Origin: a virus | Strand: one strand, 5' to 3' | Length of the DNA stretch: 49,803 nucleotides | IMG/VR virus record: IMGVR_UViG_3300030099_007948 | Coordinates: 3,460 to 53,262 of that record | Part shown: one piece after another, positions 1 through 49,803 of the stretch | How positions within the stretch are numbered: the first letter of the stretch is position 1 | Layout: the number at the start of each line of letters is the position of its first letter | The notes under the pieces: generated by a model | The model's database searches: none | What the model was told of the DNA's origin: nothing | What the model saw: only the letters and a program-made list of their open reading frames with translations | Made by a program: the position numbers and the translations under genes

Positions 1-77
1 GGTCCAGGAAAGAGTAATCTATCATATAGATTCTTTCCTACGTATCCGTTTCCTAGTATTACAATTTTTTTACTCAT
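1..77 (-). CDS. Rossmann-fold NAD(P)-binding enzyme, N-terminal fragment
   Basis: The frame starts at ATG 77-75 and leaves the window after 25 codons. It begins MSKKIVILGNGYVGKNLYDR, a first beta strand followed by the dinucleotide-binding loop GxGYVG. This loop is typical of nucleotide-sugar dehydrogenases (UDP-glucose/GDP-mannose type) and of extended short-chain epimerases/dehydratases. Only one base separates it from the guaC stop, so it is very likely co-transcribed with and translationally coupled to guaC. Which of these families it belongs to cannot be decided from 25 residues. Confidence 0.6.
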   Translation of the reverse strand, partial: MSKKIVILGNGYVGKNLYDRLLFPG

Positions 78-78
78 T

Positions 79-1119
79 TTAAATCTCTAATGTGTTCGAC
101 TCGTATATTTTACTATGTGTCTTAGTACATCTAACAAACGTAGCGCACTTACTTAGATGCTTTAGCTTAGCAGCTCCTACATATGTACATGTACTTCTAA
201 TACCTCCTAAAATATCTTGAACAATATAACGCATAGGCCCTTTGTATGGTAGAACCACTCTACGTCCTTCCGAAGTTCTGTAGTCTTTTAAGCCTCCGTT
301 ATGTTTCTCGTTAGCCTTCTTGCTACTCATTCCGTAGAACTCAACATACTCTTTACCATCAATAGTAATCCTTTCACCGCCGCCTTCTTGTGAACCAGCT
401 AACATTGATCCAAGCATTACAAAGTCAGCACCAGCTCCAAACGCTTTAGCTACATCACCAGGTGTTGTACATCCTCCATCAGCTATGATATGACCATCTA
501 ATCCATGAGCAGCATCAGCGCATTCAGCAATGCAACTAAACTGAGGATAACCAACTCCTGTCTTAAGTCGAGTAGTACAAACACTGCCTGATCCAATACC
601 AACTTTAATAATGTCTGCTCCAGCTAAAAGTAGCTCTTCAACCATTTCACCTGTCACTACATTACCCGCTATAATTGTCCTTTGAGGAAACGTTCTTCTT
701 ACTACCTTTACAAAGTCGACTAATGCTTGCGTGTAGCCATTTGCTACATCAATACAAATATTTCGTACTGGAGATTTTTTATTAATAAGACTTAACCTCT
801 CATAGTCATAGTCATTTCTACCCACCGTTACAGCTACATGTTTACCTTTATTATCTAATAGCTCTTCGACTAAGTCTTTCTCATTAATATCTTTTTTATA
901 GCAAGTAAAGAGATCTAAGTCACTTAAGGTTCGTCCTACCTCTAGCGTGCCAACTCCATCCATGTTGGCAGCCATAACTGGTATGCCATGATATGAACCA
1001 CCGTATTTAAATCTAAACGTTCTAGTTAAATCAACCTCTTTCCGAGATGTTAATGTTGATCTTTTAGGACGAATTAGAACATCATCAAAGTCGTATTTTA
1101 GCTCAGTCTCTATACGCAT
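79..1119 (-). CDS. guaC: GMP reductase
   Basis: It converts GMP to IMP with NADPH, releasing ammonia, in purine salvage in the cytoplasm. The 346 residues match the length of E. coli GuaC and follow it along the whole chain: the N-terminal DVLIRPKRSTL block, ANMD, CIDVANGY, AGNVVTGEM, the loop KVGIGSGSVCTTR with the catalytic Cys at residue 181, SDGG-like ADGGCTTPGDVAKAFG, FVMLGSMLAG, the FYGMSS block and the C-terminal ILGGIRSTCTYVGA. There is no CBS insertion, which argues for GMP reductase and against IMP dehydrogenase. Upstream is a TATAAT box (1134-1129) nine bases from the ATG rather than the late ATAAATA heptamer, suggesting early or middle expression. Uncommon in phages. Confidence 0.95.
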   Translation of the reverse strand: MRIETELKYDFDDVLIRPKRSTLTSRKEVDLTRTFRFKYGGSYHGIPVMAANMDGVGTLEVGRTLSDLDLFTCYKKDINEKDLVEELLDNKGKHVAVTVGRNDYDYERLSLINKKSPVRNICIDVANGYTQALVDFVKVVRRTFPQRTIIAGNVVTGEMVEELLLAGADIIKVGIGSGSVCTTRLKTGVGYPQFSCIAECADAAHGLDGHIIADGGCTTPGDVAKAFGAGADFVMLGSMLAGSQEGGGERITIDGKEYVEFYGMSSKKANEKHNGGLKDYRTSEGRRVVLPYKGPMRYIVQDILGGIRSTCTYVGAAKLKHLSKCATFVRCTKTHSKIYESNTLEI

Positions 1120-1128
1120 GCCTCATAT

Positions 1129-1134
1129 ATTATA
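1129..1134 (-). promoter_or_regulatory. TATAAT-type -10 box before guaC
   Basis: A perfect TATAAT lies nine bases before the guaC ATG. A TTGATT lies upstream, but at only about 15 bases, so the -35 is weak. The leader would be only a few bases long. Predicted only. Confidence 0.4.
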
Positions 1135-1151
1135 CGTGGCATTTATTAAAA

Positions 1152-1355
1152 TCAACCTGATATTTGATCTCTAATATCCTCTAGAGATATATCCCCTTCT
1201 TCTATTCCTTCGGCTATCTGATCTAAAAACTTTCCCCCTAACTCAGATAACTCATAGTCATCTGCCTCCTCCAGCACATCCTTAATTTTATAAACTACAT
1301 CCCATAGATTTTCTACCTCCTTGTCAAATTTTTTTAGAACAGAACTTCGTTTCAT
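1152..1355 (-). CDS. small acidic hypothetical protein
   Basis: This 67-residue protein has no recognisable family. It has a basic N-terminus (MKRSSVLKKF) followed by an acidic, probably helical body rich in Glu, Asp and Leu with heptad-like spacing, so a short coiled coil is possible. Its start is preceded by ATAAATA at a five-base gap, in a promoter region shared with the divergent superoxide dismutase gene, so it is probably a late gene. Its stop lies about 32 bases before guaC. Confidence 0.6.
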   Translation of the reverse strand: MKRSSVLKKFDKEVENLWDVVYKIKDVLEEADDYELSELGGKFLDQIAEGIEEGDISLEDIRDQISG

Positions 1356-1360
1356 ATCGC

Positions 1361-1367
1361 TATTTAT
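1361..1367 (-). promoter_or_regulatory. late promoter heptamer for the 67-residue gene
   Basis: ATAAATA on the minus strand, five bases before ATG 1355. It partly forms a palindrome with the plus-strand copy at 1371-1377. Confidence 0.65.
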
Positions 1368-1370
1368 TTA

Positions 1371-1377
1371 ATAAATA
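1371..1377 (+). promoter_or_regulatory. late promoter heptamer for superoxide dismutase
   Basis: ATAAATA, six bases before ATG 1384. T4 late promoters have the core TATAAATA at about -13 to -6, which would put the RNA start on or next to the start codon. No Shine-Dalgarno sequence lies between. Confidence 0.65.
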
Positions 1378-1383
1378 TAATTA

Positions 1384-2010
1384 ATGTCATTTTCATCAGA
1401 GGTAAACTTAATTTTAGAAAAAGTTGGCTCATATAAGCCTATTAATCTACCGTACTCTTTAAGCGCGCTTGAGCCTGTAGTAAACAGACAAACAACCGAC
1501 TTTCACTACAACGATCATTATAAAGGGTATGTTAAAAAATTAAATGCAGCTATGGTCAATAGAAAAAAACCACCTCTTGTGGAGTTGGTTAAAGATATCA
1601 AAAGATATAACGATCATATAAAAGACAACGCTGGCGGAGCATATAATCATCAGCTGTTCTTTAACATGATGAAGCCTGGTGGTAGTGACTTTACTGGCGA
1701 AATTAAAGATAGAATCGTAAAACGATTCGGTACTTTCGGAAAATTTAAAAAGGAGTTTATTGAAAACGCTAAAGGTCAATTTGGTTCCGGGTGGGGCTGG
1801 TTAGTTGAAAAGAATGGTAAATTAGATTTAGTAAGAACACCTAATCAAGATAACCCGTTAATGTTTGATTTAGGTAAGCCTGTTCTAGGGGTAGACGTGT
1901 GGGAGCATAGCTACTACCTTATGTACGGGCCAAAAAGACAAGAATGGTTGCAGAACTTCTTTGATATTGTCAACTGGGACTTTTGTTCTGCTTTACTTCA
2001 TACTAGCTAG
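1384..2010 (+). CDS. superoxide dismutase, Mn-type of the Fe/Mn family
   Basis: It dismutates superoxide to oxygen and hydrogen peroxide. All four metal ligands are visible: His41 (FHYNDHY), His89 (AGGAYNHQLFF), Asp171 and His175 (DVWEHSYY). The family blocks GSGWGWLV and FFDIVNWD are present, and 208 residues is the normal length. Subtype markers point to manganese: Gly85 where Fe enzymes have Gln, and Gln155 in NQDNPLM, where Mn enzymes keep the active-site Gln. No signal peptide is seen, so it should be cytoplasmic, or packaged. The gene stands alone behind a late-type promoter and its 3' end overlaps the convergent nuclease gene by 18 bases. A metal call from sequence alone leaves cambialistic activity possible. 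Confidence 0.93.
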   Translation: MSFSSEVNLILEKVGSYKPINLPYSLSALEPVVNRQTTDFHYNDHYKGYVKKLNAAMVNRKKPPLVELVKDIKRYNDHIKDNAGGAYNHQLFFNMMKPGGSDFTGEIKDRIVKRFGTFGKFKKEFIENAKGQFGSGWGWLVEKNGKLDLVRTPNQDNPLMFDLGKPVLGVDVWEHSYYLMYGPKRQEWLQNFFDIVNWDFCSALLHTS

Positions 2011-2673
2011 AAGAGCTTCTATCTCCGCTTTCATGTAGTTTACATGATAAGATAAAAATCTATCATCTTTTAGATAAAAGATAACGCATTTTCTACATCT
2101 CTTACTGGTCATTCTTTCGTAGAGATAAGCATATAAAGATAGCTGCAAGCCATATAAATTAAACTCACAGTTATGAAGATGGCTAATAGGATCCTTTAAC
2201 CGTTCAGAGTAAGGCGAACTAAATCTAAATCTCTTATTTGTCTTAAAATCACCAATAGTAAATTCGTTTTTATGTTCATAAATTAAATCTGCTGTACCGG
2301 CTATCTTGAACTCTTCATCATAAAGAAGATTCTCACAAAGAACGTTCTTAAAAGAATCAATTGAACGCTCTGCGGCCTTATCGTAGGACTTACATAACCA
2401 CCCGTAGTTATCTTCTACATCACCAAAACTAATATAATCTTCTAGAATCTTATGAATGTTAGTACCACGTGTGCATGCTCGTACCTTTTCTTTTTCCCAC
2501 ATCTCTAATACCAGCTCTTGTGATACACCTTCTCTATCTGCTACTCGCTTTGAGTGACCATCTCTATCAAACGGTTGCTTATACTTACCGAGTAAAGTTG
2601 TTACAGATATAAACTTTTCACCGGTATCTTTATGCGTATAGGTATGTGACGCTTCATCAAATTTTATCTTCAC
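1993..2673 (-). CDS. PD-(D/E)XK nuclease, RecB/Cas4-like
   Basis: A probable DNA exonuclease of 226 residues. The conserved order is visible: a His in GTNIHKILE, then Asp in AGTADLI, then the D-x-K pair in IGDFKTNK, then the QxxxY-like motif in YGLQLSLYAYLYE. This matches RecB-type nuclease domains found in Cas4, AddB and phage exonucleases. Residues 1-60 contain a HTYTH/SVTTLL segment also common in these phage enzymes. The start is GTG 2673, eight bases after a TATAAT box (2687-2682) with AGAGG between, so it probably belongs to the early or middle class. It could process host or phage DNA or act in recombination; the sequence does not distinguish these. Confidence 0.8.
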   Translation of the reverse strand: MKIKFDEASHTYTHKDTGEKFISVTTLLGKYKQPFDRDGHSKRVADREGVSQELVLEMWEKEKVRACTRGTNIHKILEDYISFGDVEDNYGWLCKSYDKAAERSIDSFKNVLCENLLYDEEFKIAGTADLIYEHKNEFTIGDFKTNKRFRFSSPYSERLKDPISHLHNCEFNLYGLQLSLYAYLYERMTSKRCRKCVIFYLKDDRFLSYHVNYMKAEIEALLASMK

Positions 2674-2748
2674 TACCTCTTATTATATATACATTATGAT
2701 AAAATCAATAATAAACACACAACTCTATAGAACTACGTAAGTTTATAC

Positions 2749-2755
2749 ATAAATA
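2749..2755 (+). promoter_or_regulatory. late promoter heptamer for holin-like gene
   Basis: ATAAATA, seven bases before ATG 2763, in the 89-base divergent gap after the nuclease start. Confidence 0.6.
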
Positions 2756-2762
2756 TATTAAC

Positions 2763-3080
2763 ATGGAGCCGGAAAAATCCCTACTAAAAGAGTTTCTCCA
2801 AGGAGGATGGGTCGTACCTTTAATTGGTGCCGGCGCTATGCTCGCTCGTTTATTATCAGGTGAAAATAATTACACCTGGTGGCAACAACTTAAAAAGATA
2901 TTTACAGCCGGGTTGTCTGCTGGTATTGCATGGTTCATTTTAGAGCAAACAGAAATATCTTCTCTTTATAAAGCCGTTACATATGGTATTATTGGTGTTA
3001 TATCCCCCGAGGTAATAGCTGGCATTGTTAAATTAGGTAAAAAATTTGCAGATAATCCTGAGAAGGTTCTTAAAAAATGA
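2763..3080 (+). CDS. holin-like membrane protein
   Basis: A 105-residue protein with three probable membrane segments (about residues 15-32, 47-62 and 70-90), a short charged N-terminus and a Lys-rich C-terminus. This layout, with a GWVVPLIGAGAMLARLL first segment and a central WWQQLKKIFTAG loop, resembles class I phage holins of the lambda/HP1 type, which permeabilise the inner membrane at lysis. It has a late-type promoter and overlaps the next membrane protein by four bases (ATGA). No endolysin is adjacent, so the lysis role rests on topology alone. Confidence 0.55.
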   Translation: MEPEKSLLKEFLQGGWVVPLIGAGAMLARLLSGENNYTWWQQLKKIFTAGLSAGIAWFILEQTEISSLYKAVTYGIIGVISPEVIAGIVKLGKKFADNPEKVLKK

Positions 3081-3316
3081 AACCTAGATACTTAGTATAT
3101 ATCTTATCGGCTATTATTCTCGCCTTTGTAGTAAGAGGTTATACTTGTGCTGAAGAAATGAAACTTTCGTTAGATGCTATACAAAATGGCGGGAGTAAAG
3201 CGGTCGACTTTAAAGGACTTTGTACTTCAGTCGATGGATTTAAAAGGCATTTATTATTTTCCGGTGTCTTTGCAATAGTTATTGCTATTTGTTGCAGGCT
3301 AAAAGCGCCGAAGTAA
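3077..3316 (+). CDS. small two-segment membrane protein
   Basis: The 79 residues start with a hydrophobic stretch after MKPRY (about 6-20) and have a second one near residues 59-74, with a soluble loop containing two Cys between. The ATGA overlap with the holin-like gene indicates translational coupling. By position it could be an antiholin or a spanin-like lysis accessory, but no lipobox or family motif is seen. Function unknown. Confidence 0.55.
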   Translation: MKPRYLVYILSAIILAFVVRGYTCAEEMKLSLDAIQNGGSKAVDFKGLCTSVDGFKRHLLFSGVFAIVIAICCRLKAPK

Positions 3317-3323
3317 ATAAATA
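3317..3323 (+). promoter_or_regulatory. late promoter heptamer for Cys-rich fibre
   Basis: ATAAATA, five bases before ATG 3329. The heptamer follows directly on the upstream stop codon. Confidence 0.65.
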
Positions 3324-3328
3324 TAAGT

Positions 3329-5005
3329 ATGGCAATTAAAATTTCGCAGCTTCCTGTTGGAGCTAAACCACCTTTTGATGGCGATGAGCTAGTCGCTCTA
3401 GTAGAAGACCCTCGAGGCTCTGCCAGCACAACAAGAGCGTCTTTATCTTCTGCCATGACCTATCTTTCTGGCGCGACAGATGGTGTTGGCATGCCTGTAT
3501 TAGCAGCACGGCAAAAAAATAACCACTTTAGCGAAAAGCAAACTATGGGCAGCAGCTTAACTGTTGAAGGTACATTAAGTGGTACAGAAAATCTCGTAGT
3601 TGGAACTAATATTACATATTGCACTCCTACCCTAGGCTCTGTTGGTGGTGGTACAGCTCACTGTATAGGCGGCTCGCATTCTACTATCGGTGGCGGTCGT
3701 GGTAATAAAACAACTAATGATTGTGTAACAATAGGCGGTGGTTGTAATAACATCGTTACTTGTGACCAAGCTACTATCGGCGGTGGTGTTGATAACAGAG
3801 TTGACGCATGCGCTACCGGTACAATTGGTGGTGGTAGCAGTAACAGATCTTGCGGAGAAGCTGGTGTTGTAGGTGGTGGTTGTTCTAATGCTGCAGGAGC
3901 AGATTACTCAACTGTAGCCGGTGGCTGTAACTTAAGTGCATTCGGATGTGGTTCAACTGTAAGCGGTGGTACTAGTGGTTGCGCGATAGTAGATGGTTCT
4001 ACTGTAGGCGGTGGTGTTGAAAACGTTGCTGGTGGCGGTTGCGCTACAATAGCTGGTGGTAGGTTAAATAAGGTTACCGGTACTGTAGCTTTTATAGGCG
4101 GTGGTAGTACAAACATAGCACCCGGGCTTAGTTCATTTATTGGCGGAGGCTCTAGTAACTGCGCCTGTGGTGAAGGCAGTGTTATTGTTGGCGGTGTAAA
4201 TAATCTAGCCTGCGGAGGTGATTCGTTTATCGGGGCTGGCATAACAAACCAAGTATCTTGTAGAAATTCTGTTGTTGTAGGCGGTACTGCAAATTGCACA
4301 TTGAGTCTTAGTTCTTTTATTGGGGGTGGCGCTGGTAATTATATTAGTGCCTCCTACGAAGGTAACGCTATTGTTGGTGGAGAAAATAATACTGTGGGTG
4401 GTGATGGATATGCCGCTTTTATTGGAGCTGGTAACTCTAATAGAACATGCGGGTGTTATAGTAGTGTGGTAGGCGGTAAAGGTAACGACGCTGGTACCGC
4501 AATGTGTGCTATTATTGTTGGAGGTCAGGATAATACTGTAAGTAATAATTTTGATGTTGTTGTGGGCGGTTGTAGTAACCAGGTAGCTGGTTGCGGTAAC
4601 AACTTTATTGGTGGGGGAGGTGCTAACTGCATCGGATCCGATACGTGTTATAGTACCGTGGCAGGAGGCTACACGAATAATATTCAGGGTTGTGAAATGA
4701 CATTTGGGTTCATTGGTGGTGGTTGTAATAACGCTATCGGTGGTTGTGCTGCAGCACATGGCGTTATTGCCGGTGGGATTAATAATTGCGTTTGTGCTAA
4801 TAACGCAATTATTGCTGGTGGTTGTAATAATATTGTTACACATAATAGAGCTGCAATAGTTGGCTCTGATATAACTTCTGTCGGGGCGGACATGCTGCAT
4901 GCTAAGTGTTTGTATCTAAGTGCTGGTGCTCTACCAACATCTGATCCTAGTATTGCCGGGGTTGTTTGGAGAGATGGTACTGACTTAAAAATCTCCGTTG
5001 GGTAG
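3329..5005 (+). CDS. Cys-rich glycine-repeat fibre protein
   Basis: A 558-residue probable virion fibre or appendage. Residues 1-45 (MAIKISQLPVGAKPPFDGDE and following) look like the short N-terminal segment of marine phage structural proteins. From about residue 100 to 520 there are roughly 27 imperfect repeats of 14-19 residues built on hydrophobic-(I/V)-(G/A/V)-G-G-x-x-N, most with one or two Cys. The C-terminus (LPTSDPSIAGVVWRDGTDL) resembles phage fibre ends. The pattern recalls the stacked left-handed rolls of trimeric adhesin heads (YadA-like), but the Cys content is unusual for those. It is not collagen, since there is no strict Gly-X-Y. Attachment or decoration is inferred. Confidence 0.75.
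   Translation: MAIKISQLPVGAKPPFDGDELVALVEDPRGSASTTRASLSSAMTYLSGATDGVGMPVLAARQKNNHFSEKQTMGSSLTVEGTLSGTENLVVGTNITYCTPTLGSVGGGTAHCIGGSHSTIGGGRGNKTTNDCVTIGGGCNNIVTCDQATIGGGVDNRVDACATGTIGGGSSNRSCGEAGVVGGGCSNAAGADYSTVAGGCNLSAFGCGSTVSGGTSGCAIVDGSTVGGGVENVAGGGCATIAGGRLNKVTGTVAFIGGGSTNIAPGLSSFIGGGSSNCACGEGSVIVGGVNNLACGGDSFIGAGITNQVSCRNSVVVGGTANCTLSLSSFIGGGAGNYISASYEGNAIVGGENNTVGGDGYAAFIGAGNSNRTCGCYSSVVGGKGNDAGTAMCAIIVGGQDNTVSNNFDVVVGGCSNQVAGCGNNFIGGGGANCIGSDTCYSTVAGGYTNNIQGCEMTFGFIGGGCNNAIGGCAAAHGVIAGGINNCVCANNAIIAGGCNNIVTHNRAAIVGSDITSVGADMLHAKCLYLSAGALPTSDPSIAGVVWRDGTDLKISVG
3640..4880 (+). repeat. coding tandem repeat, GG-x-x-N units
   Basis: About 27 degenerate units of 42-57 bases encode the fibre repeats, with recurring ggcggtggt-type cores. 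They generate long spurious reverse-strand frames. Confidence 0.8.
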
Positions 5006-5039
5006 TTGTAATAAAAAAAGTTGCACATATATATAACGT

Positions 5040-5939
5040 ATGGCTACAACTGTTTTTCATATTGAGGGTGGTATTGGTAAAAACATAGCTGCTACTGCAG
5101 TTGTGGAAACTTATAAAAAGAAATACCCAAAGCGGAATATTATTGTTGTTTCAGCATGGCCTGATGTGTGGACGCAAAATACTGATATAGCAAGATTTTA
5201 TAGATTGGGCCACACGCCGTATTTTTATCAAGATGTGATAAGGAATAAAAAGGACCTTAAAGTGTTTATGCAAGATCCGTATAAACAAACATCACATATT
5301 ACTAAAGAAAAACATTTAATTGAAACGTGGTGTAATATGGTTGGTGTTAAATATAATGGTAGTGTCCCAAAATTAGGATTTAATATAAGAGAAATTGAAG
5401 AAGGTAGTGCCTATATTCAACAATTTCGCGTGGATGAAAAGCCCATACTACTGTTTCAACCATACGGGGGCCCAGGGCCAGATCATCAACAACACCCTTA
5501 CTCATGGACTAGAGACATTCATCCTACACAAGCACAAGAAATAGTAGATAAGTTGTCTAACAATTTTAACATTGTACATGTATGTTATGAATTTCACCCA
5601 CGCCTCAACAACGCGCATCGGTTTGATAAATTAATCGGAAAGAAGGCTTTGTTTAGTATGGTAGCTCATTCCGATAAAAGACTTTTTGTTGATTCGTCTT
5701 TGCAGCATGCTGCAGCTGCATTAAATCTACCAGCGACAGTTGCATGGGTAGCTACTCACCCAGACTTATTTGGCTACAATATTCATAATAACATAATGAC
5801 TAAGAAACAGTATCCAAAAGGCACTATCGACTCTTACATGTATGACTATGACTTCTCAGGCGTTATACATGAATGCCCGTATAAAGCGTTACAAGATTTT
5901 CACGACGTCGACGCTATTGTTAAAAGCGTATTAAGTTAA
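5040..5939 (+). CDS. GT9-like (heptosyltransferase-type) glycosyltransferase
   Basis: A 299-residue GT-B-type protein. The N-terminus (FHIEGGIGKNIAATAVVETY) has the Gly-rich turn of ADP-heptose:LPS heptosyltransferases, in which LGGIGDxLxxTP precedes KKxYP. The C-terminal half has VDSSLQHAAAALNLPATVAW, matching the family's nucleotide-sugar site SGPMHLAAALGxP. Family members transfer sugars to LPS core. In a phage it could modify host surface glycans, or glycosylate phage proteins or DNA. It lies between a fibre gene and the neck genes and its stop shares TTAA with the convergent neck gene. It lacks the late heptamer; a TATATA-rich stretch precedes the start. Confidence 0.7.
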   Translation: MATTVFHIEGGIGKNIAATAVVETYKKKYPKRNIIVVSAWPDVWTQNTDIARFYRLGHTPYFYQDVIRNKKDLKVFMQDPYKQTSHITKEKHLIETWCNMVGVKYNGSVPKLGFNIREIEEGSAYIQQFRVDEKPILLFQPYGGPGPDHQQHPYSWTRDIHPTQAQEIVDKLSNNFNIVHVCYEFHPRLNNAHRFDKLIGKKALFSMVAHSDKRLFVDSSLQHAAAALNLPATVAWVATHPDLFGYNIHNNIMTKKQYPKGTIDSYMYDYDFSGVIHECPYKALQDFHDVDAIVKSVLS

Positions 5940-6748
5940 TAATACGAGCCGTAGATATCTGTATCATTGATATCCATATCCATTACTTGATCTTTTGATA
6001 CATCATCAATATTATATGGATCGTCCGGATTTGGATATGTCTTACCATCAGAAGTTACTTGATCTGTAAGGGTAGTAGATAAAACACCGCTGAAGGAGTT
6101 GTCGTAAATTTGCTCGTTGACAGGTTCGCTGCAAAGACCGCTCTGGAAAGAATAATCGAATCGTTTACCTCTCAATCGATAGACATAGTGGCCGAGAATC
6201 GGATTGAGTGCAGACATATCCTGATCCATCCTCTCGGTTATCTGGTACATAACGCGGCCTCGACCGTTTGGTCTATCACAACCTAACACCTGTAAGCTTA
6301 TAACATCACCAGCTTTAGGCTCTATAGACTGCCCAACCTCTGAGTAATTAAAGTATGCAGAAGCTGCGGTATGAAACGTGCTAATGTGAAGATATCCTGT
6401 AAATTCATCTCCTGGATCGAATCCAAATTTAGACAACTGTATAGCATCATCAGAAAGCTCTACATACATTTGCATTTCAAGCGGGCCTTTAAATTGACCA
6501 AAGTCGTTATCTGACCCACCCCAATCTGTTCCATATAATAAATCAGCAGCAGATAAGTTGAAAGTATTAATATAAAAATCTATAGGTATACCATAGTTGT
6601 TTATGAGATCGTTAAACGCCTGGTCGTATACTAATTGTTCTGCTTGTAAATTAGAAGGGTTAACAAACTTCCCGCATTGTGGTATAGCTGTTGCCGCTAA
6701 AACCTCTTCCGGGGTGCAGTTAATTCTATTTTGATTACATACAGACAT
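5936..6748 (-). CDS. neck protein, gp14-like
   Basis: A 270-residue protein with the layout of T4-type neck protein gp14, which joins head and tail: an N-terminal helix containing YDQAFNDLINNYGIPIDFYI, then DLLYGTD, then GPLEMQMYVE, then LSKFGFDPGDEFTGYLHIS, then PKAGDVISL. The ordered blocks resemble gp14 of cyanophages and pelagiphages. The acidic C-terminal tail (about residues 235-270) is not part of that core. It starts one base after the nucleotidyltransferase stop. The family call is by pattern, with moderate certainty. Confidence 0.6.
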   Translation of the reverse strand: MSVCNQNRINCTPEEVLAATAIPQCGKFVNPSNLQAEQLVYDQAFNDLINNYGIPIDFYINTFNLSAADLLYGTDWGGSDNDFGQFKGPLEMQMYVELSDDAIQLSKFGFDPGDEFTGYLHISTFHTAASAYFNYSEVGQSIEPKAGDVISLQVLGCDRPNGRGRVMYQITERMDQDMSALNPILGHYVYRLRGKRFDYSFQSGLCSEPVNEQIYDNSFSGVLSTTLTDQVTSDGKTYPNPDDPYNIDDVSKDQVMDMDINDTDIYGSYY

Positions 6749-6749
6749 T

Positions 6750-7790
6750 TTATGTTACTTTCTTCTTTAACATTCCGCAATGATTGCCTTCTTCATCTTC
6801 AAACATTTGAACTTCAACACCTGAATTACCTAGCGTTTTTGTAGCGCCAGGAGCAAAATCAACTTTATATATAGTTAATGTATTGTGCAGTGGTTGTCCT
6901 GACAACTTAATCTGATGCGCACCTCCGTTAATTAAATTATTAACATGCGGGCATGCATGATTATGCTGACGCGGTACAGTGTTTAAATGCTTTTTGTTTA
7001 GACCTACCCTATTTACATTTTTACCAGACCGCATTAATGGGTTCATAATAGGGTCACCTTGGTAGTATTCAAAATACGTTTTAAAATTCTCCATATATAT
7101 TTTATCATATGTGTTAGCTATAATATCAATTAAATCACCTATTACATTAGTATTTCGTAAAATCTTAAAAGCTAAATTTTCAACACTAAATTCACCTTCT
7201 CTTGCTAAACCACGCTTTCGCATTTTAGATATTTTCTTTTTTAAACGCTCTGCTTTATCGTGAAGATCTTTTGCGGAAGCACCTTTAACCTCAGAAACTT
7301 TCTCTTGTAATATTCTTACATCGTCTTTTATCGTCTCAGCTTTTTTATAAACATCCCTTTCGTCTATTGACGGTGGGTCATATGTAGGCTGTACTAACCA
7401 CTCATCATTTAATAACGAATATAATCCTGACGCAATGTGAGGTTCATCTTTATCCTGCATGTACATCTCTACATCATGATCCCGGAAACCGATGTTGTGT
7501 CTAAGGTTCCACATAAACCGCTGACCGTCAAGAGCCTTTTTAACTAATGCTTCATCTTCATTAATATCTTTATAATCAATAAGCACATGTACATCTAAAT
7601 CAGAGTAATCATTATAGTTGTAATTACTATTGCTGCCTGTAAGAGTGACGTCATGTACAACTACATCTTCTAAATCTAACTTATCAAGAAAATCTTCAGT
7701 TATAGACAACAGCTTTTCTCTAATGGCTGGATCAAATTTATTATCTTCAGACCAAAACTTTCTATTTAGAGTTTTGTTGTAGAACTTCAC
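6750..7790 (-). CDS. predicted nucleotidyltransferase (Pol beta-like)
   Basis: The N-terminal domain carries the nucleotidyltransferase signature GS...SDLDVHVLID: Gly-Ser followed 12 residues later by Asp-x-Asp, the metal-binding pair. A helical, Lys-rich middle and a C-terminal region with HNHACPH follow. The substrate is unknown; tRNA, antibiotic or protein modification are all seen in the superfamily. An upstream TTG at 7829 would lie inside a terminator hairpin, so GTG 7790 is the better start (346 residues): it has ATAAATA at exactly five bases, as in most late genes here. Lying between a structural gene and the gp14-like gene, it may act during or after assembly. Confidence 0.72.
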   Translation of the reverse strand: MKFYNKTLNRKFWSEDNKFDPAIREKLLSITEDFLDKLDLEDVVVHDVTLTGSNSNYNYNDYSDLDVHVLIDYKDINEDEALVKKALDGQRFMWNLRHNIGFRDHDVEMYMQDKDEPHIASGLYSLLNDEWLVQPTYDPPSIDERDVYKKAETIKDDVRILQEKVSEVKGASAKDLHDKAERLKKKISKMRKRGLAREGEFSVENLAFKILRNTNVIGDLIDIIANTYDKIYMENFKTYFEYYQGDPIMNPLMRSGKNVNRVGLNKKHLNTVPRQHNHACPHVNNLINGGAHQIKLSGQPLHNTLTIYKVDFAPGATKTLGNSGVEVQMFEDEEGNHCGMLKKKVT

Positions 7791-7795
7791 ACTTA

Positions 7796-7802
7796 TATTT
7801 AT
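7796..7802 (-). promoter_or_regulatory. late promoter heptamer for nucleotidyltransferase
   Basis: ATAAATA five bases before GTG 7790. It abuts the T-run of the upstream terminator. Confidence 0.65.
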
Positions 7803-7803
7803 T

Positions 7804-7840
7804 AAAAAAGCCCGAAGAGGTCTACTCAACGGGCTTTTTT
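7804..7840 (-). terminator. intrinsic terminator, bidirectional in form
   Basis: A perfect 11-base-pair stem (AAAAAAGCCCG with CGGGCTTTTTT) around a 15-base loop, with a T-run on both sides. It lies 22 bases after the stop of the 486-residue gene and ends that unit. The downstream late heptamer then restarts transcription. Confidence 0.85.
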
Positions 7841-7861
7841 AATTAGTAATTTTTGAGCTGT

Positions 7862-9322
7862 TTAATTTTCGAAAGCGTTTTTACCAACAGGTAATTTACC
7901 TACTTTATTGTTCTTACCCATATTTACAGTATGGTTAAGAGTTGATCCAGCATCAACACCATACCCTCCGCCGTCTTTCTGCTTAGCAGCGCCAGTTGGC
8001 TTTAAGTTACCTACTTTATTTTTACCGCCTCGGCCGTAATTAACTTCATGTTTAAGAGTCGATCCAGCATCAATGCCGTAACCTCCACCGTCTTTCATTG
8101 CGGCTTCCTCATCCTCTTCAAACTCTGTATCAGTCACTTCTTCAACATCAACGTCGACGTCAACTTCGACTTCCTGTTGTGCTAAAGCTGTTTGTAAGAT
8201 GTCACAAAGTGATTGTGCTAATTCACCGGGAATGGAAACTGTGATCTCTTCTGGAACTTCATCAACTACTTCGTCTGTTTCAATTCCAAGAGCTTCAAGT
8301 TCTGAAACGTCTTCGACCTCGTCGAATTCCTCGTTTACCATTACCTTATTATAAAGTTTATCAAATACGGACTTGCTCATAAAATTATTTAGGCCAGAGC
8401 GTGCAATTTTCTCGTGTTCTGCCAAAATTTCTTCATCTTCTTCGTTTTCGCCTTTCTTTTTTCTCTTTTTTCGGCCGAGATAGTATCCTGCTGCACCTGC
8501 TGCCGGAATAGCCAGTTTACCTAAATCTATATTACCTTCACCATCTTCGCTATTTTCTTCTTGCTCCGACTTTTTCGGACCGGCTCCCACGCCGGAACCT
8601 TTAGCGTTGTCTCCGGGCTCTGGCTCTCTACCGAGCGCCTTATTCACTTTATCTTTTCCTACCTCTTTTGCAGCATCATATTTTTTCCCCAGATGCTTTG
8701 CACCGTGATACCCAGCGGTTCCGTAAGCAGCTCTTCGACCCCATTTATTTTTGAAAAAGTTAATCGCGCCTTTACCTAGCTCTTTAGCAACTCCTAGCCA
8801 ACCTTCTTGCCAGACAACTAACCGTTCTTCATCCTCCTCGTAAATGTCTCCAGCTAAAGCTTGTCTTGTGTCATGAGAAAGATAACCTTGTTTCTGTACT
8901 TCTCGTTGAGCTCTTTCTAATAATGCTCTACCTGCTGTACTTTTGTATCCCTTTACACCCTTTAAAAGCTCAGTATCAAATGTGCTCAATGTCTCTTCAT
9001 CCTCTTCCGGACCAACTATACCTGAATAAGGTACTTGATTAAACTCTGGACCTGTTGGATCCGGACCGTCGCAATCACCAGGGTCGTTACCGTCACCGTA
9101 TGTATAACCTTTAATGTTGTAGATGTTATCCTTTTTATCTTTCTCTGACATTCTATTAATGTCAATCTGAGATGGTCTAAAACCACCTCTCTCTTGCGGA
9201 CCACCGGGCTCGAGCGGTGCCTCGCCGACTTCGCCAGCAGGAACATCTTCGCTAACAACTACTTTACTGAAGACATCTTTGTATGCTTCACCTAATGATA
9301 TCCAGTCTTTCTTTTTTGACAT
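7862..9322 (-). CDS. large acidic hypothetical protein with C-terminal tandem repeat
   Basis: 486 residues with no recognised family. It has a Gly/Pro/Asp-rich N-terminal part (about residues 35-105), a Lys-rich middle, a short hydrophobic Gly/Ala segment (LAIPAAGAAGYYLG, near 273) followed by a basic run, an acidic valine-alternating stretch (EVEVDVDVDVEE), and two C-terminal copies of KDGGGYGxDAGSTLxH separated by a KNKVG(N/K)L motif. Composition suggests a structural, scaffold or packaged internal protein. It has its own late promoter and terminator, and shares a 32-base divergent promoter region with terminase. Confidence 0.6.
   Translation of the reverse strand: MSKKKDWISLGEAYKDVFSKVVVSEDVPAGEVGEAPLEPGGPQERGGFRPSQIDINRMSEKDKKDNIYNIKGYTYGDGNDPGDCDGPDPTGPEFNQVPYSGIVGPEEDEETLSTFDTELLKGVKGYKSTAGRALLERAQREVQKQGYLSHDTRQALAGDIYEEDEERLVVWQEGWLGVAKELGKGAINFFKNKWGRRAAYGTAGYHGAKHLGKKYDAAKEVGKDKVNKALGREPEPGDNAKGSGVGAGPKKSEQEENSEDGEGNIDLGKLAIPAAGAAGYYLGRKKRKKKGENEEDEEILAEHEKIARSGLNNFMSKSVFDKLYNKVMVNEEFDEVEDVSELEALGIETDEVVDEVPEEITVSIPGELAQSLCDILQTALAQQEVEVDVDVDVEEVTDTEFEEDEEAAMKDGGGYGIDAGSTLKHEVNYGRGGKNKVGNLKPTGAAKQKDGGGYGVDAGSTLNHTVNMGKNNKVGKLPVGKNAFEN
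7905..8099 (-). repeat. two-copy coding repeat, DGGGYG-DAGSTL
   Basis: Two copies of about 35 codons at the C-terminus of the 486-residue protein; each has KDGGGYG(I/V)DAGSTL then NKVG. Confidence 0.75.
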
Positions 9323-9327
9323 GTAAT

Positions 9328-9334
9328 TATTTAT
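9328..9334 (-). promoter_or_regulatory. late promoter heptamer for the 486-residue gene
   Basis: ATAAATA, five bases before ATG 9322. Confidence 0.65.
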
Positions 9335-9342
9335 GCCTTTTA

Positions 9343-9349
9343 TTAAATA
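9343..9349 (+). promoter_or_regulatory. late promoter heptamer for terminase
   Basis: TTAAATA, five bases before GTG 9355. Back-to-back with the minus-strand copy at 9328-9334. Confidence 0.55.
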
Positions 9350-9354
9350 TTTCT

Positions 9355-11124
9355 GTGGCTGCTAAAGATAATATGTTCTATATGGGTAATAAAAATTTAC
9401 CCAACGTTAATTGGAAGGGTGAATACACTAAAGATCAAGTAAAACAGCTTAAAAAAGCTAGTAGTAATATTCTATATTTTGCTGAAAACTACTTCCATAT
9501 TGTTAATCTAGATAGAGGTAGAGAAAAAATATCTCTATACAAACCACAGAAGAGAGCTCTCAGAAAAATGAGAGATAATCGATTCTTCTGTTTACTAGCT
9601 TCTAGACAGATAGGTAAGTCTACAATGATGACAATCTATATCTTATGGCAAGCATGCTTTAATAATGATCAGCGTATCTTATTAGTAGCAAACAAAGAGG
9701 CTACAGCAATTGAAATCTTTCAGAGAGTAAGAATGGCATATGAAGAGCTTCCTAACTGGCTTAAACCACCTGTTAAAGAATATGCTAAGACATCTATGAC
9801 ATTAGAAAATGGAAGTAGGATAGGTATTACAACTACTACCGGTACTGCTGCACGTGGTCAGTCTGTTAACTGTCTAGTTATTGATGAGATGGCATTTATT
9901 GAGCCTCATTTAGTAGAAGAGTTCTGGAAATCAGTCTTCCCTATTATTACTTCTTCTAAGAAATCTAAAGTGTTTGTATGCTCAACGGCAAACGGTACAG
10001 ATAATCTATTCTATAAACTATACCACGGTGCTATAGAAAACCTCAATGGGTGGGCTCATGATAAGATAAAATGGAATGAAATACCCGGGCGTGATGAAGC
10101 TTGGGCGCAAGCTACTAAAACAGCTATTGGCTCAGCTGATGCTTGGTTACAAGAATTTGAATGCGAGTTTATTCACTCAGGTGAATCAACGTTAGATGAT
10201 GAACTATTTGAAGAGATGATGTCAAAAGTATCTGATCCTAAAATTGTTTTAGATGAAGGCCATTATAAGTTATGGGAAGAGCCAGATGATTCTAGATTAT
10301 ATGTAGCAGGTGTAGATATATCTGAGGGCGTCGGTGTAGATTCTTCAGTTATCCAGATATTAGATATTACAGATATAAAGGAAATTAAGCAAGTAGCTGT
10401 ATATAGAAACAATAAAATACCACCTTTAGAGTTTACAAACAAGTTATATAAAATTTTACGTAACTGGGGGTCTCCCTTAGCTCTCATAGAGAGAAACAAT
10501 TGTGGCGCGCAAGTAGTAGATAGATTAGCAGTAGATTTAGGTTATGAAAAAATAGTATCATATGGTAATGCTAATGCACACCGCCGTAATGTTATGCGAG
10601 GTATGATAGCTCACACTAATACTAAGTATAAAGGCGTTCTCAACATGAGATACTTTATGAACGAGATAAGGGTCGTCAACATTAACGAAGAAGAGACAGT
10701 TGCCGAGCTACGAAATTTTGTACGGTATCCGAACGGTACATGGAAAGCACGCGCTGGTTTTCATGATGATAGAGTTATGGCTATGTTGTATGGTCTCTTT
10801 ATATTGGAGAAAGAAATAACAGAAAGATTTTTTGAAATAGTAGAAGTTGATGATATGGGTAAGCCTTCGGTCATAGAACCAATGGACTTCGGTGTTCAGT
10901 ATTTTGAAGACCCAACTTCTATATATCTAGATAATGAAATAGTAGGCAGCCATAATAGTGAAATGAATGCTATTGTATGGGGGATGGGTGATGAAGTAGT
11001 ATCTGATATGGATGATCTACGGTCATTTGGTTTTCAGCTAATCGGTGAAAAACCTCCAGCGAATTGGTCGGGTAAGGCTGTAGAACCTGAAATAGATTGG
11101 ACAGGCAAACCTATCAGCGAATAA
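9355..11124 (+). CDS. terminase large subunit, gp17-like
   Basis: The ATP-driven DNA packaging motor and headful nuclease. The ATPase half has Walker A ASRQIGKSTM, Walker B CLVIDEMAFIE and coupling motif VCSTANG. The nuclease half has acidic residues in VAGVDISEGVGVDSS and in FHDDRVMAML. The longest frame starts at 9283 but overlaps the divergent gene. GTG 9355, five bases after TTAAATA, gives a 589-residue protein beginning MAAKDNMFYMGN and is preferred; ATG 9373 and 9382 are alternatives. It is first in the tail-gene row, as in T4 (17-18-19), but the small subunit is far away on the other strand. Confidence 0.95.
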   Translation: MAAKDNMFYMGNKNLPNVNWKGEYTKDQVKQLKKASSNILYFAENYFHIVNLDRGREKISLYKPQKRALRKMRDNRFFCLLASRQIGKSTMMTIYILWQACFNNDQRILLVANKEATAIEIFQRVRMAYEELPNWLKPPVKEYAKTSMTLENGSRIGITTTTGTAARGQSVNCLVIDEMAFIEPHLVEEFWKSVFPIITSSKKSKVFVCSTANGTDNLFYKLYHGAIENLNGWAHDKIKWNEIPGRDEAWAQATKTAIGSADAWLQEFECEFIHSGESTLDDELFEEMMSKVSDPKIVLDEGHYKLWEEPDDSRLYVAGVDISEGVGVDSSVIQILDITDIKEIKQVAVYRNNKIPPLEFTNKLYKILRNWGSPLALIERNNCGAQVVDRLAVDLGYEKIVSYGNANAHRRNVMRGMIAHTNTKYKGVLNMRYFMNEIRVVNINEEETVAELRNFVRYPNGTWKARAGFHDDRVMAMLYGLFILEKEITERFFEIVEVDDMGKPSVIEPMDFGVQYFEDPTSIYLDNEIVGSHNSEMNAIVWGMGDEVVSDMDDLRSFGFQLIGEKPPANWSGKAVEPEIDWTGKPISE

Positions 11125-11127
11125 ATA
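11121..11127 (+). promoter_or_regulatory. late promoter heptamer, stop codon embedded
   Basis: ATAAATA six bases before ATG 11134. The terminase TAA stop (11122-11124) lies inside it. Confidence 0.65.
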
Positions 11128-11133
11128 TACTAT

Positions 11134-11718
11134 ATGGCTACTAACAAGCTAAAGCAAGCAGTACTTAATAAGTCAAGAGCTGATAAGTTTCTCTTGGTTT
11201 TTGACTTACCTGCTATTTTAAAAGGTATAGATAGACCCTGGGTAGGTGATCAGTCTAATAGAACTATTGTAGGTGACGCTGTGCAGTTTTCTATTTTTGG
11301 TACAGCTGTACCAGAGATTACTGTACCTGCTGTCGAGACAAGATTTGCTGGTAGTACGTTGTATGTATCGTCTCACTCAAAAAATTCATATCCTCCTGTT
11401 ACGGTCGACTTTAATATTGACAACCAATACAGAAACTACTGGGTTATGTATACGTGGTTAAATTTACTCCATAGTCAGTACGAAGGCCGCTATAATGAGA
11501 GGGAATTAACGTCTTTAGATGGTTTTGATGAATATCAAACTAACTTAACCGTGTATGGTAAAGACGAATTTAATAATAATAAGATAAAATTTACTTATAC
11601 AAAAGCGTTTCCCACTACTTTAGAGGCAATTACCTATAACTACCAAACACCCGATGAGATACAATCTGGGTTTACATTTGTTTATTCACAGCTTCATACA
11701 GAAATAATTGATTTTTGA
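11134..11718 (+). CDS. tail-tube-fold structural protein
   Basis: A 194-residue protein between terminase and sheath. Its layout is that of gp19/gp54-type tube domains: an N-terminal helix (KLKQAVLNKSRADKFLLVF), a strand pair with VPAVETRFAGSTLYVSS, a NIDNQYRNYWVMYTWLN helix region, and a C-terminal AFPTTLEAITYNY...SGFTFVYSQL strand set. This is not a confident match to one T4 gene. It may be a tube-initiator, tail-terminator or second tube protein. Confidence 0.55.
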   Translation: MATNKLKQAVLNKSRADKFLLVFDLPAILKGIDRPWVGDQSNRTIVGDAVQFSIFGTAVPEITVPAVETRFAGSTLYVSSHSKNSYPPVTVDFNIDNQYRNYWVMYTWLNLLHSQYEGRYNERELTSLDGFDEYQTNLTVYGKDEFNNNKIKFTYTKAFPTTLEAITYNYQTPDEIQSGFTFVYSQLHTEIIDF

Positions 11719-11738
11719 ATTTTTTTATATGAAATAGG

Positions 11739-11745
11739 ATAAATA
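11739..11745 (+). promoter_or_regulatory. late promoter heptamer for sheath
   Basis: ATAAATA five bases before ATG 11751, here separate from the upstream stop (11718). Confidence 0.65.
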
Positions 11746-11750
11746 ATTTT

Positions 11751-14180
11751 ATGGCAATCGATTTTACTCCAACAATAAGTTCTCCGGGTGTTGAAATAAG
11801 AGAATGGGACCTTTCAAATGTAGCCCTTCCAGGTGTAGGTACAAATGTATACATGACAGGGTTTACACCAGAAGGCCCATATGATGAGGTTGTATTACTT
11901 ACCACACAGCAAGATTTAGATCAAATATACGGGACACCAACAAACTCTGCAGAAAGATATTTTTATCACACTGCTTCTGAGATCTTAAATTCACCAGCAA
12001 ATTTATACGCATCAAGATTACCATACGGGGCAGGAAATGGTGACGGATTCGGTTCGCAGTATTCTGCTTTAGTCTACTCCGGGTCAGCAATTTCTCTCTC
12101 TGGACTCTATGGAGGCGAGGGGTATGGTGATCATGACGGCGGCGGGACATATAGTAGTATAGCTTCCGGTGGTACAGTAGTTATTGGAAAACCGCAGCAT
12201 ATACAACTTACTGAAGCTCAATATCTTAGTGCGGTAAATGATACATTATGGGAGTGGCAAGATAGTAGTGGACTTAAAAAAGCTGGTATAACCAGTGCTG
12301 CGTGTATGTTCGACTCTAATGCTAATACTGTAGGTCATTCCCCATTAGTTATTTTAAACAAATCAACTAGCACCATTAACCAGCGGTATGAAGGTTATTA
12401 TGTTGGTATGATAGGTAATGCTGATATAAACCCTGCTAATAATTTCGTAGGTATTGGTAATACAAAAACGATTGAACAATCAGCATCGCTTACAAGTGAG
12501 TATATTACACTAAACGAATCGGTTTTAGACTTCCCGCTGTCAGCAAATGCAACAACAGGGCCAAATGGTAGTATATCCGAAATAATGGAAAACTTGGTTG
12601 ATTATGATCTTGAGGGAAGAGATAGTGATGATGTTTTAAGTATCGGAGTATTTAAATTACGGAGAACACAAAACGCGCCACAGCCATTCCAGTTAGGTTA
12701 TAACTTGGAAGATAAGTTAGTGGGTTCAATTAACGCAACGAGAAAAATTGACGACCCTAAAGGCGGTAGACAATTAAACTACTTTATTGGGTCTCAAGAC
12801 AGAAATTCTCGTAATGTAGATATAAAAGTTAATTCCTTCATTACACAACTTAATTCGGGTGATGATAATTTAGATGAAAACGGTAATCCTCTATTAAAAA
12901 TAAGAGTGTTAAGTGAAGCATTAGATAGCGCGACAAATGATACACTAGGATTTCCAAATTCAGCGTTGTCAGCATTGAAAGGGACTCTTGGTGAAGCTTC
13001 AAGTTTATTCCCATTAGGGGCTTATAGTAACTCTAAAGTAACTAATAAGGACTTAGGTGATATACCTACTAAGTTAGATAGAGCGTTAGATGGTATTAAG
13101 AACGATGAAATTTATGATATTGATGTTATTCCTGAAGCTGGTTTAGGTACAATTTGGGCAGTTGCAAAATCTAGAGGAATCAGTGGTGGAGCTCCATTGT
13201 ACTATGATGAGTATTATTATCAAGGAACAACAGCATCTGCTATTGATGGGCTAAGAACCGGTAATCCAATAGCTGGCAATGCACTCACTCTTAGAAATAA
13301 TTACAACACTATTTTCGATAAGTTTGAAACATTTGTTAAACCACCATACTTAGGTGGTTCGAGAGGTGATGCAATATTTATTGCTGATACATTTAGACAA
13401 ATTGTTGCGATTGGTAGCGGTGAAGGAAAAATACTTGATGATAAGAGTAAGAACTTCCAGACAGATATTTTCTGGCCGATGAAACATCAGTTTGAGTTAC
13501 AAAATACTTCGTATGCTACAGTATACGGTAACTGGGCACAAACATATGACCAGGGATTAGGTGAACTAGTATGGGTGCCATTTTCTGGATACGCTGCAGC
13601 GGTAATGGCTAGAAGTGATGCTGCAACATTCCCATGGTTTGCGCCGGCTGGATTTAACAGAGGGTTACTCACAACTGCAAATGATATTGCGATAAATCCA
13701 AATCAGAAGCAAAGAGATGAGTTGTATAAGTCTAATATTAACCCAGTGGCGTTCTTCCCATCACAGGGTAACGTTGTATTTGGGCAAAAGACGCTTAACA
13801 AGAAACCAAGCGCGTTTGATAGAATTAACGTTAGAAGGTTGTTCTTATCATTAGAAAGACCTACTAAGAAAGCAGCTCAATTCTTCGTATTCGAGCCTAA
13901 TACAGAATTTACAAGAACAAGATTAGTCAATGTATTAACACCTCTTTTTGAGCGTGCTAAGCAAAACCAAGGGGTTTACGATTACTTGATTGTTTGTGAT
14001 GAAAGAAATAACACACCGCAAGTTATTGATGAGAATAAGCTTAGGGTAGACATTTACCTCAAGCCTGTCAGAACTGCAGAGTTTATCTTAATTACATTCT
14101 ACGCAACTAGAACAGATGCAAACTTCCAAGAAGTCGTTGACGGACCAGGGCTTTTATATGAAGGGAGACCGGTTAGATAA
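11751..14180 (+). CDS. tail sheath protein, gp18-like
   Basis: The contractile sheath subunit. The N-terminus SPGVEIREWDLS is the classic sheath opening. The C-terminal domain has the conserved series NVRRLFLSLE, AAQFFVFEPN, LFERAKQNQGVYDYLIVCDERNN and AEFILITFYATRTD, which forms the sheath-sheath contacts. At 809 residues it is longer than T4 gp18 (659), the extra length falling in the middle, Gly/Ser-rich domains that face outward in known sheaths. It is followed at once by the tube gene, the usual order. Confidence 0.95.
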   Translation: MAIDFTPTISSPGVEIREWDLSNVALPGVGTNVYMTGFTPEGPYDEVVLLTTQQDLDQIYGTPTNSAERYFYHTASEILNSPANLYASRLPYGAGNGDGFGSQYSALVYSGSAISLSGLYGGEGYGDHDGGGTYSSIASGGTVVIGKPQHIQLTEAQYLSAVNDTLWEWQDSSGLKKAGITSAACMFDSNANTVGHSPLVILNKSTSTINQRYEGYYVGMIGNADINPANNFVGIGNTKTIEQSASLTSEYITLNESVLDFPLSANATTGPNGSISEIMENLVDYDLEGRDSDDVLSIGVFKLRRTQNAPQPFQLGYNLEDKLVGSINATRKIDDPKGGRQLNYFIGSQDRNSRNVDIKVNSFITQLNSGDDNLDENGNPLLKIRVLSEALDSATNDTLGFPNSALSALKGTLGEASSLFPLGAYSNSKVTNKDLGDIPTKLDRALDGIKNDEIYDIDVIPEAGLGTIWAVAKSRGISGGAPLYYDEYYYQGTTASAIDGLRTGNPIAGNALTLRNNYNTIFDKFETFVKPPYLGGSRGDAIFIADTFRQIVAIGSGEGKILDDKSKNFQTDIFWPMKHQFELQNTSYATVYGNWAQTYDQGLGELVWVPFSGYAAAVMARSDAATFPWFAPAGFNRGLLTTANDIAINPNQKQRDELYKSNINPVAFFPSQGNVVFGQKTLNKKPSAFDRINVRRLFLSLERPTKKAAQFFVFEPNTEFTRTRLVNVLTPLFERAKQNQGVYDYLIVCDERNNTPQVIDENKLRVDIYLKPVRTAEFILITFYATRTDANFQEVVDGPGLLYEGRPVR

Positions 14181-14192
14181 ATTTAATCAACA

Positions 14193-14199
14193 ATAAATA
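14193..14199 (+). promoter_or_regulatory. late promoter heptamer for tail tube
   Basis: ATAAATA five bases before ATG 14205. Confidence 0.65.
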
Positions 14200-14204
14200 A
14201 TTAT

Positions 14205-14777
14205 ATGGCGACGACAATACAAAACTTTTTTTCAAAGGCACAACAGGCGCAGTTTTCTCGAGATTTTCTTTTTAGAGTTAATAGTGTACAGCTTACAGGA
14301 CCAACACCGGGGTCGACAATAGAGTTTGGTGGTGATAGAGAGCTAATATATGCTAGATCTGCTACTCTTCCAGGAAGGGCGATTGAAAATAAAGTAGTAA
14401 GCTATATGGGACTTGATTTTAATTTACCCGGGAGAGCCACATATACAAATTCTGCTGGTTATTCAATAGACTTTTATGCTGATGCAAATAATTCACTCCG
14501 TGGAAAATTTGAATCAGCTTCAAGAGCTGTATTTGATGATGCAACCAGTAGAGGTGAATATGGCATGCCTGGTACTGGCGACGTTATAACTCTTGATTTG
14601 TTAGATAAACAATTAGCAACAAAAAAACAAATTAAGTTAATTGGAGCTTCTATTCGTGATATTGGTGATTTAAGCTATAATATTGCTGATGGTACCGGTG
14701 AAGTTGTTTCGTTTCCTGTAACTTTTGCATACCACTACTACGAAGATTCTATTTCAGGTGATCAGAACCCATTTTAA
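14205..14777 (+). CDS. tail tube protein, gp19-like
   Basis: Forms the inner tube through which DNA passes. The 190 residues contain blocks typical of T4-like gp19: the helix SKAQQAQFSRDFLFRV, YARSATLPGRAIENKVVSYMG, LDFNLPGRATYT, and SIDFYADANNSLRGKFE. The protein is slightly longer than T4 gp19 (163). Its position directly after sheath agrees. Confidence 0.9.
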   Translation: MATTIQNFFSKAQQAQFSRDFLFRVNSVQLTGPTPGSTIEFGGDRELIYARSATLPGRAIENKVVSYMGLDFNLPGRATYTNSAGYSIDFYADANNSLRGKFESASRAVFDDATSRGEYGMPGTGDVITLDLLDKQLATKKQIKLIGASIRDIGDLSYNIADGTGEVVSFPVTFAYHYYEDSISGDQNPF

Positions 14778-14780
14778 AGC

Positions 14781-14806
14781 ACTACTAGTAGATAAATATT
14801 AGTAGT
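14781..14806 (+). promoter_or_regulatory. late promoter heptamer inside an inverted repeat
   Basis: ATAAATA at 14792-14798 lies in a hairpin: ten-base arms 14781-14790 and 14797-14806 (one G-T pair) around a GATAAA loop. The gap to ATG 14811 is 12 bases, the longest in the window. Confidence 0.5.
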
Positions 14807-14810
14807 ACTA

Positions 14811-15410
14811 ATGGAGAATAGACCTACACGAAGATTCTTAACAAAGCTTTCGCAGGATAGCCCTTACTACTTATCTCTTCCTTTTCTTTGGACTGTCTCC
14901 ATACCTGGTATACTCGGACTAACAGGTTCAATTGCTAGCGCTAATTCGAAGATAGGCCGAGGAGGATGGAGCCCTAGGGCTGCAGCAGACTGGGGAGCTG
15001 GAAGTCTTTTAGCAGCTAGAGAAGTTACAATACCTAACGAACAGTCGACATTTTTAGAAGCCGGACAAAATAGTAGAGGTGGGTTTATGCCTGGTTACGG
15101 ACTGCAGCAAAGAGAAAGCTTCCTTGCTAGAAATTTATCTATTAATTTTATTGAAACAGTAGAGGATATTGTACATGGCATCTTCACACCGTGGATGATA
15201 GCATTGGGTGTTGATGGGCTTACAAACTTTGGATTAAAAACAGATATATACGTCAAGCAATATGATAATCAAAAAAGATTGCGTAAAGGTTATAGATTTA
15301 TTGACGCGTTTCCAACGAATGTCGAAGGGTTTGTTCTCACGCAAGAGCCAGAAGCTGTTTATCCAGAAAAATCTGTAACATTCTGTTTTACAGATTATGC
15401 CCCTCTATAA
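14811..15410 (+). CDS. second tube-like or baseplate-tube protein
   Basis: A 199-residue protein that keeps the tube-type sequence pattern (LPFLWTVSIPG, AAREVTIPNEQ, FLARNLSINFIETVEDIVHGIFTPWMIA, DIYVKQYDNQ, GYRFIDAFPTNVEGFVL). It follows gp19 and precedes hub genes. By place and fold it could correspond to T4 gp54, the tube initiator, but the sequence evidence is only the general pattern. The gene has a hairpin-embedded promoter. Confidence 0.55.
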   Translation: MENRPTRRFLTKLSQDSPYYLSLPFLWTVSIPGILGLTGSIASANSKIGRGGWSPRAAADWGAGSLLAAREVTIPNEQSTFLEAGQNSRGGFMPGYGLQQRESFLARNLSINFIETVEDIVHGIFTPWMIALGVDGLTNFGLKTDIYVKQYDNQKRLRKGYRFIDAFPTNVEGFVLTQEPEAVYPEKSVTFCFTDYAPL

Positions 15411-15450
15411 GTAGCTGTTGAGGTTGCGTTGTGTTGTTGTAAGTAATAAT

Positions 15451-16257
15451 ATGAATTTCGCGTACATTCTTCCAAACAGGAAAGAGGTATTCCTTAAAGA
15501 AATACTCTATAAAGATCTTCGCACTTTTAATTTATACAGTGACACTGCACTACGTGGGCGAATGGATTTTCTTGAATCCTTTATTTTAACTAAAGATCTT
15601 AATGTTCTAGAAAAATTTTATTGTTTATTTTATCTTAGACAGAAGTGTATTGGCAATGAAATTAATATAACCTCAGATAAAGGTCCCGTTAGTATAGATC
15701 TAGATTTCTTATTAGAAAATGTCGGGGGTATACCTAGCGTAGAAACAGATATACCTATAGACAATGTAACTTATACCCTTGACTTCCCCCATCACTTTAA
15801 CACAGGTAACGATGATTTTATTTTATCTCTAGTTAAGAAGATTCGAATAGGAAACGAAGAATTAATTCTTGCTGAGCTATCAAGCGAAGAGTATCAAGAA
15901 GCAATAGAGCGTTTACCAGATACCCTACACGAATACATAGAAAAGTTTTTGGAAGAATGTAATGCATTTTTTACATTATCTTTACTAGAAGAAAGAGAGA
16001 ATGTTGATATACGACCAATTAAGTTCAACATTATGGAATATGATTTTGCTGATTTTATTACATCGCTTTTTCAATGTATAACAGCAACAGGTTATAGAGA
16101 AATGCTTTTTATGCTTTCGAAAAGAATAAACGACGTATCTTTTTTAGCTAATTCTACATTTTTAGAAGTGCATGATTATTTTGAGCTCTTTAAAGATGAG
16201 GTAGAAACTCAAAGAGCAAACCAACCCCAGGGCGGGTTCGAACAGCAGCCTGGATAA
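15451..16257 (+). CDS. baseplate hub assembly protein, gp51/gp26-like
   Basis: The long frame begins at a TTG (15418), but ATG 15451 (MNFAYILPNRKEVFLKE) is the better start, giving 268 residues. The protein is mainly helical and acidic. The start YILPNRKEVFLKEILYKDLR resembles the conserved N-terminal strand and helix of T4-type hub/chaperone proteins gp26 and gp51. The Gln/Pro-rich end (ANQPQGGFEQQPG) is probably disordered. It lies directly before a second gp26-type gene. No late heptamer is seen, so it may be read from upstream. Confidence 0.5.
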   Translation: MNFAYILPNRKEVFLKEILYKDLRTFNLYSDTALRGRMDFLESFILTKDLNVLEKFYCLFYLRQKCIGNEINITSDKGPVSIDLDFLLENVGGIPSVETDIPIDNVTYTLDFPHHFNTGNDDFILSLVKKIRIGNEELILAELSSEEYQEAIERLPDTLHEYIEKFLEECNAFFTLSLLEERENVDIRPIKFNIMEYDFADFITSLFQCITATGYREMLFMLSKRINDVSFLANSTFLEVHDYFELFKDEVETQRANQPQGGFEQQPG

Positions 16258-16277
16258 ATAAAATACCCTATTAAATA
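16254..16277 (+). promoter_or_regulatory. double late promoter heptamer
   Basis: ATAAATA (16254-16260, containing the upstream TAA stop) and TTAAATA (16271-16277). The second is five bases before ATG 16283. Confidence 0.6.
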
Positions 16278-16282
16278 TCCGT

Positions 16283-17023
16283 ATGAGCAAAAACGTATCA
16301 GGATTTTTAAAAAAGCTTGGAAAAATAAACGAAGACACAATAAAGATTTACGTGCCTTCTATCAAAAAATCCATTGAAACAACACCGCTTACATTAAAGC
16401 AGCAAAAAGATCTTATTTCATCTGCACTTGATGGTTTAAGAGGTGCTTTAAACTTTAGTAAAACATTAAACGACATCATTATTAAAAACGCTGGTAATAA
16501 GGATTTAAAGCTTTATGATAAGTATCCTTTCATTGTTGGTTTAAGAAAACAATCTCTTGGTGATGCGGTTAAAACAGATAACGGAGTTGTCAGCTTAGAC
16601 GATGTTATTGCAAACATTAAAAATACCCCTCTAAAGGTTAAAGATGAACATGTAGTAGTATTAAAGACATTAGCTGTACACTTAAAAATACCTACTCTAG
16701 TAGAAGAGAGCGTTATTGTCTCCAAAGGCGAGCAAGGTGTTAATCCGAGAGATGATATTACAAAAGAAGGTATCGGGACATTATATATGTTAGAAATTAT
16801 TAAGTTTATCGATAAACTAATAATTGAAGACGAAGAAATCGACTTCAACCAAATACGAATTAATGACCGTATTAAGTTAATTGAAGAATTGCCTCTTGTA
16901 ATGTATAATGAGATTTCGGATTACATTAATTCAGTCAATGATTATCTAGCAGAAATTTTAACTGTTGATGATATTACTATACCGATTGATGCTCGATTCT
17001 TCGATACCGGTGATCTAGATTAA
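16283..17023 (+). CDS. baseplate hub protein, gp26-like
   Basis: 246 residues. The opening IKIYVPSIKKSIETTPLTLKQQKDLISSALDGL fits the T4 gp26 family pattern: a strand carrying substrate-like PS, then PLT(V/L)K followed by a helix of small repeats. gp26 takes part in central hub assembly. The rest is alpha-helical with alternating Lys and Glu. Lying between the gp51/gp26-like gene and the probable tape measure supports the hub role. Confidence 0.55.
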   Translation: MSKNVSGFLKKLGKINEDTIKIYVPSIKKSIETTPLTLKQQKDLISSALDGLRGALNFSKTLNDIIIKNAGNKDLKLYDKYPFIVGLRKQSLGDAVKTDNGVVSLDDVIANIKNTPLKVKDEHVVVLKTLAVHLKIPTLVEESVIVSKGEQGVNPRDDITKEGIGTLYMLEIIKFIDKLIIEDEEIDFNQIRINDRIKLIEELPLVMYNEISDYINSVNDYLAEILTVDDITIPIDARFFDTGDLD

Positions 17024-17026
17024 ATA
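17020..17026 (+). promoter_or_regulatory. late promoter heptamer, stop codon embedded
   Basis: TTAAATA five bases before GTG 17032; the upstream TAA stop (17021-17023) is within it. Confidence 0.6.
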
Positions 17027-17031
17027 TCTAT

Positions 17032-18588
17032 GTGCCGGCACCAAGAACAGAGCAATTAATGCACCTAGTCCGGGCCCGAGAAGAGGCCATGGGCGAGTTG
17101 GCTGCACAAGATTTAGCTAGATCACAATATTCACGTGACGTAATTCCGTCTCAAGCTTCGGCTTTTAAACAGCAACGACCTAACGCAAACGTTGGAGCTA
17201 TTGAACGGCAAAAGCTTGAGAATGAAACGCGTGTTGTTGGTGGTGTTTTATCTAGAATGTTTCCGTGGATGTATCAAAAGCCACCGGATGAAAGAGGTAA
17301 GACGAGCGTTGCCCGAATGCAAGTAAAGCAAGCAGAAGCTGCTCAATCAACTGTTCAAGAGGTTAAAAAAGGTAATAGTATATTAGGTCAGATTCTTAAA
17401 AATTGGTTATCTGGTATTTTATTATGGTCTTTGTTAAAAGAACCACTAACACAACTTTGGAATAATGTTATTAAACCGTGGTGGGAAAACTCAGACAATC
17501 CAGTTGTTAAAGTAATTAGAAACTTATTCGAATGGGGAGGTGAAGTATGGGAATGGCTCAAGGGTGACTTTGCAAAATGGGTTAAAGGTACATGGGAAAG
17601 CATAATAAATTTTGTTAAAATGTTGCCTGAGTTTTTTGCAGAGTTTTTATCTATGCTCGGGGGCATGTGGGATGTTATGAGGGAGTGGTTTCTTTCTAGT
17701 TTTTTACCCAATATAAAATTAGCTCTCGCAAACCTACTTACAGGATTTGCTGGATTTTTAGATAAATTATTTGGAGGTCGAACTTTGTTTGAAACAATCA
17801 AACACGGTATTCAAGAAGGGTTAGCTATACCAATTTTACAGTTACTCAGTACTGCTATGACACCAGCAGTATATAATCCTTTGCCAACTCAACAAGACAA
17901 GATTATGAGTCCAAGGCAGCCTCTGTTTCCTGGAGCACAGCCCAAGATTAACGAAATAAAAAAACAGATACAAGAAGAAAAAGAAGCAGCAAAAGGTCGC
18001 GAGAACACACGCTTCCGTGATATGCTAGCTACATCAAATCTTATAGACTTTTTAGACCCACAAGGTGACATCCAAGGTCCTCGGGATAGAAACAGAACGT
18101 TCGGTGGTACACCAAACTGGACACTGCCTAGTTTTGCAGATCCTAGAGTAGGTATGCCAGGTGCTAGTATGGAAGATATATTAAAACGAACTTTATTATC
18201 CGGACCGGCATTCCCAAAGTTTACTCCCGGCATGCCAAGACTTGGAGATCCAGCTTCAGGCCCAGGTCCCGTAACTATTAATACAACTGGTGATAGACCT
18301 ACTGTTGTTCCTGGCTACCCTTCTATATCCGGTGGTAAAGACAGAACTGAACAACAGCTAGACCAACAAACTAATATACTTCAACAAATCGCAAATAATA
18401 CGCGTAATACACCTGGTGCAGGCAATCCAATTAATGTTGCTGCAGGTCAAAGATCTGGTGAGGGTACACCAGGAGGAGCAAACATAGTTGCTTCAAACTT
18501 CCCTACCCAAGGGCCACCTAAAATCGATTCTAGAGGTGGTTATATTGCTTCTGATTATAGTATTACTGCCAACTCTTTAGTAACATAG
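17032..18588 (+). CDS. probable tape measure / hub protein, gp29 position
   Basis: 518 residues starting at GTG 17032; an ATG overlapping it at 17030 is out of frame and meets a stop within ten codons. The N-terminal 120 residues are charged and helical. Residues about 120-270 are a long amphipathic, Trp-rich helical region (NWLSGILLWSLLKEPLTQLW, WWENSDN, WGGEVWEWLKGDFAKW). The remainder is Pro/Gly-rich and probably disordered. It sits immediately before gp48, exactly where T4 has gene 29, the tape measure. Composition fits, but there is no diagnostic motif and it is shorter than T4 gp29 (590). Confidence 0.55.
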   Translation: MPAPRTEQLMHLVRAREEAMGELAAQDLARSQYSRDVIPSQASAFKQQRPNANVGAIERQKLENETRVVGGVLSRMFPWMYQKPPDERGKTSVARMQVKQAEAAQSTVQEVKKGNSILGQILKNWLSGILLWSLLKEPLTQLWNNVIKPWWENSDNPVVKVIRNLFEWGGEVWEWLKGDFAKWVKGTWESIINFVKMLPEFFAEFLSMLGGMWDVMREWFLSSFLPNIKLALANLLTGFAGFLDKLFGGRTLFETIKHGIQEGLAIPILQLLSTAMTPAVYNPLPTQQDKIMSPRQPLFPGAQPKINEIKKQIQEEKEAAKGRENTRFRDMLATSNLIDFLDPQGDIQGPRDRNRTFGGTPNWTLPSFADPRVGMPGASMEDILKRTLLSGPAFPKFTPGMPRLGDPASGPGPVTINTTGDRPTVVPGYPSISGGKDRTEQQLDQQTNILQQIANNTRNTPGAGNPINVAAGQRSGEGTPGGANIVASNFPTQGPPKIDSRGGYIASDYSITANSLVT

Positions 18589-18595
18589 TCTTGGA

Positions 18596-18602
18596 ATAAA
18601 TA
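18596..18602 (+). promoter_or_regulatory. late promoter heptamer for gp48-like gene
   Basis: ATAAATA six bases before ATG 18609. Confidence 0.65.
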
Positions 18603-18608
18603 TTATTA

Positions 18609-19538
18609 ATGGCTGGTATATATGATGTAGTTGCAGATTACGCTTGGACTTCTGTCCCTAAGCGAGCTGGACTACGTGCTGAAGCACCTAGTGCTCTGGT
18701 AACAGCATATGAACTAGAAGAGAGTCAGTTAAGAGCGTTTGTTAGTGGATATGTTAATGTATTCAATAAAAGCTCAGACGATCCTATGAAATTCTATGAC
18801 GGTCTTTATAAGACAAAATCCGGTAATGGAAGCGGAGCCGGTCCTACAAGATATAGGTTTCCATTTTTTGAAGATAATTTTAGAGGGTTCAGCAATAACT
18901 ATGCAGATACCTTTTCGCAAATCAGTCAACGAGGTGCGCAATTTTTAGGTGCAGAGTTTGTTAATTTAGGGAGTAATATAGTTGATGAGTTTGTAGGTTT
19001 AGGTGCAACTGTACAGCAAGTAGGTAACGATACCCTAGCAACGCAATATCAAAACGCCGCTGGTAAAGTTGAAGCTGTCGCAGATAAATTTATACAGGAT
19101 TTTGGCAGGCCAAAGGGATTTCAATTTAAAGTACCGCGTGCCAATAACCCTAGTGAATATCCTGGTACTTATGTTGAACACCCGATGTTTTATCAGTATG
19201 CTAATACTGATGCTGGTATAGAGATTAGTTTCGTATTAGCAAATACAATTGATCGTGGTGATATAGATAGAAATCAAGAGCTAATAAAGAGCATTATGAC
19301 AGAAGCTAGACCTGAAAGAGGTAGCGCGTTGGAGATGACATTTCCACGAATTTACGAAGTTAAAGTACCTGGGTTGAGATATGTGAGGTGGGCTTACTTA
19401 GCTAACGCGGCATTTAATTTATTAGGACAACGAAGACAGGTAGGGAATAAGATAGTACCAGAAGCATATGGTATTTCTTTAGTGTATAATTCACTAACAA
19501 TAGAAGTTGCTAACTTTATAGAAAGGGCCGGAATGTAA
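18609..19538 (+). CDS. baseplate tail-tube cap, gp48-like
   Basis: 309 residues (T4 gp48 has 364). The C-terminal half shows the gp48 pattern: EISFVLANTI, SALEMTFPRIYEVKVPGLRYVRWAYLANAAFNLLGQRR, then IVPEAYGISLVYNSLTIEVANF. In T4 the protein caps the baseplate and starts tube polymerisation. The following gp53 gene begins in its stop codon (TAATG), indicating coupling. Confidence 0.8.
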   Translation: MAGIYDVVADYAWTSVPKRAGLRAEAPSALVTAYELEESQLRAFVSGYVNVFNKSSDDPMKFYDGLYKTKSGNGSGAGPTRYRFPFFEDNFRGFSNNYADTFSQISQRGAQFLGAEFVNLGSNIVDEFVGLGATVQQVGNDTLATQYQNAAGKVEAVADKFIQDFGRPKGFQFKVPRANNPSEYPGTYVEHPMFYQYANTDAGIEISFVLANTIDRGDIDRNQELIKSIMTEARPERGSALEMTFPRIYEVKVPGLRYVRWAYLANAAFNLLGQRRQVGNKIVPEAYGISLVYNSLTIEVANFIERAGM

Positions 19539-19951
19539 TGAGCTTAACTGGTAACTTAGGAGAATATCAAAATGAAATAACATCACTATCTGCTGTGAAG
19601 TTAGGTAATTACGAAAATATTTTTAAAGTGTATACCCAAGCTGCTGAAGATACAGATAAGCAGTTTTATTTCTATAATATTCTCAATAAAATTCAATTTC
19701 CTACAAACTTAGATAGCAATTTTTTTGGGCTTCATGACGTGAAAGGTAGACTTCCGCTTACCACTGTGTCTTATCACATTTACGATAAAATTAGCCTTTG
19801 GTGGATTCTCTATTTAAATAATCAGGAAGTGTTAAAGAATCAATTTTACGTCAATGGCGGTGTACAATTAAAATTTATAAAGCCAGAATTTTTAGGTTTT
19901 ATATACGCAGAAATGACGAAATCTACGGTTTTTGGTAATCGACACTTCTAG
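19538..19951 (+). CDS. baseplate wedge protein, gp53-like
   Basis: 137 residues with a LysM-like central fold seen in T4-type gp53: LPLTTVSYHIYDKISLWWILYLNNQ, where the YHIYDKISLWWILYLNN helix is the family core. gp53 locks wedges to the hub. It overlaps gp48 by one base, and one base after its stop the hub gene starts. Confidence 0.8.
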   Translation: MSLTGNLGEYQNEITSLSAVKLGNYENIFKVYTQAAEDTDKQFYFYNILNKIQFPTNLDSNFFGLHDVKGRLPLTTVSYHIYDKISLWWILYLNNQEVLKNQFYVNGGVQLKFIKPEFLGFIYAEMTKSTVFGNRHF

Positions 19952-19952
19952 T

Positions 19953-21431
19953 ATGTCCGATAAAATTAAATACAAAATTAATAACGCAGAGTTTGAGGCA
20001 CAATTTACTCTTACTACTGCGGAGCAAGCACCTGACGGTGGTGATATAGAACAAACTGGCGGAGGTGGCCAAGAGGATGCTGGTGGATCGCAAAAAATTA
20101 ATTTTTCAAAATCTGCTGTACGGGGTATGGATATAGAAGAAAATTTTTTAGAGCCGTTTACAAACGGAAATATTTACATTAATAACCCATTAGATTTTAT
20201 TGAAGATGGTAAACTAATCCGTGGTGATGGTCGTGATAAATTTTCAATTTTACTAGAACCTGTAGATGATGGAGAAGGTGTTGAGGATACAAAAGCACCT
20301 TTAAAATATAGCTTTGTTATAAGTGGTGAGCAAAACAGTACATCGAAAACAGATAGATTAAACAACTTTAAAACATATAGGCTTATAGATCGAAATTATT
20401 TTCTTCTTAGCGAGCAAATACCTTACGGTAAAAGATTTAGAGGAAAAGTCGGAGAGATACTACGACAAATCTTAGAAAGTTTTGGGATACCAACAGCAGC
20501 AGATTGGGAGTGCGGTGATATGGAAATCGATTTTTTACCTGAGCATGTCTTACCACCTTCAACTTTTAGATATTCTGATCTTGTTAAGTACTTAGTCAAG
20601 CTCAACTTTAAAAAAGAGGGCTCTACTTATTTTAGATTATTTTTAAACTGGTGTAGAAGATGTGAAGAATATAGATACGTCCCTCTTAATGAGTATTTTT
20701 CAGGTGATGCAAAAGTAATTAGAGAAGGGTTTATGGTTGATGATCTTGTTTCTTTTTGTGGGTTTAATGCTAATAACCCTGTACCACATGTTACTAAGAC
20801 ACCAACCAATGTAAATAATGCTGCATTAGAAAATACTGATTTTTCGACTCCAATGCTTGTATATACTAATGCGTATTTAAATAATATATTGGTATCTGGT
20901 TACGATCCAATTTTAGGTGAGCATTTAATGAATGTGATTCGGATTGATGAAGTCAAAAACAAAGACGGTGGGTGGGCAGATCTCATAGCTAAACCGTTTG
21001 CGTACTTAGGCGGGAAGCCGCAGCCATGGGCTGTTTTAAATCAGGTAAGAAAGACGAAGCTTTTTCGTAATTTAGGATTTCCTTTTCCACACGACAGAAT
21101 GACTCAACTCGCAGAAGCTGAAATGACATCAAATTTAACATTTTTTAATTTACAACTAGGTTTTCAAACTTTAGGTAACACAGACCGCCAACCAGGTGAG
21201 TTTATGGACATATCAGCTGCAAGAGAAGAGACAGAAGACCAGGGATTAAACCCTTTTAGTGACCAGGAGGTAAAGCATAGAAGCGACGCAAAGTTACTAG
21301 GTGAGTGGTTTATTACAAAAATAAGACATGAGTTCACTACAGCAAAAGTAGATAACTATACAAACACAATACAGTGCATTAAGCCTAATATTGGGCCTGG
21401 TGCAGAACTACCAGACGATGATTTAGCATGA
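19953..21431 (+). CDS. baseplate hub protein, gp27-like
   Basis: A longer frame begins at 19932 inside gp53; ATG 19953 (MSDKIKYKINNAEF) just after the gp53 stop is preferred, giving 492 residues. Hub-type blocks are present: MDIEENFLEPFTNGNIYI, DKFSILLEP, NFKTYRLIDRNYFLLSEQIPYG, RGKVGEILRQILESFGI, and the closing LLGEWFITKIRHEFTT, which matches the family's last strand. T4 gp27 is 391 residues, so there is extra length in the middle. It overlaps the next gene by four bases (ATGA). Confidence 0.8.
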   Translation: MSDKIKYKINNAEFEAQFTLTTAEQAPDGGDIEQTGGGGQEDAGGSQKINFSKSAVRGMDIEENFLEPFTNGNIYINNPLDFIEDGKLIRGDGRDKFSILLEPVDDGEGVEDTKAPLKYSFVISGEQNSTSKTDRLNNFKTYRLIDRNYFLLSEQIPYGKRFRGKVGEILRQILESFGIPTAADWECGDMEIDFLPEHVLPPSTFRYSDLVKYLVKLNFKKEGSTYFRLFLNWCRRCEEYRYVPLNEYFSGDAKVIREGFMVDDLVSFCGFNANNPVPHVTKTPTNVNNAALENTDFSTPMLVYTNAYLNNILVSGYDPILGEHLMNVIRIDEVKNKDGGWADLIAKPFAYLGGKPQPWAVLNQVRKTKLFRNLGFPFPHDRMTQLAEAEMTSNLTFFNLQLGFQTLGNTDRQPGEFMDISAAREETEDQGLNPFSDQEVKHRSDAKLLGEWFITKIRHEFTTAKVDNYTNTIQCIKPNIGPGAELPDDDLA

Positions 21432-22630
21432 CATACGGTGATCAATTTACATCTGAACAACCGGTGCCCGGTGATCCAGAATTTTACCAGACAACAAATC
21501 CAATTTCTTTTACTAAAAAAGTTGAAGTTTTGAGGGCTCTTGCTCTCACTGCAAAGCAATTTAACGAAGAATTTGGTAGTATTCAGCAATTGCCTTTTTG
21601 CGTAAACAAAGGTCAAAAGAGTAATATCAAGAGTATTGACTTAAAGTTAATGGAAGAGTTTAAAAAGGTATATTCTCTCGGTACTAATCAACTTGAAAGC
21701 TTTATAAGAGCTCTTAATGAGGCAGCTCCTTCAGAAGATGACCTGGGAGGGAGCGCAAACTCTGATAAATTAGATGAATATTCTATATTATATTATGTTT
21801 CTTTACTTGAGAAGGGCCCGTATGAAAATCAAACTGGACAGGTAACAGGTAGAGTAGATGGTATCGAAAAAATTACTGTAGAGGTGTTTAAGCCAGGTCC
21901 AGATATAATGGGCGTTAATGCCAACTCCAATCTTACTAATTCATCAAAGCCGGTATACGGGTCCGACATAGCACAAGATGTACCTAACGATACATTAAGA
22001 AAAGTACCTGGAGTTATATCAAACTTGCTGCTTAAGGGTAAAGCAAATGCTGGCACTGTCTTTCAAAATGGTGTATTTTTAAGCGGGGTTATTAATGAAA
22101 ATACTCTCCCGTTTATAGATAAACAAAATGAGGCGAGGATTCAAGAAGAGTTAGCAGATGGTAGAAATAAAACTGACCCAGCACACGGAAACTTAATGGT
22201 AAAGGATGTTGAAAAAATTAAAATACATAAGGACGCTGAAGAAGGTATTACTGAAGAAATTAATAATTTTTTAGGTGACAAAGCATTTAGATTATTTTTG
22301 TTTAGAAAATTAATTAATTACTTTAGTGAAGAACAGAATCTAGCGCATTCTAAAAACGGGTCGATTGATCGTAAGGTTGACTATATTGTACAAGAGTTTG
22401 AAGAAGACGAAGACAATCTCTGTGAAGCAAATCAACCGGAAAAATTCTTAAAGAAATCTAAAGATGTTGAAACTGATATGTTCGGTCGTACTTTCGATAG
22501 TACTGAAAGAAGAGAGTTTGAGTTCAAAACACAAGGAGCGAACGGTGAAAATCTCTTTAAGCTATACACTATTAAAGGGCAACTGGGTAGTGGTATAGAT
22601 GTAAAGTCAGAATCAATGTTCGAGGATTAA
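21428..22630 (+). CDS. hypothetical hub-associated protein
   Basis: A 400-residue acidic protein without a recognised family. It starts in the gp27-like stop (ATGA), so it is coupled to the hub gene. N-terminal helical region about 25-130; a middle containing KVPGVISNLLLKGKANAGTVFQNGVFLSG; a charged helical part 270-350 with LFLFRKLINYF. It occupies the place where many T4-like phages put the gp5-type spike or lysozyme, but no lysozyme or OB-fold motif is visible. Its TTAA end is shared with the convergent small terminase. Confidence 0.6.
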   Translation: MTYGDQFTSEQPVPGDPEFYQTTNPISFTKKVEVLRALALTAKQFNEEFGSIQQLPFCVNKGQKSNIKSIDLKLMEEFKKVYSLGTNQLESFIRALNEAAPSEDDLGGSANSDKLDEYSILYYVSLLEKGPYENQTGQVTGRVDGIEKITVEVFKPGPDIMGVNANSNLTNSSKPVYGSDIAQDVPNDTLRKVPGVISNLLLKGKANAGTVFQNGVFLSGVINENTLPFIDKQNEARIQEELADGRNKTDPAHGNLMVKDVEKIKIHKDAEEGITEEINNFLGDKAFRLFLFRKLINYFSEEQNLAHSKNGSIDRKVDYIVQEFEEDEDNLCEANQPEKFLKKSKDVETDMFGRTFDSTERREFEFKTQGANGENLFKLYTIKGQLGSGIDVKSESMFED

Positions 22631-23067
22631 ACATCGATTACATCTTCGTCTTTATCAATAAGCGCCTTCATAATATCATCCCGTGATAACAGCATCTTTG
22701 TTTGGTTGTCGGCGATGTTTAACCTCTCTTTGCTCTCCACATCCATTTGCTTAACAGCAACTTGCGTTTCATTCCTCTCCTTAGCAACATGTAGCTTATT
22801 TAAAGTTTCAATAGCTGATGAAGAAGCCTTGATAAGCTCTGCTAATGCTGCAACATCTCTATTTTCAGGAGCAGATGATATATAATCATTAACGTTATCT
22901 ACAATGCTTAATGATTTCTTAATAAGTTTGCCTGAATTTTGAATAAGAAAATCTTCTAAGTCTTCCTTATTTAGAATACTCTCTTCAACTGGCTTTTTTG
23001 CAACTTTATTATTATGCTTTAACTGAGCTATAATATCGTTGACAGCCTCGTCTAGTTCTTCAGCCAT
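22627..23067 (-). CDS. probable terminase small subunit, gp16-like
   Basis: 146 residues, nearly all helical: an N-terminal acidic region, then EDFLIQNSGKLIKKSLSIVDNVNDYISSAPENRDVAALAELIKASSSAIETLNKLH, the pattern of T4-type gp16, whose central two-helix coiled coil carries (E/P)-R-x-x-E/A-V/A-LIK. It would recognise DNA ends and regulate gp17. It is 11 kb from terminase large and on the opposite strand, unlike T4. The late heptamer TTAAATA is five bases before the start. Confidence 0.65.
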   Translation of the reverse strand: MAEELDEAVNDIIAQLKHNNKVAKKPVEESILNKEDLEDFLIQNSGKLIKKSLSIVDNVNDYISSAPENRDVAALAELIKASSSAIETLNKLHVAKERNETQVAVKQMDVESKERLNIADNQTKMLLSRDDIMKALIDKDEDVIDV

Positions 23068-23072
23068 ACATA

Positions 23073-23079
23073 TATTTAA
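23073..23079 (-). promoter_or_regulatory. late promoter heptamer for small terminase
   Basis: TTAAATA five bases before ATG 23067, in the divergent gap with dut. Confidence 0.6.
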
Positions 23080-23086
23080 TCTATAC

Positions 23087-23114
23087 TTGAATATTTTACA
23101 ATGTATCTTATTAT
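23087..23114 (+). promoter_or_regulatory. sigma70-like promoter for dut
   Basis: TTGAAT (23087-23092), 16-base spacer, TATTAT (23109-23114). The RNA start would fall near ATG 23121. Confidence 0.4.
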
Positions 23115-23120
23115 ATGTGT

Positions 23121-23543
23121 ATGATATTAAAATTTAAGAAGATTAGCGAGAGCGCGGTTCTCCCTTCTAAAAACCATAAAGACGATACTGGGTTAGATGT
23201 GACATGCGTTGAAGATAAAGTTATTCCAGCAAAAGGTTCTGCTGTTATTGATGTGGGGCTGAAGTTTGCTTATATTGAACCCGGTTATTGGGTAAGAATT
23301 GAAGGTAGATCTGGGTTAGGATTTAAGCATGGTATTCTACCTCACCCTGGTATTATTGATTGTGGTTATAGAGGAAGCGCTGGAATAAAGCTGTACAACT
23401 TAACAGATAAAGATTATGAAATTAAAGCTGGTGATAGAATTGCACAGTTTGTAGTATATAATAATCATGATGTTAAAGTTATCGAAGGTGAAATTGAACA
23501 CTCTCTTCGTGGTGAAAAAGGTTTTGGTTCTTCCGGAAAATAA
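23121..23543 (+). CDS. dut: dUTPase
   Basis: Hydrolyses dUTP to dUMP, keeping uracil out of DNA and supplying dTMP synthesis. The five trimeric dUTPase motifs are in order: DDTGLDVT, GLKFAYIEPGYWVRIEGRSGLGFKHG (motif 2 RSG), GIIDCGYRG (motif 3, catalytic Asp), GDRIAQFV (motif 4) and the Gly-rich GEKGFGSSG (motif 5). Two in-frame ATGs exist (23115 and 23121); the second gives 140 residues and fits the TATTAT spacing. The clamp loader starts two bases after its stop, forming an operon with replication function. Confidence 0.95.
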   Translation: MILKFKKISESAVLPSKNHKDDTGLDVTCVEDKVIPAKGSAVIDVGLKFAYIEPGYWVRIEGRSGLGFKHGILPHPGIIDCGYRGSAGIKLYNLTDKDYEIKAGDRIAQFVVYNNHDVKVIEGEIEHSLRGEKGFGSSGK

Positions 23544-23545
23544 GT

Positions 23546-24469
23546 ATGATTGATTTTGATAAAATTTGGGTTGAGAAGTATCGACCGACTACTCTAGATG
23601 ATATTATTCTAGATAAAAGAACACTTAAACAGGTAGAAGAATTTAAAGATGAAATACCTAATCTTCTCTTTGTTGGTAATCCTGGTACTGGTAAAACCAC
23701 GCTTGCTAGAATTATTGTTAACGATCTACTCGGATGTAATTACCTTTACATTAATGCTTCTGATGAGTCTGGTATCGATACCATTAGACATAATATCACT
23801 AACTTCGCTCAAACTAAGTCTTTTGATGGTAAGGTAAAGGTAGTTATATTAGACGAAGCTGACGGTCTTACAACGCAAGCGCAATCTGCATTACGGAATA
23901 CAATGGAGACTTATGCTAAATATTGTAGGTTTATTCTCACAGCAAATTACAAACATAAAATTATTCCAGCTTTACAGTCAAGATGTCAATCTTTAGATAT
24001 CAAGCCTGTTGTAGAGCTAGCAGTTAAAAGATGTTATAATATTCTTAAAAATGAAAAGATTAAGGTCCCAGAAGAACAAAAGAAAAAATTTATCCAACTT
24101 GTCAAGCGTCACTTCCCCGATTTACGGAAAACGATCAATGAGCTACAAAAAAATATCATTGATTCAGAGCTGTGTATTGTTAGCGTTACTGGTGATAACG
24201 AGTTGCTCGAAGCCGTTTACAAAAAAATAGCCTCAAAAAACTCTTTGGAGGCTAGAAAATATCTAATTGAAAATGAAGATAGGTTTCAAGGTGATTACGA
24301 TACTTTGCTTGGTAATTTTCTTAATTTTATCTATAGCATAAACATAGATGACGTAAAAAAGAAAGCTATGATTGCTATTATAGCTGAGCATTTATATAAA
24401 AGCGCCTTTGTTGTTGATAAGGAAATCAACGCGTTTGCATGCTTAGTAAATGTAGAAAATGCTATTTAA
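23546..24469 (+). CDS. clamp loader large subunit, gp44-like
   Basis: A 307-residue AAA+ ATPase that loads the sliding clamp for the replisome. It opens WVEKYRPTTLDDIIL (RFC box), then Walker A VGNPGTGKTTLAR, Walker B VVILDEADGLT, sensor 1 ILTANYKHK and the SRC arginine finger ALQSRCQ. This matches T4 gp44 (319 residues). The partner gp62 is not in the window. It shares a TTAA stop overlap with the convergent gene. Confidence 0.93.
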   Translation: MIDFDKIWVEKYRPTTLDDIILDKRTLKQVEEFKDEIPNLLFVGNPGTGKTTLARIIVNDLLGCNYLYINASDESGIDTIRHNITNFAQTKSFDGKVKVVILDEADGLTTQAQSALRNTMETYAKYCRFILTANYKHKIIPALQSRCQSLDIKPVVELAVKRCYNILKNEKIKVPEEQKKKFIQLVKRHFPDLRKTINELQKNIIDSELCIVSVTGDNELLEAVYKKIASKNSLEARKYLIENEDRFQGDYDTLLGNFLNFIYSINIDDVKKKAMIAIIAEHLYKSAFVVDKEINAFACLVNVENAI

Positions 24470-25089
24470 TACATGCTAGGACCCTTTTTAAGGTCAGACA
24501 TATACTGCAGCGTATATGAAGCAGCTGCCGGTGAAGGCGTAGCCGGGTCGCAAGGAATCTCTGTATTCTGTTTAGGAAGCGATCTTTCAGTAGGTGATAG
24601 TGGTGTTCCTACATGGTCTGCTGTACCTGTTGTACCGCGCGCTGTTCGATTTTGAATATTGTTTGGATCCTCTTCAGCTTCTTCTGGCTTGATAGTAACT
24701 TTATCCTTACGCCTCATAGCATCAGGAATAGGCAATAAGTTTGGAGCATATTGTACAGCTTGCCCTAACTCACCAGGTACGGATACATGGTGTGTATATC
24801 TACCACCGCCAGAATCAAGCGCGAGGTTTAATACAACATGCAGTGACGATGTTTCTGCATTGGCTGGAAATCGAGCAGGTTCTGTATCTTTAATCCCCGT
24901 AACTCTGATATGAAGGCCTGAGTTAATCATATCATCGATGAGTTCTTTTGTATTATTACCTAAAGATTTGTAACACTCAGTAGATTTATAATCATCGTTG
25001 AACTTAAAAACATCACCAACGAGAAATCCTCCTCGCTCATATCTTCGCATATAAGATTCATGTAAAGTAACAAATTTATTCCTTGCCAT
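24466..25089 (-). CDS. hypothetical protein, late-promoter gene
   Basis: 207 residues of unknown family. The N-terminus (KFVTLHESYMRRYERGGFLVGDVFKFND) and the middle (HIRVTGIKDTEPARFPANAE, then GGGRYTHHVSVPGEL) look like a folded beta-rich domain. The last 60 residues are Pro/Thr-rich and then end in an Ala-rich helix. The late heptamer and five-base gap suggest a virion or assembly protein. Confidence 0.6.
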   Translation of the reverse strand: MARNKFVTLHESYMRRYERGGFLVGDVFKFNDDYKSTECYKSLGNNTKELIDDMINSGLHIRVTGIKDTEPARFPANAETSSLHVVLNLALDSGGGRYTHHVSVPGELGQAVQYAPNLLPIPDAMRRKDKVTIKPEEAEEDPNNIQNRTARGTTGTADHVGTPLSPTERSLPKQNTEIPCDPATPSPAAASYTLQYMSDLKKGPSMY

Positions 25090-25094
25090 ATTAT

Positions 25095-25101
25095 TATTTA
25101 T
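25095..25101 (-). promoter_or_regulatory. late promoter heptamer, full TATAAATA
   Basis: TATAAATA, an exact T4 late core, with five bases between it and ATG 25089. Confidence 0.75.
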
Positions 25102-25134
25102 ACAAACCTGTAAATAATAACACAGATATACACA

Positions 25135-25401
25135 CTAATCTTTGAGAAACTCAGCTATTGTATGAAATGCTGTAAACACCTCTTCATCATCTTCTATAGC
25201 GAGTCCTAAGTCCTCTTCAATTTCAAAAGAATGTGTTGTGTATACGGACTTTTCATGAACAAATCGCCCGTCTTTGATGTATACTCGACCTTCATTTGGA
25301 CTGGGGAAATTCATTCTCGAATATACCTCTTCTTTAAGAATCTTTACTAGTTCTCTAGGGTCTATTTCCACCTCAACAGCAGTTTTACCTTTAACACGCA
25401 T
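25135..25401 (-). CDS. small acidic hypothetical protein
   Basis: 88 residues, family unknown. A beta-rich start (VKGKTAVEVEIDPRELVKILKEEV) and an acidic end (IEEDLGLAIEDDEEVFTAFHTIAEFL). It has a TATAAT box (25418-25413) 11 bases before the ATG and lacks the late heptamer, suggesting an early or middle gene. Confidence 0.6.
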   Translation of the reverse strand: MRVKGKTAVEVEIDPRELVKILKEEVYSRMNFPSPNEGRVYIKDGRFVHEKSVYTTHSFEIEEDLGLAIEDDEEVFTAFHTIAEFLKD

Positions 25402-25448
25402 ACTTTAATTATATTATAGTTCCTTAAATTGGATTTACCACCCTGGTA

Positions 25449-25455
25449 TTAAATA
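25449..25455 (+). promoter_or_regulatory. late promoter heptamer for gp25
   Basis: TTAAATA five bases before ATG 25461. Confidence 0.6.
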
Positions 25456-25460
25456 TTAAT

Positions 25461-25949
25461 ATGCCGTTGATTAAAATGCCGGATCTTGCCGTCGATAAGC
25501 TAGAAAATGCTAGCTTGCAGAATGAGTATCTTTACAAAGATCTGCACTTAGACTTAGAGTTAGCTGTTTATTATAACCGCCAACTAAACAAAGGTCAGCA
25601 GTTAAGAGATGTGCAAGGATTATTTGATCTCGAATCAGTTAAAAATAGCATTACTAATGCGTTCTTAACGGCGCCTGGACAAAAAATACTAAATCCAGAA
25701 TTTGGTATTGATTTAAGGCGGCATGTATTTGAGCAAGTATCTGTTTTTGAGGAAGATTGGATACGGGATGATATAGAAAGAAGTTTACCTGGACAAGAGC
25801 CGCGCATACAACTCCAAAACGTTGAGGTTGTGGCAAGACCAGATGAAAATCGTTTTGATATATTTTTGAAAATAAATGTACCTTCACTTAATGCTTATGG
25901 CATAACTCTTGAAGGACGCTTAAATAAAGAAGGATACTATATAGTTTAG
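25461..25949 (+). CDS. baseplate wedge protein, gp25-like
   Basis: A 162-residue GPW/gp25 family protein, which starts sheath assembly in contractile systems. Visible core: DLESVKNSITNAFLTAPGQK, then NPEFGIDLRRHVFE, the family signature (PxxGxxLRxxxFE). An N-terminal extension of about 40 residues precedes it. It is followed two bases later by gp6, the usual partner order. Confidence 0.92.
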   Translation: MPLIKMPDLAVDKLENASLQNEYLYKDLHLDLELAVYYNRQLNKGQQLRDVQGLFDLESVKNSITNAFLTAPGQKILNPEFGIDLRRHVFEQVSVFEEDWIRDDIERSLPGQEPRIQLQNVEVVARPDENRFDIFLKINVPSLNAYGITLEGRLNKEGYYIV

Positions 25950-25951
25950 CC

Positions 25952-27790
25952 ATGCCAAGCGAAGAAAAACAAGACAATAAATTTTTAGATTTTAACCTGC
26001 CACAGGACGCATACGTGGCATTTGATGCCACCACGTTGAAAGATTTTATTATTCAACGTTTAAATGAGAACGAAAAATTTACAGATCAAAACTACGAAGG
26101 TAGTAATCTCGCAGCTATTATCGATATAATAGCTTATTCTTATCACGTTCTTTTATTTTACTTAAACAATACAGCTTCTGAGGTTGATTTCAATCAAGCA
26201 ACACTGTATGAAAACATGAATAGAATTGTTAAGCTTATTGGGTATAAGCCAACCGGTAGGCAAACTTCAGTCGTTCCTGTAAATGCAATTGCAGAAGCTG
26301 CTATGGGTAGAGGTAACTACACTATAAGAAAATATAGTTATTTTCTAGCTGATGCTAATACACAATATACCTTTAACGAGGATTACTCGTTTGACAAAAC
26401 AACTACAAGTGACGAAGTTATAAAGACATTAAACGATAACGTTATATTGTACCAAGGTGTAGTTACGGAGTATCCAAATTATTTTGCACAAGGGATTGAT
26501 TTCGAAACTGTACCTATTGTTGTTGAAGCTATTTCTAATACTGATGCGAGATTTGTAGCAGACAACACAATAAGTGTTTATGTAAAAGAAACAGCTTCCG
26601 ATACATATTACGAGTATAGAGAAGTTGATAATTTATATTTAACTAATTCAACTGATAGGGTTTATGAAAAGAGATTAAATGAAAATGGTTTTTATGAAAT
26701 TAAGTTCGGAGATGGTTCATTTGGGAAAAAGCTAAAGCAAGATGATATTGTATCAATAAACTATATTCTCTCTGATAATAATAGAGGAATCATAAGTAAA
26801 AATGTCATTAATGGTAATAAGCTGTTTGTATATGACTCAGCAAGACAGCGGCAAATATTTAACGATACATATCAAAATAAAGAGCAAACTACATTTCTTA
26901 ATAGTCGATCAGGTACAAATTTAAAAATTAATAACCCTATTAACTCTTCAACCTTAACAGATGCTGAAACTGTTGAGCAGATAAGACAAAATGCTTCTAA
27001 ATTATTCTCTTCACAATTGCGGCTCGTTACAGGAGAAGATTATGAATTTTTTGTAAAGAAAAATCTAGCTAGCGTTGTTAATAGTGTTAAGGTAGTTAAC
27101 AACGATGAATACCTTAATGGTTACATACAGTATTTTTATGATATATGCGTCGATCCAAATAAAGTAAATAGAGTTATTATTAATCAAGTTAATTTTGCTG
27201 ATGCATGTGATTTCAACAATGTTAACTTATTTGTAACACCTAGATTTACTATTACAGAAGATGGCGACTACCCACCTTTCTGTAGTGAGTCGTTTAAAAA
27301 TCTGATAGTTACAACTACATCAGAAAAGAAAATGGTTTCTAATGATGTAGTACCGCGTGATCCTATCTATATGGCTTACGGGTTAGGAATGAGTAATAGC
27401 GATACATTAGACGTAAGTATTTTAAATGATACAAAGCTGTATATTGTTCGCGAGACAACCAATAAAATTAGTAAGCCAACTTTAGTGTCTAAAGCTGCAG
27501 CTGTTATAAGAAAATACTTCTTACCAGCTAACAACGAGTTAGGCCAAAATATAAACTTATCAAAAATGGCAGGTGAAATATTATCTATAACAGGTGTAAA
27601 GCGGATATTTACAAAAAATGAAAACGATGGTTCAATATTTAATGGATTATCGTTATTATCTTTTAACCCACAATACCCTGAAAGTGATATACAATTAGTG
27701 AACCAAGATATAACTCTTCCATATTTTAAATTCCCTTACTTGTATACTACACAGTCTTTAGGTAATAATATAACTGTTATCGATGAGTGA
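25952..27790 (+). CDS. baseplate wedge protein, gp6-like
   Basis: 612 residues (T4 gp6: 660), the central inner-baseplate wedge protein related to gpJ. The N-terminal region has YEGSNLAAIIDIIAYSYHVLLFYLNNTASEV, typical of the family, followed by NRIVKLIGYKPTG. Later comes the FGDGSFGKKLKQDDIVSINYI block. It overlaps the next gene by eight bases. Confidence 0.9.
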   Translation: MPSEEKQDNKFLDFNLPQDAYVAFDATTLKDFIIQRLNENEKFTDQNYEGSNLAAIIDIIAYSYHVLLFYLNNTASEVDFNQATLYENMNRIVKLIGYKPTGRQTSVVPVNAIAEAAMGRGNYTIRKYSYFLADANTQYTFNEDYSFDKTTTSDEVIKTLNDNVILYQGVVTEYPNYFAQGIDFETVPIVVEAISNTDARFVADNTISVYVKETASDTYYEYREVDNLYLTNSTDRVYEKRLNENGFYEIKFGDGSFGKKLKQDDIVSINYILSDNNRGIISKNVINGNKLFVYDSARQRQIFNDTYQNKEQTTFLNSRSGTNLKINNPINSSTLTDAETVEQIRQNASKLFSSQLRLVTGEDYEFFVKKNLASVVNSVKVVNNDEYLNGYIQYFYDICVDPNKVNRVIINQVNFADACDFNNVNLFVTPRFTITEDGDYPPFCSESFKNLIVTTTSEKKMVSNDVVPRDPIYMAYGLGMSNSDTLDVSILNDTKLYIVRETTNKISKPTLVSKAAAVIRKYFLPANNELGQNINLSKMAGEILSITGVKRIFTKNENDGSIFNGLSLLSFNPQYPESDIQLVNQDITLPYFKFPYLYTTQSLGNNITVIDE

Positions 27791-30125
27791 TACAAAAACA
27801 AATTATGCTACTATTAGCGCTGTAGATTATAGAGGGCTTGATGCGTCGTCTTCCTATAATCTATCTATAACACCGCTTACTTTTTTCGCAAATGTGCCCA
27901 CACAAACTGGAGATGAATCCTTAACGCTTAACAATACTGAGGTAACATTTGATTACGGTGATGGTACTATTGAACAAGCGACATCACTACGCACTGATTC
28001 TAATGGTAATAATATTTTAAGTGCGTCTCATAGTTTTGCGTTTCCCGGTGTCTATACTGTAAGAATGATACTGAGAGATTGTAATAATAATGCCGTTCTT
28101 GCTTCTGGAACTAAGGAAGTACAGATTGAAGACTATATTACCAACACCTTTTCTGTGACGTGTCTAGATTTGCTTCCGCAATATCAATTTGCTTTATCAG
28201 CTGGAGAATATTCTACACCATTAACCATTAATTCACTTTCACCTTTTTATCAGGATTTCCAAGATATATATTTTTCAGTTTCCGGGACAGATTGCCCGAA
28301 CTACTTTAATTTAAATGATAGTAAGTATAAACAATTGCAAAATTATTTTTCTTTTTACGAAAAGCAATTTTTACCGAATTTATCAGGATTCCAATATGTT
28401 GAATTATCTAAAATTCCTCTATCCTCAGAAAACATTTACGTTTTGCTCAGTGGTGCCGAACTAATAACATCAACAACAGAAACACCCTCATCAATCATTG
28501 CTGGTAAGTCGGGTACCCAAATTGTGTATTTTAAAACACAAGAACAGACACTCTCTACAACACCCATTTATCTTTCTTTTTATAAAGATAGAAAAAATAT
28601 TTTTTCTAGAGGTAAAAAAGGGTACAGTAATCATAACTTTTTAAATAATTTTACAGTAACATTATCTGCTATCGTCGGACCAGCTAATGTTGAGTCTGTA
28701 TCTGCTGGAGATATCTCTATATCATCTAATGGGTTAGATAATGAAGGTGATGAACTAAATTCGTTTGCAATTAACCCTATACAGTATAAAAACACTAATA
28801 TACCGTTTGTTCTTAAACCAAAAAATCAAAACGCGTTTACTGTAAATGCATTATCGGCAGGTGACCCTGAGATAGTATTAGTTTGTAGAACATCAGGGTT
28901 ATTGCCAGTGAATGGAACCAACGGTTGCACTAATGGTGAACATATAAGCACAGATAACTACACTATTACAAATATAGATAATACACTATCATCTATTGGA
29001 ACCGATTTTTGGTATCGTGGTGTATTAAAATATGATGATAGCTTAGTAGCTGCGTCAAGCGCTGTAGTAATGAATGTAGAATTAAGTGCGAGAAATGCAT
29101 ACGCAATATTAAACACAGATGATTACATTACAACAGAAATTACATTAACAGGTGGAACAAACTTTAGTCTGTATCCTAAAGATTATTATTCTGTATATAA
29201 AGTCAATGAAGATTTTGATTTTGAGCAAATGATAAAGGATCTTAGATTCCAAGAGATCCTTCTTGATAAAGAAGTACTCTTTACTGACTTTATAGGTTCA
29301 ATTTTTGGCGGTGTTAGTAGCAATAATACTTCACTGGGTAAAAAGCTGTATGAGAGTATTATTAATTTTGTACAAAATACATCTGATATTGACGTATGTA
29401 ATATTACAGCGCTTGATGGATTGAGTAAATTAGTAGATAATGAAAATATAATCTATAATAGCAATCACCCTGAAGAGATAAAAAGATTAATTAATTTATT
29501 CAGTATACAATATAATAAGTTTAGAGGTTATAGTAATCAATTTAATCAAAATTTTGATAGTAGAAATAGGACGTTTAAAACCAAATATGGTACAAATCTC
29601 GGCGATGAGATAACGTTTATGACATATGCTGTATCTGCTGGGACAGATATAGTAGCATACGAAAAATTTAGCGGTGAGTATACACTTCTAAATTCTTACC
29701 AACCTATATTAACAGCCGATGTTGTTGAGAGGGTAGACCCTGACGCGTTTTTTACCGGATCACCTATTGTTTCAACATATAATTTAAGAGAATATAACGA
29801 TGAATGGGGCTGGCCGTTAGTAGTTTCACCCGGGGCATCAGGCGCAGATATTGAAAAATTTTATACTTTTTACGAATTTACACCGGGAGGCAACGGAACT
29901 GTTTTAAACGGTGTTATTGATTGGAATAACCCACAAACAGGTATTATGGACACAGCATACCCGGATGGGAGCGGTGGGTGGTTAGATGGAGAACCTACAC
30001 ATAGCCTCGGGGCAGAAGAACTAACTTATAATACACCGCTATCAAGCTTAGAGGGTGATGATAAAATATTCGACATAATGATTAGGAATTCATTATTTAG
30101 TAGTCTATCTCTGTTTGAAGGATAA
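27783..30125 (+). CDS. large baseplate/tail protein with PKD-like domain
   Basis: 780 residues at the gp7/gp8 position. Residues about 45-110 look like a PKD/Ig-type beta sandwich: TFDYGDGTIEQ, then HSFAFPGVYTVRMIL. Residues about 470-600 contain a helical section (SLGKKLYESIINFVQNTSDIDVCNI, then EEIKRLINLFSIQYNKFRGY) that may be the wedge-contact part. No T4 gene match is certain. It overlaps gp6 by eight bases and ends in a late promoter heptamer. Confidence 0.6.
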   Translation: MSDTKTNYATISAVDYRGLDASSSYNLSITPLTFFANVPTQTGDESLTLNNTEVTFDYGDGTIEQATSLRTDSNGNNILSASHSFAFPGVYTVRMILRDCNNNAVLASGTKEVQIEDYITNTFSVTCLDLLPQYQFALSAGEYSTPLTINSLSPFYQDFQDIYFSVSGTDCPNYFNLNDSKYKQLQNYFSFYEKQFLPNLSGFQYVELSKIPLSSENIYVLLSGAELITSTTETPSSIIAGKSGTQIVYFKTQEQTLSTTPIYLSFYKDRKNIFSRGKKGYSNHNFLNNFTVTLSAIVGPANVESVSAGDISISSNGLDNEGDELNSFAINPIQYKNTNIPFVLKPKNQNAFTVNALSAGDPEIVLVCRTSGLLPVNGTNGCTNGEHISTDNYTITNIDNTLSSIGTDFWYRGVLKYDDSLVAASSAVVMNVELSARNAYAILNTDDYITTEITLTGGTNFSLYPKDYYSVYKVNEDFDFEQMIKDLRFQEILLDKEVLFTDFIGSIFGGVSSNNTSLGKKLYESIINFVQNTSDIDVCNITALDGLSKLVDNENIIYNSNHPEEIKRLINLFSIQYNKFRGYSNQFNQNFDSRNRTFKTKYGTNLGDEITFMTYAVSAGTDIVAYEKFSGEYTLLNSYQPILTADVVERVDPDAFFTGSPIVSTYNLREYNDEWGWPLVVSPGASGADIEKFYTFYEFTPGGNGTVLNGVIDWNNPQTGIMDTAYPDGSGGWLDGEPTHSLGAEELTYNTPLSSLEGDDKIFDIMIRNSLFSSLSLFEG

Positions 30126-30128
30126 ATA
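30122..30128 (+). promoter_or_regulatory. late promoter heptamer, stop codon embedded
   Basis: ATAAATA six bases before ATG 30135; the TAA at 30123-30125 ends the upstream gene. Confidence 0.65.
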
Positions 30129-30134
30129 TGTTTA

Positions 30135-32984
30135 ATGGAAGAAATAATTCAAGGGTATCCTGAGGTTAGTTTATCTATAACCAATCCAGACGTAAGAAGA
30201 GAAAACGCTCTAGATAGAAATAGTCCGTTTTCTTTTCTCGACTTTATTAAAAATGTTCGCGAAACTTACGAACCTTCTGATTTACAGAATTTTTACAATG
30301 TATATATCAAAAGATATAACAGGCAGAGTGTAGCTAAGGGTCTGACGGATAAAGAAATTATTATTGAAAGATATAGGGAGTTTCTTAAAGATATTACGTT
30401 AAATTTTTCTACAAATGCAGAGAAAAAATTTCTTTCGCAAATCGATTTTAATGACAAGTATGATTTACAAATAGCGGTTTCTTTTTACAGTAAGAAGATA
30501 AGAAGTATAATCTCTTACTATCAAGTTAAAAGAGAAAAATTACATTTTTCGACGATTAAAGCAAAACTCAAAGGAAGTGACTTTGGGTTTAGACAAAATG
30601 CTTATAATCTTGTTACAGATTTTTTAGCTAATAGAAGTACAGCTGCGCAGGATTATAACATAGATACAATTAAAGAAAACGTAACAGTTTCGTTAACAGA
30701 ATATGTTGATCAATATACACAATATTTTAATGCTGAACCTGATGAAAAAGTTTATGGAAGAAATTTTGTAGAGTATACGCCTGATGGTCCTCCGTTTAGC
30801 AATATATTTTTAACTAACGACACGGTTCTTGTTGAAGAGGTTTTTGCTGGGCTGGATCAAGTTTTAATAGATTTAAAAGAAGCAAATGAGCTGTTCGAAA
30901 ACAAAAGACAGCAAACTGAAAAATTTATTGGTGCAGATTATTACTACCTATCTGCCAATAATGTAGGTACGTATGAAGTAGGGGTATTATTCGAAGCTGA
31001 TAAGCCCTATGCTAATTTTTTAAACACCAATTATCCTTCTGTTGCTTCAGTATTCTCTAACGAAATAAAAAGCGTAAGAGATCAAGGATTTTTTAGACCG
31101 ACAAATGCAAGTATTGTCTCTATAGAAAGTGAACGTCTAGACTTCTTTACTCAAAATTTTTACGGTACAGATAAGCTTTTTATTTTTCCTGATCCTAATT
31201 TATTTACAAACGATGACGATATTTTTACGTTTGTTATCGATACGTCGAGATCTATAAACAATCAAAGTAAGGGTGCAGCTGTTAACCAGCCTAATACAGA
31301 TAAAAATAGTACATCCTTAATGGGATATAACTCTGAGTTACCAACAGGTAAAGATATTAATTCCGATCTTTCTTTTCTCTTTGATCAAGGATATATACAC
31401 GATAGTAAAAGAGATTTAAATGGTAATATTTTTGGGCTTCTAAAAGATCAAAACTATTATAAAAACAATTTTGAAGTTCGGGCAGAGAAAACAATTAAAA
31501 GTTTAATATTAAATGGGTATCAATTTTTTGATGCTTTATATGGGGAAGGATCAAATTTTGATTACGATACTGTAGATGCTGGTGCAACTTACAGTGAAAC
31601 TTATAGGTCGGGCATTACATCTTATACTCAAAACTTTACAGCTGGAACAGTAGCAGAACAAGCTTCTGCTTATGATATATTTGGTCGTTACTTTGGGCCA
31701 TATCAAGAACAAATACCGATACCAACGTTTTCGGCTGTTGATATCGAACAAGTTGGTACAATCGAGGCAGATGTACAGGAGGGTGCTTTCTTTAAGTTTT
31801 CAGATAATGTAAATCTTGATGACGCTGTAAGTACTAATTTAAGCGCATATGACGCTTCTACGGGGGAGTTTTATTTCTCTAATTTATTAGAAGCAGGTGT
31901 ATCGTTTTATGATGACGGATCGACCATTGTGCGCGCATTATGTGACAGCCTTCACCCTGCAGCTACTGGTAATTTTACTTATAATCCAGTCGCTTCCGGT
32001 GATAATAACGTTACAAATATGGAGGGTGGTTTATTTTATGATGATCTAACCTTTAATTACACACCAAGGGAGTTTGAATCAGTCGACTACGTACCAACCA
32101 CATTACGCGAAACAGTAGTTACAGATGTTGTATCTGCAGCTGATAGCTTTTTCACAAAACGAGTCGACTGTGGTAAAATATATGTTAAAAACATAAACAA
32201 ACCTGCAAATTGGCCTAACGTCAAAGAACTTACACAGTCCTTAACATACTTAGATACAAAATACTCAGCAACTATCGGACACGAGCTCTCTACTTGTGTG
32301 AAAAACTTTGACTTACTTTATAACACTTTATTTATCGAGACTAGTTCTTTCTTAGTAGTAGAGAATATTGATTATAATATAGAAACGTTTGATTTTGAAA
32401 ATTCAGGATCTATTTCAAATGTTCTTTCAACAAATACAAATAATTTTGATAAAATAAGTAATCGATTTAAAGTCGGTGATGATGTTTTCTATGCTAAACT
32501 AATACACTCTGGCGTTATTAACGCAAATGTCGTTTTTAAGGATTTTAGAGTATATCCTGAAATTTACAAATTTAACTATAATACAAAGAAAGTAGAGCAA
32601 ATATACCCAACACCTGAAACTTCTGTAACTGATGACGCCTTATACTTTAATAGTATGAGAAATGATGTTGTCATTTTAGAGTCGAGTAAGCCTCAGTTAA
32701 CTTATAGCAGTGATAATGAAGTATTTAATTTAAGCTTTATACTTAAGGACCAGAATAAAGCTCCAAGACTTTATTCTTACATATTTGAATATAAAAATAA
32801 AGTCAACTTTTTATCTACAGAATATTACGTTGCCAATGACACGTCTGAAACCTTTAATTTTATTAAAACATCCGGATGGGGCGTACCAGAACTCGATCTT
32901 AGCTTTTTAGAGTTTGCATTAAGCTCTGGAATACCAGCCATGACTATTTCTTACCCACCATCTGCTGCTTCTATAATATTATGA
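30135..32984 (+). CDS. very large tail structural protein
   Basis: 949 residues, family not recognised. Residues 1-200 are helical with FLDFIKNVRETYEPSDLQNFYNVY and many Lys/Tyr pairs (SIISYYQVKREKLHF). The rest is beta-rich with many Asn/Thr/Tyr residues. By place it could be the gp7 or gp10 equivalent. It overlaps the protease-bearing gene by four bases (ATGA), so the two are probably made in related amounts. Confidence 0.55.
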   Translation: MEEIIQGYPEVSLSITNPDVRRENALDRNSPFSFLDFIKNVRETYEPSDLQNFYNVYIKRYNRQSVAKGLTDKEIIIERYREFLKDITLNFSTNAEKKFLSQIDFNDKYDLQIAVSFYSKKIRSIISYYQVKREKLHFSTIKAKLKGSDFGFRQNAYNLVTDFLANRSTAAQDYNIDTIKENVTVSLTEYVDQYTQYFNAEPDEKVYGRNFVEYTPDGPPFSNIFLTNDTVLVEEVFAGLDQVLIDLKEANELFENKRQQTEKFIGADYYYLSANNVGTYEVGVLFEADKPYANFLNTNYPSVASVFSNEIKSVRDQGFFRPTNASIVSIESERLDFFTQNFYGTDKLFIFPDPNLFTNDDDIFTFVIDTSRSINNQSKGAAVNQPNTDKNSTSLMGYNSELPTGKDINSDLSFLFDQGYIHDSKRDLNGNIFGLLKDQNYYKNNFEVRAEKTIKSLILNGYQFFDALYGEGSNFDYDTVDAGATYSETYRSGITSYTQNFTAGTVAEQASAYDIFGRYFGPYQEQIPIPTFSAVDIEQVGTIEADVQEGAFFKFSDNVNLDDAVSTNLSAYDASTGEFYFSNLLEAGVSFYDDGSTIVRALCDSLHPAATGNFTYNPVASGDNNVTNMEGGLFYDDLTFNYTPREFESVDYVPTTLRETVVTDVVSAADSFFTKRVDCGKIYVKNINKPANWPNVKELTQSLTYLDTKYSATIGHELSTCVKNFDLLYNTLFIETSSFLVVENIDYNIETFDFENSGSISNVLSTNTNNFDKISNRFKVGDDVFYAKLIHSGVINANVVFKDFRVYPEIYKFNYNTKKVEQIYPTPETSVTDDALYFNSMRNDVVILESSKPQLTYSSDNEVFNLSFILKDQNKAPRLYSYIFEYKNKVNFLSTEYYVANDTSETFNFIKTSGWGVPELDLSFLEFALSSGIPAMTISYPPSAASIIL

Positions 32985-34495
32985 ACACTCACACTATATA
33001 TCTCACTTCTACTAATACAGCTGATGATCAAGTACTTAATGAAATTGACTTATTTGATTTAACAAAACTCACGCTAGATCTATCGCAAGTCTACTCAGGT
33101 GTCTTTCCAAACTACTTAGCTATTAATTGGGGCGATAATAGTGACATTGAAGAACCAGATATAACAATATATAGAAATTATAAAACTGATTCAATATACC
33201 CTGAAGTAAAAGATGGTGCTTCACCAGTATTTTTCAATAAGCCATACACGCATATTTTCTATCCATCGGAAACCGCTCTCAAAAAAGTAATGACGATGAG
33301 AGTAAATGTGGGGTATATTACGGGCAACACAACAAAGTTTACAATACCTCTTAACGTTCGAACTGAAGGTTATTTTGAAAATATAAATGATCTAGATTTA
33401 TTAAATGTTAGTTTATTAAACAATAAAGATAATAAATCAATTTTTACGTTTTTAACAAAGCAAGATAATTACGTTTTACAGAGTCATAATAACGACGACA
33501 TAGTGTATGATACTGTGGGTAACATTAATACGTTATCATCATATAAAGATACATCTCATCAAAGTATAACAGAGACACAGTCTTTATTATCTGCTGTTAC
33601 GGACCCTAATGGTTCATCTGCAAAATTTAAATTTATTGAAAGTATTGGTGTTAATACAGCAACTTGGACGTCAACTTTTTGGGGATATGCCAATAGATCG
33701 GTTTACGACTTTTCCGGGACCAGCTATGGGCTATCGGGTAGTAGTCGCGGCGAGGAGATCCCAAGTGATAATAACATAACGTTAATATCACCTAGGCATG
33801 GTGTAGGTGTAGATCACTTTACTAATGATCCTGAAGCAGGCGACGTCGCTTATTTTTATGATCACACTACGGGGGAATCTGTATCCGCAACTATTTCCGG
33901 TGCTGCTAGTATTGGAAATGATTTAAGGGTTTATAGTTTCGAGAGAGATTTATCTACCGCAACAACATCTACAGGTGCTGATAGTAGTATTAAACTTCAT
34001 AAAGTACCATATTTTGCAAACGAAGCTCCAGCAAATACATACCCTGTAGTATACCAGGCTGGTAATAAAGAATTCGACAGTGACCATTTTATTGGTTATG
34101 GTGCAACAGACGTGTTAAATAAATTAACACTAACAAGAAACATCAACAATGAAATTATTAATTCTTATAATAAAGAGGTAATTGTTTTTATTAATTCTGT
34201 TCCTACACCAGGAGGGAATGCAGCACTGCCAGATTTTCGTCTAACTAATGTATCTCCTTCACTCTCAACTTATAACTTAAGTCTAACCGGAGTTGAAAGT
34301 GGTGATAGTGGAGGGCCTATTTATATAACATATGGAAATGAACTTTTGCTTCTAGGAATTATTCAAAGAGAGCAGTCATCCGGGGCAGTAAGTACAAATT
34401 TTGGAAATTTAAATATACAAGCAGATATTGCTACAGGTATGGAAGCGGTAGGAAATACATGGGGATATAAGCTGTCAACAGTTCGCTTAAGTTAA
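32981..34495 (+). CDS. baseplate-row protein with chymotrypsin-like serine protease domain
   Basis: 504 residues. The N-terminal part has a PKD-like turn (LAINWGDNSD, about 47-55). From about residue 265 a serine protease domain follows: TLISPRHGVGVDHF with His279, IGNDLRVYSF with Asp314, and ESGDSGGPIYI with Ser443, where GDSGGP is the S1-family nucleophile motif and G441 sits at the oxyanion position. The closing strands (ELLLLGIIQRE) fit the fold. No signal peptide or clear propeptide is seen. It is coupled by ATGA to the 949-residue gene. The role (fibre maturation, host surface digestion) is unknown. Confidence 0.75.
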   Translation: MNTHTIYLTSTNTADDQVLNEIDLFDLTKLTLDLSQVYSGVFPNYLAINWGDNSDIEEPDITIYRNYKTDSIYPEVKDGASPVFFNKPYTHIFYPSETALKKVMTMRVNVGYITGNTTKFTIPLNVRTEGYFENINDLDLLNVSLLNNKDNKSIFTFLTKQDNYVLQSHNNDDIVYDTVGNINTLSSYKDTSHQSITETQSLLSAVTDPNGSSAKFKFIESIGVNTATWTSTFWGYANRSVYDFSGTSYGLSGSSRGEEIPSDNNITLISPRHGVGVDHFTNDPEAGDVAYFYDHTTGESVSATISGAASIGNDLRVYSFERDLSTATTSTGADSSIKLHKVPYFANEAPANTYPVVYQAGNKEFDSDHFIGYGATDVLNKLTLTRNINNEIINSYNKEVIVFINSVPTPGGNAALPDFRLTNVSPSLSTYNLSLTGVESGDSGGPIYITYGNELLLLGIIQREQSSGAVSTNFGNLNIQADIATGMEAVGNTWGYKLSTVRLS

Positions 34496-34502
34496 CGGCA
34501 GT

Positions 34503-34509
34503 ATAAATA
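34503..34509 (+). promoter_or_regulatory. late promoter heptamer, full TATAAATA
   Basis: TATAAATA core six bases before ATG 34516. Confidence 0.75.
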
Positions 34510-34515
34510 TATACG

Positions 34516-36897
34516 ATGGGAGCATTGGTACAAACCGGCTTAAGCGCTTTAAAATCAGAAATTGCAGAACTATGTCCTGTTGATTTAGAACTAAATCAAT
34601 TTTATAGAACATACCCTGGTGGTTATAAATTCAATTTTATTACTGCTCTATCCGGAACTCAGAGCTTTAAGAATCTCAACTTTACTAATTTTTATCTTTC
34701 AGATGAGTATGTATTAGATAGAGTTACAACGTTTACAGGCGGTAGAGTTATTCCAAAAAAGATATTTTCCACGCTCAATTTTGCTGCTGAAGGCCCAGGC
34801 TATGTAAAATTTAATAAAGCCCGGGCTGTTAATTTTAGAGCAGCTGGAAACACATACGATGCCACGTATTACGGTTACCCAAGTATTACAACTAACATCG
34901 GAAATGCAGATAACATAGAGATACAGATAATTGATTCTTTTACATGTCGTGTAGCGTATCTTATAAACAACTTTCGCTATTACTTAGTAGTGAGTGAAGA
35001 CAATATTAACTCGGGTAATGAACAACTTAAAAAGGTACTTTTTGTTGGTGAAAACAAAATTGATAAAGCTTCAACAAATTTAGAATATTCTATAATTAAA
35101 AGTGGTGTTGATACAACATCAGATTTTATTTGTTTGTTTTCGCAAAAAAATCAAAGTTTATATACTGACGGGGAAGCGTCTGAAAAGTATATAATTCAAA
35201 GCGATGGCCAGACTCTTGTGGCGCGTAAAATTACTGCTGACGAACGCGTCGATTCACTCTGGCTTCCGACGAGAGCTATAAAATTAGATGGTGAAATAGA
35301 TCTTACTATACCCACACCTTACAACACCTCCTTTATAACTTATAATAAAACAGGTAATAAAGTAGATACAGATAAAAGTAATTTTAGCTTACCATCAAAC
35401 TACCTCTTACATACATCATCAAATTCCACAACTTTAAAATTTGATGTACTCAATTTAAAAAATATCGCTAATAATTATGACGAGTATGTATCATCTAATA
35501 ACTTATTATCTTCAGACGCGAATAATCCCCTATATGTTGAAGGATTAAGAACATATACTAGTATTTTTTCTGATATAGATAGTGAAAAGAATGAAGTGTT
35601 ATCATTAAACTACGTCTATAATAATTTTAATGTAAAAATACGATCTGGTAAAACGACGTTTTTAACACCTTCTTCTTTAAATCCATTTACACAAATTAAT
35701 ATTAACGATACAAAATTTGTCGACTCTGGTGCATTTTGCTTTACACAGCCTTATTTAGCAGATAGAGTTTATCAACTTGATGATGAAGATGGTGTAAGAG
35801 ATCTCGACGCTACATATCTTTGCACTTGGCTCTCTGGTGGTGTTGGAACACGTGGGGTGTGGGTAGATAGATATTTTTACCCAGATTTAACTTCAAAAGA
35901 GGAAGCTCTTTCTACTAACGGCTCTTTTAATATTACATACGATCTATTAGTAGAAGAGCTTATTAAAAATAATAATAAATTAAAAACATCTGTAGAAAAG
36001 AAATATATTTTTGATAAGAAAAGCGATTTGGTTTTTGCTCCTAATACAAGATACCGGTATGAACGAATTGAAAAAGATGAATTAGAAAGACGGAGGCCAA
36101 CTAATTTCTGTGAAGGCGCTGAATTAACAGATCGTGTCAATAACTACTTTACTAAAATAAACGATAACGGTGGGTTTGCTCTCGGATTTAATATTAAAAG
36201 TAACACAAGCGCATTTACTATAAGATCGAAAAGAAATGATATAAATGGTGGGTTTAGTTTTGTTAAACAGAGTAACGGTGACTTAAATTTTACATTCAAC
36301 GTATTTGAAAATTCACCAGAGCCTCCAGCTATAATTTCCTTTAATAAAATTATTAAATTAAATCAATATGTAAATAATACTGTATTCTTGTCATTTAATG
36401 CAATTACTGGTAAATGTAATTTATATATTAATTCTGAAGTTGTATTTACCTTTGATACTAAGGCATATCAAATGCTTAATAAAATGATTTTATTCGGCGT
36501 AATTGAAATAGTAGGGACAGATGGTTCTGTAGAAAATCTCTTAAAGCCAAATGACGACGCTAATATATATCTCGATGACATATACCTTACATTATCTCCG
36601 CTTAACGAAGAAGAAGAAATCACCGCTGTGTTTACACAAAACTTAAACGAGATACAGGATATTACAATAGCTTTACCTTGTGGACAGCGAAATTTAACAG
36701 ATACTATTGCAACTGTTAATTCTATTGGAACTAATTTAAAGCATAGAAGTAATGTAGTTGATATTAACGTTAAAAATTTAAATATACAAGACAGTAGTAT
36801 TACTGAAGAAGTAAAAACGCTGCTACTAAACAATATTACTGCGTCATTGCCTGAAGCAACAACTATTAATGATGTTAACTTTATAAATTACAAATGA
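34516..36897 (+). CDS. large tail structural protein, lectin-like C-terminal part
   Basis: 793 residues, family not recognised. Beta-rich throughout. Residues about 555-680 (GFALGFNIKSNTSAFTIRSK, then NTVFLSFNAITGKCNLYIN) have the alternating strands and VFLSFN/NLYIN pattern of LamG-type jelly rolls, suggesting sugar or surface binding; this is only pattern-level. It ends in an ATGA overlap with the next gene. Confidence 0.5.
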   Translation: MGALVQTGLSALKSEIAELCPVDLELNQFYRTYPGGYKFNFITALSGTQSFKNLNFTNFYLSDEYVLDRVTTFTGGRVIPKKIFSTLNFAAEGPGYVKFNKARAVNFRAAGNTYDATYYGYPSITTNIGNADNIEIQIIDSFTCRVAYLINNFRYYLVVSEDNINSGNEQLKKVLFVGENKIDKASTNLEYSIIKSGVDTTSDFICLFSQKNQSLYTDGEASEKYIIQSDGQTLVARKITADERVDSLWLPTRAIKLDGEIDLTIPTPYNTSFITYNKTGNKVDTDKSNFSLPSNYLLHTSSNSTTLKFDVLNLKNIANNYDEYVSSNNLLSSDANNPLYVEGLRTYTSIFSDIDSEKNEVLSLNYVYNNFNVKIRSGKTTFLTPSSLNPFTQININDTKFVDSGAFCFTQPYLADRVYQLDDEDGVRDLDATYLCTWLSGGVGTRGVWVDRYFYPDLTSKEEALSTNGSFNITYDLLVEELIKNNNKLKTSVEKKYIFDKKSDLVFAPNTRYRYERIEKDELERRRPTNFCEGAELTDRVNNYFTKINDNGGFALGFNIKSNTSAFTIRSKRNDINGGFSFVKQSNGDLNFTFNVFENSPEPPAIISFNKIIKLNQYVNNTVFLSFNAITGKCNLYINSEVVFTFDTKAYQMLNKMILFGVIEIVGTDGSVENLLKPNDDANIYLDDIYLTLSPLNEEEEITAVFTQNLNEIQDITIALPCGQRNLTDTIATVNSIGTNLKHRSNVVDINVKNLNIQDSSITEEVKTLLLNNITASLPEATTINDVNFINYK

Positions 36898-38819
36898 TAT
36901 CCTATTTCAAATATACATCTGGCGAATCGTTTACTTTAAGTGGGACGGATTATAAAGGTCTATTTAATGTTACAGATGACGGACATGCTTTTACCGGGAA
37001 GTCACTTACTTCTTCGTCAGAGCCACTGAGTACGAAAGGTACTTTTATAGCAAATTCTTTTCTCGCTAAAAAGGAATTTGACCGTACATTTAGTTTAGTA
37101 CAAGCAGATAAGGTGCTCACAAAGCCGCATATCTCACCAAAGGATATTATTGACCAGGCCTTCTTAAACAAAAATTTAGACATTTTAAATGATAATAATT
37201 TAAACTTATATGATCTTAATATATTATCCAACCCCGAAATAATTAATTTTGAAACAACAACTAGCGATGCTGATGCATATGTTTTAGCGTTAACTAGTAT
37301 GGAAGAGTCTCTAAATCCAAATGTGAGTTTAGCAAAAACTAATTCATTTCCTATTAATGCTCTGCCCTTTGATAGTATAAATTTTAGAGCTGATGGTGTA
37401 CCTGTAGATCCTACAGAAATAGCTCCCGTTCTAATTGGATTAGATAGTTTAGATGATGCAATTAGTACTACTTTAATAGTAAATAAAAATCAAACCTTCA
37501 ATTACTTTATTACAACCGGTACAGCAAGTAAGGCCTTTTCAGGTAGTTTTCTTAGGGATAGTTTATTTACTCTAAGAGGTGATGAGACGGATACTATACC
37601 AGGTAACTCTACTTTAGTATATGATAATAATACCGATACTCTTTTCAATTTAAGGTCCTATACCGACCCGAATGATGAACAAATATATCAACGATTAATA
37701 GGGTATGACTTTAGCTTTTATAATACATGCGGTGAGTGGAAAATAAAAGATATTTTTACATTTCGTGAAGTTATTAATGGTGTACCGCGACCGAAAGAAG
37801 TTGTTAATAATAATTTTAAAGTTGGTAATAATCTTAAAGGCGCACTGGTAAACTTAACTACACCAACGGGAACAAAATTAGCTGTTGAATTAACAAATAA
37901 ATACTCGAATAAATTTTTTGGCACTATTACTGCTCTTAACTCCAACGAACTTATTCTAGATTTTGATATAAGAGATACAGATGATTCGCTTTTGGTTGTA
38001 ACTAAGCCAGCAAACTTCAACGGTAATGAGCTATATGTCTATCATATAGATGCTGAGTTGGTAGAGGACTTTAAATTAGGCCTTAATCAAGCACCGAGAA
38101 TAATACGTAGATTTCAATCTACAGCACTTGGCTTACGAGCATCATCTTCACTAGATATAACGCTTACAAACAGAATTAGATTTGCTAAAGATGATTCTAA
38201 TATGTTCTTGCTTCGAGACTATAACGGAGCAACTACAAGATTTATAACTAACCCGACGTACCCGGCTGGTTTTTTCAGCTCTAATAATTTACAGTTCCTA
38301 CCAAATTCATTTTGGGGGTTTACAGAAGAACAATTTGGTAACAGTCGCTTAACTTGGAATAGTAATAATTTACCGTCAAACCAGACAAATTATATTAACT
38401 TTTTAATGGAAGAAACAAATGGAAATGTTTTTTCTCTTTTCCAAAATACAGGTCGTATATACCTTACGAGAACTGATAAACTAATTTACGATAACATACT
38501 ACCCCTAGATTTAGCAAATACATATGATAGGGAGCTCGGGTGTGAATCAAGTTTAGGTATTTCACTAAATAGTGAAATTGAATCAATATTGAAAGATACA
38601 TTAAAAATATATGTAAATTTAGCTCTAATAATTACCGGTACAACACTAGAAGGGGTACCTGTATTAGCTAGATATAATTCATACCCCAATATAGATCTCG
38701 ATTTTAGAGATTTTGAATTCCATGAAAATGAAGAAATTAATTATAATGTAGTGTCTCGGGTTTTTGATAGTCTTTATAACCTTCAACGAAACGTACTAGA
38801 TAGTATTTTGAATAACTAG
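36894..38819 (+). CDS. large tail structural protein
   Basis: 641 residues, family not recognised. It opens MISYFKYTSGESFTLSGTDYKGLFNVTDDG and TGKS, a short beta repeat motif seen at the N-terminus of other marine phage tail proteins. A central section has GNNLKGALVNLTTPTGTKLAVEL, and the C-terminus has helices. Probably a baseplate-to-fibre connector, by position only. Confidence 0.5.
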   Translation: MISYFKYTSGESFTLSGTDYKGLFNVTDDGHAFTGKSLTSSSEPLSTKGTFIANSFLAKKEFDRTFSLVQADKVLTKPHISPKDIIDQAFLNKNLDILNDNNLNLYDLNILSNPEIINFETTTSDADAYVLALTSMEESLNPNVSLAKTNSFPINALPFDSINFRADGVPVDPTEIAPVLIGLDSLDDAISTTLIVNKNQTFNYFITTGTASKAFSGSFLRDSLFTLRGDETDTIPGNSTLVYDNNTDTLFNLRSYTDPNDEQIYQRLIGYDFSFYNTCGEWKIKDIFTFREVINGVPRPKEVVNNNFKVGNNLKGALVNLTTPTGTKLAVELTNKYSNKFFGTITALNSNELILDFDIRDTDDSLLVVTKPANFNGNELYVYHIDAELVEDFKLGLNQAPRIIRRFQSTALGLRASSSLDITLTNRIRFAKDDSNMFLLRDYNGATTRFITNPTYPAGFFSSNNLQFLPNSFWGFTEEQFGNSRLTWNSNNLPSNQTNYINFLMEETNGNVFSLFQNTGRIYLTRTDKLIYDNILPLDLANTYDRELGCESSLGISLNSEIESILKDTLKIYVNLALIITGTTLEGVPVLARYNSYPNIDLDFRDFEFHENEEINYNVVSRVFDSLYNLQRNVLDSILNN

Positions 38820-38820
38820 A

Positions 38821-38827
38821 ATAAATA
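38821..38827 (+). promoter_or_regulatory. late promoter heptamer for collar-domain gene
   Basis: ATAAATA five bases before ATG 38833. Confidence 0.65.
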
Positions 38828-38832
38828 ATATT

Positions 38833-39576
38833 ATGTCAGCAGATCTACAAAATGAGTTTATAGCAGATACATATACCTCGTTATTGCATTTAAGTGGTGG
38901 TGATCTTAACAAAACACCAAAAAGAGATGTGTATGATGGTGCTGGTAACGTAACCGGTTTAGCTCTTAGTGGGACAAAGGTTATTACTAATAATGTTGCA
39001 TTACCTGAACAGCATGTAGATTCTTTAGAAGCAACTAATAACGAAATTACTAATTTAGTAGACATGTTTTTCCCTGTAGGTACTATACAAATGACATGCG
39101 AGCCTAATGATAATCCTGGAAATCGAATTCCTGGTACGACTTGGGAAAGAGTTGCAGAGGGTAGATTTGTAGTTGGCGTTGGTGGAGAAAATCCTAGTAA
39201 AGATTATAGTGAGTATGTAGTGGGAGATAACGACGGGGGTATGGGACCAAGTCATGATGGTAAAACATCGCATGTAGCATTAATTGAAGAGCAAATGCCA
39301 AGACATACACACGCACCTGACAGCGAAAATTCAGAATATGGTAATATTGTATCATGGACATCAGGGCCCTTTCCACCGGATGACCGTACTAGTGGTGGTG
39401 TAGGGCAACAGATTCAACAAGGAACCAATACTGCTGATCCTGTATACGGTTTTCCAGCATTTCAACCAATAGCACAAACACTTTCATTTGCAGGCGGAAA
39501 AGACGGCGGAGCAGCTCAAGCATTTAGTATATCACCAATAAGTTATGGTACTTATATATGGAAAAGAACACAATAA
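38833..39576 (+). CDS. tail collar-domain fibre protein
   Basis: 247 residues. The C-terminal 170 residues match the phage tail collar / microcystin-dependent-protein type: FFPVGTIQMTCEPNDNPGNRIPGTTWERVAEGRFVVGVG, then HVALIEEQMPRHTH, then the end SPISYGTYIWKR. Such domains form the receptor-binding tip of T4 gp12-like short fibres; the HTH motif often binds metal. The N-terminal 70 residues would be the shaft or attachment. Confidence 0.8.
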   Translation: MSADLQNEFIADTYTSLLHLSGGDLNKTPKRDVYDGAGNVTGLALSGTKVITNNVALPEQHVDSLEATNNEITNLVDMFFPVGTIQMTCEPNDNPGNRIPGTTWERVAEGRFVVGVGGENPSKDYSEYVVGDNDGGMGPSHDGKTSHVALIEEQMPRHTHAPDSENSEYGNIVSWTSGPFPPDDRTSGGVGQQIQQGTNTADPVYGFPAFQPIAQTLSFAGGKDGGAAQAFSISPISYGTYIWKRTQ

Positions 39577-39586
39577 TTTTTAAAAA

Positions 39587-41080
39587 ATGGCAGACGTAAG
39601 TATAGTAAAATTAAAAGTAAGGCGCGGTACTAACGAGCAACGGAAAACAATTGTATTAGATCAAGGTGAGTTAGGTTATACCTTAGATACAAGAAGGTTG
39701 TATGTTGGAGATGGTGCTTCAGTAGGAGGGCGTGCAGTTAGTAATTTTACCTATGGGCCGTTTGCTCTCGATTCTAATTTAAATATCGAAGGGGCAGAAT
39801 TAGGAGATATTGGTTATGCAAATGGCAAGTTATACGTGTTGTCAGGTACAAATATTAACGATACACTTTCTGGATGGGCCTACATTGGACCGGTGCCTGG
39901 CTCTACATTAGATTTTGGACCAAATAATACTTTAATAGTAGCTACAAGTTCGTTAGATACTAGTCATTTTGCTAACATAGTTTACGGAGATGGTATTAAG
40001 AAAGTAGGAGATCAACTTGCTGTAGATACAAGTTCTGTTTATTTTACATTAAGTAACGGAAAGATTATTTTAAAAGATAATAGCATAACGCCAAACTTAA
40101 TCCCAACAACTGCTTTATCTTCTGGACTCTCGGGTGGTAACGGTGTACCTGTAGCAGTTCATGCAAATACAGGCGAAACTGGTGCATTTGAATTTGATGC
40201 GAATGGTGTTTTAAATTTAAAAGGCACTGGTAGCCAAACAGTAATGTATTCTAGTTTTGCTCCTGGCTCTATAGGCGACGGATTAAATTTAAACGCTAGT
40301 ACAGAAAAGCTTGAAGCAATATTTCAACAAGTAGATAGTTCTTTAACATTATCTGATGGAGTCGTTTCTATAGCTAATGGATTTACAACAAATACAAGCA
40401 CTCAATCCGGTAATGAATGGCCAATGTTAAATGTCTCTAATGGCATTATAAACGGAATGGCGAGTACTATTTGGGATGTTGTAACAGCAACTGGATTATC
40501 GGGTGCTAATTCTGGTAATGATGTACCTATTGGAACAATTCTACCACATGCACGCGCCTTTACAGTCATACCGGATGGATACCTACTCTGCGATGGTAAT
40601 ATCTACTCTTCAACAGAAGATTCAAATTATAGAGAACTGTATAACGTTATTGGTAATAGATACGATACAACTAACGGCTTGCCAGCTCCCGGTGGTAATT
40701 TTTTCAGAGTACCTGCATTAACAGGAGGTAATGTGTTACTATATGGTTCGGATGCTGGCGCACCAGACTCGACAACATACTATATAAGCGGTGATACATT
40801 AGATGACGGTACAGCTTCTTTAAGTGCACAAGGGTTTAACTTTATTATTAGATATTCTTCACAAGAAGGTAATAATGAATTATTTAACGGAACACCAAAC
40901 CAAGTATCTAGAGGTTATCAAGGAATGTACAACCAAAAAGTCTATGAAGCAAGGGATTGTAATGGTGCTGTCACTAGATTAAGTTCTGCAGGATTTATAA
41001 GATTTGCTTTATCCGGATCTTCTAGAAATGACTGTAGTGAACCTTTTGATAGGTTTGCAATTCCTGTATTCAGCTGGTAA
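39587..41080 (+). CDS. tail fibre, Mtd-type N-terminus plus collar domain
   Basis: 497 residues. N-terminus: KLKVRRGTNEQRKTIVLDQGELGYTLDTRRLYVGDGASVGG, the virion-attachment motif of major tropism determinant-type fibres. The C-terminal region from about residue 300 has VPIGTILPHARAFTVIPDGYLLCDGNIYSS, FFRVPALTGGNVLLYGSD, a tail collar domain. The middle is variable beta-rich shaft. It has a diverged paralogue next door. Confidence 0.82.
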   Translation: MADVSIVKLKVRRGTNEQRKTIVLDQGELGYTLDTRRLYVGDGASVGGRAVSNFTYGPFALDSNLNIEGAELGDIGYANGKLYVLSGTNINDTLSGWAYIGPVPGSTLDFGPNNTLIVATSSLDTSHFANIVYGDGIKKVGDQLAVDTSSVYFTLSNGKIILKDNSITPNLIPTTALSSGLSGGNGVPVAVHANTGETGAFEFDANGVLNLKGTGSQTVMYSSFAPGSIGDGLNLNASTEKLEAIFQQVDSSLTLSDGVVSIANGFTTNTSTQSGNEWPMLNVSNGIINGMASTIWDVVTATGLSGANSGNDVPIGTILPHARAFTVIPDGYLLCDGNIYSSTEDSNYRELYNVIGNRYDTTNGLPAPGGNFFRVPALTGGNVLLYGSDAGAPDSTTYYISGDTLDDGTASLSAQGFNFIIRYSSQEGNNELFNGTPNQVSRGYQGMYNQKVYEARDCNGAVTRLSSAGFIRFALSGSSRNDCSEPFDRFAIPVFSW

Positions 41081-41081
41081 A

Positions 41082-41088
41082 TTAAATA
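41082..41088 (+). promoter_or_regulatory. late promoter heptamer, longer gap
   Basis: TTAAATA with nine bases to ATG 41098. Confidence 0.5.
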
Positions 41089-41097
41089 TATAAGACA

Positions 41098-42717
41098 ATG
41101 GGTATCGAAATTTTAGAAAACACACTATTGAAGCTCCTAGTAAGGAGAGGAACCGATTATGATAGGCAGCAAATTACTCTTGATAGTGGTGAGCTTGGCT
41201 ATACAACAGACACTAAGAGGTTGTGGATAGGTGATGGTACTACTGTAGGAGGTAACTTAGTGGGTAACAAATACAAAGGCAAAGCTGCGAATTTAACAAC
41301 TCTTGCACCAGTTGACATTGGTGATTATGCATTCGATACGGACAACAATTCCTTTTATATATGTACTGAAGGAACTGGTAGTGAATCTACAAACTGGTTA
41401 AAGGTTGCGTCAAACAATGTTGCTGGTAATGAAACTATAGCTATAGATTCAACCGGCGGTGTTACTGTTGGTACTATTTCAGCCGGTAACGTTGCTGCAG
41501 ATGCTCTTGGTACAGGTTTAACTCTAGATTCTACAAACCGGATCGCCCTTAGTAGTACTATTGAAACTGACGGCATCGTACAATCATCTACTGAAGCTTC
41601 AGATTATTTTACACTACCATCAAAACTAAAAATAAACGCGATCAATTATACGTTTCCTTTAGGTGCGCCTGAAAAGGATCAATTTTTACGAGCCGATGCT
41701 TCTGGTGCGCTTGGATGGGGCAATCCTAATATTATAACCACAGGAGTAGCACCAACAACCGCAGCTTTAATCCCTGCAGGTACTATAGTACCGTATGTGT
41801 CTACTGCTGGTAATCCTCATTTTCCAAATGGCTGGTTACCTTGTGATGGTAGAGAAGTATTAAACGCAGATTACCCGGATCTTTCAGCAATTATTACAAC
41901 ACAGTATGGTGGTACTCCTTCTAGCTTCAATGTACCGGACTTTACTAGTAAAGCATTATACGGGTCTGATGATCCGTTTAACAGTACACTATTCCAAATT
42001 AATAGCACTACAGATGTTTCAACATTATCTGCTACCGGTACACTATTTATAATTAAGGCTGTTGGTGGTGTAACAAGCCCAACACTAACAGTAAGTAAGA
42101 ACTTATCTGTTTTCCGTAATAACGTCGACATTACTGGTACAGAATTTAATTACCTTAGCGGTAGTATGAGAATCGAGCGCCCAACACCAGGTAGTTGCGT
42201 ACTTACCACGCCAGGTACATTCGCTAGTGGTTTCCAAATGCCTGCCGGTATAGAGTTTGTTAAGTTTTATGTTACAGGATCAGGTGCAACTGGTGGTAAT
42301 AAAGCCGGTGGTGCTGCAGCAACAGTAACCGGTTATATTTCTGCTGCGGCCGGTACGGTGTTTAGTGTGACAGTCGGTACAAATCCAACTGGAATTAATG
42401 CTAACGGAAATCAAAGTTTAATAAGTAAAGGTGGTGTTAACCTTGCTGTTTCTAATGGTGGTAGAACTTCAACAGGATCCACACCACTACATGGTGAAGG
42501 CACTATTAATACAGGAAGCCAATATGTTACAACAGGTCATGTAATTACCGGTGGTTATGGTGGTGTTATTAACGTTAATCAAAACCTATATAGTAACGGT
42601 GCATCTTCTTTCTGGGGATCAGCTCCAGCGCCCGGCGCTGGTGGAGGTGGTGAAAATGGAAACGGTCCACCAGTCTATTGTGTCGGCCCGGGTATGGTAA
42701 AGTTTGAGTGGTCATAG
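41098..42717 (+). CDS. tail fibre, Mtd-type N-terminus plus collar domain, paralogue
   Basis: 539 residues, related to the preceding fibre: N-terminus LLVRRGTDYDRQQITLDSGELGYTTDTKRLWIGDGTTVGG, collar IPAGTIVPYVSTAG..NGWLPCDGREV and NVPDFTSKALYGSDD. The two share both ends but diverge in the shaft. The end differs: a Gly-rich domain (ATGGNKAGGAAATVTGYISA, then GAGGGGENGNGPP, ending MVKFEWS), a type common at the tips of receptor-binding proteins. Confidence 0.82.
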   Translation: MGIEILENTLLKLLVRRGTDYDRQQITLDSGELGYTTDTKRLWIGDGTTVGGNLVGNKYKGKAANLTTLAPVDIGDYAFDTDNNSFYICTEGTGSESTNWLKVASNNVAGNETIAIDSTGGVTVGTISAGNVAADALGTGLTLDSTNRIALSSTIETDGIVQSSTEASDYFTLPSKLKINAINYTFPLGAPEKDQFLRADASGALGWGNPNIITTGVAPTTAALIPAGTIVPYVSTAGNPHFPNGWLPCDGREVLNADYPDLSAIITTQYGGTPSSFNVPDFTSKALYGSDDPFNSTLFQINSTTDVSTLSATGTLFIIKAVGGVTSPTLTVSKNLSVFRNNVDITGTEFNYLSGSMRIERPTPGSCVLTTPGTFASGFQMPAGIEFVKFYVTGSGATGGNKAGGAAATVTGYISAAAGTVFSVTVGTNPTGINANGNQSLISKGGVNLAVSNGGRTSTGSTPLHGEGTINTGSQYVTTGHVITGGYGGVINVNQNLYSNGASSFWGSAPAPGAGGGGENGNGPPVYCVGPGMVKFEWS

Positions 42718-42738
42718 TTGATATAAGCTCACACCCAT

Positions 42739-42745
42739 ATAAATT
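42739..42745 (+). promoter_or_regulatory. late promoter heptamer variant (TATAAATT)
   Basis: ATAAATT five bases before ATG 42751. Confidence 0.5.
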
Positions 42746-42750
42746 TGTAT

Positions 42751-42918
42751 ATGGCTGATGAAATAATAGTAGAGGGATTAGACTACCGAGATTTTGTTTT
42801 TCTTAAAAGCATCTTAAAATCTAATACGTCTTTTACTGTAGACCAAACTACAGAAATTGAAGAAACAAAAGTTCTTTTAGATAAAATCGAAGAAATAATA
42901 CAAGTGTTCGAAGAATAA
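42751..42918 (+). CDS. small acidic hypothetical protein
   Basis: 55 residues: MADEIIVEGLDYRDFVFLKS, then an acidic helical end (EETKVLLDKIEEIIQVFEE). No family is recognised. Support comes from the late heptamer at a five-base gap, ATG start, and a stop that lies inside the next gene's promoter. It may be a small coiled-coil chaperone for the fibre genes on each side, but this is inference from place. Confidence 0.6.
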   Translation: MADEIIVEGLDYRDFVFLKSILKSNTSFTVDQTTEIEETKVLLDKIEEIIQVFEE

Positions 42919-42921
42919 ATA
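42915..42921 (+). promoter_or_regulatory. late promoter heptamer, stop codon embedded
   Basis: ATAAATA five bases before ATG 42927; the TAA at 42916-42918 ends the 55-residue gene. Confidence 0.65.
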
Positions 42922-42926
42922 CTTGT

Positions 42927-43139
42927 ATGAAGGCAAGTTATCAGAGAGGCAGCTCACTGTGCGAAGAATTCTCTGACTTTGTCTTATATGATGAAACGTT
43001 TGATAGTATATTAGTTAATATGCATGAAGATTATTTCGGCATTATTTTTAGGGAATTAGGTAAACTTGGTTACACATTAGTTTTTCGAACGAGGTTGAAC
43101 GCAACTAATTCTTTGACCTGTACTTTTATAAGAGGTTGA
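42927..43139 (+). CDS. small hypothetical protein
   Basis: 70 residues, no recognised family; two Cys (LCEE, LTCTF), mixed alpha/beta with VNMHEDYFGIIFRELGKLGY. A clear late promoter and compact spacing make it a likely real gene of the tail region. Confidence 0.55.
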   Translation: MKASYQRGSSLCEEFSDFVLYDETFDSILVNMHEDYFGIIFRELGKLGYTLVFRTRLNATNSLTCTFIRG

Positions 43140-43143
43140 GTAA

Positions 43144-43150
43144 TTAAATA
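43144..43150 (+). promoter_or_regulatory. late promoter heptamer
   Basis: TTAAATA seven bases before ATG 43158. Confidence 0.55.
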
Positions 43151-43157
43151 TAAGTAC

Positions 43158-44051
43158 ATGGCTTTTCCTAGTGACATTTCTTTGCCAAATGATGCGAGAT
43201 ATTATTCTTTTATTGAAACAAAGAGAAAATACAACTCAAACTATGATATCATTTGGTCTTTTCAATATAAAATACCAGAAACTATTAATGCTAATAGCGA
43301 TGTACTTAATATAGAAGAGCCAGAAAAATACCAGCTAGGATTTGCTACCTTTTTAACTACACTCTCTTCACCAATTTCAGCATTACCGGGTCAGTATTTA
43401 GGTGATTCTGATCCGGCGTGGATATTATCTGGTGGTAAACTTACTACTGAGGATGATAAATCGATTACAACAGAGGATGGTACATTTATAGAAGTTGAAT
43501 CTCGTTTATTAAGCGGTACATTAATTAAGATAGCGTTTGATACAACTGGTCTCTATGGTATTGAAGGGCGTGATAGTAGAACAGGTGTAAATGTAGATTC
43601 TCGGAAAAAAGAAGCACTCATATTAAGAGATTTTAATAATAACGTTGTTGTTAATGAACATCTCTCTTCTATATCTACATCATTTAGTACGTTATCAACA
43701 GATACATTTAGAACTTTAAGATTTAGATATGTTAATCTAGGACAAAAGTTATTTATTGATTACCATGATTCCGACACAACAACATTTACCACACTCACCA
43801 CTATTGATTTAGGCTTTAGATTAGAAAATTATAGTAATTTAGATGATATATACTGTGGGTTTTCATTTACAACACCAGTCTCAACAACTGCAGTTGATTT
43901 AAGTGCTAAAGAATTTTTCTTAAGAAACTTTCATACAGAAGGGTACGTGGGGTATTCTATTTTAACAGAAACAATTACTAGCGCAGAAATACCAGTAAAT
44001 CCAAATACTGTTACTTCTACTGTTAGTGATATAATAGCTAGACCCGTGTAA
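43158..44051 (+). CDS. tail-associated protein, possible concanavalin-like fold
   Basis: 297 residues, not recognised. The segment LLSGTLIKIAFDTTGLYG, then VVNEHLSS, then LRFRYVNLGQKLFIDYHD, has the strand order and FDTTG(L)YG turn of lectin/glucanase (concanavalin-like) jelly rolls, often used for glycan binding. Confidence is low for the fold. The giant gene begins one base after its stop. Confidence 0.5.
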   Translation: MAFPSDISLPNDARYYSFIETKRKYNSNYDIIWSFQYKIPETINANSDVLNIEEPEKYQLGFATFLTTLSSPISALPGQYLGDSDPAWILSGGKLTTEDDKSITTEDGTFIEVESRLLSGTLIKIAFDTTGLYGIEGRDSRTGVNVDSRKKEALILRDFNNNVVVNEHLSSISTSFSTLSTDTFRTLRFRYVNLGQKLFIDYHDSDTTTFTTLTTIDLGFRLENYSNLDDIYCGFSFTTPVSTTAVDLSAKEFFLRNFHTEGYVGYSILTETITSAEIPVNPNTVTSTVSDIIARPV

Positions 44052-44052
44052 T

Positions 44053-47000
44053 ATGTCTCATGATTTAAAACAAGGCTCAAAAGGCTGTAAAGATCAATCA
44101 GGTACTACTGTATCCTATACGTATAGCTGTCACAATAAAACAATTACTGTAACAAAAATAACAGGCGGTGGACCGCTATATAAGTTTTTTAATATAGGAG
44201 GAAACGAGATCGGTAAAATCGTATATACAGGCGGTGATTTTCCAGAGCAGACTTTTACGGATATTATTGACGAAAATGGTAATTTATATCTTTTAGTTGA
44301 AAGCTGTGGTTGTTGTGTAGAAATAAGAGAATCATGTGATGATGTAACTACTACATCTACTACCAGTACATCGACGTCGACATCTACTACTAGCACCACA
44401 CCGCGAGGTACAACCACTAGTACTACATCAACATCCACTAGTACTACAACACCATGTTGTCCGCCTAATGGAACGTGGTATTGGAACGATAACCCAGATT
44501 CCGGGGGGAGTGACTCCGCCAATAAAGGATCGGACATGACTGGGCTATTTGCTAATACCGGATTAGCATCATTTAGAGGAGTGCCAGCTGGTTCAGATGA
44601 ATCGTATGATGTAGATATTTCAAGCTATAATGAAAACGAGCCTAGTAGATTGGGTATTGTTACTGCAAGTGGTACAACTTATTATTACCCGGATAGTGAA
44701 GATAGCTTTATAGTCGACTCGTCTCGCGAGTGGAGTATGCAGTTTGAGCATTTAATTGTATATAACCGGACTGTCAATACATCAATTAACACTGGAACTG
44801 TTCAATCGACAGATGAATCCGTAATACCAGGTGTAGATAGTTTTACTAATAATCAAAGCACGGGCGTATCGCCTGATCGAGCTGAAAGCACGGTAACAAA
44901 AGAAATAAACACATTACTTATATCAACCTTACCAGATCTTAATAGCAAAGTAAATCTCTCTGGAGTTAGCGAAAAGGCTCCGAAGTTTCCAGCTACAGGA
45001 TATGAAAAAGCTGTAACGTTAGTATCACCGTCACACTTTGTAATGTCAAAGCATTGGCCTATTCGAAATCCCGGTAATGCTGTTAATTTTATTGATAACA
45101 ACGGACAACGGGTTACGCGTACCATCACCGGTGTCGAAAACTTAGAAGGTGTAGATATAAGTGTTGGTATTCTTAATACGCCAGTTGAAAATACTGATAT
45201 TTACCCTGTACCAGAACCACGAAAAACAGGAGGGTATGATCAAGAGTTAACAGGTGCGTTTATTGTAGTAGTTGATCAAGAAAGAAAGGCGATTCCAAAA
45301 GAAGTAAGATTTTATTCTGCAAAACGGCAAGCGAAGGGAGGGGAAAAATTAAACTTATATAATTCTATTCCCGATGAATATGCTAATGCTTACCCGGGTA
45401 ATTTAAAGGAAGTACTAGAAAAGGGCGATAGTAGTGGACCGGCATTTATCTATACTGAAGGTGTACCTATTTTAATTGAAACGCATACTTCTAACATAGA
45501 GGGGCCGTTTTACGGTAATGCTGAAACGCAGAAAAAAATTAACGAGGCTATGGCGAGTCTTAGTAATAAAACTGGTGGTGAAGTTTACACGTTACGAACA
45601 GTTGATATTTCAATAAAAGAGGCAAGTGATAATGTAGATCCTGTTGCTACTACAACAACTACAACAACTACAACACCAGCGCCTATACAAACCACAACAC
45701 CATCTACTAGTACATCTACTACAACAGAATTGTTTAGTGGACCGGTTCCTACAATGCGGCCTGCTACTACTGCGACAACTGCTGCACCAGCTAATGATGA
45801 TACAACACCTTTCGCGCGTGCTCCGAAATCTGCTCCAGAAGCGGATACACCTAAAACAGATACACAGGATACAAATAAGAGTCCTTACCCAACACAAGCT
45901 AGTTTTTCGCCGCATTACATGTATGATCCACTAGGTTACGCTATATACGTAACCTCTTTTGAGCAGCATAAAGAATTAGAATTATTAGGTTGGACGCATA
46001 AGGATGGACCTGCAACATACGACACTACAGAATCTAATAATACACCAGCGCCAGATAACACACCAGCACCGGATAATATGCCAGAAACAGGCGTATATAC
46101 AACCTCTCCGCCACGGGGAGGTAATTACACTGCTTATAATAAACTACCTCAGCAAGATCGAACTAACTTCCAGGGCTTGTTTGAAGGCGGGGGTGGTCAA
46201 AACATTGTTGTAAGATCTCAATTAAACGCACAGCTTAATGATGATAACACATATACTATAGTAGCGAGCAATAACAGAAGAAGAGATGGGACTGCTGCAG
46301 AAATACCTATGGTTGTTGATATTAGAGGGCCAGGTGCGTTACAAAATCCTAGAGCTAAGCGTAAGAAAAAAGGCAACAACAACGGACAGGGGTTAGCAGA
46401 TGCTAGAGAAGGATTAGAGCGGAGGCGCCAAGCTTTGAGACCGGGTAGGTTAGGGAATCCTGTAGGTAATCAACCCGGGCCTATAGATCCTGGAGGTTCA
46501 ATACATCAAGCACTTGCAAATGAAGCAAGAAGTATTAACCCACAAGCTGTAGACCGGCTTGGAAATATTGGTAATCCAGGCGACTTTGGTTTCGATGGTA
46601 ATAATCAACCTACAGAACAACGTAAACGTTTTGTTGAGTTACAAGAGATTCAAATTGAGATTAACAAAGAACATGACAAAATTGTAGAGCTGCAAAATAA
46701 AATTGAAAAGTCAATAACGGACTTCGGCATGCCAGAAGAGGGAAGCAAAAGGTATGATAGCATGTTATCAGAGGCTGTTGAGTTGATTAATGACGTGGAT
46801 TTTTATCTAGGTGTCAAGGGGTTGATAGAGGAAGGTGAGGATTTTGTGGATGCTAATCCAGGGCCAATAGGTGGAAATGATGGTAATCCAATTACTCCGG
46901 ATGATGAGGATGCTAGCGGTGGTGATGACGCAGGTGATGACGCCGGTGATGACGCGGGTGATGATGGTGATGATGCCGAGGGAGGTGGTGAAAAGCCTGA

Positions 47001-49803
47001 GTTCTATAGTATATTTCAAGAACTAGGATTAGTAAATATATTTGATCAGACTATTGATCGAGAAAAAATACAAGAGCTAGTTGATGGAAAAGGGCTAGTT
47101 GTAAGATATCCAGAAGGGTCGGAACAATGTTGGAGGTTAGTAGATGTTGATGAGTTATATAAGAGAAAAGATGGACTTGTTCGCACCGATCAGGATGTTT
47201 TATGTACACCTCCATCAGAGCCTGCATGGGAGCCTTGCCCTTGCTGCAAAGATAAACCCGATGATGGTACAACAACAACTACAACATCAACATCTACTAG
47301 TACGTCAACTAGTACTTCAACTAGTACGTCTACATCAACTACTACTCCGTGTCCACCGTGCTGTCCTCCGGCTGGTAAATGGTACTTCGAAGAATTAAAC
47401 AGAACATTCGATGAAGCAAACAATCAAGGAGATTTTGGTAATATCTATATACAACTTACAGTTGATCCTAATGTTGATGATAACAAATTTAAGCTGGGTA
47501 CGTACCAACCACCGCAAGCTGTTCTTACATTTGCAAATGATTATATTCCTAATCCTACAAACGGATTGATATTAAAAGACGATAATAGCGCCGGTGCAGA
47601 ATGGGAAGAGTGTTTAGATAACAGCTTCGGGCGGTGCTTTAAGATTGTTGACGAAGAACTTGTACGACAGAATATAGAGAAATCACCAGCAGAGCTAGTT
47701 GCTGCAGCTTATCAATTTGATAACGAGCAATCAGTAGAGGATCGCTTTGGTAAAGGACATTGGCCAGATGAAATACCTATTGGATATAATGGTCTTGAAA
47801 ACCCTGTTGAAGCTGGTGATGCAGCTGGGGGGTGGGAGTATTGTGAGTGTTGTCCTCCTGAAGATGTAACAACGACGTCAACTACTAGTACATCTACTTC
47901 AACCAGTACATCTACAAGTACAAGTACATCTACTTCAACCAGTACATCTACAAGTACCACGACACCGTGTTGCGTACCAGAGTGCTCTCCGCCAGCGATA
48001 GCATTGGGATTATGGTTTTGGGAAAATGCAGCAATGAATTACCTTATACCGTTTAATGATACGGCAGAAAATGGCATGGTATTCTTTGAAGGTCCGGAAT
48101 TTGAAGGACGTGAGTATGAAGACGGGTTAAAGCCTGGTGAATTTCCAAACCAGAACGGCACAGAACACACTGAGCAAGATATTTCACGTGCATTGCTAGA
48201 AAACGACAGCTTTAAAGCTCAGTCAATGATTGAGTGGGCTATTAGTAAGAAATGGATAACATTAGATCAAGCTGTTGATTTACAACGACGTTTAGATCAA
48301 TGGAGACAGGAGTATGCAGATGCTGATAAAAGGCAGTGTTATTTTATTCATGATGCAGCGTGGGTAAATGCTAATAAAGAAGTTAGACCATCTGAAGATA
48401 TTGATAAGAATGGACAATTTCCGGATGATGATATAGATGGAGATGGAACGCTTGACAAAGGAAAAGGATGGGAAAAGTGTGAGTGTTGCCCGTGTTGTCC
48501 TCCCACACGCTGTGATTTGTGTTGGTATTGGAACGCGAAAAACGATAACGTGTTTATAGATCTTGGTGTTGTTAAATTTAAGCCTGGTGTTAAGGAAGAA
48601 AAGCAAAAACCAGAAGATATACGTGTTCCACGTGGTAACTCTGATCGTGCAGTAGCACAAAGAGCGGCACTAAGAAGGCAGATTGAGGCTGATGACAATG
48701 TAGAAATTTTAAGAGAGAGACCTGGAAGATGGACTATACAACGTACAATACAAGTACGTGATTTAGAGGATAAAGATAAAGATGGTATACCAGATAATGA
48801 TGAGTTTACATTTGAAGTTGAAGAAGGCACGGTAATAAAATACTGCTGTACTGATCCACCTTTTGCTGAAGGATTCGTTGATGATGTTATACAAAATGCT
48901 TTCAATGAAGGTAAAGCGGCGCGTGAAGATGTTGAAAAGAAACAAGAGGCTGTAGCAAACGCACAAACCGATGATGAAAGAGCTGTAGCTCAGAATGCTC
49001 TTAATGTAGCGGAAGAAAGATTAAATGAAGCAACATTAAATTATAGGGTTGCGCAAGGTAACGTAGGTGCAGTACGCAACTTAATTGTTGATAATAATCC
49101 TAAGTTTCTAACACCTACACAAGAAAACCAGTTACGAGATTTATTATCACGTGAACAACGATTACAAGAAGCAAATAGTGGTGTACCACCAGAAGAGCTA
49201 AATGGAGAAAAACCCGGTGAGCGGCGACAATGGGCACAAGACCGTTTTAAAGAGCTTCTTGGTGAAGAAGGTGCTATAGAAGCGCGACAAATTATAAATG
49301 ATGCTTTAGCTAGAGAACGTTTAATAGAAAACGACAACAACTGGAATGCTATTAAACCTGGTAATGAGCTAGGCTTAGGCGATATAAAGGACGGTGATGA
49401 GTTACAAAGATTTGAAAATGATGACGGAATTGTGTTTGATCCAAAGAGGAAAAAGGATGCAAACAATGACGGTGTAATTGATGACGACGAAAAAGGAGAG
49501 GCAGCAATAGACGGGGTTGGAAAGAATTTTGATGAAGATTGTAAAGAAGCTTGCCGCCCGGTTTGCTTCAAAGTTATTAATGCTGATTTCGTTAATGCAA
49601 ATCCTATGCTTAACCCTGCAATCGACGTTTTGATGCATGTCAATAACCCGGCTGTAAACCCACAAAATAGAGATAAACCGGCAAAGCTACGTACTAAAGA
49701 TCTTGAGCCTGGTGATAAAGGATTAGGTTGGGAAATGTGCGAGTGCTGTCCGTGTCCTCCTCCAACCGATGGAGGCGGCGGCGGACCACAACCACCAATA
49801 ATA
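44053..49803 (+). CDS. giant modular protein with serine protease domain, 3' end missing
   Basis: Open from ATG 44053 to the window end, at least 1917 residues, no internal stop. Order: residues 1-96 beta domain ending in a Cys cluster (SCGCC); Thr/Ser linker 99-133; CCPPNGTWYW; serine protease about 317-520 with TLVSPSHFVMSKHW (His334), EGVDISVGILN (Asp368), KGDSSGPAF (Ser460); Thr-rich linker 533-558; Pro/Asn-rich part; a coiled coil near 855-890; an Asp-rich GDDAGDDAGDD stretch near 957-975; linkers 1073-1098 and 1273-1304; then Cys-flanked modules ending GWE-x-CECC-P at about 1476 and 1895. DIDGDG and DKDKDGIPDND loops look calcium-binding. Possibly a long fibre or adhesin. It follows the 297-residue gene with a one-base gap. 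Confidence 0.78.
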   Translation, partial: MSHDLKQGSKGCKDQSGTTVSYTYSCHNKTITVTKITGGGPLYKFFNIGGNEIGKIVYTGGDFPEQTFTDIIDENGNLYLLVESCGCCVEIRESCDDVTTTSTTSTSTSTSTTSTTPRGTTTSTTSTSTSTTTPCCPPNGTWYWNDNPDSGGSDSANKGSDMTGLFANTGLASFRGVPAGSDESYDVDISSYNENEPSRLGIVTASGTTYYYPDSEDSFIVDSSREWSMQFEHLIVYNRTVNTSINTGTVQSTDESVIPGVDSFTNNQSTGVSPDRAESTVTKEINTLLISTLPDLNSKVNLSGVSEKAPKFPATGYEKAVTLVSPSHFVMSKHWPIRNPGNAVNFIDNNGQRVTRTITGVENLEGVDISVGILNTPVENTDIYPVPEPRKTGGYDQELTGAFIVVVDQERKAIPKEVRFYSAKRQAKGGEKLNLYNSIPDEYANAYPGNLKEVLEKGDSSGPAFIYTEGVPILIETHTSNIEGPFYGNAETQKKINEAMASLSNKTGGEVYTLRTVDISIKEASDNVDPVATTTTTTTTTPAPIQTTTPSTSTSTTTELFSGPVPTMRPATTATTAAPANDDTTPFARAPKSAPEADTPKTDTQDTNKSPYPTQASFSPHYMYDPLGYAIYVTSFEQHKELELLGWTHKDGPATYDTTESNNTPAPDNTPAPDNMPETGVYTTSPPRGGNYTAYNKLPQQDRTNFQGLFEGGGGQNIVVRSQLNAQLNDDNTYTIVASNNRRRDGTAAEIPMVVDIRGPGALQNPRAKRKKKGNNNGQGLADAREGLERRRQALRPGRLGNPVGNQPGPIDPGGSIHQALANEARSINPQAVDRLGNIGNPGDFGFDGNNQPTEQRKRFVELQEIQIEINKEHDKIVELQNKIEKSITDFGMPEEGSKRYDSMLSEAVELINDVDFYLGVKGLIEEGEDFVDANPGPIGGNDGNPITPDDEDASGGDDAGDDAGDDAGDDGDDAEGGGEKPEFYSIFQELGLVNIFDQTIDREKIQELVDGKGLVVRYPEGSEQCWRLVDVDELYKRKDGLVRTDQDVLCTPPSEPAWEPCPCCKDKPDDGTTTTTTSTSTSTSTSTSTSTSTSTTTPCPPCCPPAGKWYFEELNRTFDEANNQGDFGNIYIQLTVDPNVDDNKFKLGTYQPPQAVLTFANDYIPNPTNGLILKDDNSAGAEWEECLDNSFGRCFKIVDEELVRQNIEKSPAELVAAAYQFDNEQSVEDRFGKGHWPDEIPIGYNGLENPVEAGDAAGGWEYCECCPPEDVTTTSTTSTSTSTSTSTSTSTSTSTSTSTSTTTPCCVPECSPPAIALGLWFWENAAMNYLIPFNDTAENGMVFFEGPEFEGREYEDGLKPGEFPNQNGTEHTEQDISRALLENDSFKAQSMIEWAISKKWITLDQAVDLQRRLDQWRQEYADADKRQCYFIHDAAWVNANKEVRPSEDIDKNGQFPDDDIDGDGTLDKGKGWEKCECCPCCPPTRCDLCWYWNAKNDNVFIDLGVVKFKPGVKEEKQKPEDIRVPRGNSDRAVAQRAALRRQIEADDNVEILRERPGRWTIQRTIQVRDLEDKDKDGIPDNDEFTFEVEEGTVIKYCCTDPPFAEGFVDDVIQNAFNEGKAAREDVEKKQEAVANAQTDDERAVAQNALNVAEERLNEATLNYRVAQGNVGAVRNLIVDNNPKFLTPTQENQLRDLLSREQRLQEANSGVPPEELNGEKPGERRQWAQDRFKELLGEEGAIEARQIINDALARERLIENDNNWNAIKPGNELGLGDIKDGDELQRFENDDGIVFDPKRKKDANNDGVIDDDEKGEAAIDGVGKNFDEDCKEACRPVCFKVINADFVNANPMLNPAIDVLMHVNNPAVNPQNRDKPAKLRTKDLEPGDKGLGWEMCECCPCPPPTDGGGGGPQPPII
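44347..44451 (+). repeat. Thr/Ser-coding linker repeat 1
   Basis: ACT/ACA/AGT/TCT codon repeats encoding residues 99-133, mostly alternating Thr and Ser, followed by CCPP. Confidence 0.85.
45649..45726 (+). repeat. Thr-coding linker repeat 2
   Basis: Encodes residues 533-558 (polyThr, PAPIQ, then T/S), directly after the protease domain. Confidence 0.8.
47269..47346 (+). repeat. Thr/Ser-coding linker repeat 3
   Basis: Encodes residues 1073-1098, strictly alternating Thr-Ser after six Thr, flanked by CPCC upstream and PCPPCCPP downstream. Confidence 0.85.
47869..47964 (+). repeat. Thr/Ser-coding linker repeat 4
   Basis: Encodes residues 1273-1304, with two near-identical 30-base halves, flanked by CECCPP upstream and PCC downstream. 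Confidence 0.85.

Follow-up and report, generated by a model that had tools for sequence, protein, structure and literature searches.

Two homologous serine protease-like domains in tail-region proteins of an uncultured marine T4-like phage

Two otherwise unlike proteins encoded in the tail region of an uncultured marine T4-like phage carry homologous domains that are very likely, to judge from their sequences, diverged chymotrypsin-like (S1-type, PA-clan-like) serine proteases with an intact catalytic triad. The enzyme kind is known, and these domains add a new branch to it, in phage tails; what is new is their arrangement as paired, exchangeable tail modules. Comparison across relatives indicates that the protease in the larger of the two proteins is exchanged between lineages. 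The window, by which we mean the whole stretch of 49,803 nucleotides that was analyzed, spans positions 3460–53262 of IMG/VR virus record IMGVR_UViG_3300030099_007948 (53,262 bases in all). The best cultured-phage matches to its gp6-like protein and terminase reach only about 27–39% identity. A T4-like tail module surrounds both protease-bearing genes, comprising sheath, tube, tape-measure-like protein and the gp6-like baseplate wedge (gp6, 25952–27790, identified by its match to phrog_219), after which come five large proteins, a Gp10_C protein and two collar-fiber proteins.

The first domain is found in P0001, a 504-aa baseplate-region protein (32981..34495, + strand; delimited by its open reading frame and homologues) that starts 5.2 kb downstream of gp6. 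Its N-terminal module of about 178 aa (32981..33514, + strand) exists in relatives as a stand-alone gene of 178–192 aa and is likely a structural anchor, and the protease is a C-terminal extension of this small baseplate protein, which is protease-free in other phages. The earlier note had placed the protease domain at 33781–34340; a domain is present there, and it is larger than those bounds, covering residues about 236–504 (about 33686..34492, + strand). Its motifs TLISPRHGVGVDHF, GNDLRVYSF and SGDSGGP contain the catalytic residues His279 (codon 33815..33817), Asp314 (33920..33922) and Ser443 (34307..34309), all on the + strand, a numbering that proved correct on re-reading the open reading frame. 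His279 aligns with S1 His57, Asp314 is invariant across 17 family members, and Ser443, also invariant, lies in a GDSGGP that aligns with the S1 GDSGGP. Full-length homologues of P0001 are about 60–75% identical, and the triad is kept in all complete ones. All 17 members also share a second histidine, His273 (33797–33799, + strand), which precedes the catalytic one by six residues and stands where S1 proteases usually have tryptophan. His273 was weighed as a candidate for the catalytic residue and discarded because it aligns with the tryptophan of S1 'xWVxSAAH', with His279 aligned to His57.

The second domain is found in a giant tail-region protein (44053..49803, + strand), of which 1917 aa are visible. 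Its open reading frame reaches the window end and is incomplete because the contig ends within it; complete homologues in the window's lineage are 1909–2431 aa. The domain covers residues about 278–526 (44884..45630, + strand), with catalytic codons for His334 (45052..45054), Asp368 (45154..45156) and Ser460 (45430..45432, within GDSSGP), all on the + strand, so that both domains have the triad in the order His, Asp, Ser (H279/D314/S443 and H334/D368/S460).

Several results support the claim of the earlier note that these are two homologous serine protease domains in otherwise unlike tail-region proteins, lying far apart. The His–Asp spacing is 35 residues in P0001 and 34 in the giant, and the two His codons are separated by 11.2 kb. 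Profile–profile comparison aligned the domains over 209 columns (probability 95.7, E 8.5e-9), and BLASTP between the two recovered short pieces only (E 5e-4 and 1e-3). Among 921 ORFs, an HMM of one group finds most of the other at E-values of 1e-4 to 1e-10, with the best match to reversed sequences at E 0.1–0.4, a control that rules out chance occurrence of the motif. The domains in the giant slot fall into three types: A (this window, G001, G004 and the L014/L015 group), B (G002, G003, G006 and L031) and C (L043, L046, L047, L053 and L060). The baseplate domain constitutes a fourth type, P1.

An alignment of 17 diverse members has just eight invariant columns (H273, H279, F292, D314, D442, S443, P446 and G475, in P0001 numbering), which include all three catalytic residues. 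The motif around the catalytic serine is GDSGGP in the P0001 type and GDSSGP, GDSSSP or GDSSAP in the giant type, and once HDSSSP. This last form belongs to the giant-slot protease of L031 (L031:2633-6391), where it replaces GDSSSP and alters the oxyanion-hole glycine, so that this protease possibly has reduced or altered activity. Chymotrypsin-fold pseudoenzymes are known, and the altered glycine in L031 would be in keeping with a non-catalytic chymotrypsin fold that binds a receptor or another tail protein. Invariance of the triad in members down to about 20% identity is unexpected without catalysis; because the triad is conserved, we disfavor such a binding role and regard it as very unlikely.

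Resemblance to S1 proteases was found mainly through the family as a whole. Because no curated profile matched significantly, we call the domain S1-like and do not assign it to a recognized S1 subfamily. Pfam returned no family at E<1 for either P0001 or the giant, including no match to the Peptidase_S74 profile, PHROGs searches with both whole proteins returned no match, and a trypsin family search among the family members found none. Searched against all PDB sequences, the family profile gave 39 weak hits (E 0.04–2.7), nearly all of them S1 proteases; the best S1 hit (E 0.079) is sub-threshold, and no match to a single solved protease is significant alone. In these alignments the GDS of the serine motif is placed on the GDSGGP of S1 proteases, and LISPRHxxxxxH is aligned, in a sub-threshold piece, to LISPCWxxxxAH of urokinase. 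PDB searches with a single sequence or with either subfamily alone gave chance matches only. AlphaFold models built from shallow alignments are of low confidence (mean pLDDT 32 and 41). In Foldseek, the low-confidence model of the giant domain retrieved plasmin and chymotrypsin (probability up to 0.98, TM-score about 0.2), and unrelated V-ATPase chains gave similar E-values with the same model; comparison with a viral fold library was uninformative. Set against the MEROPS S1 family (clan PA), the window domains thus share the triad order, the GDS(G/S)(G/S/A)P motif and LISPxHxxxxxH in place of LISPxWxxxxAH, but they differ in giving no significant pairwise or Pfam match, in their invariant His273 and in sitting in phage tail proteins.

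Both domains tend to occur together in the window's relatives. The giant protease is present in 6/6 contigs that carry the P1 protease and span both loci (G000, G001, G002, G003, G004 and G006), a co-occurrence that the earlier note had proposed to check; because the six contigs are related and G002 and G003 nearly identical, they count as no more than about five independent cases. The pair is not strict. The baseplate gene is protease-free (178–192 aa) in eight contigs, among them G010–G013, which have the giant protease together with a P1-position gene of 192 aa that lacks a protease and lies between the same two neighbors, and L099 and L100, with 178-aa protease-free versions. G010–G013 contradict an obligate pairing, and the suggestion that two members form a fixed system, or a maturation cascade, is not supported, since relatives with shared tail genes do without the protease. 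The earlier note had named absence of either domain from relatives with the same tail genes as evidence against its reading, and such absence was found in part: in relatives with the shared tail gene order the baseplate protein lacks the protease, and so do many giant-slot proteins, some of them in close relatives. The parsimonious reading of these sequences is that a single addition, in the lineage of the window, would have joined the protease to the small baseplate protein. A tblastn search of 50,697 phage records with P0001 and the giant found no relatives. Neither domain type was found in one genome per bacterial or archaeal species, in scans that were seeded by short conserved peptide patterns and could miss distant relatives.

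The giant protease has a more mobile history. In about 30 relatives, the protein in the giant slot follows a 297-aa protein that is kept in all relatives and serves as a backbone marker (43158..44051, + strand, in the window), and it is very variable in length. The protease takes the form of an insert that some relatives with well-conserved flanks have and others lack; between L046 and L045, for example, the two flanks are 61% and 81% identical, and the protease is missing from L045. On the backbone tree, presence of the giant protease changes at least three times. L014 and L031 are sisters on this tree (support 99/91), with a neighboring protein 86% identical and a protease only 24% identical. 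The AU test rejects grouping of the giant proteases by backbone clade (p 4e-5, on a tree with long branches). Between L014 and the window's giant, in turn, the protease domain is 47% identical and no other part is detectably common. The baseplate copy appears to stay with its lineage and the giant's copy to be swapped, which would be expected of a module selected for substrate range.

This optional presence and exchange bear most directly on the main rival interpretation, that the domains act in maturation or self-processing, cutting the giant, P0001 or neighboring tail proteins during assembly, for instance to free a fiber tip or to trigger a conformational change. A protease in a phage structural module is usually there for maturation, each of the two domains forms part of a large structural-type protein, the long linkers of the giant would suit cleavage, and the domains co-occur in all six contigs. 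However, one or both domains are missing from relatives whose shared tail genes are apparently complete, and the swap of a 24%-identical domain beside an 86%-identical neighbor is hard to square with conserved cleavage sites. Because the protease is optional and exchanged between lineages, we disfavor a fixed maturation cascade and consider maturation in general rather unlikely; self-processing of the giant would be the least unlikely form of this weakened alternative. The T4 gp21-type prohead protease offers no close parallel, since the window genes lie in a tail/baseplate module, not in a head module with the capsid gene, and their domains are optional in both slots. The earlier note had left maturation and receptor processing side by side; from modularity and exchange we infer that processing of a receptor or surface is the favored reading of the two.

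One homologue was found outside the T4-like relatives. Types B and C each led to the same site in an unrelated podophage, ct3Et533 (MW202510.1), at E 5e-3 and 0.4, and a family HMM built without the ct3Et533 protein scores that protein at 2.4e-15 in the 921-ORF set, with its triad intact. This protein (UOF78081.1) resembles the window proteins in its homologous domain, in the same triad and in its position, where the block of virion genes ends, but differs in being a 411-aa podophage protein, annotated as hypothetical, with one such site in the record. It lies (L109:11539-13316) between a beta-helix-like protein, annotated as a rhamnogalacturonan lyase, and a fibronectin-III protein.

Location among virion genes argues against a role off the particle, whether in the infected cell or once released from it, in host takeover or superinfection exclusion. 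Domain swapping would fit the arms race that such a role implies, and the particle location is predicted from gene position; optional presence and exchange would also fit a role in superinfection or inhibitor escape. Yet both genes lie within the baseplate and collar-fiber gene row, whose order is conserved in relatives, and the podophage homologue is likewise placed among virion genes. We consider an intracellular or post-release role improbable.

Protease action on the particle, toward the host surface, is the reading that we favor, and the domains were compared with other described systems. In the open-license literature we found no direct precedent for tail-borne trypsin-like proteases. 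The Sinorhizobium phage phiM9, also of the T4 supergroup, encodes a trypsin-like protein with a Trypsin_2 assignment, Sm_phiM9_102 (PMC10783043). Unlike the window proteins, Sm_phiM9_102 is a stand-alone protein of 230 aa that adjoins gp23 and is not fused to a tail protein, and it has TAAH and GMSGG motifs and an apparent N-terminal signal or membrane segment; its different motif, stand-alone form and position beside gp23 led us to reject it as a relative. In a head-tail virus, a virion protein that carries a fused chymotrypsin-like protease has been described, a case likened here by description only, but that fusion is on the capsid protein and presumed to serve capsid maturation.

The closest functional analogy is with the depolymerases of tailspikes and tail fibers, in which a structural N-terminal anchor carries a swappable C-terminal or internal enzyme module. 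The window proteins are similar in that their anchor is conserved and their enzyme domain is variable, lost or swapped; they differ in that their enzyme is predicted to cut protein instead of acting as a glycan lyase or hydrolase, and no beta-helix trimer was seen. From the optional presence and exchange of the domain, we favor a protease that is accessory, carried on the particle and variable in its substrate. P0001 and the giant would be built into the tail tip or fiber apparatus, where their protease domains would be active on the particle and would cut a host surface protein at adsorption, such as a receptor shield or an outer-membrane or S-layer-type protein. They would thereby act as a protein-cutting counterpart of the polysaccharide depolymerase modules on tailspikes, where exchange of the copy in the fiber-like giant would serve substrate range and the copy on the baseplate would remain stable. 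We put the chances of this proposal as a whole, that tail-borne, particle-active proteases cut a host surface protein at adsorption and that the giant's copy is swapped, at about even. Its more specific form is a plausible but somewhat less secure candidate: a family, new to the literature, of paired, particle-borne 'protein depolymerases', one on the baseplate and one on a Ser/Thr-rich, probably glycosylated fiber, that would both cut host surface proteins at adsorption, with the fiber copy exchanged among phages so that the substrate changes.

Phage tails are known to bear enzymes that cut sugars and so remove host capsules, and a swappable protein-cutting counterpart, if real, would be a different route to opening the host surface. 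Natural pairs that differ solely by presence, absence or swap of the domain would allow a direct test of its role in a cultured relative. Since Pfam and PHROGs miss the domain, the family alignment offers a means of detecting it in other sequences.

The rest of the giant suggests a setting for its protease, a module that is optional and sits as an insert between Ser/Thr-rich linkers. Runs of Ser/Thr repeats, the longest of about 33 residues, are evident from the sequence at 44347..44454 (+ strand) and again at about 47269–47349 and about 47869–47967, and are likely glycosylated linkers. In most relatives where the region is visible, the next gene after the giant encodes a family-2 glycosyltransferase, assigned by Pfam (for example L012:15507-16337, L013:15251-16081 and L065:10650-11483), and this neighbor persists even where the giant is shortened to 157–175 aa of Ser/Thr repeat. 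The corresponding region of G001 also has GT29-like and PIG-L-like genes. This pattern suggests that the giant is a mucin-like tail protein, glycosylated by a transferase encoded beside it.

Most complete giant-slot proteins, including those of L013, L014, L031, L040 and L065, end in the signature CN(x)L(x)[F/W/Y] (CNVLKW, CNNLQF, CNRLGF), which the window's copy ends before reaching. The signature persists although the length of the proteins ranges from 157 to 2431 aa, and it may serve as a tag for attachment or assembly. In two relatives the giant slot holds apparent tandem duplicates, of 972 and 924 aa with matching ends in one (L059:11784-17543) and of 300 and 270 aa in the other (L072:5064-6796).

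Follow-up and report, generated by a model that had tools for sequence, protein, structure and literature searches.

Most enzymes known from phage tails degrade polysaccharide or peptidoglycan. As for proteases, a trypsin-like one has been mentioned for related T4-superfamily phages (PMC10783043), and a survey of jumbo phages took well-conserved peptidases that track virion type to process viral proteins (PMC7824862). No described phage tail trypsin was found in the open-access literature, and the first 50 kb of Sinorhizobium phage phiM12 contained no trypsin-like protease gene. A documented example of a trypsin-like domain embedded in another protein, that of M26, looks like an inactive pro-enzyme (PMC11970125). 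Here, we analyzed a stretch of 49,803 nucleotides from the virus record IMGVR_UViG_3300030099_007948 (hereafter, the window), which represents a T4-like tail module encoding terminase, sheath, two tube proteins, a gp6-like baseplate wedge, collar fibres and, as the last gene, a giant protein with an embedded serine protease domain.

The S1-type protease domain of the giant protein

The giant frame (44053-49803, + strand) comprises 1,917 codons without a stop and runs off the contig end. Its product of at least 1,917 aa is indeed a phage protein of more than 1900 residues, as the earlier note on this DNA had claimed, and full-length homologues, of 2,058 and about 2,430 aa, are encoded in its two closest relatives, L037 and L038, respectively. 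The catalytic residues and motifs recorded in that note were all found in place, namely TLVSPSHFVMSKHW (aa 322-335), EGVDISVGILN (aa 365-375) and KGDSSGPAF (aa 457-465), giving His334 (45052-45054), Asp368 (45154-45156) and Ser460 (45430-45432). The putative oxyanion Gly458, encoded at nt 45424, occupies an invariant column in an alignment of 14 sequences, and the GDSxGP frame is likewise kept; the residue following the catalytic Ser460 is Ser461, where Gly is usual. The domain had been placed at residues 317-463, which do contain the motifs, but the conserved ungapped block proved wider, spanning about aa 281-522 (44887-45612, +, borders approximate). At the start of the domain, which is internal to the chain, no I/V-V/I-G-G activation N-terminus of the S1A trypsinogen type was found.

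Thr/Ser-rich runs at aa 99-134 (44347-44454) and aa 547-558 (45691-45726) flank the domain upstream and downstream, in line with the linkers described earlier. Two further long runs (aa 1073-1099 and 1273-1305, in the region 47269-47967) sit between Cys-pair modules of the form CCPP...WYW...ECCP, and the 41 cysteines of the whole frame include none in the protease domain. Throughout the C-terminal half (47260-49740), such modules are repeated together with acidic, DxNxDG-type stretches resembling calcium loops. The L038 giant additionally carries, upstream of its protease (about 7940-10000 of that contig), a YVGYYHIHPDKGPMEGPRHV motif and a long stretch rich in Ala, Glu and Arg that resembles a coiled coil, both missing from the window giant.

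Single-sequence searches with the giant domain gave no match in Pfam, PHROGs, NCBIfam, the PDB or cultured phages, and a Pfam search with three giant-type domains returned, up to an E value of 10, only a stray DUF6623; the case therefore stood on the motifs alone until relatives turned up. A loose His-Asp-GDS[GS][GS]P pattern, composed after the sequence had been seen, occurred in none of 20,000 shuffles of the giant protein, and GDS[GS]GP alone in 14 of the 20,000. The relatives provided a stronger test than the shuffles, since the 14-sequence alignment has few invariant columns and these include the catalytic His, Asp and Ser; a chance motif was ruled out by both. Covering this domain and the second protease group described below, the alignment has 12 invariant columns, including His334, Asp368, Gly458, Asp459, Ser460 and Pro463, with the giant domain being 23-32% identical to the non-giant members. 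The triad and GDSxxP are invariant in these 14 relatives and are also kept in three more divergent giants (22-25% identity).

The domains of L012 and L017, uncultured phage contigs found by a degenerate DNA scan for GDSxGPAF, were 73% and 71% identical to the window domain, ungapped over 242 residues, between divergent flanks. Along the giant, identity is greatest within the protease block and some stretches of the C-terminal half, with a steep drop to either side of the domain, which is therefore a discrete module. For the three pairs of giant domains, dN/dS was 0.17, 0.19 and 0.26, figures that are rough because dS is near 1 for two of the pairs; synonymous changes exceed replacements, and the domain is under purifying selection. 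This selection, together with a frame open over 1,917 codons, ruled out an error of reading frame.

Comparison of the combined profile with classical phage trypsins by hhalign gave a probability of 96.5 and an E value of 7e-10 over the His-Asp half, in which the His and Asp of the giant align with those of the phage trypsins; the unrelated tail protein used as control reached 0.15. Two of these trypsins match PF00089, and it is only through them that the link to a curated S1 profile runs.

AlphaFold2 supplied with the 14-sequence alignment yielded a model with a pTM of 0.71 and a mean pLDDT of 64.7, whereas three close relatives only gave an unusable one (pLDDT 42). Among the matches listed by Foldseek against the PDB, all were S1-type folds (SepA, plasmin, factor Xa, trypsin), and VIA gave Z values up to 11.2 with an rmsd of 3.5 for 157 residues, over model residues 9-224; the best viral structural match was an uncharacterised protein of an uncultured phage. 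The first barrel, the last strands and the last helix were well modelled, while confidence was low for the Ser460 loop and for the central part of the second barrel (model residues 127-161 and 165-177, with a pLDDT of less than 50). The double beta-barrel chymotrypsin fold, for which structure prediction had been proposed as a check, is thus present in the model with part of the second barrel at low confidence, and the low-confidence segments leave the active-site geometry tentative. Profile, predicted fold and invariant triad agree, and together they identify the domain, on sequence and model, as a real one of the trypsin/chymotrypsin type (S1, clan PA), in accordance with the earlier assignment. 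We further infer from the sequence that it is a catalytically competent S1 protease.

A second protease and the distribution of the pair

The same tail module encodes a second S1-type protease 10.6 kb upstream of the giant's, which the earlier note had missed. It forms the C-terminal part (aa ~200-504; 33578-34492, +) of a 504-aa protein (32981-34495, +), whose motifs ITLISPRHGVGVDHF, GNDLRV and ESGDSGGPIYI give His279 (33815), Asp314 (33920) and, within GDSGGP, Ser443 (34307). A profile of three giant-type domains matched the C-terminal part of this protein and of its homologues, and each group's profile recovers the other group among the ORFs of the examined loci. When three-sequence alignments of the giant type and the 504-aa type were compared by hhalign, the three catalytic residues were paired within 207 aligned columns, with a probability of 89.6 and an E value of 1.9e-6 in one comparison. 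The N-terminal ~172 aa of the 504-aa protein are conserved in related phages as a stand-alone short protein of the baseplate region. In place of the 504-aa protein, related contigs have a homologue of 177-217 aa that aligns only to residues 1-174, so that the protease constitutes a module appended at the C-terminus.

Further contigs with the second protease are G022, G023 and G024, whose giants at the same locus have a protease domain that has diverged much further (22-25% identity) and includes ITPRHVLISRH, GDYNISVLD and GDSSSP. Each of the six contigs spanning the two loci encodes the two proteases together, and a protease profile search of related contigs, found via the 297-aa gene directly upstream of the giant, detected neither. 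The six carriers group together in a tree built from the 297-aa gene (support 85/91); a single origin for both proteases is therefore the simplest account, the co-occurrence not counting as six independent events, and the pair may mark one clade.

Degenerate DNA scans for GDSxGPAF/GDSGGP found true members only in L012, L017, L138, L152, L181 and L182, along with the known contigs again; the remaining matches were mostly unrelated or classical trypsins and were set aside. Outside the clade of the six carriers, a protease of the same subfamily is fused in L182 to a Big_2 Ig-like domain (profile A5, E 1.8e-11). The podovirus MW202510 also carries the subfamily in its tail region, in the hypothetical protein UOF78081.1 (L204, 3413-4648; profile A9, E 4.9e-17 on the enclosing 428-aa frame). 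This frame adjoins genes annotated as structural protein, rhamnogalacturonan lyase and fN3, with the protease between the last two. Relatives of 577 aa in L096 and L097 adjoin UvsX-like and queuosine genes. Two scans of bacterial and archaeal genomes with short peptide patterns revealed no relative, and cellular members may still occur; a plasmid search likewise found none. The view that such a protease is not a standard tail component was borne out by the cultured phages of the collection, which are without it, but must be tempered by the second copy upstream and by the presence of the family in other environmental phages. As Pfam, PHROGs and single-sequence searches all miss the family, tail-borne proteases may be under-counted.

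Genome setting and possible roles

The giant is encoded after the gp6-like baseplate gene (wedge subunit, phrog_219; 25952-27790, +) and the collar-fibre genes (a tail fibre/collar-like protein at 39587-41080 and a tail collar/short tail fibre-like protein at 41098-42717, both +), and its homologues hold the same position in L037, L038 and L195-L197. Its ATG lies one base past the stop of the 297-aa gene (43158-44051, +), which has no family match and served as the synteny anchor for related phages. From this place directly after baseplate and tail-fibre genes, it is plausible that the giant is a virion protein. Elsewhere in the window, an 809-aa sheath protein that matches known sheaths over residues 373-795 only lies between two tail-tube paralogues, each assigned to phrog_45 (11134-14777), and a gene on the minus strand (79-1119) strongly matches the phage-borne dehydrogenase family phrog_9582 (E 1.8e-113), possibly representing an auxiliary metabolic gene.

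At the giant's position, the sister phages L077 (10867-14670) and L086 (10878-14939) have a large ORF that encodes a right-handed beta-helix (PF13229) and no protease; this ORF following the 297-aa gene is the positional equivalent of the giant, with little or no sequence similarity to it. L083 lacks the giant, and a glycosyltransferase gene (10877-11731) directly follows the 297-aa gene. In L037 (15330-19712) and L038 (15248-18854), the post-giant genes encode glycosyltransferases (GT2, GT29-like, capsular-type), a PIG-L deacetylase and methyltransferases, a region of which the window stops short. The GT29 gene product near the giant is sialyltransferase-like. These downstream genes are possibly a glycosylation cassette for the Thr/Ser-rich giant, and O-glycosylation of the giant is a fair guess from its many Thr/Ser runs.

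Of the three roles that the earlier note had offered, namely cutting of host surface proteins, fibre processing and triggering on binding, we favoured the first. In this uncultured T4-like phage, the giant's protease is a discrete module of a long, Cys-rich chain with Thr/Ser linkers, encoded where the tail-fibre cluster ends, and the homologous second protease is fused to the C-terminus of a small baseplate-region protein; most likely both belong to the adsorption apparatus. They would cut protein on the exterior of the host cell, such as an outer-membrane, S-layer, sheath or matrix protein, letting the tail reach its receptor as tailspike depolymerases do by cutting polysaccharide. A role at the surface is suggested by the giant's position after the baseplate and fibre genes, by the beta-helix, a fold used by tailspikes, at the same site in L077 and L086, and by the Big_2 fusion in L182 and the location of the MW202510 protease between rhamnogalacturonan lyase and fN3 genes. 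Taken together, catalysis, presence in the virion and cutting of host-surface protein during adsorption have, in our estimation, about an even chance of being correct. In view of the inactive-looking trypsin domain embedded in M26 (PMC11970125), activity of the giant domain may need a trigger.

The two homologous proteases, encoded together in all six contigs and absent together from related ones, would also fit a shared substrate within the virion, and both might cut phage proteins (the giant itself, the fibres or each other) in tail assembly or on triggering, a role comparable to that of self-cleaving fibre parts or of the prohead proteases that mature heads. The interpretation given to conserved peptidases that follow virion type in jumbo phages (PMC7824862) points the same way. 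Related T4-like phages with homologous fibre genes, however, build their tails without either protease, and the domain lies between linkers inside the giant with no obvious cleavage junction adjoining it; no marks of cleavage sites were found in this analysis. We regard such processing as somewhat unlikely. The same dispensability of the giant for tail assembly in relatives such as L083 would suit a protein made in the infected cell and displayed or released late, acting on proteins of the host or of competitors and not in adsorption, as would the 577-aa relatives beside UvsX-like and queuosine genes. The tight linkage to fibre genes through the single base separating the giant from the 297-aa gene, the Thr/Ser linkers and repeated Cys-pair modules befitting an extended surface protein, and the fusion of the second copy to a baseplate-region protein render this role distinctly improbable.

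Retention of the trypsin fold as a protein-binding module or structural spacer devoid of catalysis would be consistent with an embedded domain having no free N-terminus and with GDSSGP or GDSSSP where GDSGGP is expected, and the M26 domain is a documented inactive embedded case (PMC11970125). Invariance of His, Asp and Ser down to 22-25% identity, while most columns vary, would be unexpected in the absence of catalysis, and this account appears rather improbable to us. Returning to the cutting of host-surface protein, a more specific proposal, possible rather than probable, is that this T4-like lineage bears a baseplate-region protease and a second one on a mucin-like protein glycosylated by the phage's own glycosyltransferases, digesting host surface protein much as other phages digest capsule. 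The conserved pair of tail-module proteases, which has so far turned up solely in phages known from metagenomes, would suggest that layers of protein stand in the way of phage entry. The giant domain is compact (about 240 aa, no cysteines) and suited to expression alongside one point mutant.

Comparison with known systems

With the S1 peptidases of clan PA (SepA, plasmin, chymotrypsin, Esp), the giant domain shares the His-Asp-Ser order, GDSxGP and the predicted two-barrel fold. It is only 11-20% identical to them and has no Pfam Trypsin match, no cysteines and no IVGG-type activation site, and it lies mid-chain in the giant. Fold and triad are likewise common to the classical phage trypsins (PF00089), for example L117 and L164, but those two are ORFs of 242-255 aa consisting of the domain alone, whereas the proteases described here are modules of tail-region proteins. 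L182 and UOF78081.1 of MW202510, hypothetical or unannotated, belong to the same subfamily by profile and differ in phage type and partner domains. The M26 trypsin-like domain is similarly embedded in a much larger surface protein, a likeness of architecture; it is bacterial, its crystallised form was inactive, and N-terminal excision has been proposed as a requirement (PMC11970125). Tailspike depolymerases, which are built on the beta-helix that sister phages have at the giant's position, may share with the giant the role of clearing a surface layer, but they act on polysaccharide, while the giant's protease would act on protein. Collectively, we judge that these proteases, attached as they are to tail proteins, make up a phage subfamily of S1 peptidases that is new, as is its architecture, within an enzyme kind that is already known.
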